A stretch of 64,000 bases of DNA from Kutzneria viridogrisea (GTDB lineage Bacteria; Actinomycetota; Actinomycetes; Mycobacteriales; Pseudonocardiaceae). The notes below the pieces were generated by a model. The model did not search any database, was not told the DNA's origin, and saw only the letters and a list, made by a program, of their open reading frames with translations. The stretch is taken from positions 1,116,001-1,180,000 of the forward strand of contig JACJID010000004.1 of the NCBI GenBank assembly GCA_014138725.1. The letters run 5' to 3'. Numbering within the stretch: position 1 is the first letter of the stretch; each line of letters starts with the position of its first letter. The position numbers were made by a program, and so were the translations under genes. Positions 1 through 64,000 of this stretch are shown here, one piece after another.

Positions 1-711
1 CCTCGATGCCCCGCAGCACCGCGAGCTCGCTCTTCTCCGCATCCACCTTCAACAGGTCAACAACCTCAAGCCCGAAGTCCCGAATCACCTGCGAGACCGT
101 CCGCAACTCCACCTCCACCGGCTCACCCCGCAGCCGCTGAGCCAGCAACTCCCCCAACACACCCTCATCCCCACCACCCCCACCAGCGGTGTTGCCGATC
201 ACCCGCCGCAACATCGCCTCCTCCACACCCTCATCAGCAAACCGCCCCGACAACAACGACATCTCCGGGTAATACGTGAACACCGCCCGACCCGGCGCGT
301 CAGCGATACCGCACGTGGTCACCACCGCATCCACACCATGCAAATACGCGTTGAACCGATAAAACTCCGCCGACTCCGGCATCGGCTCACACGCAAACAC
401 CCGCACACCCCGCACCCGCCCCACAAACAACCCGAACATCCCCACATGCCCACCCACATCCAGCACACACGCGCCCTCCTCCACCACTACCCCACCACGC
501 GCGTACTCCCCCCGCACAAAAATCTCATCAAACAAATACTCCACATTCGACCGATTCCGCCCCGCCACCACCAACCCACCCGACAACTCATGCACCGGCA
601 CACCCACAACCCGACCCGCACGCTCCAACTCACCCCACCGCACCACCCCACCCGCCACCACCACATCCGGCACCACATACCCCACCAACACACCATCACG
701 CACCGCAACCG
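1..711 (-). repeat. FkbM methyltransferase cassette, copy in module 6
   Basis: This stretch matches 13212-13922 at a constant offset of 13,211 bases with only a handful of substitutions (clusters near 300-316, 471 and 487-500). Beyond about position 711 the flanking A-domain sequence diverges sharply. The sharp edge between near-identical insert and different flanks indicates recent copying or gene conversion of the methyltransferase region. The true left edge of the copy is outside the window. Confidence 0.9.
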
Positions 712-3349
712 CAACTTGCCGAACAGCCAGGTGCTCCGAAAGAACCGACTCAACCTCACCCAGCTCAATGCGGAACCCGCGCACCTTCACCTGATCATCC
801 GCACGCCCCACGAACTCCAGCTCACCGTCCGCGGTCCACCGCGCCAGGTCCCCGGTCCGATACATCCGCCCACCCGCAACACCAAACGGATCAGCAACGA
901 ACCGCTCCGCCGTCAGAGCGGAACGACCCAGGTAACCCCGGGCGAGTTGCGCGCCCGCGATGTACAACTCACCGGCCACTCCCGGCGGCACCGGCAACAA
1001 CCCTGAATCCAGCACGTACCACTTGGTGTTCCAAATCGGTCGGCCGAGTGCGATGTCGCCGTCTCGCACGGGACTGCCCGGTTCGATGCGGTACTCCGCG
1101 CAACCGACCGTCGTTTCCGTTGGCCCGTACTCGTTGAGCACAGTCGCGCCCGGGTTCTGCTGCCGCCACTCGCGCAGGGCCTCGCCGAGTAGGAGGTCCC
1201 CGCCGAGCACCAGTTGCTCCGTCGGCGAGAACTCCCCGGGCAGGTTCGCCAGCATCGGTGCGAGCGAAGGCGTTCCCTTGACGAACGTCGGCCGCCGCAG
1301 CCAATCGGGGAGGCGCTCCAGCGGCGCGAACTGCGCGCATCCACCGGAGATGAGCGGGCCGTAGAGCCCCGTCACAGTCAGGTCGAACGCAACGGAAGAA
1401 TGCACCAACGACGCACCGGCCAGCCCCGGGTAGCGATCCTGGGCCCACAACAGGTAATGGCACAGCGCGCTGTGCTCGATGGCAGCGCCCTTGGGTGTCC
1501 CGGTCGAACCGGACGTGTAGATGATGTAGGCGAGGTTCCCCGGCGACAACGGGGCAATGCGATCGGCATCAGCCAGATCGTTGGTGGTGCACGCGGCGAG
1601 TTCGGTGACGACATCGGGATCGTCGAGCAGCAGTACCGGCGCGGTTGCGCCCGCTGGAACGGCGGCGACGGCTTCGGCCGAGGACAGGATTGCCAGCGGC
1701 TGGACGTCGTTGAGCATGAACGCGATGCGCTCGGCGGGATACGTGTGGTCGACGGGCAGGTAGGCGGCACCGGTCTTCAGCACTGCCAGCACGGCGACGA
1801 CGAAGTCGATCGACGGCGTCAGTACCACCGCGACCAGTCGTTCCGGCCCCGCTCCCCGGCCGATCAGGTATCGCGCCAACTGGTTGGCCCGCGCATTCAG
1901 CTCCGCGTACGTGAGCGTGTGCCCGGCACAGGCGACCGCGGGAGACGACCCGTTGCTGCGCACCTGGGCCTGGAACAGTTCCGGCAGCGTGGTGAACGGC
2001 ACCGGCCAACTCGTGGCGTTCCACTCCACCACCATCCGGTCGCGGGTGTCCGGCTCGAGCACGTCGATCCGGCCAATCGGCCGGTCGAAGTCGGAAACCA
2101 TCGCCTCGATGGCACGGGTCACCCGCCGCAGCACGCCCCGGATCGCCGACTCGTCGAAGAGGTCGGGCCGGTACACCAGGCGCAGCCGGATGTCCTCGCC
2201 CGGGATCACCACGAGGCACATGGGGTAGTGCGCGGCATCCTGCCCGCGCACATCAGAGATCTGGAGGTTGGGTCCGAGGTCCCAGCCGCTGGCCGGGCCG
2301 ACCGGGTAGTTCTCGAACACGAAGTCGGTGTCGAACAATTCGCCGCCACCGACCTGCTGCAGCACATCGGTCAGCCCGAGGTACTGGTAGGCGGTCATCT
2401 TGGACTGCTGTTCCTGCAATTCGCGCAGGACATCGCTCAACCGGCGCGCGGGATCCAGCCGCAACCGCGCGGGCAGGGTGTTGATGAACAGCCCGATCAT
2501 CGACTCGACACCGGTCAGTTCGGCGGGCCGCCCGGACACCGTGGTGCCAAGCACCACGTCCGTGCGCCCGGTCATCCGGCCGAGCACAATGCCCCATGCC
2601 GCCTGCACCAGAATGTTCATCGTCACGCCGCGCTGCCGGGACAACTCCGTCAACCGCGCGGTGAGCCCGCCCGGCAACGGGATGACAACCTCGTCCGGAA
2701 CCACCGGCACCCGCGCCGGATCAGCCGGTGCGACCAAGGTCGGCCCGTCGATTCCGGCCAGGAGTTCCCGCCAGCGACGGCGCGCCACGTCCTTGTCCTG
2801 ATCAGCAACCCAGGCCAGGTAGTTCCGGTAGGGAGTCACCCTGGGCAGGTCGCTGTCGTTCCCCTTCGCGAGGTAGAGCGTGAACAACTCCCTTGCCAGC
2901 AACGGAGTCGACCAGCCGTCCAGCACGATGTGGTGGTTGGTCACCACGAACCGGTAGCGGTCCTCGGCCAGCCGCAACAACATGAACCGGATCAGCGGCG
3001 GCTTGTCCATCTCGAACCGCCGCACCCGGTCAGCCGCCATCAGCCGATCCAGCTCCGCAGCATCCGCCCCCGACAGGTCGTGCTCCTGCCAAGGCAAATC
3101 CACCTCACGCAACACCACCTGCACGGGTTCGCCGGTTTTCCTCGGCCGGAACTCGGTGCGCAGGTTCGCATGCCGCCGCAACAGGGTGGCCGCGGCGGCC
3201 CGCAACGCCGCGACGTCCAGGGCACCGCGCAGTTCGACGGAGAGCTGCACCAGGTAGACGTCGGGCCCCTGCTCGTCGTAGAGGGCGTGGAAGAGAAAAC
3301 CCTCCTGCAACGGCGCCAGGGGAAGAATCTCTTCGATCCGGGAATTCAC
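1..3349 (-). CDS. NRPS module 6, C-A(Asn-like) with inserted FkbM methyltransferase; 3' end beyond window
   Basis: Second NRPS of the cluster, 1,116 codons visible, open at position 1. A condensation domain comes first ([18 protein letters not shown] at residues 5-22; active-site HHIVLDGWS near 138). The A domain follows ([11 protein letters not shown] near 607). Its specificity residues, aligned by eye to GrsA, read DLTKVGEVGK, close to the published Asn code DLTKLGEVGK and identical to module 5 of the upstream gene. After core A8 ([15 protein letters not shown], near 850) an FkbM-family SAM methyltransferase is inserted (DVGGHVGM motif) and runs off the window; A9, A10 and PCP must lie beyond it. 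The preceding protein ends in an epimerisation domain, so this C domain should accept a D-residue donor. Start GTG 3349 is chosen because GAGAGG lies 9 nt upstream and the C-domain motif begins at once. Role: adds a methylated Asn-like residue. Confidence 0.93.
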
Positions 3350-3390
3350 TGGTCTGCACCTCTCGGCAGGTCTCGCCGGCTCATTGGGGA

Positions 3391-6300
3391 TCAACCTCGG
3401 TCTTCGAACTCGTCGATGTCCTCCTGGGTGAGGGTCACCAACGGCATGTCCGATGGGGTGTAACCACCCGCGTCGGGGTGTTCGGCGTGGTTGACCAGCC
3501 CGGTCAGCACGCCTGCCCACGCGTCAGCGAGTTCGCGCACCGTGTCTTCGGTGAACAGTTCCGCGGGCCACAACCACGTCGCCCGCAGCACTCCGCCGTA
3601 CACGGCGGCATTGATCATCAGGGCGTGGCTGGCCGGGAGGTCCGGCGCGGCAGGTTCCACGGCGACGGCTTCGGGAGCCGGAGCCCAGTCGCCGAAGTCG
3701 ACCACGTCGGCCCGCCCCAGGTAGTTGAAGAGGATTTCTGGTTGCGGTAGCCCAGCCAGCACCGCGCTGGTCTCCGGGTTGAGATACCGGAGCAGACCGA
3801 AGCCGAGCCCGTCACCGGGAACAGCACGGACCTGCTCCTTCACCCGCTTGAGGACCTCACCCGCCGCGGGACCACCCGCGCACACCTCGGCGAAGTCCAC
3901 GGCACCAGCGTCCAGGCGCACCGGGTAGATGCTGGTGAACCAGCCCACAGTCCGCGACAAATCAACCCCGTCACCAGCATCGGCACGGCCATGGCCCTCA
4001 ACATCAACCACCAACGGACCAGACTGCCCACGCCACGAACCCACCGCCACCGCCAACGCCGCCAACAACACATCATCGACACCAGCATGAAACGCCGCCG
4101 GAACCGAACCCAACAACGGACCCGTCACCGACGACGGCAACTCCACCACCACCGACCGGACCTTGCCAGCCCGATCCCGCGTACCCAACGACGTGCTCGG
4201 CTCACCCAGAATCCGGCTCCACACCGGCAACTCCGCCACCCGCACCTGGCTCCGAGCCTGGTCGGCAAGCAAGCCCGCCCAACGCCGCACCGACGTCCCC
4301 ACCGAGGCCAACCCCGCACCCGACACCGCAGCGGCCAGATCGGGCAAGAGCACCCGCCAGGACACCCCATCGACTGCCAAGTGATGCACCACCACCAGCA
4401 ACCGGCCCGATACCTGCGGCCCGGCATCCAGCCACACCACCTGCACCAGCACACCGCGTTCGGGCGACAACCGAGCCTGCGCCGCGTGCAACTCCCGCTC
4501 CGCAACCGCAGTCGCATCATCGCCTGCGGCGAGCCGCACACGCCGGACCTGGCCTGCCACATCCACCGAACCCACCTCGGGAATCCGCAGCACCCAGCCC
4601 GCCCGTTCGTCCCGGCGGGCGATCATGCGCAACGCGTCATGGTGATCAACCACAGCCCGCACACCCGCGACCAGATTCTGCTCGGTCAAGTCAGTGGGAA
4701 CCTGCAACAACACCCACTGACAGAACCGATCCGCAGAACCACCAACTCCGGCAAGCTCCGCCAGCCAGTGCATCACCGGCAACGCCAGCACATCACCAGT
4801 ACCGATATCGGCCACCGGCTCGGCGTCCGCGTCCAACGCACGGGCAACCACCGCCAGACCAGCCACAGTCTTGTGCTCGAACACCTCCCGCGGACTGAAC
4901 CCCAACCCCACCTGCCGGGCCCGGCTCACCAGCTGGATCGACAAGATGCTGTCCCCACCCAAGGCGAAGAAACTGTCCTCGACCCCAACCAGCTCAAGCC
5001 CCAGGACTTCGGCGAACAGCCCACACAGGACTTCTTCCCGCACATCACGCGGACCCCGCGACGACACCACACCAGCACCGAAATCCGGTGCTGGCAGTGC
5101 CGCACGGTCCAGCTTCCCGTTCGCAGTCAGGGGCAACTCGTCCAGCACCACGAACGCCGCGGGCACCATGTACTCCGGCAACAGCCCTGCGGCATGTGAC
5201 CGCACCGCATCCACATCGACCTGTTCTCCAGCGGCAGGCACCAAGTAAGCCACCAACTGCTGATCAGCCACGCCATCCCGCCGCAGCACGACCACAACCT
5301 GCCCGACACCGGCACACCCAGCCAGAACCGCCTCGACCTCACCCAGCTCAATGCGGAACCCACGCACCTTCACCTGGTCATCCGCACGACCCAGGAACTC
5401 CAGCTCACCGTCCGCGATCCACCGCGCCAGGTCTCCGGTCCGGTACATCCGCCCGCCCCCGGCGCCGAACGGATCAGCAACAAACCGCTCCGCCGTCAGC
5501 GCAGCACGACCGAAGTAGCCGCGCGCCAACTGGATGCCAGCCATGTACAGCTCGCCGACCACACCGGGCGGCACCGGCAGCAGCCCCGAATCCAGCACGT
5601 ACAGCTGGGTGTTCCAGCCCGGACGGCCGATCAGCACGTTGCCCGGCGGCGTCACATCCCCAGGTTCGAGCCGCAACTCCGTTGACCCGACCGCTGTTTC
5701 GGTCAGCCCGTATTCGTTGATGACCGTCGCGGACGGGTGCCGACGCCGCCACTCCTGCAACACCTCGCCCAACAGCTGCTCTCCACCCACCACCAGCTCA
5801 CCGGTCGGCGAGAACCCGTCGGACAACGCGGTCAGCAGCGGCACGTGTGCGGGCGTGGCCTTCACGAACGTCGGTTGCACCAACCAATCCGGAGTGTCGT
5901 TCCCCGCCATTGCCAGCGAAGTCAGCTGCACAAGGCCACCGGTGATCAGGGGCCCGAACAAGCCCGTGACAGTCAGGTCGAACGCAACGGAGGAATGCAC
6001 CAGCGAAGCACCGGCCAGCCCCGGGTAGCGATCCTGGGCCCACAACAGGTAGTGGCACAGCGCACGATGTTCGATCGTGACGCCCTTCGGCGTTCCCGTT
6101 GACCCAGACGTGTACATCACATACGCCGGATTACCTGGAACCGCCCGCACGCCGACAACAGGATCATCATCGCGATATCCGACCAGCTCGTCCTCGCCGT
6201 CAAGCACCAGCACCGGCACGACACCACCGGGCAAGGCGCCTGTAACATCCACAGTGGACAACGCAACCACCGGACGCGCATCGGCGAGCATGAACTCGAT

Positions 6301-9300
6301 GCGCCCCAACGGATATGCCGGGTCGATGGGTACGTAAGCGCCGCCCGCTTTGAGCACCGCCAGCAAAGCGACAACCAGCTCGGCCGAAGCTGGAATCGCG
6401 ACGGCAACCAATCGCTCCGGCCCGACTCCGCGTTCGATCAGGTGATGGGCGAGCCGGTTCGCGCGCGCATTGAGCTGCGCGTAGGTCAACCGCTGCCCCT
6501 CCGACACCACCGCCACCGCATCCGGCGTACGCCGCACCTGGGCCTCGACCAACTCCGGCAACGTGGCCGCCGCGACCTCATGCGCGGTCGCGTTCCAGCC
6601 CGACACCACCAACTCCCGCTCGGCAGCACCCAGCACGTCGACCTGACCGACCCGCACACCCGGATCGGCAACCACCGACCCCAACACGCGAGCCAGACGC
6701 GCCACCATCAACTCAGCACTGCCACGATCAAAGATGTCGGTGTCGAACTCCAACACCAGATCAATCCCACCGGCATCCGGCCGCTCGGTCACGAAGAACG
6801 TCAGATCGAACTTCGCCGCACCCAACTGCACCGGCTCCGCCGCAACCACCAACCCCGGCAGATCCACCTCCACCCGCTCCGGCCCAGTAAACGCCACCAT
6901 CACCTGGAACAACGGATGATGCGACAACGACCGCACCGGGTTCAGGACCTCAACCAACCGCTCAAACGGCACATCCTGATGCCCATACGCCGCCAGATCG
7001 GCCTCCCGCACCCGACCCAACAACTCCCCGAACTCCGGATCACCCGAAGTATCAGTCCGCAACACCAACGTATTCGTGAAGAACCCAACCAACTCATCAA
7101 GAGCCTGATCAACGCGGCCAGCAACCGGAGTACCAATCGGGATATCAGTACCCGCACCCAAGCGGGTCAACAACACCGCCACAGCGGCCTGCACCACCAT
7201 GAACACCGTCGCATGCCGACCCCGTGCCAACCCGACCACACCAGCATGCAGCTCAGCGCCCAACGACAACGACACGGTGTCACCGCGATAACTCCGCACC
7301 GCAGGACGCGGACGATCCACCGGCAAATCCAGGCGCTCCGGCAACCCCGCCAGCACCTCACGCCAAAACCCCAACTGCGCCGACAGCAGACTGCCCGGAT
7401 CATCCTCGCTACCCAGCAACTCCCGCTGCCACACCGCGAAATCCGCGTACTGCACCGGCAACGGCACCCACCCCGGCACCTGACCCGCAAGCCGAGCCCG
7501 ATACGCCCGACCCACATCAGCCGCCAACGGCGTCAACGACCACCCATCACCCGCAACGTGATGCACCACCAACACCAACACGAACTCATCAGCCGACACC
7601 TGGAACAACCGCACCCGCACCGGCACATCCCGGCTCAAATCAAACCCAGCACGCACCACCGACCCCACCAACACCGACAACTCAGCCTCAGTCACCCGAG
7701 TCACCGACAGCGAAAAACCAACCTCCTCCACCACACGCTGATACGGCCTACCATCCACCTCAACAACCACCGTACGCAAAGCCTCATGCCGCGCCACCAC
7801 ATCACCCAGCGCCGCCTCCAACGCCGCCACATCCAACCCACCACTCAACCGCACCACAAACGGCACGTTGTACCGCGCACCCAACCCCTCAAACCGATCC
7901 AGGAACCACAACCGCTGCTGCGCGAACGACAACGGCACCAACTCAGGACGCACCCCCGCCACCAACGCCGCACGCACCCCACCCGCACGACCCACCACAC
8001 CCATCAACCCCGCCACAGTCGGCGACTCGAACAAATCCCGAATCGACAACTCCACACCCAACACCACCCGCGCCCGCGACACCAACCGCGTCGCCAACAA
8101 CGAATGCCCACCCAAATCAAAGAAATCATCATCAACACCCACCACAGACAGCCCCAGCACATCAGCGAAGAGCCGACACAAAATCTCCTCACGCGCATCA
8201 CGCGGCCCCCGCGACGACACCACACCAACGCCAACACCGAAATCTGGAGCAGGCAACGCCTTCCGATCCAACTTCCCGTTGGCGGTCAGGGGCAGTGCAT
8301 CGAGCATCACGCAGGCCGCCGGAACCATGTAGCCGGGCAGGAAGTCCGCAGCAGCCTTGCGCAGCACATCGGCATCGAGCACAACTCCTGTGGCGGGCAC
8401 GACGTACGCCACCAACTGCTGGCCCGCACCGTCGTCACGGAGCACAACCGAGGCCTGGCCGACTCCTGGCTGCTGGTTCAGCACCGCCTCGATCTCACCC
8501 AGCTCAATGCGGAACCCGCGCACCTTCACCTGGTCATCCGCGCGCCCCATGAACTCCAGCTCGCCGCCCGAAGACCACCGCACCAGATCCCCGGTCCGGT
8601 ACATCCGCCCACCCATGGCACCGAACGGATCAGCAACGAACCGCTCCGCCGTCAGCGCAGAACGCCCCAGGTAGCCCCGGGCCAACTGCACGCCAGCAAC
8701 GTAGAGCTCGCCGACCACACCTGGCGGCACCAAACGCAATGCCGCGTCGAGGACGTAGGTCCGCAGGTTCGGCAATGCCCGCCCCACCGCGCTGCGCCCA
8801 CCACCGGCCTCGGTGACCACCTGGTGCGTCACATGTACGGTGGCCTCGGTCAGTCCGTACATGTTCACCAGGCGCGGGCCGCCGCTGCCGTACTGGGCGA
8901 ACCAGCTGGCCAGCCGGTCGAAGCGCAGTTCCTCGCCACCGAACACCACGTAGCGCAGTCGCGACCCCAGCGCGCCCGGCTGCTCCATCGCCTCGACCAG
9001 GCCGGAGAACGCCGACGGCGTCTGGCTCAACACCGTGACGCCCTGCTCCCGCAGCAAATCCCACATCTGCCGCGGTGACCGGCTCACCTCGAACGGCACC
9101 ACCACCGCCCGGCCGCCGCTGAGCAGCGGTCCCCACAGCTCCCACACCGAGAAGTCGAACGCGAACGAGTGGAACACCGTCCACACGTCGTCGACGCCGA
9201 ACTCGAACATCTCATTCGCCGCGCCGAACAGCGCCACCGCGCTGGCATGCGACACCGCAACACCCTTGGGTACGCCGGTGGAACCCGAGGTGTAGATCAC

Positions 9301-12300
9301 GTACGCCACGTGATCCGGTGCCAGTGCGCCGCGTTCGGCAACTCCGATGTCCCCGGAGGGCAACTCCGCCAGCAGCGCGCCGGTTTCCGGATCGTCCAGC
9401 AGCAGCAGGCGAACCCCGGCCGGTACCACCGATGCCGTCAGGGTGTCGGTGAGCACCACCACCGGCCGCGAGTCCGCCAGCACGAACCGGATTCGCTCCG
9501 CGGGGTACCCGGGGTCGATCGGCACGTATCCAGCACCGGCCTGCACCACCGCGAGCATCGCCACCACCGCGTCCAGCGAACGCGGCAGCACCACCCCGAC
9601 CAGGCATTCCGGGCCCACCCCGCGCGCGAGCAACAGACGCGCCAGCCGGTTCACCCGCTCGGTCAGCTCGCGGTACGACAGCGATTCGCCCGCACACACC
9701 ACTGCGGTCGCTTCGGCACGCGACTGCGCCCGCGCCTGGAACAACTCCGCCAACGTCCCCGGGGCGGCCGCCCGGCTGGTGCCCTGCCAGGTCGTCAGCA
9801 ACCGGTCCCGTTCGGCCCGGTCCAGCACGTCGATCCGGTCGACTGCCTGCACCGGGTCGTCCGCGACGGCCTGCAACGCGCGCACCAACCGGTCCAGGAC
9901 GGATCGGGCGTAGTGCTCGTCGAACAGGTCGGGCCGGTAGTCCAGGCGGAGCAGCAGTTGCGTACCGGGGATCGCGACCAGAGTGAGCGGGTAGTGCGCG
10001 GCATCGCGTCCCCGCAGCTGGGTGATCTCCAGTCCGGTGCCCGGCTCGTCGCCGATCTGCATCGGGTAGTTCTCGAACACGAAATCGGTGTCGAACAGCT
10101 CGCCGGCACCGGCCAGCTGGTGCACCTCGGTCAGGCCGAGGTACTGGCATGCCGTCATCTCGGCCTGCTGCCGCAGCAAGTCGCTAAGCAGGCTGGTGAC
10201 CGGTGTCCCGGGACGCAACCCCAACCGGATCGGCAGGGTGTTGATGAACAGGCCCAGCATCGACTCGACACCGGCGAGTTCGGCGGGACGGCCGGACACG
10301 GTGACGCCGAACACCACGTCCGTGCGCCCGGTCAACTGCCCGAGCACAATGCCCCACGCCAGCTGGAGCAGGGTGTTCAGGGTGACCTCCTGCTCCCTGG
10401 CGAGCGCGGTCAGCCGTGTGATGAGGCCAGCGGGCAAGCTGATCGCGAGCTGATCGGGTACAGCTGACGCCCGGTGCTGGTCCTGCGGGGCGACCAGCGT
10501 CGGCCCGTCCACACCGGCGAGCAGTTCCCGCCAATGCCGCCGCGCCTCCTCCCGGTCCTGCTCGGCCACCCAGGCCAGGTAGTCCCGGTACGGGGTCACC
10601 CTCGGCAGCACGGACTCGTCGCCACCCGCGCGGTAGAGCGCGAACAACTCCTTGGCCAGCAACGAATTCGACCACCCGTCCAGCACGAGGTGGTGGCTGG
10701 TCATGATGAACCGGTACCGGTTGCCGCCAAGGCGTACCAGCGTGAACCTGGTCAGCGGTGCTTGTGCCAGGTCGAATCGCCGCACCCGGTCGTGCTCGGT
10801 CAGCCGGTCGAGTTCGGCCGCGCGCCCCGCATCGTCCAAACTGGACAGATCGTGCTCCGCCCACGGCAACGCGGCTTCCCGTACGACCACCTGGACCGGT
10901 TCGTCCAAGCCGTCCACGGCGAACCCGGCCCGGAGGTTGACGTGCCTGCGCAGCAACGCCGCCGCGGCCGACCGCAGGGCCACGAGATCGAGTTCCCCGG
11001 CCAGATCGGCCCAGAACTGCACCAGGTAGACGTCGACGTCCTGCTCGTCGAACAACGCGTGGAACAACAGGCCTTCTTGCAACGGGGCCAGCGGCAGCAC
11101 ATCCGCTACCTGCGGCCACCCGGCCTCGATCCGCTCGATCTCCTGCTGGGAGAGGTGAACCAGCGGGAGGTCCGAGGGCGTGAACCCGCCTGTCCCCTGG
11201 GAAACCTCGATCAGCTGGCCGAGTGCCGTGCGCCATTCTTCTGCCAGCACAGCGACTTCAGGTTCCGGCCAGAGTTGCCCCGCCCAGGTCCAGGTGGCGT
11301 CCATGCGCGGGCCGCCCGAGTGGTCACGGGTGACCACGGTGATCTCCAGACCGTGCGCGAGTGGCATGTCCGGGTCCACCCCACCGGTCAGGAACTCCAT
11401 TTCCGGCGCAGCGGTCCAATCCCCGGTGGCACCGTCGGAGGCGGGCAGGCGTCCGAGGTAGTTGAAGCCGATCTGGGCTCGCGGGAGGTCGGCGAGCACG
11501 CTCGCGGTGTCCTCGTTGAGGTAGCGCAGGACACCGTGGCTGAGGCCGCCACCGGGCACCGCCCGCAGGGTTTCCTTGACCTGCTTGAGCGCGGCCAAGG
11601 GGTTGCGCGGATCGCCTGCTGCCAGCCGTACCGGGTAGATACTGGTGAACCAGCCCACGGTGCGAGTGAGATCGGCTTCACTGCCGGGGAAACCATCGCG
11701 TCCGTGGCCTTCGACGTCGACCAGCACGGTCGCGTCCGCGGAGCGCCCGGTACGCCGCCGCCACCGGTCGACCGCGATGGCGAGCGCGGTCAGCAGGACG
11801 TCGGAAACCGAGCCGCGCACCGCGGCGGGGGCCGAAGTCAGCAACGCCGCGGTCTGTCCTTCCGGCAGCTGCACGGTCATGGTTCGCGCGGTAGCGGCCA
11901 CGTCGCTGCTGCGATCGAGCGCGCGGCTGGTCAGCAGTCGGTCGCCGGTGCCAATGGCGCTGGCCACCTCGGCCAGCCGGTGTTCCTGCTGGGCCGCCCA
12001 TTCCCGCAGCGACAGGGCCCAGTGCCGGATCGGCGTGCCCAGCGGTTGCAGCTGCACCGGGTTGCCCGCCGACAGGTCGCGCCATGCTTCGGCCAGGTCA
12101 GTCAGCAGGATCCGCCAGGAAACCCCGTCCACGACAAGATGGTGCACGGCGAGCAGCAACCGGCCGTGCTCGTGCGGGCCCGCGTCGAACCACACCGCCT
12201 GCAGCACGATGCCAGCACTGGGGTCGAGGAGCTCACGGGCCTGTGCCGCCCACTGCCGGTAGCTGGCGGCGCGTTCGCCGGGGCCGAGGTCGGAGACGTC

Positions 12301-15300
12301 GACCCGGTGAACGAGGTCATCTGCTTTGACGTCACCGGCTGGCGGGATGTGCCAGGACGCGCTGGTGTCCCCGGGCTTGGTGGCGCGTGTGAAGCGCGAT
12401 CGGAGCGCGTCGTGCTGGTCGAGCAGGGTTTGCACGAGTTCGACGAGCCGGGCCAGGTCGAGTTCCCTTGGGGTGGCGAGGAAAACCGACTGGCTGATGC
12501 CGTCGAGGTTCCGGCCGTGTTCGTACAGGGCATGCATGATCGGGATCAGCGGCGAGTCCCCGGTGGTCGGCTCTGTGGTGCCAGCACCGAGTTCGTTGTC
12601 CGCGCTGGCCACCACTTCAGCAAGCGCCGCAACGGTTTTCCGCTCGAACACCTGCCTCGGAGTGATCCGCAGCCCGGCCCGGCGCGCCTTGCTCACCAAC
12701 TGGATGGAGACGATGCTGTCGCCGCCGAGGGCGAAGAAGCTGTCGTCCACGCCGACCCGGTCCAAGCCGAGCACTTCGGCGAACAGACCGGCCAGGATCT
12801 CCTCACGTGCGTTCCCCGGCTCGCGATCTGAAACCACATCAGCGAAGTCCGGAGCTGGTAGTGCTTTGTGGTCCAGTTTTCCGTTGGCGGTCAGGGGTAG
12901 TGCGTCGAGTACGACCAGTGCCGAGGGCACCATGTACTCCGGAAGCCGTTGCGCCGCCTGAACCTGGATGTCGGCGGTCAACTGCTGCGGCGTGAACCAC
13001 CGCTGGACGGGAACAGACTGCCGCACACCACTGGCGACCTGACCGGGGCGGGTGGCATACACCTGGAACATGCCCGTGCCCTCCAGCCCCTCGGGCAACT
13101 CCACCACCACACTGAACCCGCGCTCCTCCAACATCCCGGTCACCACGGCCAACCGGCCGTCCTCGTCATGCACCTCCGCCACCACCTGCCGGATCAACGG
13201 CCAGTGCTCCTCCTCGATGCCCCGCAGCACCGCGAGCTCGCTCTTCTCCGCATCCACCTTCAACAGGTCAACAACCTCAAGCCCGAAGTCCCGAATCACC
13301 TGCGAGACCGTCCGCAACTCCACCTCCACCGGCTCACCCCGCAGCCGCTGAGCCAGCAACTCCCCCAACACACCCTCATCCCCACCACCCCCACCAGCGG
13401 TGTTGCCGATCACCCGCCGCAACATCGCCTCCTCCACACCCTCATCAGCAAACCGCCCCGACAACAACGACATCTCCGGGTAATACGTGAACACCGCCCG
13501 ACCCGGCGCGTCCGACACACCGCAAGTGGTCACCACCGCATCCACACCATGCAAATACGCGTTGAACCGATAAAACTCCGCCGACTCCGGCATCGGCTCA
13601 CACGCAAACACCCGCACACCCCGCACCCGCCCCACAAACAACCCGAACATCCCCACATGCCCACCCACATCCACCACACACGCGCCCTCCTCCACCACCA
13701 CCCCACCGCGCGCGTACTCCCCCCGCACAAAAATCTCATCAAACAAATACTCCACATTCGACCGATTCCGCCCCGCCACCACCAACCCACCCGACAACTC
13801 ATGCACCGGCACACCCACAACCCGACCCGCACGCTCCAACTCACCCCACCGCACCACCCCACCCGCCACCACCACATCCGGCACCACATACCCCACCAAC
13901 ACACCATCACGCACCGCAACCACAACCTGACCCACACCCACATGCCCCGCAAGAACCGATTCGATCTCGCCCAGTTCGACGCGGTAGCCCCTGATCTTGA
14001 CCTGATCATCCACACGGCCCACGAACTCGAGTTCACCGTCGGCGGTCCACCGCGCGAGGTCCCCGGTCCGATACATCCGCCCACCCGCAACACCAAACGG
14101 GTCAGCAACGAACCGCTCCGCCGTCAGCGCAGAACGCCCCAGATAGCCCTGCGCTAGCTGCATACCTGCGATGTACAGCTCCCCGGCGACACCCGGCGGT
14201 ACCGGGAGCAAGCCCGAGTCCAGCACGTACACCTGGGTGTTCCACACCGGACGGCCGATCGGCACCACACCCGCACCCGGTGCGCATTCGGCGGCGGTGA
14301 CATCGATCGCGGCCTCGGTCGGACCGTACAAGTTCCACAGAGCCGCGTCCGACACTGCCATCCACTGGTCCACCAGATCGGCGGGTAGCGCTTCGCCGCT
14401 GCACACCACCACCCGCAACTCCACACCCCCACCACCACCAACCTGCGCGAGGAACGCCCGCAACATCGACGGCACGAAATGGGCGACCGACACCCGCTCC
14501 GCCCGCATCAACCCCGCCAGATACTCCGGATCACGATGACCACCCGGCCGCGCCAACACCACCACACCACCCACCAACAACGGCCACAACAACTCCCACA
14601 CCGACACATCAAACCCACACGACGTCTTCTGCAACACCCGCTCACCCAGAGCAAGAGCAAACCGGTCCTGCATCCACAACAACCGATTCACCACCGCACC
14701 ATGCCCCACCACAACACCCTTAGGCACACCAGTCGACCCAGACGTATACAACACATACGCCGGATGACCCGACCCGACCACCACACCGGGATCTTCATCG
14801 CGATACCCGGCGACGACACTGTCATCCAGCAGCACACACTCCACACCCGCGGGCACCAAACCCGAGGCATCCTCAACAGCCAGCACCAACCGAGGCCCGG
14901 CGTCGGCAAGCATGAACTCGATCCGACCCGCCGGGTAGTCAGCATCCACCGGCAAATACGCACCACCAGCCTTCAACACCGCAAGAACGGCCACCACCAA
15001 CTCCACCGAACGCGGCAGCACAACACCAACTACACACCCCGGCCCCACACCACGCTCGACCAGCCACCACGCCCACCGATTCGCCCGCGCATTCAACTCC
15101 GAATAACTCAACTGCTGACCCTCGAACACCACCGCCACCGCATCCGGTGTGCGCCGAACCTGCGCCTCAACCAGCTCCGGCAGCGACGCAGGCGCAACCT
15201 CATGCGCCGTCGCATTCCAGCCCGACACCACCAGCTCCCGCTCGGCAGCACCCAGCACGTCGACCTGACCAACCCGCACACCAGGATCAGCAACCGCAGT

Positions 15301-18300
15301 GTCCAGTACCCGCAGCAACCGGTCGATGACCGTGTACGCGGCTTGTTCGTCGAAGAGGTCGGGCCGGTAGATCAGGCGGAGGCTGAGGCCGTCATCCGGG
15401 TGCACCACCAGGCTCATCGGGTAGTGCGCGGCGTCCTGACCGTGGAACCCGGTGATCCGCAGGTCCGGGCCGAGCGCTTCGGCGCTGCCAGCTGGGCCGA
15501 CCGGGTAGTTCTCGAACACGAAGCTGGTGTCGAACAGCTCGCCGCCACCGGCCTGCTGCAACACATCAGTCAGCCCGAGGTACTGGTAGCTGGTGAGCGC
15601 GAACTGCTGTTCTTGAAGCTCGGTCAGCAGATCGCGCAGGCAATCCCCGGGCGCCAGTCGCAGGCGCACCGGCAGCGTGGTGATGAACAGGCCGATCATG
15701 GACTCCACGCCAGTGAGCTCGGCGGGACGGCCGGACACAGTGACGCCGAGCACCACGTCGGTGCGCCCGGTCATCCGGCCCACCACAATGCCCCATGCGG
15801 CCTGCATCAGAGTGTTCAGCGTGATTCCGCACTCCCGCGCGACATCCACCAGCCGCCCGGCCAGATCACCAGGAACCGCAACGGTGATCTCGTCGGGCAC
15901 GACTGGCGCCCGCGCCGGGTCCGGCGGCGCGATCAACGTCGGTCCGTCCACCCCGTCGAGCACTCGCTGCCAGTGCCTGCGAGCGTCCTCAGCGTCCTGC
16001 GCGGCCACCCAGGCCAGGTAGTTGCGGTACGGCACGACCGGCGGCAGGTCGACGTCCTCGCCACCGGTCACGTAGAGCGCAAACAACTCCCTTGCCACCA
16101 AGGGAATCGACCAGCCGTCGAGCACGATGTGGTGGTTGGTCAGCACGAGCCGGTAGCGGTCTTCAGCGAGGCGCAGCAGCATGAACCGGAGCAACGGCGC
16201 GCTTCCGGTGTCGAATCGCCGCGCCCGGTCGGCAACGGTGATCCGCTCAATCTCGGCCGCCAGTTCCGCTTCATCCAATGCGGACAGATCATGTTCTGAC
16301 CACGGTAGGTCCACTTCACGCAACACCACCTGGACTGCGCGACCAAGGCCGTCATAGGCGAATCCCGCGCGCAGGTTGGCATGCCGCCGCAGCAAGGTGT
16401 GCGCGGCTGAGCGCAGTGCATCGGAGTTCACCTTGCCTTGCAGGTCAACGGCGAACTGCACGACGTAGACATCGGGTCCCTGCTCGTCGTAGAGGGCGTG
16501 GAACAGCAGCCCCTCCTGCAACGGGGACAGCGGCAGGACATCGTCCATTCCCCGCCAGGTCTGCTCCAGCGCTTCGATCTGAGGTTGACTCAACTCAACC
16601 AATGGCAGATCGGCAGGCGTGAACCCACCGGTGCCAGGCTTCTCGGCGTGGACTGCCAGTCCGGTGAGCACTTCGACCCAGCGCTGCGCGAGCTCATCGA
16701 CTTCCTGTTCCCCGAACAGTTCTCCGGGCCAGGACCAAGTCGCCCGCAGCACACCGTCTTGCACGATTGCGTTGACCGATAGTGCGTGGCTGGCTGGGAA
16801 GTCCGACGCCGCAGGTTCAATGCTGGCAGTTTCCGTTGCCAGGGACCAATCCTGCGCCACCGAGGCATCTACTCGCCCCAGGTAGTTGAAGAGGATTCCT
16901 GGTTGCGGTAGCCCAGCCAGCACCGCGCTGGTCTCCGGGTTGAGATACCGGAGCAGACCGAAGCCAAGCCCGTCACCGGGAACAGCACGGACCTGCTCCT
17001 TCACCCGCTTGAGGACCTCACCCGCCGCGGGACCACCCGCGCACACCTCGGCGAAGTCCACGACACCAGCATCCAGACGCACCGGATAGATGCTGGTGAA
17101 CCAACCCACAGTCCGCGACAAATCAACCCCGTCACCAACATCAGCACGACCATGGCCCTCAACATCAACCACCAACGGACCAGCCTGCCCACGCCACGAA
17201 CCCACCGCCACCGCCAACGCCGCCAACAACACATCATCGACACCAGCATGGAACGCCGCCGGAACCGAACCCAACAACGGCCCCGTCACCGACGACGGCA
17301 ACTCCACCACCACCGACCGAACCGGCGCAGCCCGATCCCGCACGCCCAGTGACATGCCCGACTCGCCGAGAATCCGGCTCCACAGCGGCAACTCCGCTAC
17401 CCGTGCTTGGCTCCGAGCCTGCTCAGCAAGCAGACCCGCCCAACGCCGCACCGACGTCCCCACCGGGGCCAACCCCGCACCCGACACCGCAGCAGCCAGA
17501 TCGGGCAAGAGCACCCGCCAGGACACCCCATCCACCGCCAGGTGATGCACCACCACCAACAACCGACCCGACACCCCCGGGCCAGCATCCAGCCACACCA
17601 CCTCCACCAGCACACCGCGCTCGGGCGACAACCGACCCTGCGCCGCATGCAACTCACGCTCCGCAACCACAGCCACGTCCTCACCCGCGACGAGCCGCAC
17701 ACGCCGAACCTGGCCTGCCACATCCACCGAACCCACCTCGGGGACCCGCAGCACCCACCCCGCCCGCTCGTCCCGGTGGGCGATCATGCGCAACGCGTCA
17801 TGGTGATCAACCACAACCCGCACACCCGCGACCAGGTTCTGCTCAGTCAAATCAGCAGGAACCTGCAACAGCACCCACTGGCAGAACCGATCCGCAGAAC
17901 CATCAACTCCAGCAAGGTCGGCCAGCCAGTGCATCACCGGCAACGCCACCACATCACCAGTACCGATGTCGGCCACCGGCTCGGCATCCGCATCCAGCAC
18001 CCGGGCAACCGCCGCCAGACCAGCCACATTCTTGCGCTCGAACACGTCCCGCGGGCTGAACCCCAAACCGGCCTGCCGGGCTCGGCTCACCAGCTGGATC
18101 GACAAAATACTGTCCCCACCCAGCGCGAAGAAACTGTCCTCAACCCCAACCAGCTCAAGCCCCAATACTTCAGCGAACAGCCCGCACAGGACTTCCTCAC
18201 GCGCGTCACGCGGAGCCCGCGACGGCATGACACCAGCACCGAAATCCGGGGCTGGCAGTGCCGCACGGTCCAACTTCCCGTTCGCAGTCAACGGCAACTC

Positions 18301-21300
18301 GTCCAGCACCACGAACGCCGCAGGCACCATGTACTCCGGCAACAACCCAACAGCATGTGACCGCACCGCAGCCACATCCACCGGTTCTCCGCCAGCAGGC
18401 ACCAAGTAGGCCACCAACTGCTGATCGGCCACGCCATCCCGCCGCAGCACGATCACAACCTGGGCAACACCGGCACACCCAGTCAGAACCGATTCGATCT
18501 CGCCCAGTTCGACGCGATAACCCCTGATCTTGACCTGATCATCCGCCCGGCCCACGAACTCGAGTTCACCGTCGGCGGCCCACCGGACCAGGTCCCCGGT
18601 CCGGTACATCCGCCCACCCGCAACACCGAACGGGTTGGCCACAAACCGCTCCGCCGTCAGAACAGAACGCCCCAGATAGCCTTGGGCCAACTGCGTGCCC
18701 GCGATGTACAACTCACCGGCCACACCAGGCGGCACCGGCAGCAGCCCCGAATCCAGCACGTACACCTGGGTGTTCCACACCGGACGACCAATCGGCACCA
18801 CACCCGCACCCGGTGCGCATTCGGCGGCGGTGACATCGATCGCGGCCTCGGTCGGACCATACAGATTCCATACCGGCGCGTCCGACACCGCCGCCCACTG
18901 GTCGACCAGATCAGCGGGTAGCGCCTCGCCGCTGCACACCACCACCCGCAACTCCGCACACCCACCACCACCGACCTGCGCGAGGAACGCCCGCAACATC
19001 GACGGCACGAAATGGGCGACCGACACCCGCTCCGCCCGCATCAACCCCGCGAGGTACTCCGGATCACGGTGACCACCCGGCCGCGCCAACACCACCACAC
19101 CACCCACCAACAACGGCCACAGCAACTCCCACACCGACACATCAAACCCACACGACGTCTTCTGCAACACCCGCTCACCTGGTGCCAGAGCGAACCGGTC
19201 CTGCATCCACAACAACCGATTCACCACCGCACCATGCCCCACCACAACACCCTTAGGCACACCAGTCGACCCAGAGGTGTACAACACATACGCCGGATCA
19301 ACAGACCCAACCACCACACCGGGATCATCATCGCGACACCCGGCAACGAGATCGTCCTCCAACAGCACACACTCCACACCTGCGAGCACCAAACCCGAGG
19401 TTTCCTCAACAGCCAACACCAGCCGAGGTCCAGCGTCGGCAAGCATGAACTCGATCCGACCCACCGGATAGTCCACGTCCACCGGCAAATACGCACCACC
19501 GGCCTTCAACACCGCGAGAACGGCTACGACAAGCTCGGCCGAACGCGGCAACACGACACCAACTACACACCCCGGCCCCACACCACGCTCGGCCAACCAC
19601 CACGCCCACCGATTCGCCCGCGCATTCAACTCCGCAAACGACACCTCCACACCCTCGAACACCACCGCCACCGCATCGGGCGACCGCCGAACCTGCGACT
19701 CCACCAACTCCGGCAACGACGCAGACACAACCTCATGCGCCGTCGCATTCCAGCCCGACACCACCAGCTCCCGCTCGGCAGCATCCAAGACGTCGATCTG
19801 GCCAACCCGCACACCAGGATCAGCAACCACCGAACGCAGCACGCGAGCCAGACGCGCCACCATCAACTCAGCGCTGCCACGATCAAAGATGTCGGTGTCG
19901 AACTCCAACACCACATCGATCCCACCAGCATCCGGCAGCTCGGTGAGGTAGAAAGTCAAGTCGAACTTCGCCGCACCCAACTGCACGGGCTCAGCCGCAG
20001 CGCGCACACCGGGCAGATCCACCCCGATGTCTGCTGGATTCCCGGCAGCGATCATCACCTGGAACAACGGGTGATGCGACAACGACCGCACCGGGTTCAG
20101 GACCTCAACCAACCGCTCGAACGGCACATCCTGATGCCCATACGCCGCCAGATCGGCCTCCCGCACCCGACCCAACAACTCCCCGAACCCCGGATCACCC
20201 GAAGTATCAGTCCGCAACACCAACGTATTCGTGAAGAACCCAACCAACTCATCAAGAGCCTGATCAACGCGGCCAGCAACCGGAGTACCAATCGGGATAT
20301 CAGTCCCGGACCCCAGGCGGGTCAACAACACCGCCACAGCGGCCTGCACGACCATGAACACCGTCGCATGCTGACTCCGTGCCAACCCGACCACACCAGC
20401 ATGCAGCTCAGCGCCCAACGACAACGACACGGTGTCACCGCGATAACTCCGCACCGCAGGACGCGGACGATCCACCGGCAAATCCAGGCGCTCCGGCAAC
20501 CCCGCCAGCACCTCACGCCAAAACCCCAACTGCGCCGACAGCAGACTGCCCGGATCATCCTCACTACCGAGCAGTTCTCGCTGCCACACGGCGAAATCCG
20601 CGTACTGAACCGGCAACGGCACCCACACTGGCGTCTGGCCTGCCAGTCGAGCCCGATACGCCCGACCCACATCAGCCGCCAACGGCGTCAACGACCACCC
20701 ATCACCCGCAACGTGATGCACCACCAACACCAACACGAACTCATCAGCCGACACCTCGAACAACCGCACCCGCACCGGCACATCCCGGCTCAAATCAAAC
20801 CCAGCCCGCACCACCGACCCCACCAACACCGGCAACTCAGCCTCAGTCACCCGAGTCACCGACAGCGAAAAACCAACCTCCTCCACCACACGCTGATACG
20901 GCCTACCATCCACCTCAACAACCACCGTACGCAAAGCCTCATGCCGCGCCACCACATCACCCAGCGCCGCCTCCAACGCCCCCACATCCAACCCACCACT
21001 CAACCGCACCACAAACGGCAGGTTGTAGGCACTGCCCAACTGCTCCAGCCGATCCAGGAACCACAAACGGGACTGGGCGAAGGACAGCGGCACCAGATCG
21101 GGCCTGGGCCGCGCGACCAGTTGTGGCCGGGCCGCGGCGCCACCGGACAGGCGTGAGGCGACCCCGGCAACCGTCGGCGACTCGAACAAGTCCCAAATGG
21201 ACAGTTCAGCGCCCAGCACGACACGCACCCGCGACAGCAGGCGCGTCGCCAGCAGCGAATGCCCGCCCAGCTCGAAGAAGTTGTCGTCGACGCCGACCCG

Positions 21301-24297
21301 GTCCAAACCGAGCACCTCGGCGAACAGCCCGCACAGGCGCTCCTCCTGCGAGGTCTGCGGCTCGCGCCCGGACTCCTCGCCGGTGAACTCCGGGGCAGGC
21401 AGTGCCCTGCGGTCCAGTTTCCCGTTGGCGGTCAACGGAAGTTCACCAAGCACCACGAACCCGGCCGGTACCATGTAGTCCGGCACGCTCTGAGCGGTGA
21501 ACGCGCGCAGGGCGAACACGTCGACCAGGCTGCCGCCCGCGGGCACGACGTAGGCGACCAACTGCTTGCCCGCGGCGCCGTTGTCCCGCGCCACCACCGC
21601 GACCTGCCCCACGGCGGGATGCCGGGCCAGCACGCTCTCGACCTCGCCGAGTTCGATCCGGAACCCGCGGATCTTCACCTGGTCATCGGCCCGACCGAGG
21701 AACTCCAGCTCGCCGTCGGCGTTCCAGCGGACCAGGTCCCCGGTGCGGTACATGCGGGTACCGGCCGGTCCGAACGGGTCGGCCACGAACCGTGAGGCGG
21801 TCAGCGCCGGGCGCTTGAGGTATCCGCGTGCCACCTGAACGCCCGCCACGTACAGCTCGCCGACCACTCCCGGCGGCACCGGGCACAGGCCGGTGTCCAG
21901 CACGTAGACCTGGGTGTTGTCGATCGGCTTGCCGATGGATGCGATGGCGGGCCAGTCCGCGACCGACTCCGGGAGGGTGCTCGCGGTGACCACGTGCGTC
22001 TCGGTCGGCCCGTAGTAGTTGTGCAGCCGACGGCCCGGGCGCAGCTGGTAGAAGTTCCGCACGACCTGGCTCAGGCCAAGGGCTTCACCGGCCTGCATGA
22101 CGTCGGTGAGGTCAGGCAGCCGCTGGCCGTGGGCCAGCGCCGCCTCGGCGAGCCCCTCCAGCACCGGGTTCGGCGCGTACAGCTCGGCGGTCCCGTGGGA
22201 GGCGAACCAGTCGACCAGCTTGTCCAGGTCGAGCCGGGTCTCGCTGGAGGTCACCACCAGTGTCTTGCCGAACAGCAAGGAGGAAAGGATCTCCTGCGCG
22301 GCGGCGTCGAAGCTCAACGCCGCGAACTGGGCGGTGCGCAGCCCGGGGCGGTCAACCGGGAGGTTGCGCGCGTTCCAGGACATCAGGTTGACCAGGGCGA
22401 TGCCGGGCAGGCTGACGCCCTTGGGCCGACCGGTCGACCCCGAGGTGTAGATCACGTACGCCGGGTGTTCCGGCAGCAGCCGGCACAGCCGGTCGGTGTC
22501 GGTGAGATCGCCGTCCCGGTAGCCGTCCAGCTCGGCCGCGGTGGCCGGGTCGTCGAGGAACACGGTGCGGTCCCGGGCAGCTTCCGGTACCACCTCGGCG
22601 GTCTCCGCGGTCGCGAGCACCACAACCGGCTCGGCGTCGCCGACCATGAACCCGATCCGCTCGGCCGGGTAGGCGGGATCGATCGGCAGATACGCCCCGC
22701 CCGCCTTGAGCACCGCCAACGTGGCGATCACCAGCTCGCTCGAGCGCGGCAGCAGCAGGCCGACCAGCCGCTCCGGGCCGACCCCCAGCGCGACCAGGTG
22801 GCGGGCCAGCCGGTTGATCCTCGCGTTGAGACCGGCGTAGGTGTACTCCCGGCCCTCGAACACCAGCGCGGTCGCCTCAGGGGTGCCCGCGACCTGCTCC
22901 TGGAACAGGTCGGGCAGGGTGCTCTGCGGTACCGGCCGCGCGGTGTCGTTCCACGCCACCAGGACCTGCTTGCGCTCGGCGGCGTCGAGCAGGCTGATCC
23001 GGCCGACGGGGGTGTCCGGGCCCAGTTGGAGCACGGAGGCCAGGAACGCGCTGAACCGCGCCTCGTGCGCGGCGATCTCGTCCGCGCCGTAGAGCGCGCT
23101 GTTCCAGCCGATGTCCAGGCGCAGGCCCGCGCTGGTCGGCTCGCCGTAGGCGACCACGGCGAGGTCGTCGACCGGACCGTTGGACACGCCGTGGATCGTG
23201 CCCTCACACTGTCCGAAGTGGACGCTCTGCCCGAAGGGCATCAGGTTGACCATCGGGCCGAAGGGCCGCACGTCGTTGGCGGCGATGCCCAGGTCGCGGC
23301 GGATCTCCTCGTAGCGGTAGCGCTGGTGCCGGAACGCGTCGCGCATCTCGGCGGAGGTCCGGCGCACCAGCTCGGCCAGCGTGTCGCCGGGACACATGCC
23401 GATGCGGACCGGGACGACGTTGGACATCATGCCAGGGGTCGAACGGGCCTGCCTGCCAACGCGTCCGGTGACGGGCAGCTCCACGACGGCGTCCCCGGCA
23501 CCCGACATGCGGGCCACGTACGCCGCGACGGCCGTGGTGATGACCGTGGACCAGCGCGTACCCATGTCACGGCTGATGTCCTGCAGGCGGGCCGCGTCGC
23601 TGGCAGGCAGGTCGGCCGCGTGCCAGATCGGGGTGCGCGCCCTGGCCGGTTGCCGTCGGGACAGGGTGGCCGGACTGGCCAGGTCGCCCAGCAGCCCGGA
23701 CCAGTACTGCCGGTCCCGCTCCAGTTGCGGGGAATCCCGGTACTGCTGGTCCTCCGCCAGCAGCAGCGGGAAGTCCGGCAGCACGCCCTCGTCCGGGTCG
23801 CCGCCGCCGGTGAGCGCCGTGTAGATGCTCGCCGCCCGCTTGGTCAGCAGCAGGCCGGTGAACCCATCCGCCCCGATGTGGTGGCTGCGGTAGTACCACA
23901 GCACGCGGGTGGCCGACAGGACGAGCAGGCCGGTGACGAAGACCTTGCCCGCGGTGAGGTCGAACGGCTCGGTGACGCCCGCGCGCAGCAGCTCCAGCGC
24001 GGTGCCGAACGGGTCGTCCCCGGAGCTCAGGTCGGTCACCGGGACCGGGAAGTCCTCGTCGGCCTGGACGACCTGGTACGGCTCGCCGTCGCGCTCGGCG
24101 AAGCGGCTGTGCACCGACTGGGTTTCCCCCATTGCTCGCCGGACTGCCGAACGCAATGCGCCGACGTCCACCGCACCGCGAATGTCGACGTACGAGCCGA
24201 TCGTGAACACCTGGGGTTCGGGGTTCAACTTCTGAGCGAACCAGATGCCGCGTTGCGGAACCGACAAAGGCAGGTGGAGCCCGGCAGGTCGAGCCAC
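3391..24297 (-). CDS. Five-module NRPS: C-A-PCP / C-A-PCP-E / C-A-MT-PCP-E / C-A-PCP / C-A-PCP-E
   Basis: A 6,968-residue megasynthetase. Module 1 (about 1-1050): EntF-like C domain (HHIGADGF near 139) and an A domain with code DAQYMAYVVK, nearest to proline codes. Module 2 (1050-2545): C, A code DVWHVSLIDK (Ser), PCP (GGDSILS near 2061), E domain (HHLAVDGVS near 2250; [10 protein letters not shown]). Module 3 (2555-4350): C, Ser code again, an FkbM methyltransferase between cores A8 and A9 (about 3480-3750), PCP, E. Module 4 (4365-5430): C, code DFWSVGMVHK (Thr), PCP, no E. Module 5 (5440-6968): C, code DLTKVGEVGK (Asn-like), PCP, E. Predicted order: Pro-like, D-Ser, methyl-D-Ser, Thr, D-Asn. 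All A domains keep the core Asp and the A10 Lys (NGKLD). Start GTG 24297 has GAGGGGAAG just upstream. There is no thioesterase; the chain passes to the gene at 3349. Codes are by-eye readings. Confidence 0.97.
3735..7866 (-). repeat. Module 5 block paralogous to module 2 (C and PCP-E parts near-identical)
   Basis: The E and PCP coding part (about 3735-5340) matches 16896-18480, and the C-domain part (about 6920-7866) matches 20068-21021, with long exact runs and offsets of 13,161 and 13,155 bases. The A-domain core between them is different (Asn-like instead of Ser), so this is a module duplication with an exchanged A core. Confidence 0.85.
13212..13922 (-). repeat. FkbM methyltransferase cassette, copy in module 3
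   Basis: Complete copy of the cassette, lying inside the Ser-specific A domain of module 3. The domain reads [10 protein letters not shown] (SAM loop), then [10 protein letters not shown] and [14 protein letters not shown], the hallmarks of the FkbM family (Methyltransf_21). A8 ([15 protein letters not shown]) precedes it, and A9 ([11 protein letters not shown]) and A10 (NGKLDHKAL) follow, so the insertion point is A8/A9. Confidence 0.9.
16896..21021 (-). repeat. Module 2 block paralogous to module 5
   Basis: Counterpart of 3735-7866: near-identical C domain and PCP-E region around a Ser-type A core. The Ser A core is itself close to that of module 3 (about 14170-15130), showing A-core similarity between neighbouring modules within each pair. 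Confidence 0.85.
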
Positions 24298-25028
24298 GGT
24301 GTCTTCCCCTCAAATGTCTTGGTTTGCCGCAGCCGAGAAGGCCATCGCGGGCAATGACCGTCCCGGCGCTGGTTCGTCCAGTGCACTTTTCGGTGAATTC
24401 GCCACGACTGGGCGCGACATCACCCGCGCCCTGGGCGGTTTCCCGGGCGCACCTCAGTGGGCACTGTCAGCAGGTGTGCGGATCCGCAACCAGCCGGGCA
24501 TGCGCGATGTGCATGCTGGAATGTTCTTGCGCACAGCCCTGTCTTGCGCGTGCGGGACCAGGCCAGCTGCCGGCCACGGTCGTCGGACGGTCGTGCGTCC
24601 GTGCGCGGCCAGGTGCCCGGCAGGTCGGCGGCACGGAGCCCCGCGCGCCTGACATCCCCGACGACCGGCTTGCACCCCCAGCGAGACAAATCACCGCAAA
24701 GCCCCCCTTACCTGGACAAACGCCCCCACCGACCTCGTCCAGTGCACCATCATGCCTGCGGTGACGGGGTTCGTCCAGCGGTGACGCGGACCGGGCCGGT
24801 ACGACCCCATCCCGGTGCGCTGAGTTCACTGTGGCCCAACGGGGTCAGTGCCCGCACCGGTGGCCTGACGCTTTCCCTTGAGGTTGGCATCGTCATGTGC
24901 AAGGGTGAGCGAGATTAGGTGCGAAGAGGTGGCGCTGGCGGTCGGGGGGCACGCATTGCGGCGATAGCGGTCGATCACGGGCTTGGGCACCGTCACGCAT
25001 ACCTCCGGACACAGAGAGCTGACCGACA
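24298..25028. promoter_or_regulatory. Divergent promoter region of the NRPS cluster
   Basis: A 731-bp gene-free region between the GTG of the large NRPS (minus) and the ATG of the thioesterase operon (plus). No ORF in it has a plausible start and protein-like composition. A 13-bp direct repeat TCGTCCAGTGCAC occurs at 24374-24386 and 24735-24747, and the 8-mer TCGTCCAG recurs near 24770. No convincing -35/-10 pair could be assigned by eye. Confidence 0.6.
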
Positions 25029-25751
25029 ATGACCTATGTCACGCTGATTTGCCTCCCGTTCGCCGGTGCGGGCGCGAGCGTGTTCAGCCCGTGGCGCCGC
25101 CGTCGCAAGGAATTCGAAGTGCGCGCGCTGCAACTGCCCGGCCGGGAAAACCTGATCGACGATCAGCCCTGCACCAAGGTCAGCGACGCGGTCGGCGCCC
25201 TCATGCGCGAGGTGTCCGCCAAGGTGGGTGGCGGGGACGTCATTCTCTTCGGGCACAGCCTCGGCGCGATCCTGGCCTTCGAACTCGCCCGCGCGCTCGA
25301 GGCGGAGGGCAGGCTCGCCGTGCGCCACCTGTTCGCCAGCGGCTCGCCCGACCCGTGGTACGTCCGCGAGGAGCGGGCCACCGGGTTGTCCGACGACGAG
25401 TTCATCCACCAGGTCGAGCTGTTCGCCGGTTACGAGCACCCCGCGCTGCGCGACCCGGAACTGCGCGAGCTGATCCTGCCCACCTTGCGCGCCGACGTCG
25501 AGATGCACGAGGCGTACCGCGCGGAACCGGGCGCCAAGATCAACGCGCCGATCACCGCGGTGCTCGGCGAGCAGGACACCCTGGTGCCGGTGCGGCGAGC
25601 GGAAGGCTGGCAGGCCGCCACCGGCGGTGCCTTCCGCACCAGTTGCACCGCCGGTGGGCACATGTACCTCAGCGAGGACCCGGACGCCGTGCTCGACCTC
25701 GTGGCCGCCACGGTGCGCGAGGCAGGCCCCCGGCAGCGCTGGCACGGCTGA
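25029..25751 (+). CDS. Type II thioesterase (editing thioesterase of the NRPS)
   Basis: A 240-residue alpha/beta hydrolase of the GrsT/RifR type. It opens with LICLPFAGAGASVF, typical of type II thioesterases, has the nucleophile motif GHSLG with Ser77, an acid in GEQDTLVP (about Asp183) and a catalytic His in GGHMYLSEDP (about 210). Such enzymes release misprimed or stalled acyl groups from carrier domains; here the clients are the flanking NRPS proteins. It is the first gene of a plus-strand operon divergent from the main NRPS. Its stop overlaps the next start (TGATG), so the two are translationally coupled. Confidence 0.95.
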   Translation: MTYVTLICLPFAGAGASVFSPWRRRRKEFEVRALQLPGRENLIDDQPCTKVSDAVGALMREVSAKVGGGDVILFGHSLGAILAFELARALEAEGRLAVRHLFASGSPDPWYVREERATGLSDDEFIHQVELFAGYEHPALRDPELRELILPTLRADVEMHEAYRAEPGAKINAPITAVLGEQDTLVPVRRAEGWQAATGGAFRTSCTAGGHMYLSEDPDAVLDLVAATVREAGPRQRWHG

Positions 25752-26575
25752 TGCGGCTCCAGCGGAAGGTCGCGGTCGTCACCGGAGCCGCGCGGGGCCT
25801 CGGCAGGGCCTGCGCGGTCGCGTTCGCGGCGCAGGGCGCGGACCTGGTGCTCGCCGACATCGCGGCCGACCTGCCGGGCGTGCCGTACCCGCTCGGCACC
25901 GAAAGCCAGCTCCAGCACACCGCGCGGCTGTGCCGCGAGCAGGGCGCCTCGGTGCTGGTGCGGCGGCTGGACGTCCGCGACGCGGCCGGGGCGGACGCGC
26001 TGGTGGCCAGCACCGTCGACCGGTTCGGGCGGCTGGACGTCCTGGTCAACAACGCCGGTATCGCGGCGCCTTCCGGGGCGGCGGTGCACGAGGTCACCGA
26101 GGCGCAGTGGCAGCTGATGATCGACGTCAACCTGAGCGGGGCCTGGCGGATGATCAGGTCGGTCGGGCCGGTGATGACCGGTCAGCGGGCGGGCAGCATC
26201 ATCAACGTGTCCTCCACCGCGGGCGTGGTCGGCTACCGGAACTTCGCCGGGTACGTCGCGGCCAAGCACGGGCTGATCGGGCTGACCAAGGCCGCTGCGC
26301 TGGACCTCGCGCCGTTGAAGGTCAGGGTGAACGCGCTGTGCCCCGGTTCGGTGCGGGACAGCGAGCAGGTGGAGGGGCGCATGCTGGCCGCCATCGCGAG
26401 CAGCCTCGGTGTGCCGCGAGCCGAGCACGAGCAGGTGTTCGTCCGGGACCAGCCGATGAACTCGCTGGTCGAGCCCGAGGACGTCGCGTCGGCCGCGCTG
26501 TGGCTGGCTTCCGACGAATCGAAGCAGGTGACCGGATCGGTGATCACGGTGGACGGCGGGTTCACCACGCGGTGA
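25751..26575 (+). CDS. Short-chain dehydrogenase/reductase
   Basis: A 274-residue Rossmann-fold SDR. The cofactor loop TGAARGLG is at residues 11-18, NNAGIAAPSG follows, and the catalytic Ser-Tyr-Lys is seen in NVSSTAG and GYVAAKHG (Tyr near 168); the C-terminus ends in the usual TGSVITVDGGFTTR. The start ATG 25751 overlaps the thioesterase stop. Its substrate is unknown. Given its place between the thioesterase and the stand-alone Thr-loading NRPS, it may oxidise or reduce a residue or precursor, such as a hydroxy or keto group on a Thr-derived unit; this is inference. Confidence 0.92.
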   Translation: MRLQRKVAVVTGAARGLGRACAVAFAAQGADLVLADIAADLPGVPYPLGTESQLQHTARLCREQGASVLVRRLDVRDAAGADALVASTVDRFGRLDVLVNNAGIAAPSGAAVHEVTEAQWQLMIDVNLSGAWRMIRSVGPVMTGQRAGSIINVSSTAGVVGYRNFAGYVAAKHGLIGLTKAAALDLAPLKVRVNALCPGSVRDSEQVEGRMLAAIASSLGVPRAEHEQVFVRDQPMNSLVEPEDVASAALWLASDESKQVTGSVITVDGGFTTR

Positions 26576-26603
26576 CCGCGTCCGTCATCGGCAGGGGGGC
26601 ACG

Positions 26604-29534
26604 ATGAACCGGGGCCTTGCGGCGATTGCCGCCAGTGAGCGGCTCGACCACGCACGGCGGTCCTGTGCGACCGGCGACTGCGTGCACGCGATCGCGCGCG
26701 TCCTCGACGGGGGCAGTACGCCAAGCCAGCTGGAAACCGTTCTACAGCAACGGATCGGGCAGTTACCGCTGGGCGGGGACGCGGCGCGGTGCCGGGTGTG
26801 GCTGGAGGAGGTACCCGCGGACCGGTCCAGTGATCGCGCCGCGGCGTGGCGGGCGAGGGAACTCCAGCGGCCCCTACACACCGCCGGTGGCCTGCTGCTG
26901 CGCGCGACCCTCGCGCAGTACCGCGACGGGCGGGAACTGATCCTCGTCGCACACCGGGCGCTGCTCGGCAGGTCCGCGCTTGCGGCACTGGCCGCCGAGT
27001 TGTGCGGCGGACCTCCTGCGGACCTGGCTTGCCAGCGCGCTGCGCAGGACCCGCCGGACAGCCTGGACGAGGCGGTGCGCGCCAGCTTCCACCCGCTGAG
27101 CCTGGACTGGTGCACGCGCCGGACCTCCGGCGGCGAGCAGGTCGGCGTCGAGTTCGAACTCGGCCTCGCACCGGGCGATCAGCGTGCCGTGGCGGGTACC
27201 GTGCTCGCGGCGCTGGCGATCGCACTTGCGCGGTACGAGAACCGCACCGAACTCGTCATCGGCGCGCTCACCTCGGACGGCCTGGCCGCGCCGGAGGGCA
27301 TCGCCCTGGTGCCGATCACCGTGGACGAGGAGTGCGGCGCACGCGAATTCGCCGCCGCGGCGGGCGCCGCACTGACCAGGTTCCGGTGCTGCTGGCACGG
27401 CCGCCAGTTGAGCCAAGATCTCGCTGGTGCGGACGGCGGGTTGGCCACCGTCGCCCTGCACCTGGACACCGCGATCGAGCCAGGCTGGTACGAACCGGGG
27501 CGGCTCGCCGACTTCCCGGTGACGGTGCACGTGACGCGGGACCGCACCCGGCCGGAGCTGTTGCTGGGGGCCATCCGGTGCGCCGGTGAGCGGTTCGACC
27601 CGGGGATGGTGCGGCAGTTCGGCGCGCACGTGGCGGCGGCGTTCGCCGCGCTGGTGTCCGCGCCGGATCAGCCGATCGGCGAGCTGAGCCTGCTCGGCGC
27701 GGACGAGGCGGAAGCCGTGGCACGGCTGGGAGATGGCGGGCCGCTGGCCCCCGCCCGCTGGCCGACCATCCACGAAGCGGTGGCGGCACAGGCCGCGAGT
27801 CGCCCGGACGCGATCGCAGTGTCCTATCAGGACGAAGAACTGAGCTACCGGGAACTGGAGGAGCGCGGCGAGCAGGTCAGCGCCGCGCTGCGCGCCAAGG
27901 GCATCGGTACCGGCGCACGCGTCGGGGTGTGCCTGCCGCGCTCGGCCGAACTGATCGCGGTCCTGCTCGGCATCCTCAAAGCGGGAGCCGCCTACGTCCC
28001 GATGGACCCGGACCACCCGGCCGAACGGCTCCGCTACACCGCGGCCGATGCGGAGCTGTCCGCCGTGGTCGCCGCCGACCTGTTCCCGGCCACCGGGGAC
28101 CTGCCGGTGTTCGGCACGGCGGAGCTGTCCGGTTGCACCGACACCGGATCTCCCGGTGCCACGGGGGACGATCCGGCGTACCTGATCTACACCTCGGGTT
28201 CCACCGGCCGTCCGAAGGGCGTTGTGGTGCCGCACCGCAACGTGGTCAGCCTGGTCGAGGCGACCCGGCGGGACCTCGGGCTCGGACCGGCCGACACGTG
28301 GACGCAGTTCCACTCGGTGGCCTTCGACTTCTCGGTGTGGGAGATCTGGGGCTGCCTGATGACCGGCGGGCGCCTCGTCGTGGTACCGCCGCTGGTGGCC
28401 CGTGCGCCGGAGGAGTTCCTCGGGCTGCTGCGCCGGACCGGGGTGACGGTGCTCAACCAGACACCGACCGCCTTCGGGCAGCTGCTGACCTGCCCGCGAC
28501 TGCTTGGCGAACTGGCCGTGCGGCTGGTGGTGTTCGGCGGCGAGACGCTCAACACGAAGGTGCTGACCACCTGGCTGGACCACCGGCCGGAGCAGGTGTG
28601 CCGACTAGTCAACATGTTCGGCATCACCGAGACCACGGTGCACGTCACGGCCGAGCACCTGGACCGGCGCAGCGCGATCGAGGGGTCCAGGGCCGTGGGC
28701 GGCGCGCTACCCGGCTGGTCTGTCCGAGTACGCGACGCCAGGGGCAGGTTGTTGCCGCCCGGCGTGCGGGGCGAGATCTGGGTGGGCGGCGCGGGGGTGG
28801 CGCTCGGCTACTTCAACCAGCCCGGCCTGACCGAGCAGCGGTTCCACACCGATCCGGTCAGCGGCGCACGCTGGTACCGCAGCGGTGACCTCGGGCGGTT
28901 GCTGCCGGACGGCAGGCTGGAGCACCTCGGGCGGCTCGACGACCAGGTCAGCGTCCGCGGTCACCGGGTGGAGACCGGCGAGATCACCGCGGTGCTGCTG
29001 GAGGATCCGGTGGTGACCGCGGCAGCCGTCACCACCGAGCACGACGTGGACGCGGGCACCCTGCTGCACGCGTTCGTCGTGGCGCCCGAGGGCACCGACC
29101 CGCTAGCGGTGCGGCGCAGGGCCGCACAGCGGCTGCCGCAGTACATGCTGCCCACCACGATCAGCTGCGTCCCGCGACTCCCCTTGACCGCCAACGGAAA
29201 GCTCGACCTCGCGGCGCTGAGCCCCCGGCCGGGACCCGTCCAGGTCGTCCGGCAGGAGCCGCGGCTGGCCGACCCGGTCGAGCGGATCTGCCAGGTGTGG
29301 TCGGAGCTGCTCGGCATGGCGACCGGCCCTTCGGACGACTTCTTCGAACTGGGCGGGAACTCCCTGCTGGCCACGAAGTTGTCGCTGGTGTTGCAGGAGG
29401 CGGGCTTCCCGGCGCTGCCCGTGCGCCAGCTCTACCGCAGGTCAACCCCGCTCGGCGTGGCCGGGTACTACGAGCAGCTCGATCCCGGCCAGTCGGCCGA
29501 TGCGGAGCAGAAAGGCGCGACGGACCAATGTTGA
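26604..29534 (+). CDS. Stand-alone NRPS loading protein, degenerate C - A(Thr) - PCP
   Basis: A 976-residue protein. Residues 1-380 resemble a condensation domain, but the active-site motif HHxxxDG is replaced by HRALLGRSA: the second His and the Asp are lost, so condensation activity is unlikely. The A domain (about 385-885) has [11 protein letters not shown] near 530 and code DFWNVGMVHK, matching Thr, and NGKLDL near 863. A PCP follows (FFELGGNSLLATKL near 918) and the protein ends without E or TE. It probably charges Thr on its own PCP and presents it in trans to tailoring enzymes or to another C domain. ATG 26604 is preceded by AGGGGGG. The last bases overlap the carbamoyltransferase start. 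Confidence 0.93.
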   Translation: MNRGLAAIAASERLDHARRSCATGDCVHAIARVLDGGSTPSQLETVLQQRIGQLPLGGDAARCRVWLEEVPADRSSDRAAAWRARELQRPLHTAGGLLLRATLAQYRDGRELILVAHRALLGRSALAALAAELCGGPPADLACQRAAQDPPDSLDEAVRASFHPLSLDWCTRRTSGGEQVGVEFELGLAPGDQRAVAGTVLAALAIALARYENRTELVIGALTSDGLAAPEGIALVPITVDEECGAREFAAAAGAALTRFRCCWHGRQLSQDLAGADGGLATVALHLDTAIEPGWYEPGRLADFPVTVHVTRDRTRPELLLGAIRCAGERFDPGMVRQFGAHVAAAFAALVSAPDQPIGELSLLGADEAEAVARLGDGGPLAPARWPTIHEAVAAQAASRPDAIAVSYQDEELSYRELEERGEQVSAALRAKGIGTGARVGVCLPRSAELIAVLLGILKAGAAYVPMDPDHPAERLRYTAADAELSAVVAADLFPATGDLPVFGTAELSGCTDTGSPGATGDDPAYLIYTSGSTGRPKGVVVPHRNVVSLVEATRRDLGLGPADTWTQFHSVAFDFSVWEIWGCLMTGGRLVVVPPLVARAPEEFLGLLRRTGVTVLNQTPTAFGQLLTCPRLLGELAVRLVVFGGETLNTKVLTTWLDHRPEQVCRLVNMFGITETTVHVTAEHLDRRSAIEGSRAVGGALPGWSVRVRDARGRLLPPGVRGEIWVGGAGVALGYFNQPGLTEQRFHTDPVSGARWYRSGDLGRLLPDGRLEHLGRLDDQVSVRGHRVETGEITAVLLEDPVVTAAAVTTEHDVDAGTLLHAFVVAPEGTDPLAVRRRAAQRLPQYMLPTTISCVPRLPLTANGKLDLAALSPRPGPVQVVRQEPRLADPVERICQVWSELLGMATGPSDDFFELGGNSLLATKLSLVLQEAGFPALPVRQLYRRSTPLGVAGYYEQLDPGQSADAEQKGATDQC

Positions 29535-31201
29535 TTTGCGGGATCAAGGCATCGCACGACGGCGGGATCGCCGTCATCGAGGACGATCGACTGCTGTTCA
29601 GCACCGAGGTGGAGAAACTCGGCAACGGGCTGCGCTACAGCGCGCTCGGCGACACCGACCGGGTGGCCGAGGTGCTGGCCACCGAGGGCATCGCACTGTC
29701 CGATGTGGACAGGTTCGTGGTCGACGGGTGGTGGACGCAGGGCGCGGGCGGCTCGACGGCGGTCCACCTCACGAGGGAGGGCAAGCCATTCGAACTCCCG
29801 GTGGCGCCCTACCTGGACGGCACCGGCGCGGAGGGGCCGCTGCGGCCACACCCGTTCGAGGCGCACGACTTCGGCGGCAGGACCGCGGGGTACGTGAGCT
29901 ACCACCACGTCAGCAACCACGTGCTCGGGGCGTACTGCTCGAGCCCGTTCGCCGAGCGCGGGCAGGACGCGCTGGTGCTGGTCTGGGACGGCGGCATGGT
30001 GCCCCGCCTCTACCACGCCGGGCACCACACCCGGACGGTGACCGCGATCGCACCGGTGCTGCCCATCACGGGCAACAGCTTCGCCGACTTCAGCGGGCAG
30101 TTCGAGCCGTTCCTGCGCGACACCACTGACATGTCGCCGGACGAGGCCGTGCGGTACCACCTGTCCATCGCGGGCAAGGCCATGGCCTACGCCGCGCTGG
30201 GCAGCGTCGAGGAGTCCGCGTTCGCGGTGTTCGACGAGCTGATCTCCGGTTTCTCCAGCGTCGAGCAGGAGAACGCCCGGGCGCTGGGGCAGCAGGTCGC
30301 GGGGAACCGTGACCAGGTGCTGCCAGGGCTGTCCAACGCCGATCTCATCGCCACCTTCCAGGCCTACCTGGGGCACCGGCTGCTCGACGCGCTGTCCACG
30401 CTGATGCGCCGCAGGTTCCCCGGGCAGCGCCCACCGCTGGCGATGGCGGGCGGCTGCGCGCTGAACATCAAGTGGAACAGCCTGCTGCGCAACAGCGGAC
30501 TGTTCAGCGAGATCTGGGTGCCGCCCTTCCCCAACGACGCGGGCGCGGCGATCGGCACGGCCTGCTGCGAGATGTTCCGCTCCGGCGGCCCTTCCGCGCT
30601 GCGCTGGGATGTCTACAGTGGACCCGAACTGGTTCCCGGTCCGGTTCCGGCGGGATGGCGCGTCCAGCCGTGCGACGAACGGCAGCTCGCCGGACTGCTG
30701 CACACCGAGGGGGAACCGGTCGTGGTGCTGTCCGGCCGGGCCGAGATCGGGCCGCGGGCGCTGGGCAACCGGAGCATCCTCGCACCGGCCACCGATCCGG
30801 GCATGAAGGACCGGCTCAACACCATCAAGGACCGCGCCTCCTACCGGCCGGTCGCGCCGATCTGCCTCACCTCGCGGGCCGCCGAGGTGTTCACCCCGGG
30901 CGGCAGCGATCCCTACATGCTGTTCGAACACCACGTGCGGGCCGAGTGGACCGAGCGGGTGCCCGCCATCCTGCACCTGGACGGGAGCGCACGGTTGCAG
31001 ACCATCGACCCGTCCGCCGCCAGCGCGACCGGCCGGATCCTCCAGGCCTACGCGGAGGTGAGCGGCATCCCCGTGCTGTGCAACACCAGCGCCAACCTCA
31101 ACGGCCGGGGCTTCTTCCCGGACGTGGCCTCCGCGGCGCAGTGGGGCGGCACCCGCTACATCTGGTCGGATGGGCAGCTGTACACCAACCCCGCGGCGTG
31201 A
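29528..31201 (+). CDS. O-carbamoyltransferase, NodU/CmcH family
   Basis: A 557-residue enzyme transferring the carbamoyl group of carbamoyl phosphate, via an adenylate, to a hydroxyl. The N-terminal Kae1-like domain begins MLICGIKASHDGG and holds HHVSNHVLGAYCSSPF and AGGCALNIKWN. The C-terminal YrdC-like domain holds GPRALGNRSIL and FTPGGSDPYMLFEHH. The length is normal for the family. ATG 29528 overlaps the stop of the preceding NRPS gene (ATGTTGA), so it belongs to the same operon. The acceptor could be a Ser or Thr side chain, a Thr-derived unit on the loading protein, or a sugar; the sequence does not decide. Confidence 0.95.
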   Translation: MLICGIKASHDGGIAVIEDDRLLFSTEVEKLGNGLRYSALGDTDRVAEVLATEGIALSDVDRFVVDGWWTQGAGGSTAVHLTREGKPFELPVAPYLDGTGAEGPLRPHPFEAHDFGGRTAGYVSYHHVSNHVLGAYCSSPFAERGQDALVLVWDGGMVPRLYHAGHHTRTVTAIAPVLPITGNSFADFSGQFEPFLRDTTDMSPDEAVRYHLSIAGKAMAYAALGSVEESAFAVFDELISGFSSVEQENARALGQQVAGNRDQVLPGLSNADLIATFQAYLGHRLLDALSTLMRRRFPGQRPPLAMAGGCALNIKWNSLLRNSGLFSEIWVPPFPNDAGAAIGTACCEMFRSGGPSALRWDVYSGPELVPGPVPAGWRVQPCDERQLAGLLHTEGEPVVVLSGRAEIGPRALGNRSILAPATDPGMKDRLNTIKDRASYRPVAPICLTSRAAEVFTPGGSDPYMLFEHHVRAEWTERVPAILHLDGSARLQTIDPSAASATGRILQAYAEVSGIPVLCNTSANLNGRGFFPDVASAAQWGGTRYIWSDGQLYTNPAA

Positions 31202-31217
31202 CGCGGGGGCGGGGCGG

Positions 31218-32711
31218 TCAGAACCGGCCCAGCTGCGGCCACAGCTGGGGCCACGGCAGCCGCGGCTGCGTGCAGCGGTAGACCGGTACGTGGTCGTTGG
31301 TCGACGGCACGCCAGCCGGATTGTCCACAACGGACATAAGCTGGACCTCGCCGAAGTCGTGACGCAGCCGCTGTTCCTCGCCACCGACGTAGATCACCAC
31401 GCCGGTGGACTCGGGAGGCGTGCCGAGATCGGCGTAACCGCGGTGCGGGCTGTAGACCGCGGGCACATCGGTGGCCAGCACGGCCACGGCACTGGCCAGG
31501 AAGTAGGTGTCGCCGATGATGGCCGCGCCGCGCTGCTCCGCGGGCGGCAACGCGTGGTAGGCGGCGGTGACGCGCTGGGCCACTTCCGGCCAGCCGGTGC
31601 TGTAGCGGCCGAAGAAGTCCCAGGCGGGCAACTGGTCGCGCGGCAGCACTGGCAGCTGGGCGACCCCGACGGCCGCGCACAGCACGAGCACCGGCCAGGA
31701 CAGGGTCCACCGCCACCACGCCGAAGGCCTGTGGTGCCGCAGTTCCACCGCGCCCGCCGCCCACAGCAACGGGACCAGGCCGGACACGTAGTAGTAGCGA
31801 CCGCCCGCTGCCATGAAGATCGCCGCGACCAGCAGCGTGGTCCAGGCCAGGAACCGGTACCCGGCCAGCTCCGGCGAGCGCAGCAGCCGCACACAACCGT
31901 AAGCAGCGAGCACACCGCCGAACAGCAAACCGCTGTAGAGCAACACCATCGGCACGAAGGGCAGCCACGGCGGCAGCCCGAACACCGCCTGCCCACCGAG
32001 TTCCTCGGCCATGGACAGCTGGGGCCACCCGTGAGCCGCCTGCCAGCAGACACCCGGCACGGCGGAGATCGCCGCGACACCGGCCCCGGCCAACGCCATC
32101 GGCCTGCGCAGCAGCTCGCGCGGCCCGGCAAGGAGCACCACCACGGCGAAAGCGGCGCAGAAGGCGGCGATCAGCCACTTGTTCTGCACCGCGACCGCGA
32201 CCACCACACCGCAGCCGAGCAGCAGCTGGTCATCCCTGGTGCGCACCCAGCGCGCCAGCAGCCAGCCGAGCAGCGTCCAGCAGAACAGGTCGATGATCAC
32301 GGTGTGCAGGACGTGGCCGAACAGCAGCGTGTTCGCGGAGATCGCGCAAGCCGCCGCGGCCATGACCTGTGCCCTACGGCCACCGCCAAGTTCCATCGTC
32401 GTCGCCGCGGTCAACACCACCAGCGCCCAGGTCAGCAGGGCGGCCGGTACCCGCAGGGCCACCACGGATCCCGGGAACATCGCGTCCACAGCGTTGGCCA
32501 CCAAGGGGGTCAGCGGTCCCTGGTCGGCGTACCCCCATTGCAAGTGCCGCCCGGCCGCCAGGTGGTACAGCTCGTCCCCGAAGTAGCCGTACTGCCCGCT
32601 GACCGCGAGCAGCAGTACCGCGACGACCGACGCCACGGCCACGACCGGCCACCAGGCCAGTGTTGGTCGGACCGATTTCGTTGTCACGCAAGACACTGGT
32701 TCCCCCCACAT
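31218..32711 (-). CDS. GT-C family glycosyltransferase, ArnT/PMT-like integral membrane protein
   Basis: About 497 residues with roughly ten hydrophobic segments. The first periplasmic loop carries YFGDELYHLAAG with adjacent acidic residues, as in polyprenyl-phosphate-sugar dependent GT39/GT83 enzymes, followed by QWGYADQGPLTPL. Related genes in glycopeptide and mannopeptimycin clusters attach mannose from polyprenyl-phosphate mannose outside the membrane. Lying between the carbamoyltransferase (convergent, 16 bp apart) and the exporter, it may glycosylate the exported peptide; this is inference. ATG 32711 has GGAG 5 nt upstream; alternative GTG starts at 32696 and 32687 follow a GGGGGGAA run. 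Confidence 0.85.
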   Translation of the reverse strand: MWGEPVSCVTTKSVRPTLAWWPVVAVASVVAVLLLAVSGQYGYFGDELYHLAAGRHLQWGYADQGPLTPLVANAVDAMFPGSVVALRVPAALLTWALVVLTAATTMELGGGRRAQVMAAAACAISANTLLFGHVLHTVIIDLFCWTLLGWLLARWVRTRDDQLLLGCGVVVAVAVQNKWLIAAFCAAFAVVVLLAGPRELLRRPMALAGAGVAAISAVPGVCWQAAHGWPQLSMAEELGGQAVFGLPPWLPFVPMVLLYSGLLFGGVLAAYGCVRLLRSPELAGYRFLAWTTLLVAAIFMAAGGRYYYVSGLVPLLWAAGAVELRHHRPSAWWRWTLSWPVLVLCAAVGVAQLPVLPRDQLPAWDFFGRYSTGWPEVAQRVTAAYHALPPAEQRGAAIIGDTYFLASAVAVLATDVPAVYSPHRGYADLGTPPESTGVVIYVGGEEQRLRHDFGEVQLMSVVDNPAGVPSTNDHVPVYRCTQPRLPWPQLWPQLGRF

Positions 32712-32784
32712 TGGAACTCCACTCTTCAATCGTTACTGTACAAGGAAAAGTGACAATGTTCGCAGCGAGGAAAGCGAGGACCAG

Positions 32785-33753
32785 GTGGACACCGCGATCG
32801 AAACCGTCGGCTTGGTCAAGCAGTTCGGGGACAAGCGCGCACTGGACGGAGTGGACCTGAAGGTCCCGGCTGGCACCGTGCTGAGCCTGCTCGGCCCCAA
32901 CGGCGCCGGGAAGACCACGGTGGTGCGGATCCTCGCCACGCTGACGCGGCCCGACGGCGGGCGCGCCACGGTCTGCGGCAACGACGTCGTCCGCGAAGCC
33001 GACCTGGTCCGCAGGCTGATCGGGCTGACCGGGCAGTACGCCTCGGTGGACGAGAACATCTCCGGCTGGGAGAACCTGTACCTGGTCGGGCGGCTGACCG
33101 ACCTGCCACGGCGCAGGGCGCGGGCCCGCGCGGACGAACTGCTGGAGCAGTTCGGGTTGACCGCGGCCGCGAAGCAACTGCCCCGCAGCTACTCCGGCGG
33201 CATGCGCCGCAAGCTGGACCTGGCGGCCAGCCTGGTCGGCGAGCCACGCGTGCTCTACCTGGACGAGCCGACCACCGGCTTGGATCCACGTAGCCGCAAC
33301 GCGCTGTGGGCGGCGGTGCGGGCCCGGGTCGCCACCGGCACCACGGTGCTGCTGACCACGCAGTACATGGAGGAAGCCGAGGCACTGGCCGATTCCGTTG
33401 TCGTCATGGACAACGGCCGGGTGATCGAGGCTGGTACCACCGACCAGTTGCGGGCCCGGGTGGGCGGCAAGGTGCTGCACATCCGGCCGACCCGCGCCGC
33501 CGACCTCGCGCAGGTGCTCCGCGCGCTGGCGGGTGCCGGGCTGGCCGGGGCCAGCCTGGACGCCGGGGCGGGCCTGGTGCGCATGCCGATCGCCGGTGAC
33601 GCCGAACTGACCACGGCGGTGGGCGCGCTGGCCAGCTCGGCGCTACCCATCGCCGGGATCGACACCCACGTGCCCAGCCTCGACGAGGTCTTCCTGTCGC
33701 TGACCGGCGCACAACCGGCCGGTTCCGGTGACGCGGCGCAGGTGCGGGCATGA
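32785..33753 (+). CDS. ABC transporter ATP-binding protein, DrrA-type
   Basis: A 322-residue ATPase of the daunorubicin-resistance (DrrA) type. Walker A GPNGAGKTT lies near 35-43, the signature YSGGMRRKLDLA near 135, Walker B VLYLDEPTTGLD near 155, and the H-loop is replaced by Q in LLTTQYMEEAE, as usual in this subfamily. The C-terminal extension (about 230-322) is also typical. The GTG start is preceded by GAGG. The stop overlaps the permease start (ATGA). With the permease it forms an exporter, most likely for the NRPS product and possibly self-resistance. Confidence 0.95.
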   Translation: MDTAIETVGLVKQFGDKRALDGVDLKVPAGTVLSLLGPNGAGKTTVVRILATLTRPDGGRATVCGNDVVREADLVRRLIGLTGQYASVDENISGWENLYLVGRLTDLPRRRARARADELLEQFGLTAAAKQLPRSYSGGMRRKLDLAASLVGEPRVLYLDEPTTGLDPRSRNALWAAVRARVATGTTVLLTTQYMEEAEALADSVVVMDNGRVIEAGTTDQLRARVGGKVLHIRPTRAADLAQVLRALAGAGLAGASLDAGAGLVRMPIAGDAELTTAVGALASSALPIAGIDTHVPSLDEVFLSLTGAQPAGSGDAAQVRA

Positions 33754-34517
33754 CCGGGCAGCGGGCACTGGCCCGCCACTCGCTGGCCGTCGCGCGCCGA
33801 AACCTGGTGCAGGTGAAGAACGATCCGGGTCAACTGCTCGCCGCGACGCTCACCCCGGTGCTGTTCACCGTGGTCTTCCTGTACGTGCTCGGCGGTGCCA
33901 TCAGCGGCGGGCAGGCCGGGTACCAGCAGTACCTGATGCCCGGCATCATGGCGCAGACGGTCACCGTGGCCTCGATCGCCACCGGCATCGGTCTCAACCT
34001 GGACTTCGGCTCCGGGGTGATGGACCGGTTCCGGTCCCTGCCCATCGCGCGCTCCGCCGTGCTGACCGGCCGCATCCTGGCCGATGCCTGCCGCCTGGTG
34101 CTCGGCCAACTGGTGGTGCTCGGCTTCGCCCTGGTGATCGGCTTCCGGGTGCAGACCGGTGTGCTGCCCGCGGTCGGCGCCGTGCTGCTCATGTCGCTCT
34201 ACGGCATCGCGTTGTGCTGGATCGCCGCCTACGTGGGGCTGCGCATCCGCAGTATGCAGACCGTGCAGACGATCGGCTTCCTCTGGCTGACCCCGTTGCA
34301 GTTCGCCAGCTCGATCTTCGCACCGGCCAGCACCATGCCGGACTGGCTGCGGGTCTTCGTGGAGGTCAACCCGACCTCCCTGGTCACCGACACCTGTCGT
34401 GGCCTGCTGATCGGCGGCCCGGTCGCGGGCAGCGCTGCGGGCGCGCTGCTCTGGATCGCCGCGATGATCGCCGTCTTCGCCCCGCTCGCGGTGCGCGAAT
34501 ACCGCAGGCGCCCGTGA
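33750..34517 (+). CDS. ABC-2 type permease, DrrB-like
   Basis: A 255-residue membrane protein with six hydrophobic segments of the ABC-2 permease fold (for example LYVLGGAISGGQAGYQQYL and the family-typical region FASSIFAPASTMPDWLR). It overlaps the ATPase gene by 4 nt, so the pair is coupled, and a strong hairpin terminator lies 30 bp after its stop. It supplies the transmembrane half of the DrrAB-type exporter. Confidence 0.94.
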   Translation: MTGQRALARHSLAVARRNLVQVKNDPGQLLAATLTPVLFTVVFLYVLGGAISGGQAGYQQYLMPGIMAQTVTVASIATGIGLNLDFGSGVMDRFRSLPIARSAVLTGRILADACRLVLGQLVVLGFALVIGFRVQTGVLPAVGAVLLMSLYGIALCWIAAYVGLRIRSMQTVQTIGFLWLTPLQFASSIFAPASTMPDWLRVFVEVNPTSLVTDTCRGLLIGGPVAGSAAGALLWIAAMIAVFAPLAVREYRRRP

Positions 34518-34546
34518 GGCGGACGCCCTGCCGGGCGGGGGCGTAC

Positions 34547-34587
34547 GGGAGCGGTCCGGCGCACCCCACACCCGCCGGACCGCTCCC
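34547..34587 (+). terminator. Strong intrinsic-type hairpin after the exporter operon
   Basis: Perfect 15-bp inverted repeat (GGGAGCGGTCCGGCG at 34547-34561 and its complement at 34573-34587) with an 11-nt loop, beginning 30 bp after the permease stop. It marks the right-hand end of the NRPS cluster transcripts. Confidence 0.85.
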
Positions 34588-34668
34588 CTCCCCCGCGTAA
34601 TCGATGCGATCCACCTGACGGCCCCTCACCGCCACAGCGAAACAGTACAGGACGGTAACGACAGTCTG

Positions 34669-34684
34669 CTACGCTGAGGCGTAG
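34669..34684. promoter_or_regulatory. Palindromic operator candidate upstream of the EspR-like gene
   Basis: CTACGC-TGAG-GCGTAG is a perfect 6+6 palindrome with a 4-nt centre; extending it outwards to CTGCTACGC/GCGTAGTAG costs one mismatch. It lies 92 bp before the ATG at 34776 in an otherwise gene-free 188-bp region, a position suited to autoregulation by the HTH protein. Function is inferred only from symmetry and position. Confidence 0.4.
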
Positions 34685-34775
34685 TAGAATTATGATCGAA
34701 TGGGCACTGGTGGACGCTGGTCTGGATGTCGCGGCAGTGGCATTCTGTCCTGCAACGCCGAGCTGGGGAGCAAGG

Positions 34776-35321
34776 ATGAGCACCGACCACGAGACACCAC
34801 CGCCCACCCTGAGCGACCGGCTCAACCGCCTGTTCGAGGTGCGGCGCCCGACGGCGGCGCCGGAGCGGACGTACACCAACCGCGAGGTGGTGACGGCGTG
34901 CAAGGCGGCCGGGTGGGAGCTGTCGGAGTCCCATCTCAGCGAGCTGCGCCGCGGGGTGAAGCGGAACCCGACGCTGAAGACCCTCCAGGCGGTGGCCTCG
35001 TTCTTCGAGGTCCAGGTCGGCTACTTCACCGACGCGGCGGTGGCCGAGGAGGTGGAGCGCGAGCTGGCGGAGCGCGCGGCACAGCTGCGCGCCGCGCTCG
35101 CGGCCAACCGCGAGGCACAGGACGATCTCCGCGCCGCGACCCAGGAGTTGCAGCAGGCCATGCGCGACTCAGGGGTCACCAAGATGGCCCACCGGGGCGC
35201 CGCGGTGAGCGCGAGGACGGCGCGGGAGCAGGCCTCGATGATGCGGGCACTGGCGCGGGCGCTGGTCGCCGAGGACGAGGAGGACGAGGACGGCGCAGGG
35301 CAGACAGCACGGAAGGGCTGA
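34776..35321 (+). CDS. EspR-like helix-turn-helix regulator
   Basis: A 181-residue protein. Residues 10-75 (LSDRLNRLF, then SHLSELRRGVKRNPTLKTL, then FFEVQVGYFTD) resemble the N-terminal HTH of Mycobacterium EspR, a nucleoid-associated regulator of secretion genes. Residues 80-135 form a long charged helix, probably a dimerising coiled coil, and the tail is very acidic (EDEEDEDG). ATG 34776 follows GGGGAG by 5 nt; an earlier in-frame start at 34692 lacks a ribosome site and would give unconvincing sequence. It is the first gene of a tight three-gene operon. Confidence 0.85.
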   Translation: MSTDHETPPPTLSDRLNRLFEVRRPTAAPERTYTNREVVTACKAAGWELSESHLSELRRGVKRNPTLKTLQAVASFFEVQVGYFTDAAVAEEVERELAERAAQLRAALAANREAQDDLRAATQELQQAMRDSGVTKMAHRGAAVSARTAREQASMMRALARALVAEDEEDEDGAGQTARKG

Positions 35322-35324
35322 GGC

Positions 35325-36278
35325 GTGACCGCCGCTGACGGGGTGGCGGACCGGCTCAACTGGCTGTTCGACGTGGTCGCGGTGGCCGATCCCCCGGGTT
35401 GGCGGCCCTGGACCAACGCCGAGGTCGGGGCGGTGCTCGGGGCCGGGGGCCCGCTCGCGGTCGAGCGCCTGCGTGCGGGCGAACCGGCCAGCCAGGAACA
35501 GCTCACGGCGCTCGCGGCCTTCTTCGGGGTGCGACCGCAGTTCTTCGGCGAGGACCCGGCCGAGGTCGACGCGGCCCGCGACCGGCTGCTCGAGCTCGTG
35601 CTCCGCGACTGCGGGGTCCGGGCCTACCTGATCTGCCGCACACCGCTCCTGTCGGCCACCCGACGAGGCGAACAACTGCGCAAAGCCCTGCGCACCGTCC
35701 GCTCCGCTTCGCTAGGCTCGGGCGATGCTGCGCCCAGTCGCGACTGCGGACCATCGATGACGCCATCGATGAGCCAGGCGCAGCTCCGGGCGTGGTGTCA
35801 CGACCTGGTCCACGAACTCGGCCTGCACCCGCCGTTCGACGCGCACGAGCTGTGCCTGCGCCTCGGCGAGCGCCGCGGCCGCCGGATCGAGGTCCGCCCG
35901 ACCGACCTCGGCGCGACGACCGGTGTCGGCCACCTCGTGACCAAGCGCCGGGCGGACTACATCCTGGTCGAGCGCACCGCACCGGCTTCCCAGCAGGAGT
36001 TGGTGATCTACCACGAGATCATCCACCTCGCGCGCGGCCACCTCGACGCGGGTGAATCGCTCACCTGCGGCCTGGCGGCACCCGCGGCGGACACCGGGCA
36101 GGCAGACCACGGGGCGTACGCCGACCGGCGGGAGTGGGAGGCCGAGGTCGGCGCGAGGACGCTGTCGCGGATGTCCCGCGAGCGCACGCGCCCCAACCTG
36201 CTGCCGGTGGCGGCCGGACCGGCCGAGCAGAGCATCGCGGCGGCCTTCGGCTTCGTCGCACGGGATCGTTCGTCATGA
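35325..36278 (+). CDS. EspR-like HTH fused to ImmA/IrrE-type metallopeptidase
   Basis: A 317-residue protein. Residues 5-75 repeat the HTH fold of the preceding gene (VADRLNWLF to FFGVRPQFFGED). After a linker rich in Ser and Pro (about 125-150), residues 150-260 carry an ImmA/IrrE (M78-like) zinc-peptidase domain with HEIIHLARGH, the HExxH motif, near 229. Such domains commonly cleave a partner repressor in response to stress. The GTG start lies 3 nt after the preceding stop, and the end overlaps the next gene by 4 nt. Because the linker between the halves looks poor, an internal start near 35755 giving a free peptidase is possible. Confidence 0.82.
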   Translation: MTAADGVADRLNWLFDVVAVADPPGWRPWTNAEVGAVLGAGGPLAVERLRAGEPASQEQLTALAAFFGVRPQFFGEDPAEVDAARDRLLELVLRDCGVRAYLICRTPLLSATRRGEQLRKALRTVRSASLGSGDAAPSRDCGPSMTPSMSQAQLRAWCHDLVHELGLHPPFDAHELCLRLGERRGRRIEVRPTDLGATTGVGHLVTKRRADYILVERTAPASQQELVIYHEIIHLARGHLDAGESLTCGLAAPAADTGQADHGAYADRREWEAEVGARTLSRMSRERTRPNLLPVAAGPAEQSIAAAFGFVARDRSS

Positions 36279-37429
36279 GTGTCGACCTGGCCTTGCGGTG
36301 GCTCACCGGCGGGGCGCTCGTGGCGATCGCGCTCTGGGAGCTCGTCCAACTGGCGCGGCGCCGCGAGGACCTCGCGCTGCGGGTGTTGTGCCCCGGGCTG
36401 GTCCTGCTCGCGGTCGCCGCCACCGTGGGCATCAAGACCCCGGCACTCGCCGCGGTCAAGGCGATGTTCGGCGGCGCATGGCCCAACGTGATCAATGGCT
36501 GCTGGATGGCCATGGCGTACTGCTTCTCCGCGTACTTCCTGTTGGCGGACAACGAAAGGCCCCTGGCCAGTCGCAAGCGGGCCGCGTTGGTCGAGCTCGG
36601 GCTGCTGGTTGCCGCCATCACCGTCATGGTGGTGGTGCACGACACCGCTCCGCCGGGAACCTGGGCCTTCCCCGGTTCCGCCGAGGCCTACCGCAGTTGG
36701 CAGCACGCCGTCTTCTACCTCAGCGTCGACGGGTATGCCCTGGCCGTGTGGTTCGTCGGGGTCCGGCGGGCCAGCGCGCTGCGCAGGCGCCTGCGCCACC
36801 CGTGGGCGCGGGCCGCGTTCTGGCTGGTCATCGTGGGCAGCGCGGGCATGGCGCTCGGCGTGGACGCGATCTCCTTGGTACAGCAGACAATTCGTGCCTT
36901 CGCACCGCGCGCGGACCTCGAACTCTTCCACACGATGTACTCCACGGGCCAGCTCGGCGGACAGCTCCTGCTGGCCCTCGGTCTGGCCCTGGCCCCGCTG
37001 GCCACGGCGTTCGTCTCGGTGCGGACCCGGTACGACCGGGCGCTGCGGGCGCGCTACAGCCGCAGGATGACGCCGCTGTGGCGGGTTCTGGTGGCGGAAT
37101 TCCCGTACATCGCGCTCGATCACGGCGGCGAGGAGGAATTCGAGACGATCACCGTGGAGATCACCGACGGCCTCGCCGAGCTGGCGCGGGACTGCCCTGA
37201 GGTTCGCGGGGACACCAGCGTTCCCGGGATCGCGGCGGGGGTCATCGCCGAGGCCCTCGACCGGCGCGGATCCGCCGACGGGCAGACCGAGCCGCCCTAT
37301 CCTCGCATCGAGCCCGACTTCCCGGACTGGCGCGGCAGGGCGCGGTGGATGATCGGTGTGAGCGAGGAGCTCACCAAACGCGGTGTGATCCGAGAGGACG
37401 ACGAGCATGGTCGGGTGTCGGCACGCTGA
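36275..37429 (+). CDS. Seven-helix membrane protein, MAB_1171c-like
   Basis: A 384-residue protein with seven hydrophobic segments in residues 1-250 (the first at ALRWLTGGALVAIALWELV) and a soluble C-terminal domain of about 130 residues. Proteins of this type regularly accompany HTH and ImmA-type genes in actinomycetes and have been named putative transporters without biochemical proof. It overlaps the metallopeptidase gene (ATGA), so the three genes are coupled. A plausible role is a membrane sensor or target for the regulator-peptidase pair; this is inference. Confidence 0.8.
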   Translation: MSVDLALRWLTGGALVAIALWELVQLARRREDLALRVLCPGLVLLAVAATVGIKTPALAAVKAMFGGAWPNVINGCWMAMAYCFSAYFLLADNERPLASRKRAALVELGLLVAAITVMVVVHDTAPPGTWAFPGSAEAYRSWQHAVFYLSVDGYALAVWFVGVRRASALRRRLRHPWARAAFWLVIVGSAGMALGVDAISLVQQTIRAFAPRADLELFHTMYSTGQLGGQLLLALGLALAPLATAFVSVRTRYDRALRARYSRRMTPLWRVLVAEFPYIALDHGGEEEFETITVEITDGLAELARDCPEVRGDTSVPGIAAGVIAEALDRRGSADGQTEPPYPRIEPDFPDWRGRARWMIGVSEELTKRGVIREDDEHGRVSAR

Positions 37430-38432
37430 GGTGCGTGTTTCGGTACTGGACACCTCCCCGATCGTGCAAGGCTCCACCGCGCGGCAGGCCCTGCACAACA
37501 CCGTCGATCTCGCCGTGCTCACCGACGAGTTGGGCTACCACCGGTACTGGGTCCCCGAGCACCACAGCATGCGCGGCGTGGCCAGTTCCGCCCCCGCCGT
37601 CGTCGTGGGCCGCCTGGCGGACGCGACACGCCGCATGCGGGTGGGCGCGGGAGGTGTGCTGCTGCCCAACCACGCGCCGATCGTGGTGGCCGAGCAGTTC
37701 GGCACCCTGGCCGCGTTCCACCCCGGACGGATCGACCTGGGCGTCGGCCGGGCGCTGGGCGGCCCGCGCCGGGCAGCGGAGGCGGTGCGCAGCGAACACG
37801 AGCGCACCGCCAAGAGCTTCGCCCACCAGGTGGCGGAGCTGATCGGCTACTTCGCCCCGGACCAGGAGCAGTCCGTGCGGGCGGTCCCCGCGATCGGCAA
37901 CACGCCGCCGATCTGGGTGCTCGGATCGAGCACCGCCAGCGCGCGGCTCGCCGGGTCGCTCGGCCTGGCCTACGCGTTCGCCCACCACCTCAACCCGAGT
38001 GGCGCTGCCGAGGCGGTGCACACCTACCGCGAGCTGTTCCAGTCCCCGACCGGCACGCCGTCGACCTTGGTCAGCGTGTCCGTCATCGCCGCCGACACCG
38101 AGGAGCGCGCCGAGTGGCTCGCCGGATCCACCAGGCTGAAGGTGCTCAGCAGGGTGCGTGGCCAGCGCATCCTGCTGCCGAGCCCGGAGGAGGCCGCCGC
38201 CCGCTCCTACACCGAGCAGGACCGCGCCGAGATCGCCGCGCGCTCCGGCAGCGTCCTGGTGGGATCGCCGGACACCGTGCGGGAACGCCTTCAGGCCGTG
38301 CTCGACGACACCGGGGCCGAGGAGCTGATGATCACCACTCCGGTGTTCGACCACGGCGACCGGCGAAGGTCGTACGAACTGGTCAGCCAGATCGCGGGGC
38401 TGTTGCGGCCTGCCCGCCCCGCATCGGGCTGA
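37407..38432 (+). CDS. Luciferase-like flavin monooxygenase (LLM family)
   Basis: About 341 residues of the bacterial-luciferase (TIM-barrel) superfamily, MsnO8-like subgroup: SVLDTSPIVQG at the start, YHRYWVPEHHSM, VGAGGVLLPNHAP, then GRIDLGVGRALGG and GSVLVGSPDTVRERL near the end. Such enzymes use FMNH2 or F420. ATG 37407 has GAGAGG 9 nt upstream and overlaps the preceding gene by 23 nt; a GTG at 37431 just after that gene's stop is an alternative. It ends 6 bp from the convergent FG-GAP gene. Its substrate is unknown. Confidence 0.9.
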   Translation: MVGCRHAEVRVSVLDTSPIVQGSTARQALHNTVDLAVLTDELGYHRYWVPEHHSMRGVASSAPAVVVGRLADATRRMRVGAGGVLLPNHAPIVVAEQFGTLAAFHPGRIDLGVGRALGGPRRAAEAVRSEHERTAKSFAHQVAELIGYFAPDQEQSVRAVPAIGNTPPIWVLGSSTASARLAGSLGLAYAFAHHLNPSGAAEAVHTYRELFQSPTGTPSTLVSVSVIAADTEERAEWLAGSTRLKVLSRVRGQRILLPSPEEAAARSYTEQDRAEIAARSGSVLVGSPDTVRERLQAVLDDTGAEELMITTPVFDHGDRRRSYELVSQIAGLLRPARPASG

Positions 38433-38438
38433 GCTCGC

Positions 38439-39542
38439 TCAGTGCTTGGTGGTGTTGAGCAGCACCGAGGCGGTGTTGGCGTAGTAGTCCAGGCCGATGA
38501 GATCGGGCCAGCGGTCCCTGTTGAGGTCCCCGATCGCCACGGCCGTGCCGCCCGCGGAGAACCTGATCGCGGCGGCGAACCTGCCGTCACCGTTGCCCGG
38601 CAACACCTCCAGCCAGTTCTGGTTCTGCGCACCGGCCAGCCCCAGCACCAGGTCGGCGTGGCCGTCCCGGTTGAGGTCGGCGACACCGACCGCGTTGAGG
38701 CTGGCCGTCACCGGGACCTCGGCCACGGCCTGGAACGTCCCGTCACCGTTGCCGAGCAGCGGCACGAGCGCTCCGGTGTTGCCGATGGCGAGATCGGGCC
38801 GCCCGTCCCCGTTCAGGTCGGCGATGGCCAGCGAGAGCGCCATGCTGCCCGGCCCGGTCGGGTAGGCGGCCTTCTGCGTGAAGGTGCCGTCACCGTTGCT
38901 CAGCAACACCTGCGCCGTGTTGCCGCCGACCACGACCACGAGATCGGTGCGGCCGTCCCCGTTCAGGTCACCTGCGGCCACCCACTGGGGCCCACTTCGG
39001 GTGGACGAGGCGATCGCCGGGGCGAAGGTGCCGTCACCGCGGCCCAGCAGCGTGGACACGAGGTCCTCGGTGCCACCGGTGGTGGCCAGGTCGGGGTGAC
39101 CGTCGTGGTTGAAGTCGCCCGCGGCCAGGCCCCACGGAGTACCCGGAACGGGGATGTCGGTCCTGGGCTGGAAGGTGCCGTCGCCGCGGCCGAGCAGCAC
39201 GGACACGGTCCGGTCGCCCTGGTTGAGCACTGCCAGGTCGGCGCGGCCGTCCCCGTTGAAGTCCGCCGTCACCAACGAGTAGGGCACAGCGCCGATGGGC
39301 GTGTCCGTGCTGGGGCCGAAGGTTCCGTTGCCACGCCCCAGCCGCACCGAGACCACGCTGCCGGCCGTGTTCGCGCCCCTGGCGGCGATGGCCAGGTCCA
39401 CCCGGCCATCGCCGTTGAAGTCCGCCGTGACCAGCGAGTACGGCTCGGGACTGGTGGGGTAGCTGGCCTTGGGCGTGAACGAGGGCGGCGCCGCCGAGAT
39501 CGCCACCACCGAGGCCAGCACGACGAAGAACTGTCCGTACAT
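38439..39542 (-). CDS. Secreted FG-GAP/VCBS repeat protein
   Basis: A 367-residue protein with a short N-terminal signal peptide (MYGQFFVVLASVVAISA) followed by seven repeats of about 45-50 residues. Each contains a calcium-binding-type loop such as DFNGDGRVDL, DFNGDGRADL, DFNHDGHPDL or DLNGDGRTDL and a GxGDGTF turn. The repeats form a seven-bladed beta propeller like that of integrin alpha chains and FG-GAP proteins. It is probably the last gene of the minus-strand secreted-protein group beginning at 41616; ligand unknown. Confidence 0.9.
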   Translation of the reverse strand: MYGQFFVVLASVVAISAAPPSFTPKASYPTSPEPYSLVTADFNGDGRVDLAIAARGANTAGSVVSVRLGRGNGTFGPSTDTPIGAVPYSLVTADFNGDGRADLAVLNQGDRTVSVLLGRGDGTFQPRTDIPVPGTPWGLAAGDFNHDGHPDLATTGGTEDLVSTLLGRGDGTFAPAIASSTRSGPQWVAAGDLNGDGRTDLVVVVGGNTAQVLLSNGDGTFTQKAAYPTGPGSMALSLAIADLNGDGRPDLAIGNTGALVPLLGNGDGTFQAVAEVPVTASLNAVGVADLNRDGHADLVLGLAGAQNQNWLEVLPGNGDGRFAAAIRFSAGGTAVAIGDLNRDRWPDLIGLDYYANTASVLLNTTKH

Positions 39543-39625
39543 GGTTCCTCCCCCTCACACGGAATGCAGTTCACCTCCGATGATGCTCCCGGCACGACCG
39601 CTTCCCCAGGGCTGAACGGAGGCCG

Positions 39626-39925
39626 TCAGCCGTGGTCGAGCCGGGCCCAGTGGTAGTCGGCGACCTCTCCCCCGTGCACGAGCACGGTCCCGTGCTTGGT
39701 CGTGGCGTCACACCAGACTGTGTAGTTGCCCGCGGTGACGGCGGGGAACACGGCGCAGTAGTGGATCTGGCCGGCGATCCACCGGTCGTGGACCACATTG
39801 TGGAAGCGGGCGTCGTCGAGGCCGATCGGGCTGAGCTCGATCTCGCATTCGAGCAGTTCACGCCCGGCGTGGATGATCAGGGCACCGACGTCGCCGCCGA
39901 TGTCGAGCACGAGGCCGTCGTACAC
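39626..39925 (-). CDS. Small conserved protein associated with DUF4331
   Basis: A 99-residue acidic protein (MYDGLVLDIGGDVGALIIHA at the start; later FPAVTAGNYTVW and HGGEVADYHWA). No signal peptide or membrane segment is visible, and the predicted fold is all-beta. I do not recognise a biochemical function. It starts 16 nt after the DUF4331 gene stop on the same strand and so is most likely co-transcribed. Confidence 0.7.
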   Translation of the reverse strand: MYDGLVLDIGGDVGALIIHAGRELLECEIELSPIGLDDARFHNVVHDRWIAGQIHYCAVFPAVTAGNYTVWCDATTKHGTVLVHGGEVADYHWARLDHG

Positions 39926-39941
39926 GGTGGGTCGAGCCTCC

Positions 39942-41339
39942 TCAGTGCGCGGGCGTGTCGAAGCCGCTGTGCGGCACGCCGAGGTACGGGAAGTGGTTGA
40001 GGAACGGCACGGTGAGGTTGTCGGGGGTGAGCCCGTCGGTGAGCTGACCGGCCGCCTTGTCCGGGGTGAAACCCTTGTCCACCAACGGGACCGTGAGCCC
40101 GGCGATGGCGCGCAACTCCACGGTCACCACGTCGTCGAACACGCGGCGCCCGTTGGGGAACCCGGCGAGGTCCCCGCCGAGCACGCCGAGGATGCTGGGC
40201 TTGGCGGTGTTCGGCGGCACGGCGGTGTTCAGCCGGAGCATGTCGGCCTGGGTGGTGCCGGTGTTGTTCTGGAACCCGGCGACCACACCTGGGGGCAGGC
40301 CGGTGAGCAGGATGGCGGCCAGGTCGGCGCGCGGCTTGCCGGTCTTGTTCAGCGCGTCCAGGTTGGGGAACACACCGGGGTAGAGCGTGGGCAGCAGACC
40401 GGCCAGTTCGGGCTTGGTGACGAACTCGGCGAACTGCTTGTCGTAGGCGGGTATGGACCGGTTCCAGAGGTCCTTCTTGGCCATCGGCACGATGACCTCG
40501 TTGACCAGCGGGTTGCCCAGCCGGGAGATCTGGCTGAACGGGCCGGAACTGACGTGCCTGCCCGCCTCGGCGTCCCAGATGCGCACCTGCTGCCTGCTCG
40601 CCGAGGTCCACACCCCGATGACGGCCTCGCGACGGCTCGCGTCCACGGGGCCGCGGCCGGAGGTGAGGTCGGTGATGGGCACCTGCAACGCGATGGAGTG
40701 CACGTTGAGGTCCTTGGTGGTGTTCACCCCGCCGGTGGCCGAGGGGAACTTGGCGAGGCCGAAGTGGTTGTGCACGTTGGCGAACGGCCGCAGCGTGCCC
40801 AGGTCGAAGATCGCGCCGAGGTCCACGTAGAAGCCGTCGGCGCGCTGCCCGGCGAACACCCTGCGGCCACCGCCGAGGTCGTGCACGGCGGCGGCGGCGA
40901 GGGTCCCGTAGTCCGGAGTGGACAGTAGGCCGATGTTGCACGGCGGGCTGGCCAGATCGCGGCCGAGCACCGTGCTGTTCCCGCCGCGCTGCACCCTGGT
41001 GACGGTGAAGAACTGCCTGCGGTTGAAGTTGGGCGAGTCCAGGGACTGGATCGGGCCGGTGTTGTAGAGGAAGGTCCGGTTGTTGCGCAGGGTGGTGGTG
41101 AACCGGAACTGGTAGACCACATCCGGGTTGCCGTCCCCGTTGTTGTCCACGTTGATCTCGTAGAGCACGTCCTCACCGAACTCGAAGAAGTTCGGACCGG
41201 CCGCCGCGGTCTGCATCGGCACGTAGTTGGCGATCAGGGTGACCGTGTCGGGCCGGTCGGGGCTGATGAAGGCGTACAGGTCGGAGCTGTCGGCCACCGG
41301 GTCCTTGGCGATCTCCGGGGCCTCGCGGTGCGATGACAA
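39942..41339 (-). CDS. DUF4331 family protein
   Basis: A 465-residue protein opening MSSHREAPEIAKDPVADSSD, the canonical DUF4331 start (SSHREAP, D-S-SDLYAF). It contains ISPDRPDTVTLIANYVP and VDNNGDGNPDVVYQF and a long C-terminal half with NRSIPAYDKQFAEF. Family members are of unknown function and often exported or cell-surface linked; no signal peptide is seen here. It is 22 nt downstream of a small Tat-signal gene and 16 nt upstream of the small acidic gene. Confidence 0.9.
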   Translation of the reverse strand: MSSHREAPEIAKDPVADSSDLYAFISPDRPDTVTLIANYVPMQTAAAGPNFFEFGEDVLYEINVDNNGDGNPDVVYQFRFTTTLRNNRTFLYNTGPIQSLDSPNFNRRQFFTVTRVQRGGNSTVLGRDLASPPCNIGLLSTPDYGTLAAAAVHDLGGGRRVFAGQRADGFYVDLGAIFDLGTLRPFANVHNHFGLAKFPSATGGVNTTKDLNVHSIALQVPITDLTSGRGPVDASRREAVIGVWTSASRQQVRIWDAEAGRHVSSGPFSQISRLGNPLVNEVIVPMAKKDLWNRSIPAYDKQFAEFVTKPELAGLLPTLYPGVFPNLDALNKTGKPRADLAAILLTGLPPGVVAGFQNNTGTTQADMLRLNTAVPPNTAKPSILGVLGGDLAGFPNGRRVFDDVVTVELRAIAGLTVPLVDKGFTPDKAAGQLTDGLTPDNLTVPFLNHFPYLGVPHSGFDTPAH

Positions 41340-41361
41340 GAAATATCCTCACATTCTGTGG

Positions 41362-41616
41362 TCAGCGAGCTGCCGCGCTCAGACGGGCGGCCAGCTCGGC
41401 GTCGCGCACCCGCACGCGCCGGGTCCCGACGTAGAGGTCGAGTTCGCCGGTGCCCGCGTCGCGCAGGTGGGCCACGATCGGTTCGCCGGCGGCGGATTCC
41501 GATGCCGCGGAGGCCGAGCTGTCGAACGACTGCACAGCAACGGCTCCAGCGACACCGACCGCGCCGAGTGCTGCCGCGCCACGCAGCAAACCCCGGCGGG
41601 ACAAGTGGTTGGGCAT
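41362..41616 (-). CDS. Small Tat-exported protein
   Basis: An 84-residue protein with a twin-arginine signal (MPNHLSRRGLLRGAAALG) and hydrophobic stretch, followed by about 50 mature residues (HLRDAGTGELDLYVGTRRV). The start ATG 41616 is chosen because it places the RR motif at the N-terminus; an upstream in-frame start at 41655 would add 13 residues. It is the first gene of the minus-strand DUF4331 group. Function unknown. Confidence 0.78.
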   Translation of the reverse strand: MPNHLSRRGLLRGAAALGAVGVAGAVAVQSFDSSASAASESAAGEPIVAHLRDAGTGELDLYVGTRRVRVRDAELAARLSAAAR

Positions 41617-41936
41617 GATCCGCGCTCCAGGTGATCTCGAACCGGGCTGGGTCACCGCTCTCTTCGCGCCCGAACGGACAAAGGTTCAGCGCGGCTTTGT
41701 TGCAACCAATGTGCAGCAATGCGCCACGAGTGGCGGACCAGCGGCTACCCGGCACCGCTGAGCCGGAGGGGCGCCACCGGATTGGTCCGGATGGTTCATG
41801 GGCGCGAGCCGGTCCGAACCCGCCGACCTGCGGGTTGACCAGCACCGATCCGGCTGCCATGGTAGGCGAGAATCAACAAGAACCGACACGTACGAACACC
41901 GACAGTGTTGAGGTTTGTTGAAACGGAGCGTCAAAG
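41617..41936. promoter_or_regulatory. Divergent promoter region, secreted group and GH35
   Basis: A 320-bp gene-free region. Just before the GH35 start is an inverted repeat TCAACAA (41873-41879) / TTGTTGA (41915-41921) enclosing a second one AACAC-CGACA-GTGTT; these could be operators for sugar control. GGAG lies 8 nt before the ATG at 41937. A possible -35 (TTGACC near 41835) has no clear -10 partner. Confidence 0.4.
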
Positions 41937-44900
41937 ATGACCCTGCCGGTTTCGCTTCGGCGCGCGCGTGTGCTGACCCTGCTGGTCGCCGCGGCGCTGG
42001 TCCTGTCCTTCCTCCACCCCGGCCCCGCCCCGGCCGCGCAGGCCGCTGAGCAGCCGAGGGCCCAGCACAGCGTCAGCTACGACGGGTACTCCTTCCTCGT
42101 CGACGGCAAGCGGACCTACCTGTGGTCCGGCGAGTTCCACTACTACCGGCTGCCCAGCGTGGACCTGTGGCGCGACGTGCTGCAGAAGATGAAGGCTGCG
42201 GGCTTCAACGCGACCTCGCTGTACTTCGACTGGGGCTACCACTCGCCGAAGGAGGGCAGCTACGACTTCACCGGGGTGCGCGACGTGGACAAGCTGCTCG
42301 ACATCGCGGCGGAGGTCGGGCTGTACGTGATCGCACGGCCCGGGCCCTACATCAACGCGGAGGTGGACGGCGGGGGCTTCCCCACCTGGCTGAGCACCAG
42401 GCCGGGCAACACGCGCACCGCCGACCCGGCCTACCTGAGGTACTCCGACGAGTGGCAGGGGCGCATCGACCAGATCCTGGCCAGGCACCAGCTCACCGAC
42501 GGGCGCGGCACGGTGATCGCCTACCAGGTGGAGAACGAGTACTACAACGGCAAGCCCGACGGCCGCACCTACATGGCGCACCTGGAGGCCAAGGCGCGGG
42601 CCGACGGCATCAAGGTCCCGCTGACCGGCAACAACAACGGCACGTTCAACTCCGGGGACGGGGCGCTGGACGTGGACGGGGCCGACTCCTACCCGCAGGG
42701 CTTCGACTGCTCGAACCCGACGAAGTGGAACGGGGTCCCCGACATCTCCTACGACCACGTGCCGGGAAAACCGCTCTACACCGCGGAGTTCCAGGGCGGC
42801 GCGTTCGACCCGTGGGGCGGTCCCGGTTACGGCAAGTGCGCCCAGCTGATCAACGACCAGTTCGCGGACGTGTTCTACAAGCAGAACATCGCGGTGGGCG
42901 CCACCGCGCAGAGCTTCTACATGCTCTACGGCGGGACCTCCTGGGGCTGGAGCGCGATCCCGCAGAACTACACCTCCTACGACTACGGCGCGGCGATCAC
43001 CGAGTCGCGGCAGCTGGACGCCAAGTACGCGCAGGACAAGCTGATCGGCTACTTCACGCAGGCCGTCGCCCCGCTGACCAAGACCGACAAGCTGGCCGTC
43101 GCGCAGCCCGAGTCGCCGGAGATCGTGGACACCGCTCGGTCCAATCCGGACACCGGGACCCAGTTCCACGTGGTGCGGCACAAGGACTCGACCTCGACCG
43201 CGAAGACGAGCACGCACCTCGCGCTGGACCTCGGCGCCGCGGGCAGGTACCCGGTGGTGCCGCAGGACCCCAAGGCCACGATCACCCTGGACGGCCGTCA
43301 GTCGAAGATCCTCGTGGCGGGCTACGACCTCGGCGCGAGCCCGATGCGGTACTCCACCTCGGAGATCATGACCAACGCGACGATCGGCGACCGTGACGTG
43401 GCGGTGCTCTACGGCGACCGCGGCACGGTGGGCGAGACCGTGCTGCACTACGCCGCCAAGCCCACGGTGACGGTGCTCGACGGGACGGCTCAGTCCACTT
43501 GGGACGCTCAACGCGGTGATCTCCGGCTGGACTACGACCACCAGGGCCTCACCCGCGTGTTGATCACCGGCGGGGCACGACCGCTCCTGCTGCTGCTCGC
43601 CGACAAGGACAGCGCCAAGTCGTTCTGGCGACTGGACACCGCGAGCGGCCCGGTACTCGTGCGCGGCACGCACCTGCTGCGCACCGCCACCGGCGAGGGT
43701 GATCGCCTCGCGCTCACCGGGGACACCGACACCGAGGGTGGTGCCGAGGTGTTCACCGCGGCGAAGTCCCTGTCCTGGAACGGCAATCCGGTTCAGGGTC
43801 AGCGCATGCCGAGCGGCACGCTGGCGGTGACCCTGCCCACCGCGAAGCCGGTCAGCGTGCCCGCACTGGACAACTGGCGGCACCAGCAGGAGTCGCCGGA
43901 GAGCCAGCCGGGCTTCGACGACTCGAGCTGGCCGGTGGCCACCAAGACCACCACGAACAGCAAGACCACCCCGGCCAGTCTGCCGGTGCTGTTCGCCGAC
44001 GACTACGACTTCCACACCGGCAACACCTGGTACCGAGGCCGGTTCCACTCCTCCGGCAAGGAAACCGGCCTCACCCTGTCCAGCCAGAGCGGTGGACCGG
44101 CGGGCACCGTGTCGGTCTGGCTCAACGGCCGGTTCCTCGGCTCCTCAGCCGACGCCAGGCACGAGTTCGCCTTCCCTGCGGGCACGGTGCTCGGTCAGGG
44201 CGACAACGTGGTCTCGGTGCTGACCGTCAACATGGGACATGACGAGGACTACAACCCGAGTAACGGCAACAAGTCCGCACGCGGGCTGCTCGGTGCCGCG
44301 CTGACCGGCGCCCCGCTGACGCCGATCACCTGGCGCCTGCAGGGCGTCCGCGGCGGCGAGGACGGCCTGGACCCGGTGCGCGGTCCGCTCAACACCGGCG
44401 GGCTCTACGGGGAGCGCGCCGGGTGGTCGCTGCCGGGCTACCCGGACCAGTCCTGGGCCCGGGTCTCGTTGCCCGCCAACGACACGACCCCAGGCGTGTC
44501 CTGGTACCGCACGAGCACCACGCTGAACCTGCCGCAGGGCCAGGACACCTCGATCGGACTGGAGATCGCGGACAGCCCGTCCCGCCACTACCGGGCACTG
44601 TTGTTCGTCAACGGCTGGCAGCTGGGCCAGTACGTCAACGACACCGGGCCGCAGCACAGCTTTCCCGTCCCCAACGGGGTGCTGAACCCGCACGGGGCCA
44701 ACAGCATCGCCATCGCCGTGTGGAACACCGACGGCAGCACCGGCGGCCTCGGCAAGGTCCGACTGGTCAACTACGGCAGCTACGCCTCACCGCTGACGGT
44801 GGCGCTCAACCCGAGCCCCGGCTACGACGCCCGCCGCTACGCGATGCCCGAGTCCTCGGTGCGCGTGGCACTGGACACGCCGGGCACCGTGACCTCAGGG

Positions 44901-45617
44901 CAGCAGACGACGGTCACCGCGACAGTGACCGTGCCCCAAGGAAAACGGCCCATTTCCGAGGTCACGGCCGCACTGGCGCTGCCCGAGGGCTGGACGGCCG
45001 GTGCCGCGACGCCGCCGGTGGTGCACACGATCGGCAGCGGTCAGTCGGTGAAGTTCACCGTGCCGGTCAAGGTCGGTCCGGTGCGGCAGGTGAACGCCGT
45101 GTCCGCGAAGGTCCGGTACCGGGAGGGTTCGGCCGGGGACACCCGTGTCCTTGGCATGGTCCCGCCCGCGCCACCAGCGGGGGTCAACCAGGTCAGCGCC
45201 CTGCCCTGGCTGTCCGCGAGCAACGGCTGGGGCCCGATCGAGCGGGACACCAGCGTCGGTGAGGACAAACCGGGTGACGGTCGGCCGATCACCTTGCGGG
45301 GCAAGGTGTTCCAGCACGGTCTGGGCACCAACGCCCCCAGCGACGCGCAGTTCTACCTGGCAGGCCGTTGCGACCGGTTCACCGCCACGGTCGGCGTGGA
45401 CGACGAGACCAACGGCGCTGGCTCGGTGTCGTTCCGGGTCCTGGTCGACGGCCAGGTGCTCGGCACGACCCCGGTGCTGACCGGCACCTCGCCGACCGCC
45501 TCGTTCGACCTGGCGACCACCGGCGGGCAGGTGCTGGACCTGGTCGTGGACGAGGCCGGTGACGGCCCTGGCCACGATCACGGGGACTGGGCCGAGCCGG
45601 TGCTGACCTGTCACTGA
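41937..45617 (+). CDS. Secreted GH35 beta-galactosidase with C-terminal NPCBM domain
   Basis: A 1,226-residue secreted glycoside hydrolase. A signal peptide occupies residues 1-40 (cleavage near AAQAAEQP). The GH35 barrel (about 50-390) has WSGEFHYYRLP, ARPGPYINAEVDGGGFP, the acid/base Glu201 in QVENEYY and the nucleophile Glu284 in YTAEFQGG. Beta-sandwich domains follow (about 600-900), then a NEW3-like domain (about 975-1070) and an NPCBM domain (about 1085-1226; FQHGLGTNAPSDAQFYL). It should release terminal beta-galactosyl residues from polysaccharides or glycoconjugates outside the cell. A hairpin terminator follows 9 bp after the stop. Confidence 0.95.
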   Translation: MTLPVSLRRARVLTLLVAAALVLSFLHPGPAPAAQAAEQPRAQHSVSYDGYSFLVDGKRTYLWSGEFHYYRLPSVDLWRDVLQKMKAAGFNATSLYFDWGYHSPKEGSYDFTGVRDVDKLLDIAAEVGLYVIARPGPYINAEVDGGGFPTWLSTRPGNTRTADPAYLRYSDEWQGRIDQILARHQLTDGRGTVIAYQVENEYYNGKPDGRTYMAHLEAKARADGIKVPLTGNNNGTFNSGDGALDVDGADSYPQGFDCSNPTKWNGVPDISYDHVPGKPLYTAEFQGGAFDPWGGPGYGKCAQLINDQFADVFYKQNIAVGATAQSFYMLYGGTSWGWSAIPQNYTSYDYGAAITESRQLDAKYAQDKLIGYFTQAVAPLTKTDKLAVAQPESPEIVDTARSNPDTGTQFHVVRHKDSTSTAKTSTHLALDLGAAGRYPVVPQDPKATITLDGRQSKILVAGYDLGASPMRYSTSEIMTNATIGDRDVAVLYGDRGTVGETVLHYAAKPTVTVLDGTAQSTWDAQRGDLRLDYDHQGLTRVLITGGARPLLLLLADKDSAKSFWRLDTASGPVLVRGTHLLRTATGEGDRLALTGDTDTEGGAEVFTAAKSLSWNGNPVQGQRMPSGTLAVTLPTAKPVSVPALDNWRHQQESPESQPGFDDSSWPVATKTTTNSKTTPASLPVLFADDYDFHTGNTWYRGRFHSSGKETGLTLSSQSGGPAGTVSVWLNGRFLGSSADARHEFAFPAGTVLGQGDNVVSVLTVNMGHDEDYNPSNGNKSARGLLGAALTGAPLTPITWRLQGVRGGEDGLDPVRGPLNTGGLYGERAGWSLPGYPDQSWARVSLPANDTTPGVSWYRTSTTLNLPQGQDTSIGLEIADSPSRHYRALLFVNGWQLGQYVNDTGPQHSFPVPNGVLNPHGANSIAIAVWNTDGSTGGLGKVRLVNYGSYASPLTVALNPSPGYDARRYAMPESSVRVALDTPGTVTSGQQTTVTATVTVPQGKRPISEVTAALALPEGWTAGAATPPVVHTIGSGQSVKFTVPVKVGPVRQVNAVSAKVRYREGSAGDTRVLGMVPPAPPAGVNQVSALPWLSASNGWGPIERDTSVGEDKPGDGRPITLRGKVFQHGLGTNAPSDAQFYLAGRCDRFTATVGVDDETNGAGSVSFRVLVDGQVLGTTPVLTGTSPTASFDLATTGGQVLDLVVDEAGDGPGHDHGDWAEPVLTCH

Positions 45618-45626
45618 CCGAGTCGC

Positions 45627-45655
45627 GCTCCGGCAGGCCCGCCACCTGCCGGAGC
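45627..45655. terminator. Bidirectional hairpin between GH35 and HhH-GPD genes
   Basis: Perfect 11-bp inverted repeat GCTCCGGCAGG (45627-45637) with its complement at 45645-45655 and a 7-nt loop. It sits exactly between two convergent stops and can serve both strands. Confidence 0.8.
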
Positions 45656-45658
45656 AGG

Positions 45659-46234
45659 TCAGGACTTCCTCGCCGCCGCCTTGGCCGCCTTCTTGAACTC
45701 CCGGACCTCGCCCAGCGTGACGGCGTCCACGACATCGGCCACACTGCGCCGCGCCCCGTCCTCGCCGTAGGCCCCCGCGGCCTCACGCCAGCCGGCGGGC
45801 TTCGCACCCCACTGCTTGCCCAACAGGGCCAGGAAGATCCGCGCCTTCTGATCGCCGAACCCCGGCAGCGCCTTGAGCCTGCGCAGCACCTCGGCGCCGT
45901 TCGGCCTGCCCCGCTTCCAGATGGCCTCGGCCTTGCCCTCGTACTCCTCAACCAGGGCCTGGCACAGCGCCTGCAAGCGCTTGGCCATGGACCCCGGGAA
46001 CCGGTGCACCGCCGGCGGGGTCGCGCACAGGGCCGCGAACTCCTCCGGGTCGGCCGCCGCGATCCGGTGCACGTCCAGCTCGCCCATCCGGTCCGCGATG
46101 ACCTTCGGCCCCTTGAACGCCTTCTCCATCGGGATCTGCTGGTCGAGCATCATGCCCAGCAGCAGCGCAGCCGGGTCGGCCGCGAGCAGCGCGTCGGAGT
46201 CGGGGTCCTGGGCCAGGCAGAACTTGCGGGTCAT
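45659..46234 (-). CDS. HhH-GPD family protein (uncharacterised DNA-glycosylase-like)
   Basis: A 191-residue protein with a helix-hairpin-helix segment (LKALPGFGDQKARIFLALLG, about 125-145) related to 3-methyladenine/endonuclease III glycosylases. Features LLGMMLDQQIPMEKAFKGP and FPGSMAKR match an actinobacterial HhH-GPD subgroup of unknown role. The usual catalytic Asp after the hairpin is not obvious, so glycosylase activity is uncertain. ATG 46234 is chosen because the upstream extension is low-complexity Ser/Pro/Arg sequence. Confidence 0.82.
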   Translation of the reverse strand: MTRKFCLAQDPDSDALLAADPAALLLGMMLDQQIPMEKAFKGPKVIADRMGELDVHRIAAADPEEFAALCATPPAVHRFPGSMAKRLQALCQALVEEYEGKAEAIWKRGRPNGAEVLRRLKALPGFGDQKARIFLALLGKQWGAKPAGWREAAGAYGEDGARRSVADVVDAVTLGEVREFKKAAKAAARKS

Positions 46235-46334
46235 GGGGCAAGGATGCCAGGTGGGCGGCGGTGCGGCGCAGGCGCCCACCGCACCCGGACGGGCGCTGGC
46301 CGCGCCCCGGGGCGGGTGCGCCAGGTGTGCGTTC

Positions 46335-46370
46335 GCCGAGCTCGCGGACCGCGTGGCCCGCGAGCTCGGC
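46335..46370 (-). terminator. Hairpin terminator after the GDPD gene
   Basis: Perfect 13-bp inverted repeat GCCGAGCTCGCGG (46335-46347) and its complement (46358-46370), loop 10 nt, starting 10 bp past the stop of the minus-strand phosphodiesterase gene and separating it from the HhH gene. Confidence 0.75.
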
Positions 46371-46379
46371 TGAGGGCGG

Positions 46380-47522
46380 TCAGCCCTGCTGCTGGTACTC
46401 CGTGCGGGCGGTGACACCGATGTCGGCGGTGTCGGTGAAGAAGCCGTCGACCCCGGCCTTGAGGTACGCCTCGATCTCACCGAACAGGTTGCCGTAGTCG
46501 GCGGGGTTGGCCGAGGACCGGAAGTCCGCGGGCAGGAAGGTGTTCTCCGGGCGGAACGTGTAGGGGTGCACCTTCAGGCAGGCGGCGTGCGCGTCGCGGA
46601 CCAGCGAGGTGGGCTGGCCGAGGTGGTCGGTGGCGTCGCGCGGGATGACCTGGTTCTTGTCCGGGCCGATGCCCTGGGCGTAGGTGGCGACCTCGCGCAG
46701 ACCTGCGGCGGAGGTGATCTCGGCGTAACCGCGCGGGTCACCGGACTCGACGAAGTCGAAGGGCTTGCCGGTGGCCGAGGTGAGCTGGATCAGCGGCACC
46801 CGCAGCTGGCGGTGCAGCTGCTTGAGGTTGCCGACCTCGAAGGACTGCACGAACACCTTGGCGCCGGGCCGGTTGAGCCCGTTGCGGTTGAGGGCCTCGA
46901 CCAGCTTGGGCTCCAGCTCGAGCCCGGCCTTGCGGAAGTACGTGGGGTGCTTGGTCTCCGGGTAGATGCCGATGTCGCGGTGCAGTTCCCGGTCCAGCCG
47001 CCGCACCAGGTCGATGATCTCCTGGAAGGTCGGGATCTGATAGCGCCCGTTGTAGACGGTGTTGTGCTGGCGCACGGCGGGGATGCGCTCGACCGCGCGC
47101 AGGGTCTTGAGCTCGGCGAGGGTGAAGTCCTCCGCGAACCAGCCGGTGGTCGGCACGCCGTCGAGCAGCTTGGTGGTCTTGCGGGCGGCGAACTCGGGGT
47201 GCCGCGCCACGTCGGTGGTGCCGCCGATCTCCGGCTCGTGCCTGGCGACCAGCACACCGTCCTTGGTGGACACGAGGTCGGGCTCCACGTAGTCGGCGCC
47301 CATCCTGGCGGCCAGCTCGTAGGAGGCGAGGGTGTGCTCGGGCCGGTAGCCCGAGGCGCCGCGGTGGCCGATCACCAGCGGACCGCGCTGGGCCTGCTGC
47401 TCAGCGGTTGCGGCGCCGTCCTTCGCGGCACCGTCCGGCACGGCGCTCGCCGAGGGCAGCGCGGTGACAGCGGTGATCGCGAGGACCGACAGCACGATCC
47501 CGGCCATCCGGGTTCTCGTCAT
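46380..47522 (-). CDS. Secreted glycerophosphodiester phosphodiesterase
   Basis: A 380-residue GDPD-family enzyme (GlpQ type) that splits glycerophosphodiesters into glycerol-3-phosphate and an alcohol. A signal peptide (MTRTRMAGIVLSVLAITAV, ending near PSASA) precedes the TIM barrel, which begins LVIGHRGASGYRPEHTL with the catalytic HRG, ENT replaced by EHT, then EPDLVSTKDG and ARHEP (second catalytic His). FTDTADIG closes the barrel. ATG 47522 is preferred over an upstream start because it puts the signal at the N-terminus. Confidence 0.94.
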   Translation of the reverse strand: MTRTRMAGIVLSVLAITAVTALPSASAVPDGAAKDGAATAEQQAQRGPLVIGHRGASGYRPEHTLASYELAARMGADYVEPDLVSTKDGVLVARHEPEIGGTTDVARHPEFAARKTTKLLDGVPTTGWFAEDFTLAELKTLRAVERIPAVRQHNTVYNGRYQIPTFQEIIDLVRRLDRELHRDIGIYPETKHPTYFRKAGLELEPKLVEALNRNGLNRPGAKVFVQSFEVGNLKQLHRQLRVPLIQLTSATGKPFDFVESGDPRGYAEITSAAGLREVATYAQGIGPDKNQVIPRDATDHLGQPTSLVRDAHAACLKVHPYTFRPENTFLPADFRSSANPADYGNLFGEIEAYLKAGVDGFFTDTADIGVTARTEYQQQG

Positions 47523-47644
47523 GGCTCGACTCCTGGCACTCGGGGACACCGGTTGCGACCGGCCAGCGCCACACTCGTCCGGTGCCACGACGTTGAGATC
47601 AACACCTTAACAACAGCAGACCAATGGCGGGCAAAGGGTGCATG

Positions 47645-48427
47645 ATGAGCCGGAACGAGCACCCAGGGGGCGACATGGCGTACCAGCCGCCGCAGTACCA
47701 ACCACCGCAGTACCCGCAACAGCCGTACCAGCAACCCCAGTACTACCAGCAGTACCCACAGCCGCCGTTCCTCCCGCAGCCGCCGCCCCAACCGGGCGTG
47801 CCGCCAGGTGTGCTGGTCGGGGTCAGCCTGTGGCGGCTGGTGATCGTCGCCTGCGCGTTCACCGGGTTCGGCGCCGCGGTCAGCGTGCTCTCCAAGCCGA
47901 TGCTCGCGTTGAGCCAGCAGGCAAGCCTGGTCGTCGGCATCGTCTACACGGGACTGCTGTGCTACCCGCTGTTCACCGGCGGCAGGCGGCACGAACCGGT
48001 GTCCCCGTGGTGGCGCGGGGCGATGACGGTGCTCGCCCTGCTGGTGTGCGTGACCTACCTGGTGATCATCCGCGGCTCGATCGCCCCGATGTGGTCGCTG
48101 TTCGAGCACGTGCTGACCCCGCTGGCGGTGCTCGTGGACTTCCTGGCGATTGGCCGCAACCAGGCCGCCGCCAAGTGGTGGCACCCGCTCACCTGGCTGG
48201 CCTTCCCGCTGGCGTACCTGATCTTCTTCGTGGCCGCGAAGGTCAAGCTGTACGGCAGCTTCCTCAACCCGGCCAAGTCCAGCTTCCCGGGCACGGTGAT
48301 CGGGTTCATCGCCGCGCTGCTGGTGCTGGGCTACCTGCTGTACGGGTTCGGCAAGATCAAGCTCGCGGTCGCCAGGCAGCACCAGCGGTTCCGCCAGCCG
48401 CCGCCGGGTTACCCGGGGAGCTGGTGA
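47645..48427 (+). CDS. Pr6Pr-like integral membrane protein
   Basis: About 260 residues. The first 45 are a Pro/Gln/Tyr-rich cytoplasmic segment (PPQYQPPQYPQQPYQQPQYY), followed by six hydrophobic helices. The helix pattern with HVLTPLAVLVDFLAIG and WWHPLTWLAFPLAYLIFF matches the Pr6Pr membrane-protein family, whose function is unknown. Starts at 47642, 47645 and 47675 are all possible; 47645 gives 6-nt spacing from AAAGGG, while 47675 has AGGGGG very close. Confidence 0.82.
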   Translation: MSRNEHPGGDMAYQPPQYQPPQYPQQPYQQPQYYQQYPQPPFLPQPPPQPGVPPGVLVGVSLWRLVIVACAFTGFGAAVSVLSKPMLALSQQASLVVGIVYTGLLCYPLFTGGRRHEPVSPWWRGAMTVLALLVCVTYLVIIRGSIAPMWSLFEHVLTPLAVLVDFLAIGRNQAAAKWWHPLTWLAFPLAYLIFFVAAKVKLYGSFLNPAKSSFPGTVIGFIAALLVLGYLLYGFGKIKLAVARQHQRFRQPPPGYPGSW

Positions 48428-48554
48428 CCGAGCCGTTCGCCACCCGGATCAGCTGACCGCGAACGCCGCACGCTGTGGGCGAACTCCCGACCCCACACCG
48501 ATCCCGCCCGAATACGGTCGATCCCGCAGCGGACACCGATCGAAGGCGGCAGAC

Positions 48555-49151
48555 ATGACGAGTCAGTTGGCAAGCGCGCAGTCCTCCCAGGACCCGGTCT
48601 ACGAGCGGCTTCTGCGTGACCGCATCGTGTTCCTCGGTTCGGAGGTCACCGACGAGGTGGCCAACCGGCTCGTCGCGCAACTGCTGTTGCTGGCCGCGGA
48701 GGATCCGGAGCGGGACATCACCTTCTACATCAACTCCCCCGGCGGCTCGGTCAGCGCGGGCATGGCCATCTACGACACCATGCGGCTGATCAAGCCGGAC
48801 GTGTCCACCTGGGGCATGGGCTTCGTCGCCTCCATGGGCCAGTTCCTGCTCTCCTCCGGCACACCGGGCAAGCGCTACCTGCTGCCCAACACCAGGATCG
48901 TGATGCACCAGCCCTCGGCGGGCCTCCGCGGCTCGGCCACCGACATCTCCATCCAAGCCGATGTCTACAGCAAGATGAAGCGGCGCATCGCGGAGATCAC
49001 CGCCCGGCAGACCGGCCAGACCGTGCAGCGCATCACCGCCGACGCCGACCGGGACCGCTGGTTCGAGGCCGAGGAGGCGCTCGACTACGGCCTGGTCGAC
49101 CACCTGGTGGGGCAGGAGGAGGCGGCTCAGGGGCTCCAGCGCAGGCCGTAG
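48555..49151 (+). CDS. clpP: ClpP-type serine protease, solitary paralogue
   Basis: A 198-residue ClpP protease. The catalytic triad is intact: Ser93 in VASMGQFLL, His118 in VMHQPSAG and Asp167 in DADRDRW; also present are INSPGGSVSAGMAIYDTM and the handle region. It would form the proteolytic chamber fed by a Clp ATPase. Unlike housekeeping actinobacterial clpP genes, it stands alone with no second clpP, tig or clpX beside it, so it is probably an accessory paralogue. It overlaps the convergent next gene by 25 nt. Confidence 0.95.
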   Translation: MTSQLASAQSSQDPVYERLLRDRIVFLGSEVTDEVANRLVAQLLLLAAEDPERDITFYINSPGGSVSAGMAIYDTMRLIKPDVSTWGMGFVASMGQFLLSSGTPGKRYLLPNTRIVMHQPSAGLRGSATDISIQADVYSKMKRRIAEITARQTGQTVQRITADADRDRWFEAEEALDYGLVDHLVGQEEAAQGLQRRP

Positions 49152-50095
49152 GCCAGCCCGGGGGTGAGGTCGCGGAACTGCGCGTGCACCTCGCCCACGG
49201 CATCTGGCCGCACGGCTTCACCGACGACCGGGCCCGTGTCGTCCACGTCGCGCTGGAACACGCCCGCGAGCAGGTGAACCGCCTGTGGCATGGTGCCTGC
49301 GGCGAACCGGACACTGAGCTGGAACCTGTCGCACGGGTACTTGGGGACGCAGACGTAGTGCGGCTCGACCTCCCAGTGCGGCGCGGGCTTGATCCGCAGC
49401 GCGAACTCGTGTTCCTCGCCCGCGCGCAGCGGGCGAGGAAGCCTCAGGTGGAAGCCGAACCGGTCGGCGGATTCCATGTGCTTCGCCACCAGTCGCCCAC
49501 CGAAGAGCACGTCGACCCCCAGGTCCGCGGGGGAGGCCGTACCGCTGAGCGAGGCGGGCGCCGGTACGGTCATCGCGAGGTCGAGCTCGTCGAGTCCGTC
49601 CTCCGACACGTGCACCCGGCGGGCCTCGAAGGACTCGATCCGGGGAGCGCCGACCACCACGGCGGCCCGGAGGTGACGTGTGTGCCAGCGCGCGTTCACC
49701 GTACCGCCGGGCAACGCGGTGCTCGCCATTCCAGACGCCGCGGCCTCGGCGAGGGCCGTGATGCCCTGATCGATCTTCCGCCGCACCGTTCGGCTGTCGC
49801 GCTGGAATTGGCCGGACAGCCACTGGACCCGCTCGTTCAGGAACGGGCTGTCCACCTCGGGGATCAGTGACAACGCGGCCAGCACGGCGAGCCGGAGGTC
49901 CGCGGGCAGGCCATCGGCGGAGGCGGTCAACCGGCGCGCGAGCTTGTCCCGCACGACGGGAGGACTGTCCTCGGCGAGAACACCGCACAGCTCACGCAGG
50001 TTCGGCCCCACGTCGTGGACATCGATCCCGCGCAGTCCCCGGCCTTTGCGAACGACCTTCAGCTCTGCGGTCAATCCGTCCACGGTGGTCGACAT
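49127..50095 (-). CDS. Conserved actinobacterial hypothetical protein
   Basis: A 322-residue protein without signal or membrane segments. Residues 1-125 are helical (LKVVRKGRGLRGIDVHDVG; RRLTASADGLPADLRLAVL; RDSRTVRRKIDQGITALAEA, the last resembling a DNA-binding helix pair). Residues 135-322 are predicted beta-rich (ARWHTRHLRAAVVVGAPRIE; EEHEFALRIKP). I do not recognise a function. ATG 50095 is preceded by GAGGAGG. It is divergent from the HTH-ImmA/PIN operon across a 192-bp region with inverted repeats, suggesting shared control. Confidence 0.75.
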   Translation of the reverse strand: MSTTVDGLTAELKVVRKGRGLRGIDVHDVGPNLRELCGVLAEDSPPVVRDKLARRLTASADGLPADLRLAVLAALSLIPEVDSPFLNERVQWLSGQFQRDSRTVRRKIDQGITALAEAAASGMASTALPGGTVNARWHTRHLRAAVVVGAPRIESFEARRVHVSEDGLDELDLAMTVPAPASLSGTASPADLGVDVLFGGRLVAKHMESADRFGFHLRLPRPLRAGEEHEFALRIKPAPHWEVEPHYVCVPKYPCDRFQLSVRFAAGTMPQAVHLLAGVFQRDVDDTGPVVGEAVRPDAVGEVHAQFRDLTPGLAYGLRWSP

Positions 50096-50188
50096 CCAGC
50101 CTCCTCGCCACATTCGACCGGCGAAGACCCACGGGAGGAACTCCCGCGCACACCGCTGCTCAATGCGTCTGCATGCCGAAACGGTACC

Positions 50189-50228
50189 AAAGTGTCCACT
50201 TTTTGTCAATTAGACAGTACAGTGACAA
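50189..50228. promoter_or_regulatory. Inverted repeats in the divergent region before the HTH-ImmA gene
   Basis: Two adjacent inverted repeats in an unusually AT-rich patch: AAAGTG-TC-CACTTT (50189-50202) and TTGTCA (50203-50208) with TGACAA (50223-50228). They lie 60-100 bp upstream of the HTH-ImmA gene and of the opposite hypothetical gene, where an autoregulating HTH protein would bind. Confidence 0.5.
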
Positions 50229-50287
50229 ACCATGGGCAGCGCGCTGTGGAGAGCCTGCCGGACCACCGGACGTGCGATTATCGCACC

Positions 50288-51373
50288 ATGACTGGGGCCT
50301 CGGAGTGGGCGAGCGTCGGTGAGCGCGTGCGTGAAGCGCGCGTCGCCGCCAGGCTGTCCCAGGACGAACTCGGCCAACAGCTCGCACTGGACCGCACGAT
50401 GATCGCGAAGATCGAGGCGGGCAGGCGCCGCCTCGACGCCCTGGAACTGATCAAGTTGTCCACGGCCCTCGGTGTGCCCGTGGACCACTTCCTACGCGAA
50501 CCGCCACAGGTGATGTCACGTCGCGCCCGTGTCGCGGGTGACTACGTGACGGATGCGGCGCAGGACCAGTACCGCCTTGAGGCAACCCTCCAGGCGTGGC
50601 TCCGGGACGTGCGTCAGCTCATCGAACTGGACGTGCTGCAACCGCCCCCGGTGCTCAGGTACCAGGGCAAGGTCCAGGACAAGGCGGGGGCCAGGGAGGC
50701 GGCCCGCTGGCTCCGGGACCAGCTCGGCATCGGCACCGAACCGATCGGCACACTGATGGAGGTCTGCGAACGAGCGGGCCAGTTGGTGCTGGTGACCGAA
50801 CTGCCCGGAGACGGCGCCTCACTGGTCGACGGGGACGTCGCGGTGGCGGTGGTGAGCAAGAGCGGCGATCCGGGACGCCGACGGGCGACCGGCGCGCACG
50901 AACTGGGTCACCTGGTACTGGCCGACGAGTACTCGACGGACCTCGGCATCAGCACCTCGCGCGATGACCGGGAAGCCGTCATCGACGCGTTCGCGGCGGA
51001 GCTCCTGCTGCCCACGGCAGTGGTCGCGCAAGCGCACGTGACCCGAGAGAAGCTCATCCACCTGGCAGCCACCTACCGCACCTCCTGGTCGACCGCGATA
51101 CACCAAGCGGTGCACGCCGAGTGCCTCGACAGGCAGGTGGCGACCAGGTTGCGCCAGAACAACCCGACACACGCCGAGATCATGGACGCACTGGGCTGGG
51201 CGCCGCAGCCGGACCTGGAATCGGTCCGGGTGCCGCCCAGTTACGCGCGTGGGGCCATGCGCGCCTGGCGGCAGAACAAGCTCACCTGGCCACGCCTGGT
51301 CGAGATGATGCACGGCCAACTCACCGACGAGGACCTCCCGCCCGCCGAACCGGACGCGGAGGTCGAACCGTAG
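50288..51373 (+). CDS. XRE-family HTH with ImmA/IrrE metallopeptidase domain
   Basis: A 361-residue protein. The N-terminal XRE helix-turn-helix (residues 8-65: GERVREARVAARLSQDELGQ, then LDRTMIAKIEAGRRRLDAL) is followed by a zinc-peptidase-like domain with HELGHLVLADEY (HExxH near 204) and an ImmA-type continuation DAFAAELLLP. The protein is probably both a repressor and a protease or antitoxin for the PIN gene, which starts 2 nt after its stop. ATG 50288 is the first start giving the clean HTH. Confidence 0.9.
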   Translation: MTGASEWASVGERVREARVAARLSQDELGQQLALDRTMIAKIEAGRRRLDALELIKLSTALGVPVDHFLREPPQVMSRRARVAGDYVTDAAQDQYRLEATLQAWLRDVRQLIELDVLQPPPVLRYQGKVQDKAGAREAARWLRDQLGIGTEPIGTLMEVCERAGQLVLVTELPGDGASLVDGDVAVAVVSKSGDPGRRRATGAHELGHLVLADEYSTDLGISTSRDDREAVIDAFAAELLLPTAVVAQAHVTREKLIHLAATYRTSWSTAIHQAVHAECLDRQVATRLRQNNPTHAEIMDALGWAPQPDLESVRVPPSYARGAMRAWRQNKLTWPRLVEMMHGQLTDEDLPPAEPDAEVEP

Positions 51374-51375
51374 TC

Positions 51376-51921
51376 ATGTCGCCGGAGCGGCCGTTCGACA
51401 CTCTCGTCTTCGACACCATGTGCATCTCGCACTTCGCCATCATCGAGAGGCTGGACGTTCTCGGTGATCTGTTGAGCGACTACGACTGCTACACGACAAC
51501 CGTTGTCAGGGAAGAGATCAAGCAGGGGGCCGCGAAGAACCCGCACGCCGACACCGCTCTGGAACTGCTCTGGCTCAAGGTCGCCCCGAGTTCCGGGGTC
51601 GAGGATCTCAGGGTCTTCACGAAGTGGTTGCGGCGCGTGGGGCACAAGGGACGAGGCGCGGGCGAGGCATCGGTGTTCGCCTTTGCCGAGTCCTGTGACG
51701 GCATCGCCATCACCGACGACCGGGAAGCCACTCGCGTGGCCAGGAACTACGGCATGAGGGTGCACGGCACGGTGTGGCTCCTGGCGCAGTTCTGCCGGGC
51801 TGACCGGCTGCCCCCCGTTGCCGCGGGGACACTCGTCGACATGCTGCGGGACAGCGGCATGCGCCTTCCGTGCACCGGAGCGGATTTCGAGGACTACGTC
51901 CGCAAACACGGCCTGCTCTGA
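51376..51921 (+). CDS. PIN-domain ribonuclease-like protein, putative toxin
   Basis: A 181-residue PIN-fold protein. Conserved acidic residues of the metal site are seen in LVFDTMCISHF, GRGAGEASVFAFAESCDG and AITDDREATRVAR, in family order. PIN proteins are single-strand RNases, often toxins. The gene follows the HTH-ImmA gene by 2 nt; in such pairs the XRE-ImmA protein is taken as the antitoxin or regulator. Whether it is a toxin, or acts on RNA at all, is not shown by the sequence. Confidence 0.85.
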   Translation: MSPERPFDTLVFDTMCISHFAIIERLDVLGDLLSDYDCYTTTVVREEIKQGAAKNPHADTALELLWLKVAPSSGVEDLRVFTKWLRRVGHKGRGAGEASVFAFAESCDGIAITDDREATRVARNYGMRVHGTVWLLAQFCRADRLPPVAAGTLVDMLRDSGMRLPCTGADFEDYVRKHGLL

Positions 51922-51926
51922 GGCGT

Positions 51927-52245
51927 GTCGCGTGCCGTTCGCGGCGTTGAGCGTCCTGAACGGCACGCGACAATTGGCGGGGCGCCGCGTCGCACGGCGG
52001 CCCGCTCGCCCCACTGCCATGAAGGTGCCCTTTGCGACGGTGAACGTCCCGAACGGCACCTTGACGACACGGCGGCACGGGCCCAAAACAGGCTCCCGAA
52101 CCACGCGCCCACGTCCCAAAGGTGCCCTTCACGACACTGAGCGTCCCAAAGGGCACCTTCACGGCACCCAGTGCTGAGCCGCCACCCCACCCCAGCACGT
52201 CCCAAAGGTGCCCCTTGGGACATTGAACGTCCTGAACGGCACCTT
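51927..52245. repeat. Array of four intergenic palindromes (41-45 bp)
   Basis: Four imperfect copies of one palindromic element lie between the PIN and ThrRS genes: 51927-51971 (perfect 14-bp arms GTCGCGTGCCGTTC), 52022-52062, 52119-52159 (perfect 11-bp arms AAGGTGCCCTT) and 52205-52245. The last three are 41 bp each with arms beginning AAGGTGCC and ending GGCACCTT. A central segment of the type TGAnCGTCC recurs in all. They are REP-like elements; they may also terminate transcription on both strands. Apparent ORFs here are made of the repeats. Confidence 0.85.
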
Positions 52246-52299
52246 CGTGGCACCGCCGAGACGCGCAGCGAACGGCCCGCGACATTGGCGGGGCGAGAT

Positions 52300-53517
52300 C
52301 TACGCGTCCCACAGATCGGTGCTGTGCGCGCCGACCAGTGCCTCGACCCGGGTCAGGAACCGGTTCGCGGGCAGGGCGTCGAGCCGTTGACCTGAGCGCA
52401 GCCGGGGCGCGAGCAGGTCGGCGGCGGCCTCCTTGGCGCCGATCACCACCTGGTACGGCACCAGGCGCGCGGAGCGGATCCGGGCGCCGAGCGAGCCCTG
52501 TTCCGGCCCGGCGAGTTCGGCGCGCAGCCCACGTTCCACGCAGCGCCGGACGAGGTCGGCGGCCTGGGGCAGTTCGGCCTCGGACACGGGCAGCACGGCG
52601 ATCTGGGTCGGCGCGAGCCAGGCGGGCAGGGCGCCGCCGTGCCGCTCGATCAGGTGCGCGACGGCCCGCTCCACGCTGCCGATCACGCTGCGGTGCACCA
52701 TGACCGGCCGGTGCCTGGCCCCGTCCGGGCCGATGTAGTGCAGGTCGAAGCGCGCGGGCTGGTGGAAGTCGATCTGCACGGTGGACAGGGTGGACTCTCG
52801 GCCCGCGCTGTCGGCGACCTGTACGTCGATCTTGGGGCCGTAGAAGGCGGCCTCCCCCTCGACGGCCTCGTAGGGCACGCCGGAGCCGTCGAGCACCTCG
52901 GCGAGCAGGGCGGTGGCGCGCTGCCACAGGGCGGGGTCGGCCACGTACTTGCCGCCAGCCCCGGGCAGCGAGAGCCGGTAGCGGGCGTCCTCGATGCCCA
53001 GCGCGCGGTACGCCTGGCGGATCAGCTCGAGGGCTGCGCGGGCCTCGTCGACGGCCTGGTCGGGGGTGCAGAAGATGTGCGCGTCGTTGAGCTGGATCGC
53101 GCGGACCCGGGTCAGGCCGCCGAGCACGCCGGACAGCTCGGCGCGGTACATGCCGCCGAGTTCGGCCATGCGCAGCGGCAGCTCGCGGTAGCTGTGCGCG
53201 CGGGAGCGGTAGATCAGCGCGTGGTGCGGGCACAGGCTGGGCCGCAGCACGACCTGTTCCCCGCCCAGCCGCATCGGGGGGAACATGTCCTCGCTGTAGT
53301 GCGACCAGTGCCCGGAGATCTCGTACAGCTCGCGTTTGCCGAGCACCGGCGAGTACACGTGCCGGTAGCCCGCGCGGCGTTCGGCCTCGCGGACGTACTC
53401 CTCCAGGGTGTGCCGCACGACCGCCCCGTCCGGCAGCCAGTAGGGCAGGCCCGCTCCCATCAGCGGGTCGGTGTCGAACAGGTCCAGTTCGCGGCCGAGC
53501 TTGCGGTGGTCGTGCAC
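52300..53517 (-). CDS. thrS: Short threonyl-tRNA synthetase paralogue (no TGS or editing domain)
   Basis: A 405-residue class II synthetase that starts directly at the catalytic core (DHRKLGRELDLF) where ordinary bacterial ThrRS has some 240 further N-terminal residues (TGS and N2 editing domains). Present are motif 1-2 regions, a Zn-ligand Cys in RPSLCPHH (near 93), LTRVRAIQLNDAHIFC, motif 3 HRSVIGSVERAVAHLIERH, and a C-terminal anticodon-binding domain (IAVLPVSEAELPQAA). It should charge tRNA-Thr without self-editing of Ser. GTG 53517 has GAGGAG 6 nt upstream. It is preceded by a Thr-rich leader peptide and hairpin, so expression probably rises on threonine shortage. It may be a starvation or resistance isoform. 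Confidence 0.93.
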   Translation of the reverse strand: MHDHRKLGRELDLFDTDPLMGAGLPYWLPDGAVVRHTLEEYVREAERRAGYRHVYSPVLGKRELYEISGHWSHYSEDMFPPMRLGGEQVVLRPSLCPHHALIYRSRAHSYRELPLRMAELGGMYRAELSGVLGGLTRVRAIQLNDAHIFCTPDQAVDEARAALELIRQAYRALGIEDARYRLSLPGAGGKYVADPALWQRATALLAEVLDGSGVPYEAVEGEAAFYGPKIDVQVADSAGRESTLSTVQIDFHQPARFDLHYIGPDGARHRPVMVHRSVIGSVERAVAHLIERHGGALPAWLAPTQIAVLPVSEAELPQAADLVRRCVERGLRAELAGPEQGSLGARIRSARLVPYQVVIGAKEAAADLLAPRLRSGQRLDALPANRFLTRVEALVGAHSTDLWDA

Positions 53518-53557
53518 GGTGGTCTCCTCACAGGGGTGAGGCGAGTGACCACAAGCG

Positions 53558-53587
53558 GAAGCCCCGGGGCACTCGCCCCGGGGCTTC
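53558..53587 (-). terminator. Attenuator hairpin in the thrS leader
   Basis: Perfect 13-bp inverted repeat GAAGCCCCGGGGC (53558-53570) with a 4-nt loop (ACTC) and its complement at 53575-53587. It lies 17 nt downstream of the leader-peptide stop and 41 nt upstream of the thrS start, the arrangement of a transcription attenuator. Confidence 0.85.
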
Positions 53588-53603
53588 GCGGTCAAGACAG
53601 CTG

Positions 53604-53654
53604 TCAGCGCGCCGGGACACTCTCCGGCGTCGTAGTCGACATGGCGCGCTGCAC
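53604..53654 (-). CDS. Threonine-rich leader peptide controlling the ThrRS paralogue
   Basis: Tiny ORF upstream of thrS. From ATG 53642 it encodes MSTTTPESVPAR with three consecutive Thr codons (ACT ACG ACG); an in-frame GTG at 53654 would add MQRA. A -10-like TAGCGT lies 7 nt before that GTG, so a leaderless transcript starting at 53654 is plausible, which would explain the lack of a ribosome site. Stalling at the Thr codons when charged tRNA-Thr is scarce would disfavour the terminator at 53558-53587. The coding call rests on codon content, position and the hairpin. Confidence 0.75.
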   Translation of the reverse strand: MQRAMSTTTPESVPAR

Positions 53655-53709
53655 GTGGTCGACGCTAGCACGGCTTGACAGCGAGCACACCGACCCCTTG
53701 ACTGGCCCC

Positions 53710-54114
53710 GTGTCACAGCAAGATCAAGACCCAGCGCAGGTGATGTTCGCCGCCGACGAGGCCTCCCGTGCCCTGGGCATCGAACTGCTGGCGACCGGCC
53801 CCGGTCAGGCCACGGCGCGGATGCGGATCACCGAGCAGATGGTCAACGGGCACGGCATCGCGCACGGTGGCTACGTGTTCCTGCTGGCCGACACGACCTT
53901 CGCCTGCGCGTGCAACAGCCACGGGCCGGTCACGGTGGCCGCGGGCGCCGAGATCAACTTCATCGGGCCGGGCAGGCTGGGTGACGTGCTGGTGGCCCAG
54001 GCCCAGGAGCGGACCAGCTACGGCCGCAACGGCATCTACGACGTCACGGTCCGCAGGGAGGACGACGAGGTGCTGGCCGAGTTCCGCGGGCGCAGCCGCA
54101 CGATCGGCCGATAG
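53710..54114 (+). CDS. PaaI-like hotdog thioesterase
   Basis: A 134-residue hotdog-fold acyl-CoA thioesterase (PaaI type, hydroxyphenylacetyl-CoA thioesterase related). The characteristic stretch MVNGHGIAHGGYVFLLADT contains the catalytic-site Asn and HGG, followed by ACNSHGPVTVAAGAEINFI and GRLGDVLVAQAQE. Residue length is normal. GTG 53710 is the start that gives full family length. It is divergent from the thrS leader (56 bp apart) and 10 bp upstream of a methyltransferase gene. Physiological substrate not evident; phenylacetate genes are absent here. Confidence 0.9.
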   Translation: MSQQDQDPAQVMFAADEASRALGIELLATGPGQATARMRITEQMVNGHGIAHGGYVFLLADTTFACACNSHGPVTVAAGAEINFIGPGRLGDVLVAQAQERTSYGRNGIYDVTVRREDDEVLAEFRGRSRTIGR

Positions 54115-54124
54115 GGCACGCGAC

Positions 54125-55057
54125 GTGACGATCACCGAGCAGTGGGCGGCATTCCGGAGCGGGGCCAGCGCGGGCGAACCCGCGGGCACCGGGCCGGAGC
54201 TGTTCTACGCCGCGGTGGTGGCCCTGGCCCAGCAGCGGCGCGGGCAGGCGGTGGACCTGGTGCGCAGGGCGCACGAGGCGGACCCGGGCAGCCTGGTGTT
54301 CGCCGAGTGCCTGCGCTACCTGGTGGCCGAGGACCGGGCCGAGGTCTACTCCGCGCCGGAGGCGTTCACGGCCTTCGTGCACGGCGGCGGCAACGTGCCG
54401 CTGTACGAGGCGACCCGCCGGGCACTGGCCGAGCGCTACCGGCGGTACCGGCCGGACAGCCTGCTGGACCTCGGCACCGGCGAGGGGCTCGCCCTGCTGC
54501 CCGCGCTGACCGGGCAGGTCGGCCGGGTGGACGTGCTGGAGCCGTCCGCGGCCCGGCTGGCGGTGACGGCTGCCGGGCTGACCGCGCGCGGGCTGCCGTT
54601 CCGGGCGTTCGAGCAGCGCATGGACCAGTTCCTCGCCGACCCGCCCGAGGCGGCGCGCTGGGACCTGGTGCAGGAGACCTTCGCGATGTTGTCGATCCCG
54701 GCCGATGAACGGGTGGCCACCCTGTCCTGGCTGCGGGAACGCACCGAGCGGCTGCTGCTCGTGGAGTTCGACGTGCCCCGCACGGCCCACCCGCTGGAGC
54801 CGAGCTGGTTCGAGCGGGTACTGACCCGCTACGAGCTGGGACTGGCCGAGTATCCCGGCGCGGGCAACCTCGTGCGCCAGGGTTTCCTGGTGCCGGTGCT
54901 GCTGGACGCGCTGCGCCCCGGAACGGACCGGCTGCACACCGAACAGGGCGTTGCCGACTGGACTGCCGACCTGCTCGCCGCGGGATTCCGGGTGGCCGAA
55001 CCGGAAGCGTTGTACGACTACTGGTGGGCAACCGCGTACCTGCTGGAAGCGAACTGA
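54125..55057 (+). CDS. Class I SAM-dependent methyltransferase (unknown substrate)
   Basis: A 310-residue protein with an N-terminal helical region (1-100) and a Rossmann methyltransferase fold: motif I LLDLGTGEGLALLPAL near 120, then RVDVLEPSAARLAVTAA and DLVQETFAMLSIP. The GTG start lies 10 bp after the thioesterase gene on the same strand, so they are likely co-transcribed. The C-terminus ends YDYWWATAYLLEAN. No close functional assignment can be made. Confidence 0.85.
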   Translation: MTITEQWAAFRSGASAGEPAGTGPELFYAAVVALAQQRRGQAVDLVRRAHEADPGSLVFAECLRYLVAEDRAEVYSAPEAFTAFVHGGGNVPLYEATRRALAERYRRYRPDSLLDLGTGEGLALLPALTGQVGRVDVLEPSAARLAVTAAGLTARGLPFRAFEQRMDQFLADPPEAARWDLVQETFAMLSIPADERVATLSWLRERTERLLLVEFDVPRTAHPLEPSWFERVLTRYELGLAEYPGAGNLVRQGFLVPVLLDALRPGTDRLHTEQGVADWTADLLAAGFRVAEPEALYDYWWATAYLLEAN

Positions 55058-55096
55058 CGACGCGTTCGGCAGTCATTGTCGAATCGGACACAAAAA

Positions 55097-55141
55097 CGAC
55101 CGACCCACCTTCCCCCGAACGGGGGAAAGACGGGTCGGTCG
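55097..55141. terminator. Bidirectional terminator between methyltransferase and lsr2
   Basis: Inverted repeat with outer arms CGACCGACCC (55097-55106) and GGGTCGGTCG (55132-55141) and an inner TTCCCCC/GGGGGAA pair, between two convergent stops (55057 and 55160). Confidence 0.8.
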
Positions 55142-55159
55142 CCGGAGAAGAATCGGGCC

Positions 55160-55504
55160 TCAGGCCCCGTGCGCCGCCTCGAAGCGGTGCACCAGGTCGG
55201 CCGGGATACGACCCCGGTCGGAAATGGTCTCGCCCTGGCTGCGCGCCCACTCGCGGATCGCCTGGTTCTGCGCGCGATCACCACCGGCCTTCACAGCGGT
55301 CCTGGTCGAGCCGCCGCGCTGCTTGCGACCACCGAGGCGCTGCGCCTTCTCGACGAAGGGGGCCAACAGTTCCCGCAGCCGCGTGGCGTTGGTGTCAGAC
55401 ACATCGATGGTGTACTCGACACCGTCGAGCCCGAAAGTCACGCTCTCACTGGCCTCGCCACCATCGAGGTCATCGATGAGCTGAACGATGGTCTTCTGTG
55501 CCAT
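55160..55504 (-). CDS. lsr2: Lsr2 nucleoid-associated protein (H-NS-like)
   Basis: A 114-residue Lsr2 protein. The N-terminal dimerisation domain (MAQKTIVQLIDDLDGGEAS, then VTFGLDGVEYTIDVSDTNA) and the C-terminal DNA-binding domain (NQAIREWARSQGETISDRGRI, with the RGR minor-groove clamp) are complete. Lsr2 bridges AT-rich DNA and silences acquired and secondary-metabolism genes, so it may influence the NRPS cluster. ATG 55504 is the usual family start. A promoter-like -35/-10 pair is found upstream. Actinomycetes often have more than one copy; whether this is the main one cannot be seen. Confidence 0.96.
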   Translation of the reverse strand: MAQKTIVQLIDDLDGGEASESVTFGLDGVEYTIDVSDTNATRLRELLAPFVEKAQRLGGRKQRGGSTRTAVKAGGDRAQNQAIREWARSQGETISDRGRIPADLVHRFEAAHGA

Positions 55505-55563
55505 GGTCACTCCGTTGCGGTAAGTCCTGGGCAGAGCCACGCACCATCGCGGACTCACTCTTC

Positions 55564-55591
55564 AGCTTACGCGGTGCGAGGCCTGTTACAA
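55564..55591 (-). promoter_or_regulatory. Candidate promoter of lsr2
   Basis: On the minus strand TTGTAA (-35, 55591-55586) and TAAGCT (-10, 55569-55564) are separated by 16 bp, about 60 bp upstream of the lsr2 ATG. The remaining 180 bp to the next gene shows no other clear element. Confidence 0.5.
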
Positions 55592-55774
55592 ACCAGCCAC
55601 GCGGCAATTCGAGTGGATTTTCTCGCGTACTCCGAATCCGAGCAGTTCGAGCGGAGCCGCCGCCTCCTCGCTCTTTGGAGCTCGAACCCGAACTTGTCCA
55701 CAGACCAGCGCGATCGTGCGCCGAGTGCGACGGCGGCGGCCGAAAACTGGTTGTCTCCCCGGATACCGTGAGGC

Positions 55775-56521
55775 GTGGATCGTGAACTCAGGGGAATGCT
55801 GGCACACGCCGATCACCCGATCTCGGCGCCGGTCAACGACGCGAACGTGCACAAGCTGATGGCCCGGGCCGTGGTCGCGCCGGACTCGCACGTGCTGGAC
55901 CTGGGCTGCGGTACCGGCACCTGGCTGCAACGGCTGCTTGCCGAGCGTCCCGGCACGACCGGTGTCGGCGTGGACTCAGGTCCGCGCACCGTCGAGGCGG
56001 CCCGCCGGTCCGCCGAGGAGCTCGGCCTGGCCGACCGGCTGACCCTGCACTGCCTGGACGCCAAGGAGTACCGCTGCGAGCGCAGGGCCGACGCGGTGTT
56101 CTGTGTGGGTGCCACGCACGCTTTCGGCGGGCTGCGTGAGACCGTGCTCGGCTGCGCCGAACACCTCGCCGAGGGCGGGACCATGCTGATCGGCGAGGGC
56201 TTCTGGGAGCGGCCGCCGGGTGAGGCGACGTTGCGGGCACTGGACTGCACCGCCGAGGAGTACCGCGACCTGCACGGCACCGTGGAGCTGGTGGAGAAGC
56301 TGGGGTGGCAGGTGGTCTACGCGCACACCAGCACCTTGGACGAGTGGGACGACTACGAGTGGAACTGGACCGGCTCGCTGACCCGGTGGGCGCTGACCAA
56401 CCCCGGGCACGAGGCGGCGGCGGACGCCCTGGAGGAAGCCGCCCGGCATCGCACCGCCTGGCTCAACGGTTATAGAGGAACACTCGGTTTTGTCACGATG
56501 CTGTTGATGCGCAACGACTAG
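55775..56521 (+). CDS. Class I SAM-dependent methyltransferase
   Basis: A 248-residue methyltransferase: motif I VLDLGCGTGTWLQRLLAE near 40, acidic motif II in GVGVDSGPRTVEAA, then ADAVFCVGATHAFGG. The C-terminal half (EGFWERPPGEATLRALDC; WNWTGSLTRWAL) is like a group of SAM methyltransferases often annotated as of ubiquinone/menaquinone type, but no substrate can be named. The GTG start follows a short GAGG. It stands alone, 5 bp from the convergent lyase gene. Confidence 0.85.
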   Translation: MDRELRGMLAHADHPISAPVNDANVHKLMARAVVAPDSHVLDLGCGTGTWLQRLLAERPGTTGVGVDSGPRTVEAARRSAEELGLADRLTLHCLDAKEYRCERRADAVFCVGATHAFGGLRETVLGCAEHLAEGGTMLIGEGFWERPPGEATLRALDCTAEEYRDLHGTVELVEKLGWQVVYAHTSTLDEWDDYEWNWTGSLTRWALTNPGHEAAADALEEAARHRTAWLNGYRGTLGFVTMLLMRND

Positions 56522-56526
56522 AACGA

Positions 56527-58899
56527 CTAGCTGATCGTGACCGAGTGCGTGGCGCCACGTGAACCGGCCACCTTCACGTCCAGCACCAGTTGGCGCCCCG
56601 CCGACACCACGACCACACTCGGATCCGACTTGACCAGGTGACGGCCCACTCCGGTCACGGTGACCCGGATCGTGTCCTGCTGCTGCGTGGGGTCGGCGAT
56701 CGCCAGGGTCCATCCGGACCGGTCCCGGCCCCACACCGCGGCGGCGGGCCCGCTCACCGCCACCTGGCGCACCGCCCCCGCGGCGAAGAACGAGGCGGCG
56801 ACCAGGTCTCGGGACAACTGGGCGGCCTGCACCTCGGCGGTGTTGGCCAGTACTCGCCACCGGCCACACAAAGCCGCTGTCTGCCAAGGACTCGCGCCCG
56901 GCAGCACGGCGTACGCGTAGCTGGCACCAGTGGGCTTCACGCCGTGCTCGATCAGCACCTTCTGGTACCGCCGCGTGTACGGCACAGTGGTGCCGTGCGT
57001 GTTCGCACCGGTGTCCACGTCGAACCAGCTCGCGGTGCGGTCCTCACGCTTGAGCGTGAGCTTCGCCTTGTCCAGCAACACATACCCGGCCACGCCGTCC
57101 AGGTGCAGCCAGTGCGCCTCCGTGGGCTGCCCGTCGGTCAGCGGGCGGCCGTCGACCAGCAACCGGCGGGTGCCGTTGGCGCCGAGGTTGCGGTTCTCGA
57201 TCGTGGTGTGCACGGCGGCGCCGGAGCCGTCGGTGATCCCGGCGCCCAGGCACAGCACGCCCTCGGGCGTGAAGAACCAGGACTTGCGCGCGGTGAGCGT
57301 GCCGTCCTGGGACACCAGGTCCAGGCCGTGCGCCCCGTGCTCGGCGTCCCAGCGGGCGCCACCCACCCAGGACCTGCTCGTGGTCGGCGTGGCCTGCAAA
57401 GCGGGCGGCTGCCCGTCCTTCACCGTCGTACCGGGCAGTGCGGCCGGGTCCACGGTCGGCCAGTAGGCATCGCTGTAGTGGCCCTGGTCCCCCGGCAGGA
57501 AGGTGTAGAGCACCCCGTCCCCGGTGTACCAGCCGTGCAGGTTCATGCCGTTGATCGACTCGTACCGGCAGATCCGTGTCGAGCCGACCCCGAGCGAGGC
57601 CGACCAGCGCGGGGTCACGTGCACCATCCGGTCCTGCTGCGGGAAGACCCGGTGTGCCGCAACGACTTCGGCCGCGCGGCGCCCCTCGGCGAGCAACTGC
57701 TCGGCGTACTCCACCTCGGGCACGCCGACCGGCTGGAGCCCACCGGAGAAGCGCTTGACATCGGTGACCGCCAGGTACGGCGCCCAGGTGTCGTCCTTGA
57801 TCCACCGAGCCGCCAGCGCGGTCAGCGCGCCGCGGGTCGGCTCGGGTGCGTGCCTGGCCAGCAACACCACGGCCGCGGTCAGCTGGTGACCGGCGTCGAA
57901 GGCGGTTTCCCCTTGGCGGGACAGCATCCTGCCGCGCACCGGCTCCATCATGGAGCCCGCGAACACGAAGGGCGCGTACACGTCGGCCACGGTCTCGCAG
58001 ACCTTCTGCCTGACCTCGGCGGACAGCTGGGTGGCCGTGCCCTCGGTGACGTGGATCAGCCCGGCCAGGGCGGAGAGCAGCACGAGCCCGTAGTGGCCCG
58101 GGTAGGGCACCACGTCGTGCTGGATGAACGAACCGTCCGGGTGGTAGCCGTCCCCGCTGGTGACCCTGGCGACCAGGTTGGCCGCCCCACCGCCGGCGGT
58201 GTCGGTGACGGCGGCGATCCCGGCCGCCACCCGGGCCGGGTCCCCGTTGAGCGCACCGGAGACCACGGCGATCAGCGACTTGTCCGCGCGGTTCGCACCG
58301 GTCTCCACCAGTCCGGGAGTCGCGGTGCGCCGGTTGGGATCGGCCACGAAACGCAGCACCGGCCGCAGGTAGCGCCGCAAGTCCACTTCGGACAGGTGGT
58401 CGGTCAGGCAGACCAGGGTCTGCACAAGCCAGTACGGCACACCGATCTCGTAGGAGTACCAGTTGCCGATCTCGGCGGTGTTCTCGTTGTACTGGGTGCG
58501 GTACAAGGTCTCCAGGGCGGTGGCCAACCGCGCGGGCAGGTCGGGTCTGGACGACAGGGCCGAACCCGCCGTCGCCCAGTCCACGGCGATCGTGCGCAGC
58601 CGGTAGTACATCGTGGGGAAGTAGGTGCTGCCCGGCCCGGTGGGCAGGTCGGCCCACAGTTGGTCCCCGGTCACGGTCATGGCCGCCTCGTACTCCACGG
58701 CGGCCTGGTCCAGGGCGGCGACCGCACCGCGGCGGGCCGCGGAGTCCCGGTTGGCCCCGACCTGCAACTCCCGGTAGGCGGCGATGATCCGCTCGGCGTC
58801 GGTGGCCTGCGTGGCCGCGGCGGCACGCGTGCCGCCCACGGCCGAGACCAGCGCGGCCACGGCACCGGCCTGGAGCAGACCCCTGCGGTTGAGCGGCAT
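56527..58899 (-). CDS. Tat-secreted polysaccharide lyase family 8 enzyme
   Basis: A 790-residue lyase of PL8 (hyaluronate, chondroitin AC or xanthan lyases). A twin-arginine signal (MPLNRRGLLQAGAVAAL) is followed by the alpha/alpha toroid, with catalytic Asn in VETGANRADKS (about 204), and His and Tyr in GSFIQHDVVPYPGHYG (about 260-270), MMEPVRGRMLSR supplying Arg. Beta-sheet domains fill residues 370-790 (WTLAIADPTQQQDTIRVTV). It cleaves acidic polysaccharides by beta-elimination; which one cannot be told. ATG 58899 follows GGGAGGG. Confidence 0.94.
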   Translation of the reverse strand: MPLNRRGLLQAGAVAALVSAVGGTRAAAATQATDAERIIAAYRELQVGANRDSAARRGAVAALDQAAVEYEAAMTVTGDQLWADLPTGPGSTYFPTMYYRLRTIAVDWATAGSALSSRPDLPARLATALETLYRTQYNENTAEIGNWYSYEIGVPYWLVQTLVCLTDHLSEVDLRRYLRPVLRFVADPNRRTATPGLVETGANRADKSLIAVVSGALNGDPARVAAGIAAVTDTAGGGAANLVARVTSGDGYHPDGSFIQHDVVPYPGHYGLVLLSALAGLIHVTEGTATQLSAEVRQKVCETVADVYAPFVFAGSMMEPVRGRMLSRQGETAFDAGHQLTAAVVLLARHAPEPTRGALTALAARWIKDDTWAPYLAVTDVKRFSGGLQPVGVPEVEYAEQLLAEGRRAAEVVAAHRVFPQQDRMVHVTPRWSASLGVGSTRICRYESINGMNLHGWYTGDGVLYTFLPGDQGHYSDAYWPTVDPAALPGTTVKDGQPPALQATPTTSRSWVGGARWDAEHGAHGLDLVSQDGTLTARKSWFFTPEGVLCLGAGITDGSGAAVHTTIENRNLGANGTRRLLVDGRPLTDGQPTEAHWLHLDGVAGYVLLDKAKLTLKREDRTASWFDVDTGANTHGTTVPYTRRYQKVLIEHGVKPTGASYAYAVLPGASPWQTAALCGRWRVLANTAEVQAAQLSRDLVAASFFAAGAVRQVAVSGPAAAVWGRDRSGWTLAIADPTQQQDTIRVTVTGVGRHLVKSDPSVVVVSAGRQLVLDVKVAGSRGATHSVTIS

Positions 58900-58984
58900 G
58901 ACACCCTCCCACGGTGTTCACATACATGAATACACTTCACGTATCCGAAGACGCCGTGGAACCTAATGTGACCCCGGGCACCTG

Positions 58985-60184
58985 TCAATCGACGCAGGTG
59001 ACCCCGCTCGCGGTGACCGGTGGCGGTGCCGTTGAGGAACTGGGCGGGACCTGCTTCGAGGAGGTCGCCGGGGTGCTGCTCGACGACGACGGCGGCGTGG
59101 TGCTCGTGGGCTTCACCCGGTCGAACCGGCCCGCCACGAACGCCCGCACCTGCGCCGGGTCCACCTGCACGGCGACCCCGTCGGCAGGCGTCCAGTAGGC
59201 GATGTCCACGATCGGGATCGTGTCGAAGGTGATGTTCGCCCCGGCGATGCCCTGCACCTGCTGTGCGAACTGGAACAGGTCCCAGCCCTGGTCGACGACC
59301 ACGGCGTTCTGCACCGCCGTGATGATCGCCGACAGCTTGCCGGGATCGGTCAACGTGCCCGCCGACAGCAGTTGGTGTGCCGCCGAGGCCAGGAAGGCCT
59401 GCTGCCTGCGCTCGCGGTCCAGGTCCCCGTTGGCCAGCCCGTGGCGCTGCCGCACGAATTGCAGCGCACGGACCCCGGACAGGGTCTGCTCCCCCGCGGC
59501 GAAGTCCGCACCCGAGTACGAGTCGTGCACTGGTTTGTTCAGGCAGACCGGGACCCCGCCCAGCGCCTGGCTGATCTGGTCGAAACCGTACAGGTTGACC
59601 TCGGCGTAGTGGTCGATGCTGACCCCGGTGAAGTTCTGCACCGTCTGCACCAGGTTGCGCCGCCCCGCGGTCAGCGACTGCCTGCCGATCGCGGCCTGGT
59701 CGGTGTCGCCCTGCGCGCGCAGCCGGTCGGCCTCGGCGTTCATGCCGTAGGCGTAGGCAGAATTGATCTTGTGCTTGCCGAAGCCGCCCGCGATGTCCAC
59801 ATAGGAGTCACGTGGGATCGAGACCGCACTGGCCGCGCCGCCGTCCCCCGGCACGTGCACCACGATCAGCGTGTCGGTGTTGAGCTGCCCGTCGTCCGTC
59901 CCCGCGTTGAGCGCGTCGAGCACCGAGCGCGGCAGCGGGTTGCCGTGCGCGTCGGTGCGGCTGTCCAGGCCGACCAGCAGGATGTTCATGTCCTGTCCGG
60001 GCGCCTTCGGCACCGGTGTCGTGCTCGCCGAGGGCGGGGCGATCACGTTGTCGGTCGCGGTGCCGGTCTGCACCTGGCGCACCACGGTCCAGCCGTAGCA
60101 GCCCAGCACGACCACACCCACCGAGGCCATCGTCACAATGATCTTGGCGGCGCCCAGCGCCACCCGTCCAGCACGGTGCTCCAC
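58985..60184 (-). CDS. LytR-CpsA-Psr family cell-wall ligase
   Basis: A 399-residue LCP protein. A single transmembrane helix near residues 12-32 (IIVTMASVGVVVLGCYG) anchors an extracellular catalytic domain with NILLVGLDSRT, NTDTLIVVHVP, VSIPRDSYVDIAG (the Asp-Ser-Arg pyrophosphate site), KINSAYAYG and FVRQRHGLANGDLDRERRQQ. The tail is Ser/Thr/Pro-rich. These enzymes attach polyprenyl-linked glycopolymers to peptidoglycan. GTG 60184 is chosen because GGAGGG lies 9 nt upstream; an ATG 96 nt earlier lacks a ribosome site. Confidence 0.94.
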   Translation of the reverse strand: MEHRAGRVALGAAKIIVTMASVGVVVLGCYGWTVVRQVQTGTATDNVIAPPSASTTPVPKAPGQDMNILLVGLDSRTDAHGNPLPRSVLDALNAGTDDGQLNTDTLIVVHVPGDGGAASAVSIPRDSYVDIAGGFGKHKINSAYAYGMNAEADRLRAQGDTDQAAIGRQSLTAGRRNLVQTVQNFTGVSIDHYAEVNLYGFDQISQALGGVPVCLNKPVHDSYSGADFAAGEQTLSGVRALQFVRQRHGLANGDLDRERRQQAFLASAAHQLLSAGTLTDPGKLSAIITAVQNAVVVDQGWDLFQFAQQVQGIAGANITFDTIPIVDIAYWTPADGVAVQVDPAQVRAFVAGRFDRVKPTSTTPPSSSSSTPATSSKQVPPSSSTAPPPVTASGVTCVD

Positions 60185-60306
60185 GCGTCCCGTCCCTCCG
60201 ACCACCGACCCGGGTCCAGGATGCCGCCACCGCGGCCGTCCCACCCGGTCGATCCCCTGATCGTGCGGCCGTGCAACCACTCGGCCGACATCTGCGTCAT
60301 CCAGTC

Positions 60307-60756
60307 GTGGAGGAACTGAAGGGCAGGGCCACTGGACTGCGGTGGTGGGTTGCGGTATTGCTCGCGCTGGGCACCACAGTACTCGCCGCCGTACTGGACA
60401 ACCAGGTCAATCACAAGCTCGGACCCGTGTTCCAGTGCGGTTACGTGGCCGGGTGCCTACTGGCCGTGTGCCTGGTGCGCAGGCGCAACCTGTTCGGCCC
60501 GGTCGTGCAGCCGCCGCTGGTGATGGCCGCGGTGGTGCTGGCCATGACCGCGCCCGGCCACGGCAACGGGGTCGGCGTGGTCATCGCGGCCGGACAGTCG
60601 CTTGTGGACTCCTACTGGGTGCTCGTCGGCACCACGGTCGGCACCCTGCTGATCGGGACCGCGCGGGCACTGGCCGGGCGCAGGCGGTCAGCCGACCCGA
60701 TCGCGGTCCCGCAGCAGCGCCGCGACGAGCAGCACCAGACCAGCGGCGCCGAGTAG
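60307..60756 (+). CDS. DUF6542 family membrane protein
   Basis: A 149-residue protein with four hydrophobic helices (WWVAVLLALGTTVLAAVL; FQCGYVAGCLLAVCLV; LVMAAVVLAMTA; WVLVGTTVGTLLIGTARAL) and a charged tail, matching the small actinobacterial DUF6542 domain of unknown function. It is divergent from the LCP gene (122 bp). Its last 69 nt overlap the 3' end of the opposite-strand gene, so the two are convergent and overlapping. Confidence 0.75.
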   Translation: MEELKGRATGLRWWVAVLLALGTTVLAAVLDNQVNHKLGPVFQCGYVAGCLLAVCLVRRRNLFGPVVQPPLVMAAVVLAMTAPGHGNGVGVVIAAGQSLVDSYWVLVGTTVGTLLIGTARALAGRRRSADPIAVPQQRRDEQHQTSGAE

Positions 60757-61203
60757 CCCCAGCACCTCGACCACCGGATCCGCCCGGTCCGAGGGCAACA
60801 GGGCCACCAACCCCGCCAGGCCGAACGCGCCCGCCTGCACGAAGGCGAAGCGGCGCACCGGCGCGCGCAACGCCGCCAGGTGCAGCCTGCCCCCGCGCGG
60901 CAGGATCGCCGCCAGTGCGCAGCTCAGGTGCAGCAGGTGCACCAGCGGGATCAGCACCAGCACCTCCCAGCGCAACGGTTCACCCGGCAACACCGCCGTG
61001 GCCACCGCCGACACGCCGATCAGCAGCATCGCAGCGGGCGAACCCGGCAGCGCCACAGCCGCCACCGCGACGAACCCGACCAGTCCAATCAGGACAGCCG
61101 TAACCCCTTGCACCGCAAGGACAAGCACGATCAACGCGCCGACCACGCCGACCGCCGCCCGCAACCTCCACCCCGGAACGCCCCGCCCCCTCACCCGCCC
61201 CAC
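60688..61203 (-). CDS. Integral membrane protein of the MoxR/DUF58 operon
   Basis: About 171 residues with five hydrophobic segments (VVGALIVLVLAVQGVTAVLI; GFVAVAAVALPG; LVLIPLVHLLHLSCALAAIL; AGAFGLAGLVALL; VLGLLGAAGLVLLVAALL). Function unknown; similar small membrane proteins accompany DUF58 and MoxR genes. Reading further upstream is open through the tandem repeats at 61203-61320, but translating them gives a repetitive Pro/Gly/Leu string, so GTG 61203 (or 61194) is taken as the start. It overlaps the DUF6542 gene tail to tail. Confidence 0.7.
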   Translation of the reverse strand: MGRVRGRGVPGWRLRAAVGVVGALIVLVLAVQGVTAVLIGLVGFVAVAAVALPGSPAAMLLIGVSAVATAVLPGEPLRWEVLVLIPLVHLLHLSCALAAILPRGGRLHLAALRAPVRRFAFVQAGAFGLAGLVALLPSDRADPVVEVLGLLGAAGLVLLVAALLRDRDRVG

Positions 61204-61320
61204 CCCGAGTCCCGTTCTGGGGAGCGCGAGTCCCGGCCAAGGGCGCGCGAATCCCGGCCTGAGGCACGCGAGTCCCGCATAGCCGCGCGCGAATCCCGGC
61301 CAGGGGAGCGCGAGTCCCGC
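61203..61320. repeat. Six tandem 21-bp repeats
   Basis: Units begin at 61203, 61224, 61245, 61266, 61287 and 61308, exactly 21 bp apart, with core GCGCGAGTCCCGG or GCGCGAATCCCGG alternating (G and A types). The block fills most of the gap between the DUF58 stop (61349) and the next gene. Because 21 is a multiple of three, the array is open in several frames. Confidence 0.9.
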
Positions 61321-61348
61321 TGGCCACACACCTTGATCAGCGCGTCAG

Positions 61349-62679
61349 TCACCGTGACCGCCTCGCACCGGGGCGCAGGACGTGCAGGCCCTGTTCGGCA
61401 CTGGACCAGGGCAGCACCGCGATTCCGTGACCGCGCAAGGCGTCCAGCCGAACACGCCGCTCCAGGGTGATGATCTGCCGCACCGGCTCCCCCCAACGGT
61501 CTTCGGGCTCGGCGACCAACTCGGCGGGCAGCACGTCCATGGCCAGCACGAGGTTGCCGCGACGAGCGGCCTGCACAGTGGCACCGACCACGGCGTCGTC
61601 GAGGAACGGGGACAGCACCACGACGAGCGCGCCGCCGGACACCTGGTGGGCGTTGAGCACCGGCCGCGAGGACCAGCCCGCGGACCGCGCGCAGACGACG
61701 AGTTGGTTGCGCAGCCTCAGCAGTTGCCGCCGACCGGCCCCGGGCCGCACGTACAGCCGCGGCCTGCCGAGGTCGACCAGACCGACCCGGTCGCCCTGGC
61801 GCAGGTAGCTCGCGGCCAGCGAGGCGGCGGCCCGCACGGCGGTGTCCAGGCTGCCGCCGGGACGCACGGCGGCTCCGCGCGCGGGCAGCGACCAGTCCGC
61901 GATCTCGGCGGCCACGTCGAACCGGGTGTCCAGCACCAGCACGACATCGGCGTCCGACTCGGCGTGGTTCTCCCGCACGTACGGCATGGAGTCGTTGCTG
62001 CGCAAGGAAACACGCCAGTCGATCCGGCGCATCCGGTCGCCGGGCTGGAACGGGCGGATGGTGCGCAGGTCCGTGCTGTCGCCGGGCCGCCGCGAGCGGT
62101 GCACGCCGACCAACCCGGCGGGGCGGGCGGGAACGGGCCCGGCGGGCAGTTCCCGCACGGGCGGCAGCAGCACCCGGCTGACCTCCCGGCCGACCATCGG
62201 GCCGTGCACGATCAACGCGTCCGGACCGGCGACGAGGTGGTCCAGGCGCAGGTCCACGCCTTCGCCCCAGGCCCGCCGGTACAGCCCGCAGGCGATCTCC
62301 GCGACCGAGGCGGGCAGCAGGTGCACCGGGCCGGGTCCAGGATTTCCCTTGTCCGGCAACCTGATCGCGAGCAGCTCGGCGCCGTGGCCCGGATCGACCC
62401 GCACGGTGGCCAGCGCGGTCTCACCGGCCTCCCCGGTCCGTGCGACCGGCAGCACGGTGACCTTCGGCGTTCCGGAGGGCTTGGTGGACAAGGCAAGCAC
62501 GCTGGCGGCGAGCAGCGGGGCGCCCAGCAGGGCGAGAACCACGTTGTGCGCCAACACACCCGCCACGACCAGGCCGACACCGAGCAGCAGCCCGCGGCGC
62601 AGCGCCTCGGTGGCGTGCCAGGTCTGGTTGCGCCCGCCGAGCAGGGCCTCGCGGACCCGCCTCGCCCGCGCGAGCACCG

Positions 62680-62683
<4 letters not shown>
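61349..62683 (-). CDS. DUF58 domain protein
   Basis: A 444-residue protein. Two transmembrane helices near the N-terminus (LLLGVGLVVAGVLAHNVVLALLG) are followed by a soluble part with the DUF58 signature IRPFQPGDRMRRIDWRVS and a VWA-like domain (VVLVLDTRFDVAAE; LAASYLRQGDRVGLVDLG). DUF58 proteins pair with MoxR ATPases in a chaperone or stress role still poorly defined. GTG 62683 overlaps the MoxR stop (GTGA), so the two are translated together. Confidence 0.92.
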
Positions 62684-63656
<973 letters not shown>

Positions 63657-63660
<4 letters not shown>

Positions 63661-64000
63661 AGTTCCTCCAGTCGGGCCAACAGGGTGCTGAGCTCCTCGG
63701 GGCCAGGCATGCGGGCGCCCCGATCGGTGAGCAGGGCGAGCAGTTCGCCGCCCAGCAGGGATTGTGCGCGTGGATCGGTCAGGTCCTCGACCCCGGCTTG
63801 GCGCAGTCTGGCCAGTGCGAGCTCGCGCAGCCTGGGCTGGATCCGGCTGCGGAACCGGCCCGCGTCGGTGGCGGCATCGGCGAGGCGCCCGCTGAGCGCG
63901 CTGGCCTGCGGGGTGGACAGGGCGCCGTCGGTGGCGGGCAGGGGCTGCCAGGCCGGTTCACTGGTCATCGGGGAACGGGCCAGCACCAACACCAACAGCC
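63657..64000 (-). CDS. Upstream gene of the MoxR operon, C-terminal part only
   Basis: An open frame entering from the right edge, about 114 codons visible. It reads LVLVLARSPMTSEPAWQPL and then a helical charged region ending LSTLLARLEEL. The leading hydrophobic residues suggest the end of a membrane helix. In this operon type the position is often held by a membrane protein of the DUF4350 or DUF4129 kind, but the visible part does not prove it. It overlaps MoxR by 4 nt. Confidence 0.6.

What the first reader, a model, noticed from the sequence alone, without database searches (positions are those of the whole stretch)
13050..14060. FkbM-type methyltransferase inserted in A domains between cores A8 and A9
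NRPS methyltransferases inserted at A8/A9 normally belong to the classical N-methyltransferase group with a different motif I. Here the insert is an FkbM-family domain ([21 protein letters not shown]), a family best known for sugar and polyketide O-methylation. It occurs, almost unchanged, inside both a Ser-specific and an Asn-like A domain. Asn has no side-chain hydroxyl, so one common reaction would have to be backbone N-methylation or carboxamide methylation, whereas Ser alone would suggest O-methylation as in kutzneride-type O-methylserine.
Basis: partly seen in the sequence, partly recalled or inferred. Interest (0 to 1): 0.75.

Follow-up and report, generated by a model that had tools for sequence, protein, structure and literature searches.

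The report
O-methylating inserts inside peptide-synthetase selector domains
A giant antibiotic-type peptide synthetase carries two almost identical methyl-adding domains buried inside its serine- and asparagine-choosing domains; the best reading is that both put a methyl on the same beta oxygen, because the cluster also encodes an enzyme that probably gives asparagine a beta-hydroxyl.

Summary
In detail: a FkbM-family (PF05050/TIGR01444) domain interrupts two A domains between A8 and A9. One is Ser-type (module 3, window about 12991-13878). One is Asx-type (module 6, window 1-667 plus about 220 bases outside). They are 98.7% identical. That Asn lacks a hydroxyl has a likely answer outside the window: behind NRPS3 and MbtH the cluster encodes a protein 60.9% identical to the solved asparagine oxygenase AsnO. 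A co-linear cluster in Kribbella antibiotica keeps both inserts and AsnO. Of 27 A8-A9 FkbM inserts with a readable code, 18 sit in Ser/Thr domains, 5 in Glu-like, 2 in Asx and 2 in unassigned ones; of 25 readable ordinary N-MT inserts, 4 sit in Ser/Thr domains. Best model: in-cis beta-O-methylation giving O-methylserine and beta-methoxyasparagine. FkbM inserts as such are not unique: an FkbM O-MT domain in an NRPS module (hangtaimycin) and Ser O-methylation by an A8-A9 insert (KtzH) are in print. New here: one MT cassette shared by a Ser and an Asx module, homogenised over the insert, in a line with AsnO. No chemistry was shown.

The parts
3391..24297 (-). NRPS1, 6968 aa, modules 1-5 (C-A-T / C-A-T-E / C-A[FkbM]-T-E / C-A-T / C-A-T-E); start codon not tested
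13882..15180 (-). N-terminal part of module 3 A domain (up to A8), Ser-type code DVWHVSLID; outer edge approximate
12991..13878 (-). FkbM methyltransferase insert of module 3 between A8 and A9; edges approximate
12808..12990 (-). C-terminal part of module 3 A domain (A9, A10); edges approximate
1..3349 (-). 5' part of NRPS2 (2920-aa frame in all, continues left of the window to window coordinate -5239): modules 6 and 7
   Evidence: start at VNSRIEE counted by eye
1..667 (-). FkbM insert of module 6 (continues to about -220 outside the window), Asx-type A domain DLTKVGEVG
25029..25751 (+). type II thioesterase, conserved in the Kribbella cluster (67.5%)
26604..29534 (+). stand-alone A-T protein, conserved in the Kribbella cluster (54%)
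29297..31201 (+). NodU-like carbamoyltransferase, conserved in the Kribbella cluster (73%); start uncertain, ORF overlaps the previous one

Best explanation
Both inserts are side-chain O-methyltransferases acting in cis on the aminoacyl-T intermediate at the beta oxygen. In module 3 the A domain loads L-Ser and the insert makes O-methylserine, then epimerised by the E domain. In module 6 the A domain loads 3-hydroxyasparagine made from L-Asn by the cluster's AsnO-type Fe/2-oxoglutarate oxygenase (or Asn hydroxylated on the carrier), and an almost identical insert makes 3-methoxyasparagine. Ser, Thr and 3-hydroxy-Asn present the same CH-OH next to the alpha carbon and differ only in the group behind it, so one catalytic domain could serve all three. 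Shown: family, position, codes, AsnO homologue in the cluster, conservation in Kribbella, distribution over residue types. Inferred: activity of the oxygenase, loading of 3-hydroxy-Asn by module 6, the O-methyl site, timing on the carrier.
For: AsnO homologue directly behind MbtH behind NRPS3 on the same strand (contig 1095682-1096794): best solved-structure match 2og5 asparagine oxygenase, E 2.1e-105, next clavaminate synthase 1, 1.4e-39; 60.9% identity over 304, HNE motif and the Asp at chain position 265 kept. The Kribbella antibiotica contig (90409 bp) has the same three NRPS genes in the same module order, FkbM at module 3 (Ser) and module 6 (Asx), an intact AsnO 71%, MbtH 84%, FAD enzyme 68%, PhyH 72%. 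Residue types of A8-A9 FkbM inserts: Ser 14, Thr 4, Glu-like 5, Asx 2, unassigned 2, of 27. Ordinary N-MT inserts: Ser 3 (one is module 8 of this line), Thr 1, neither in 21, of 25 readable among 30 fetched. Side-chain oxygen 25/27 against 4/25, Fisher p 1.9e-8; counted once per 60% identity cluster and residue class 17:2 against 2:8, p 4e-4; Ser/Thr alone 13:6 against 2:8, p 0.02. Tree (midpoint root): our two and the two Kribbella inserts lie in a 13-row group of 10 Ser, 1 Thr and 2 Asx (99/96), which suggests that Asx inserts arose from Ser/Thr-type ones. The same line uses an ordinary N-MT insert at module 8. Literature: of 29 FkbM proteins of known clusters, 4 have experimental and 25 indirect evidence for O-methylation; EreM is the only reported N-MT (PMC9259500, passages). 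FkbM domain in an NRPS module assigned to O-methylation in hangtaimycin (PMC10624959, passages). Beta-methoxy-Asn formed by hydroxylase CysJ plus O-MT CysQ in cystobactamids (PMC7966384, passages).
Against: No product or assay. Module 5 has the same code as module 6 without an insert, so AsnO could serve module 5 only, leaving module 6 with plain Asn. The only two Asx cases are orthologues. AsnO-like genes also lie near two Ser-type inserts (G132, about 23 kb; G260, 1.5 kb, 42% partial match), and for none of the five Glu-like inserts was one found on the same contig or plasmid record, so AsnO does not track Asx inserts alone and does not explain the Glu-like ones. Glu-like inserts (5 of 27) have no hydroxyl unless hydroxylated. 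At 50% clustering the Ser/Thr contrast is weak (7:5 against 2:8, p 0.10), and the N-MT control is a nearest-neighbour set. The oxygenase could act on another amino acid. In hangtaimycin the O-methyl assignment rests on exclusion, since the domain deletion abolished product.
Confidence: 0.62

Rival explanations
1. Backbone N-methylation at both modules: the FkbM inserts methylate the alpha-amino nitrogen of Ser-T and Asn-T, as the FkbM enzyme EreM does on a ribosomal peptide backbone.
For: EreM precedent in PMC9259500 and PMC11285071 (passages); A8-A9 is the usual place of NRPS N-MT domains (reviews, passages); it needs no hydroxyl on Asn.
Against: FkbM inserts sit in Ser/Thr/Glu-like/Asx domains in 25 of 27, while 21 of 25 readable N-MT inserts sit in other domains (DMENLGLIN-type 10, Phe/Tyr-like 5, various 6); the same assembly line uses an ordinary N-MT insert at module 8.
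Confidence: 0.13
2. Split behaviour: the module 3 insert O-methylates Ser, but the module 6 insert methylates the Asx side chain itself (carboxamide N of Asn or carboxylate O of Asp), with the oxygenase serving module 5.
For: Five Glu-like FkbM inserts would be explained by carboxyl or carboxamide methylation; Asn side-chain N-methylation is known in RiPPs (PoyE/AerE), though PMC9259500 puts those in another family, PF05175.
Against: The two inserts are 98.7% identical, so different acceptor atoms are unlikely; the Glu-like inserts are in another part of the tree, though that deep split is weak (62/51).
Confidence: 0.15
3. One or both inserts are inactive passengers, or the cluster is silent.
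For: No expression or product data; an A domain in module 10 without A3-A5 motifs shows that this line carries probably dead parts.
Against: Both inserts are kept with intact motifs in two genomes only 59-67% alike at these domains, and in each genome the two copies resemble each other more (98.7%, 75.3%) than their orthologues (59.1%, 67.0%), which suggests continued use and homogenisation.
Confidence: 0.1

Closest known systems
KtzH A4-Ms of kutzneride synthetase
   Same: Methyltransferase between A8 and A9 of a Ser A domain, reported to O-methylate L-Ser (PMC11355689 passages)
   Different: Sequence of its M domain was not available here, so family identity was not tested; no Asx module with the same M domain is named in what I read
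HtmB1 module 16 of hangtaimycin
   Same: FkbM-type (FKMT) methyltransferase domain in an NRPS module, assigned to O-methylation (PMC10624959 passages)
   Different: Single domain; residue and position within the A domain not given in the passages read; assignment by exclusion
CysJ/CysQ of cystobactamid
   Same: Beta-hydroxylation then O-methylation of carrier-bound Asn to beta-methoxyasparagine (PMC7966384 passages)
   Different: CysQ is a separate O-methyltransferase; CysJ acts on carrier-bound Asn; a different domain (AMDH) is inserted in the Asn A domain
AsnO asparagine oxygenase (PDB 2og5)
   Same: 60.9% identity to the cluster's oxygenase
   Different: Its pathway (CDA, recalled) is not known to me to O-methylate the hydroxyasparagine
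EreM of pythonamide biosynthesis
   Same: FkbM family acting on a peptide substrate
   Different: RiPP maturase that N-methylates backbone amides
ColG of columbamide biosynthesis
   Same: Listed as A-Ms-Mb-A with O- and N-methylation at A8-A9 (PMC11355689 table)
   Different: Two methyltransferases in one A domain; family not tested here

Membership tests
FkbM methyltransferases (PF05050, TIGR01444) | Profile score above the curated cut-off | tested here: met
   52.2 bits vs 22.7; 84 bits vs 37.7
FkbM methyltransferases (PF05050, TIGR01444) | DxGxxxG motif in place of E/DxGxGxG | tested here: met
   DVGGHVG in both copies; the motif contrast (as DxGxNxG) is named in PMC10624959
Ordinary NRPS N-methyltransferase inserts | Match to the methyltransferase profiles hit by the N-MT insert (Methyltransf_11/12/23/25/31) | tested here: not met
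   Module 8 N-MT hits them, module 3 insert does not at E 0.01; of the other FkbM inserts scanned, one (L012) touches Methyltransf_25 below its cut-off
Interrupted A domains, side-chain (Ms) type | Methyltransferase between A8 and A9 with A motifs kept on both sides | tested here: met
Interrupted A domains, side-chain (Ms) type | A domain selects a residue with a methylatable side chain | tested here: inconclusive
   Met by code for Ser (module 3); for module 6 only if 3-hydroxy-Asn is loaded
Interrupted A domains, side-chain (Ms) type | Demonstrated O- or S-methylation of the carrier-bound residue | not testable with these tools
   needs assay
Interrupted A domains, side-chain (Ms) type | Homology to the KtzH M domain | not tested
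   KtzH sequence not in hand; the main survey (PMC8341866) is not held
AsnO asparagine oxygenases | Closest solved relative is AsnO, with iron-ligand motif | tested here: met
   2og5, E 2.1e-105, 60.9%, HNE motif kept
AsnO asparagine oxygenases | 3-hydroxylation of L-Asn | not testable with these tools
   needs assay; that the Asp at chain 265 favours Asn is recalled and its numbering inferred

The most novel reading that the evidence does not exclude
The FkbM insert is a portable beta-oxygen methylation cassette of about 1 kb that recombines between A domains and tolerates different groups behind the CH-OH (H in Ser, methyl in Thr, carboxamide in 3-hydroxy-Asn). In a line with an AsnO oxygenase it would be an interrupted A domain that makes beta-methoxyasparagine in cis, and the two copies in one assembly line would be kept alike by gene conversion.
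Probability: 0.45. Interest if true: 0.6.

Novelty: new variant of a known kind. Interest (0 to 1): 0.45.

Why it matters
If right, it explains how one inserted domain can serve two unlike residues, gives a rule of thumb for telling O-methyl from N-methyl by the inserted family, and offers a natural swap unit for adding beta-methoxy groups to peptides. It also predicts a testable product with O-methylserine, beta-methoxyasparagine and an N-methylated Ser for two genera, one of them the named strain Kribbella antibiotica JCM 13523.

Tried and rejected
No clear solved relative of the insert was found by sequence. The idea that the insert is an ordinary N-MT was rejected by profiles. PoyE/AerE as an FkbM precedent for Asn carboxamide methylation was dropped: PMC9259500 places them in PF05175. 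The third Fisher test used guessed counts and is discarded; one search replaces it. A working note gives 9 DMENLGLIN-type N-MT domains; the recount is 10. Literature on FkbM inserts in A domains: searches listed no paper whose passages I read as describing an FkbM domain inside an A domain; one search gave the hangtaimycin paper. The main survey of interrupted A domains (PMC8341866) is not held, so such inserts may be in print there.

Dropped before counts: of 42 loci scanned, 26 had a readable A8-A9 code (recounted); the rest were stand-alone, PKS, remnant, A2-A3, cut or unresolved frames. Kribbella module 3 makes 27. Many match rows had no locus and were not read; of 51 plasmid records, 7 were fetched. 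Of 30 N-MT loci, 5 were unreadable and left out.

Full report
Observation. The long minus-strand ORF at 3391-24297 is a five-module NRPS. In module 3 a FkbM domain lies between A8 (13975-14019) and A9 (12916-12948); the insert proper is about 12991-13878. PF05050 and TIGR01444 both score well above their cut-offs. The second copy, in module 6, runs off the left end of the window; the missing part was read from the same contig (window = G000:C4:1116001-1180000). The copies are 98.7% identical in protein, with 15 mismatches in 951 bases. The near-identical tract runs from about -306 to 710 against 12905 to 13921: the insert, some 40 bases before it, and A9. Beyond it identity is 67% on the A10 side and 76% on the A8 side, though the conserved A7-A8 stretch rises again to 93%.

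Assembly line. Codes in order: module 1 DAQYMAYVV, 2 Ser, 3 Ser + FkbM + E, 4 DFWSVGMVH (Thr), 5 DLTKVGEVG (Asx) + E, 6 DLTKVGEVG + FkbM, 7 DIWHFSLVE (Ser-like) + E, 8 Ser + ordinary N-MT + E, 9 DFWSVGMVH (Thr) + E, 10 an A domain in which no A3-A5 motif was found, then T and TE. Residue names of codes are recalled. Behind NRPS3 on the same strand: MbtH, an AsnO homologue, a FAD_binding_3 enzyme, a PhyH oxygenase.

Relatives. A Kribbella antibiotica contig carries a co-linear cluster: ORFs of 6805, 2896 and 4501 aa with the same residue types in order except Thr for Ser in module 2, FkbM in modules 3 and 6, an N-MT motif in module 8, no A3-A5 found in module 10, and MbtH, AsnO, FAD enzyme, PhyH, thioesterase, A-T protein and NodU-like gene. 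Its AsnO frame is intact; the stop flagged is the end of the MbtH gene before it. In both genomes the two inserts resemble each other (98.7%; 75.3%) more than their orthologues (module 3 59.1%, module 6 67.0%), and the tree pairs them by genome (100/99 and 92/78). This fits concerted evolution.

Which residues. A profile of eight inserts was run over 297 genomes of the window's family (69 with a match at E 1e-30), 396 of its phylum (2 at 1e-60, one being the window's own) and 245 of the order of the Kribbella genome (1 at 1e-70, Kribbella itself). Two loci came from a genome-contig scan and seven from plasmid records. Of 42 loci scanned, 26 gave an insert behind A8 with a readable code; the motif search found A9 or A10 behind 25 of them, and L021 shows both on reading. 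Kribbella module 3 makes 27: Ser 14, Thr 4, Glu-like D[AST]KDLG[VL]VD 5, Asx 2, DLKNVGSDV 1, one odd. As a control, the 30 best loci of N-MT inserts similar to module 8 were fetched from a search of 200 genomes, 78 with a match; of 25 readable, 3 are Ser (one is module 8 itself), 1 Thr, 10 DMENLGLIN, 5 Phe/Tyr-like and 6 various. The side-chain-oxygen contrast holds after clustering at 50, 60 and 70% identity (p 0.008, 4e-4, 3e-5); the contrast for Ser/Thr alone is p 0.10, 0.02 and 0.025. The control is a nearest-neighbour set, not a random sample.

Oxygenase. The protein's best solved relative is AsnO (E 2.1e-105; next 1.4e-39), 60.9% identical over 304 residues. A search of 25 genomes or records that hold FkbM inserts found AsnO-like genes in 14; on the same contig within 30 kb of the insert only in this genome, in G132 (Ser-type, about 23 kb) and in G260 (Ser-type, 1.5 kb). 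Kribbella adds one. In the genome of L007 it is on a contig of another length than that of the insert. Several of these genomes are drafts in many pieces, and for five loci only a plasmid record was searched. So the pairing holds in 2 of 2 Asx clusters, which are orthologues, but is not exclusive to them.

Mechanism. Ser, Thr and 3-hydroxy-Asn share the beta CH-OH. One insert type that methylates that oxygen explains why the same domain can sit, almost unchanged, in a Ser and an Asx module. The alternative of N-methylation is weakened by the residue distribution and by the ordinary N-MT at module 8. It is not excluded, since the FkbM enzyme EreM N-methylates peptide backbones (PMC9259500, passages). 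The Glu-like inserts remain unexplained by this model.

Novelty. Interrupted A domains with side-chain O-methylation (KtzH) and an FkbM domain in an NRPS module (hangtaimycin) are in print. One insert type shared by a Ser and an Asx module in a line with AsnO was not seen in the listings, but the main survey of the field could not be read. Hence: new variant of a known kind.

Noticed in passing
contig G000:C4:1096880-1110760 (left of the window), and Kribbella L055/L056: Module 10 has an A domain with A8 but no A3-A5 motif found, followed by T and TE, in both clusters; probably a dead or skipped selector domain.
   Followed up: partly
window 26604-31201: A stand-alone A-T protein and a NodU-like carbamoyltransferase next to the NRPS genes are conserved in the Kribbella cluster, suggesting a carbamoyl group in the product.
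   Followed up: partly
L018 (residues 228-492 of its frame): A FkbM domain that lies before the A3 motif of an A domain with a Thr-like start of code, a different insertion point (A2-A3) for the same family.
   Followed up: no
L025, L029, L036, L037: Short frames with what looks like a remnant of the C-terminal part of an A domain, a FkbM domain and a carrier domain: FkbM inserts that seem to have outlived the A core.
   Followed up: no
L011, L014, L032, L033, L035: FkbM inserts in A domains with Glu-like code D[AST]KDLG[VL]VD, in a different part of the tree; what they methylate is unclear.
   Followed up: partly
G000:C1:470694-471482 and G000:C1:492712-493593: Elsewhere in the same genome a stand-alone FkbM gene related to the inserts (39.6%) lies about 21 kb from a second AsnO-like gene (61% to the cluster's oxygenase).
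   Followed up: no
contig G000:C4:1093662-1094459: PhyH oxygenase with solved relatives including leucine hydroxylase 5nch (E 7.4e-47), conserved in Kribbella (72%); substrate unknown.
   Followed up: partly
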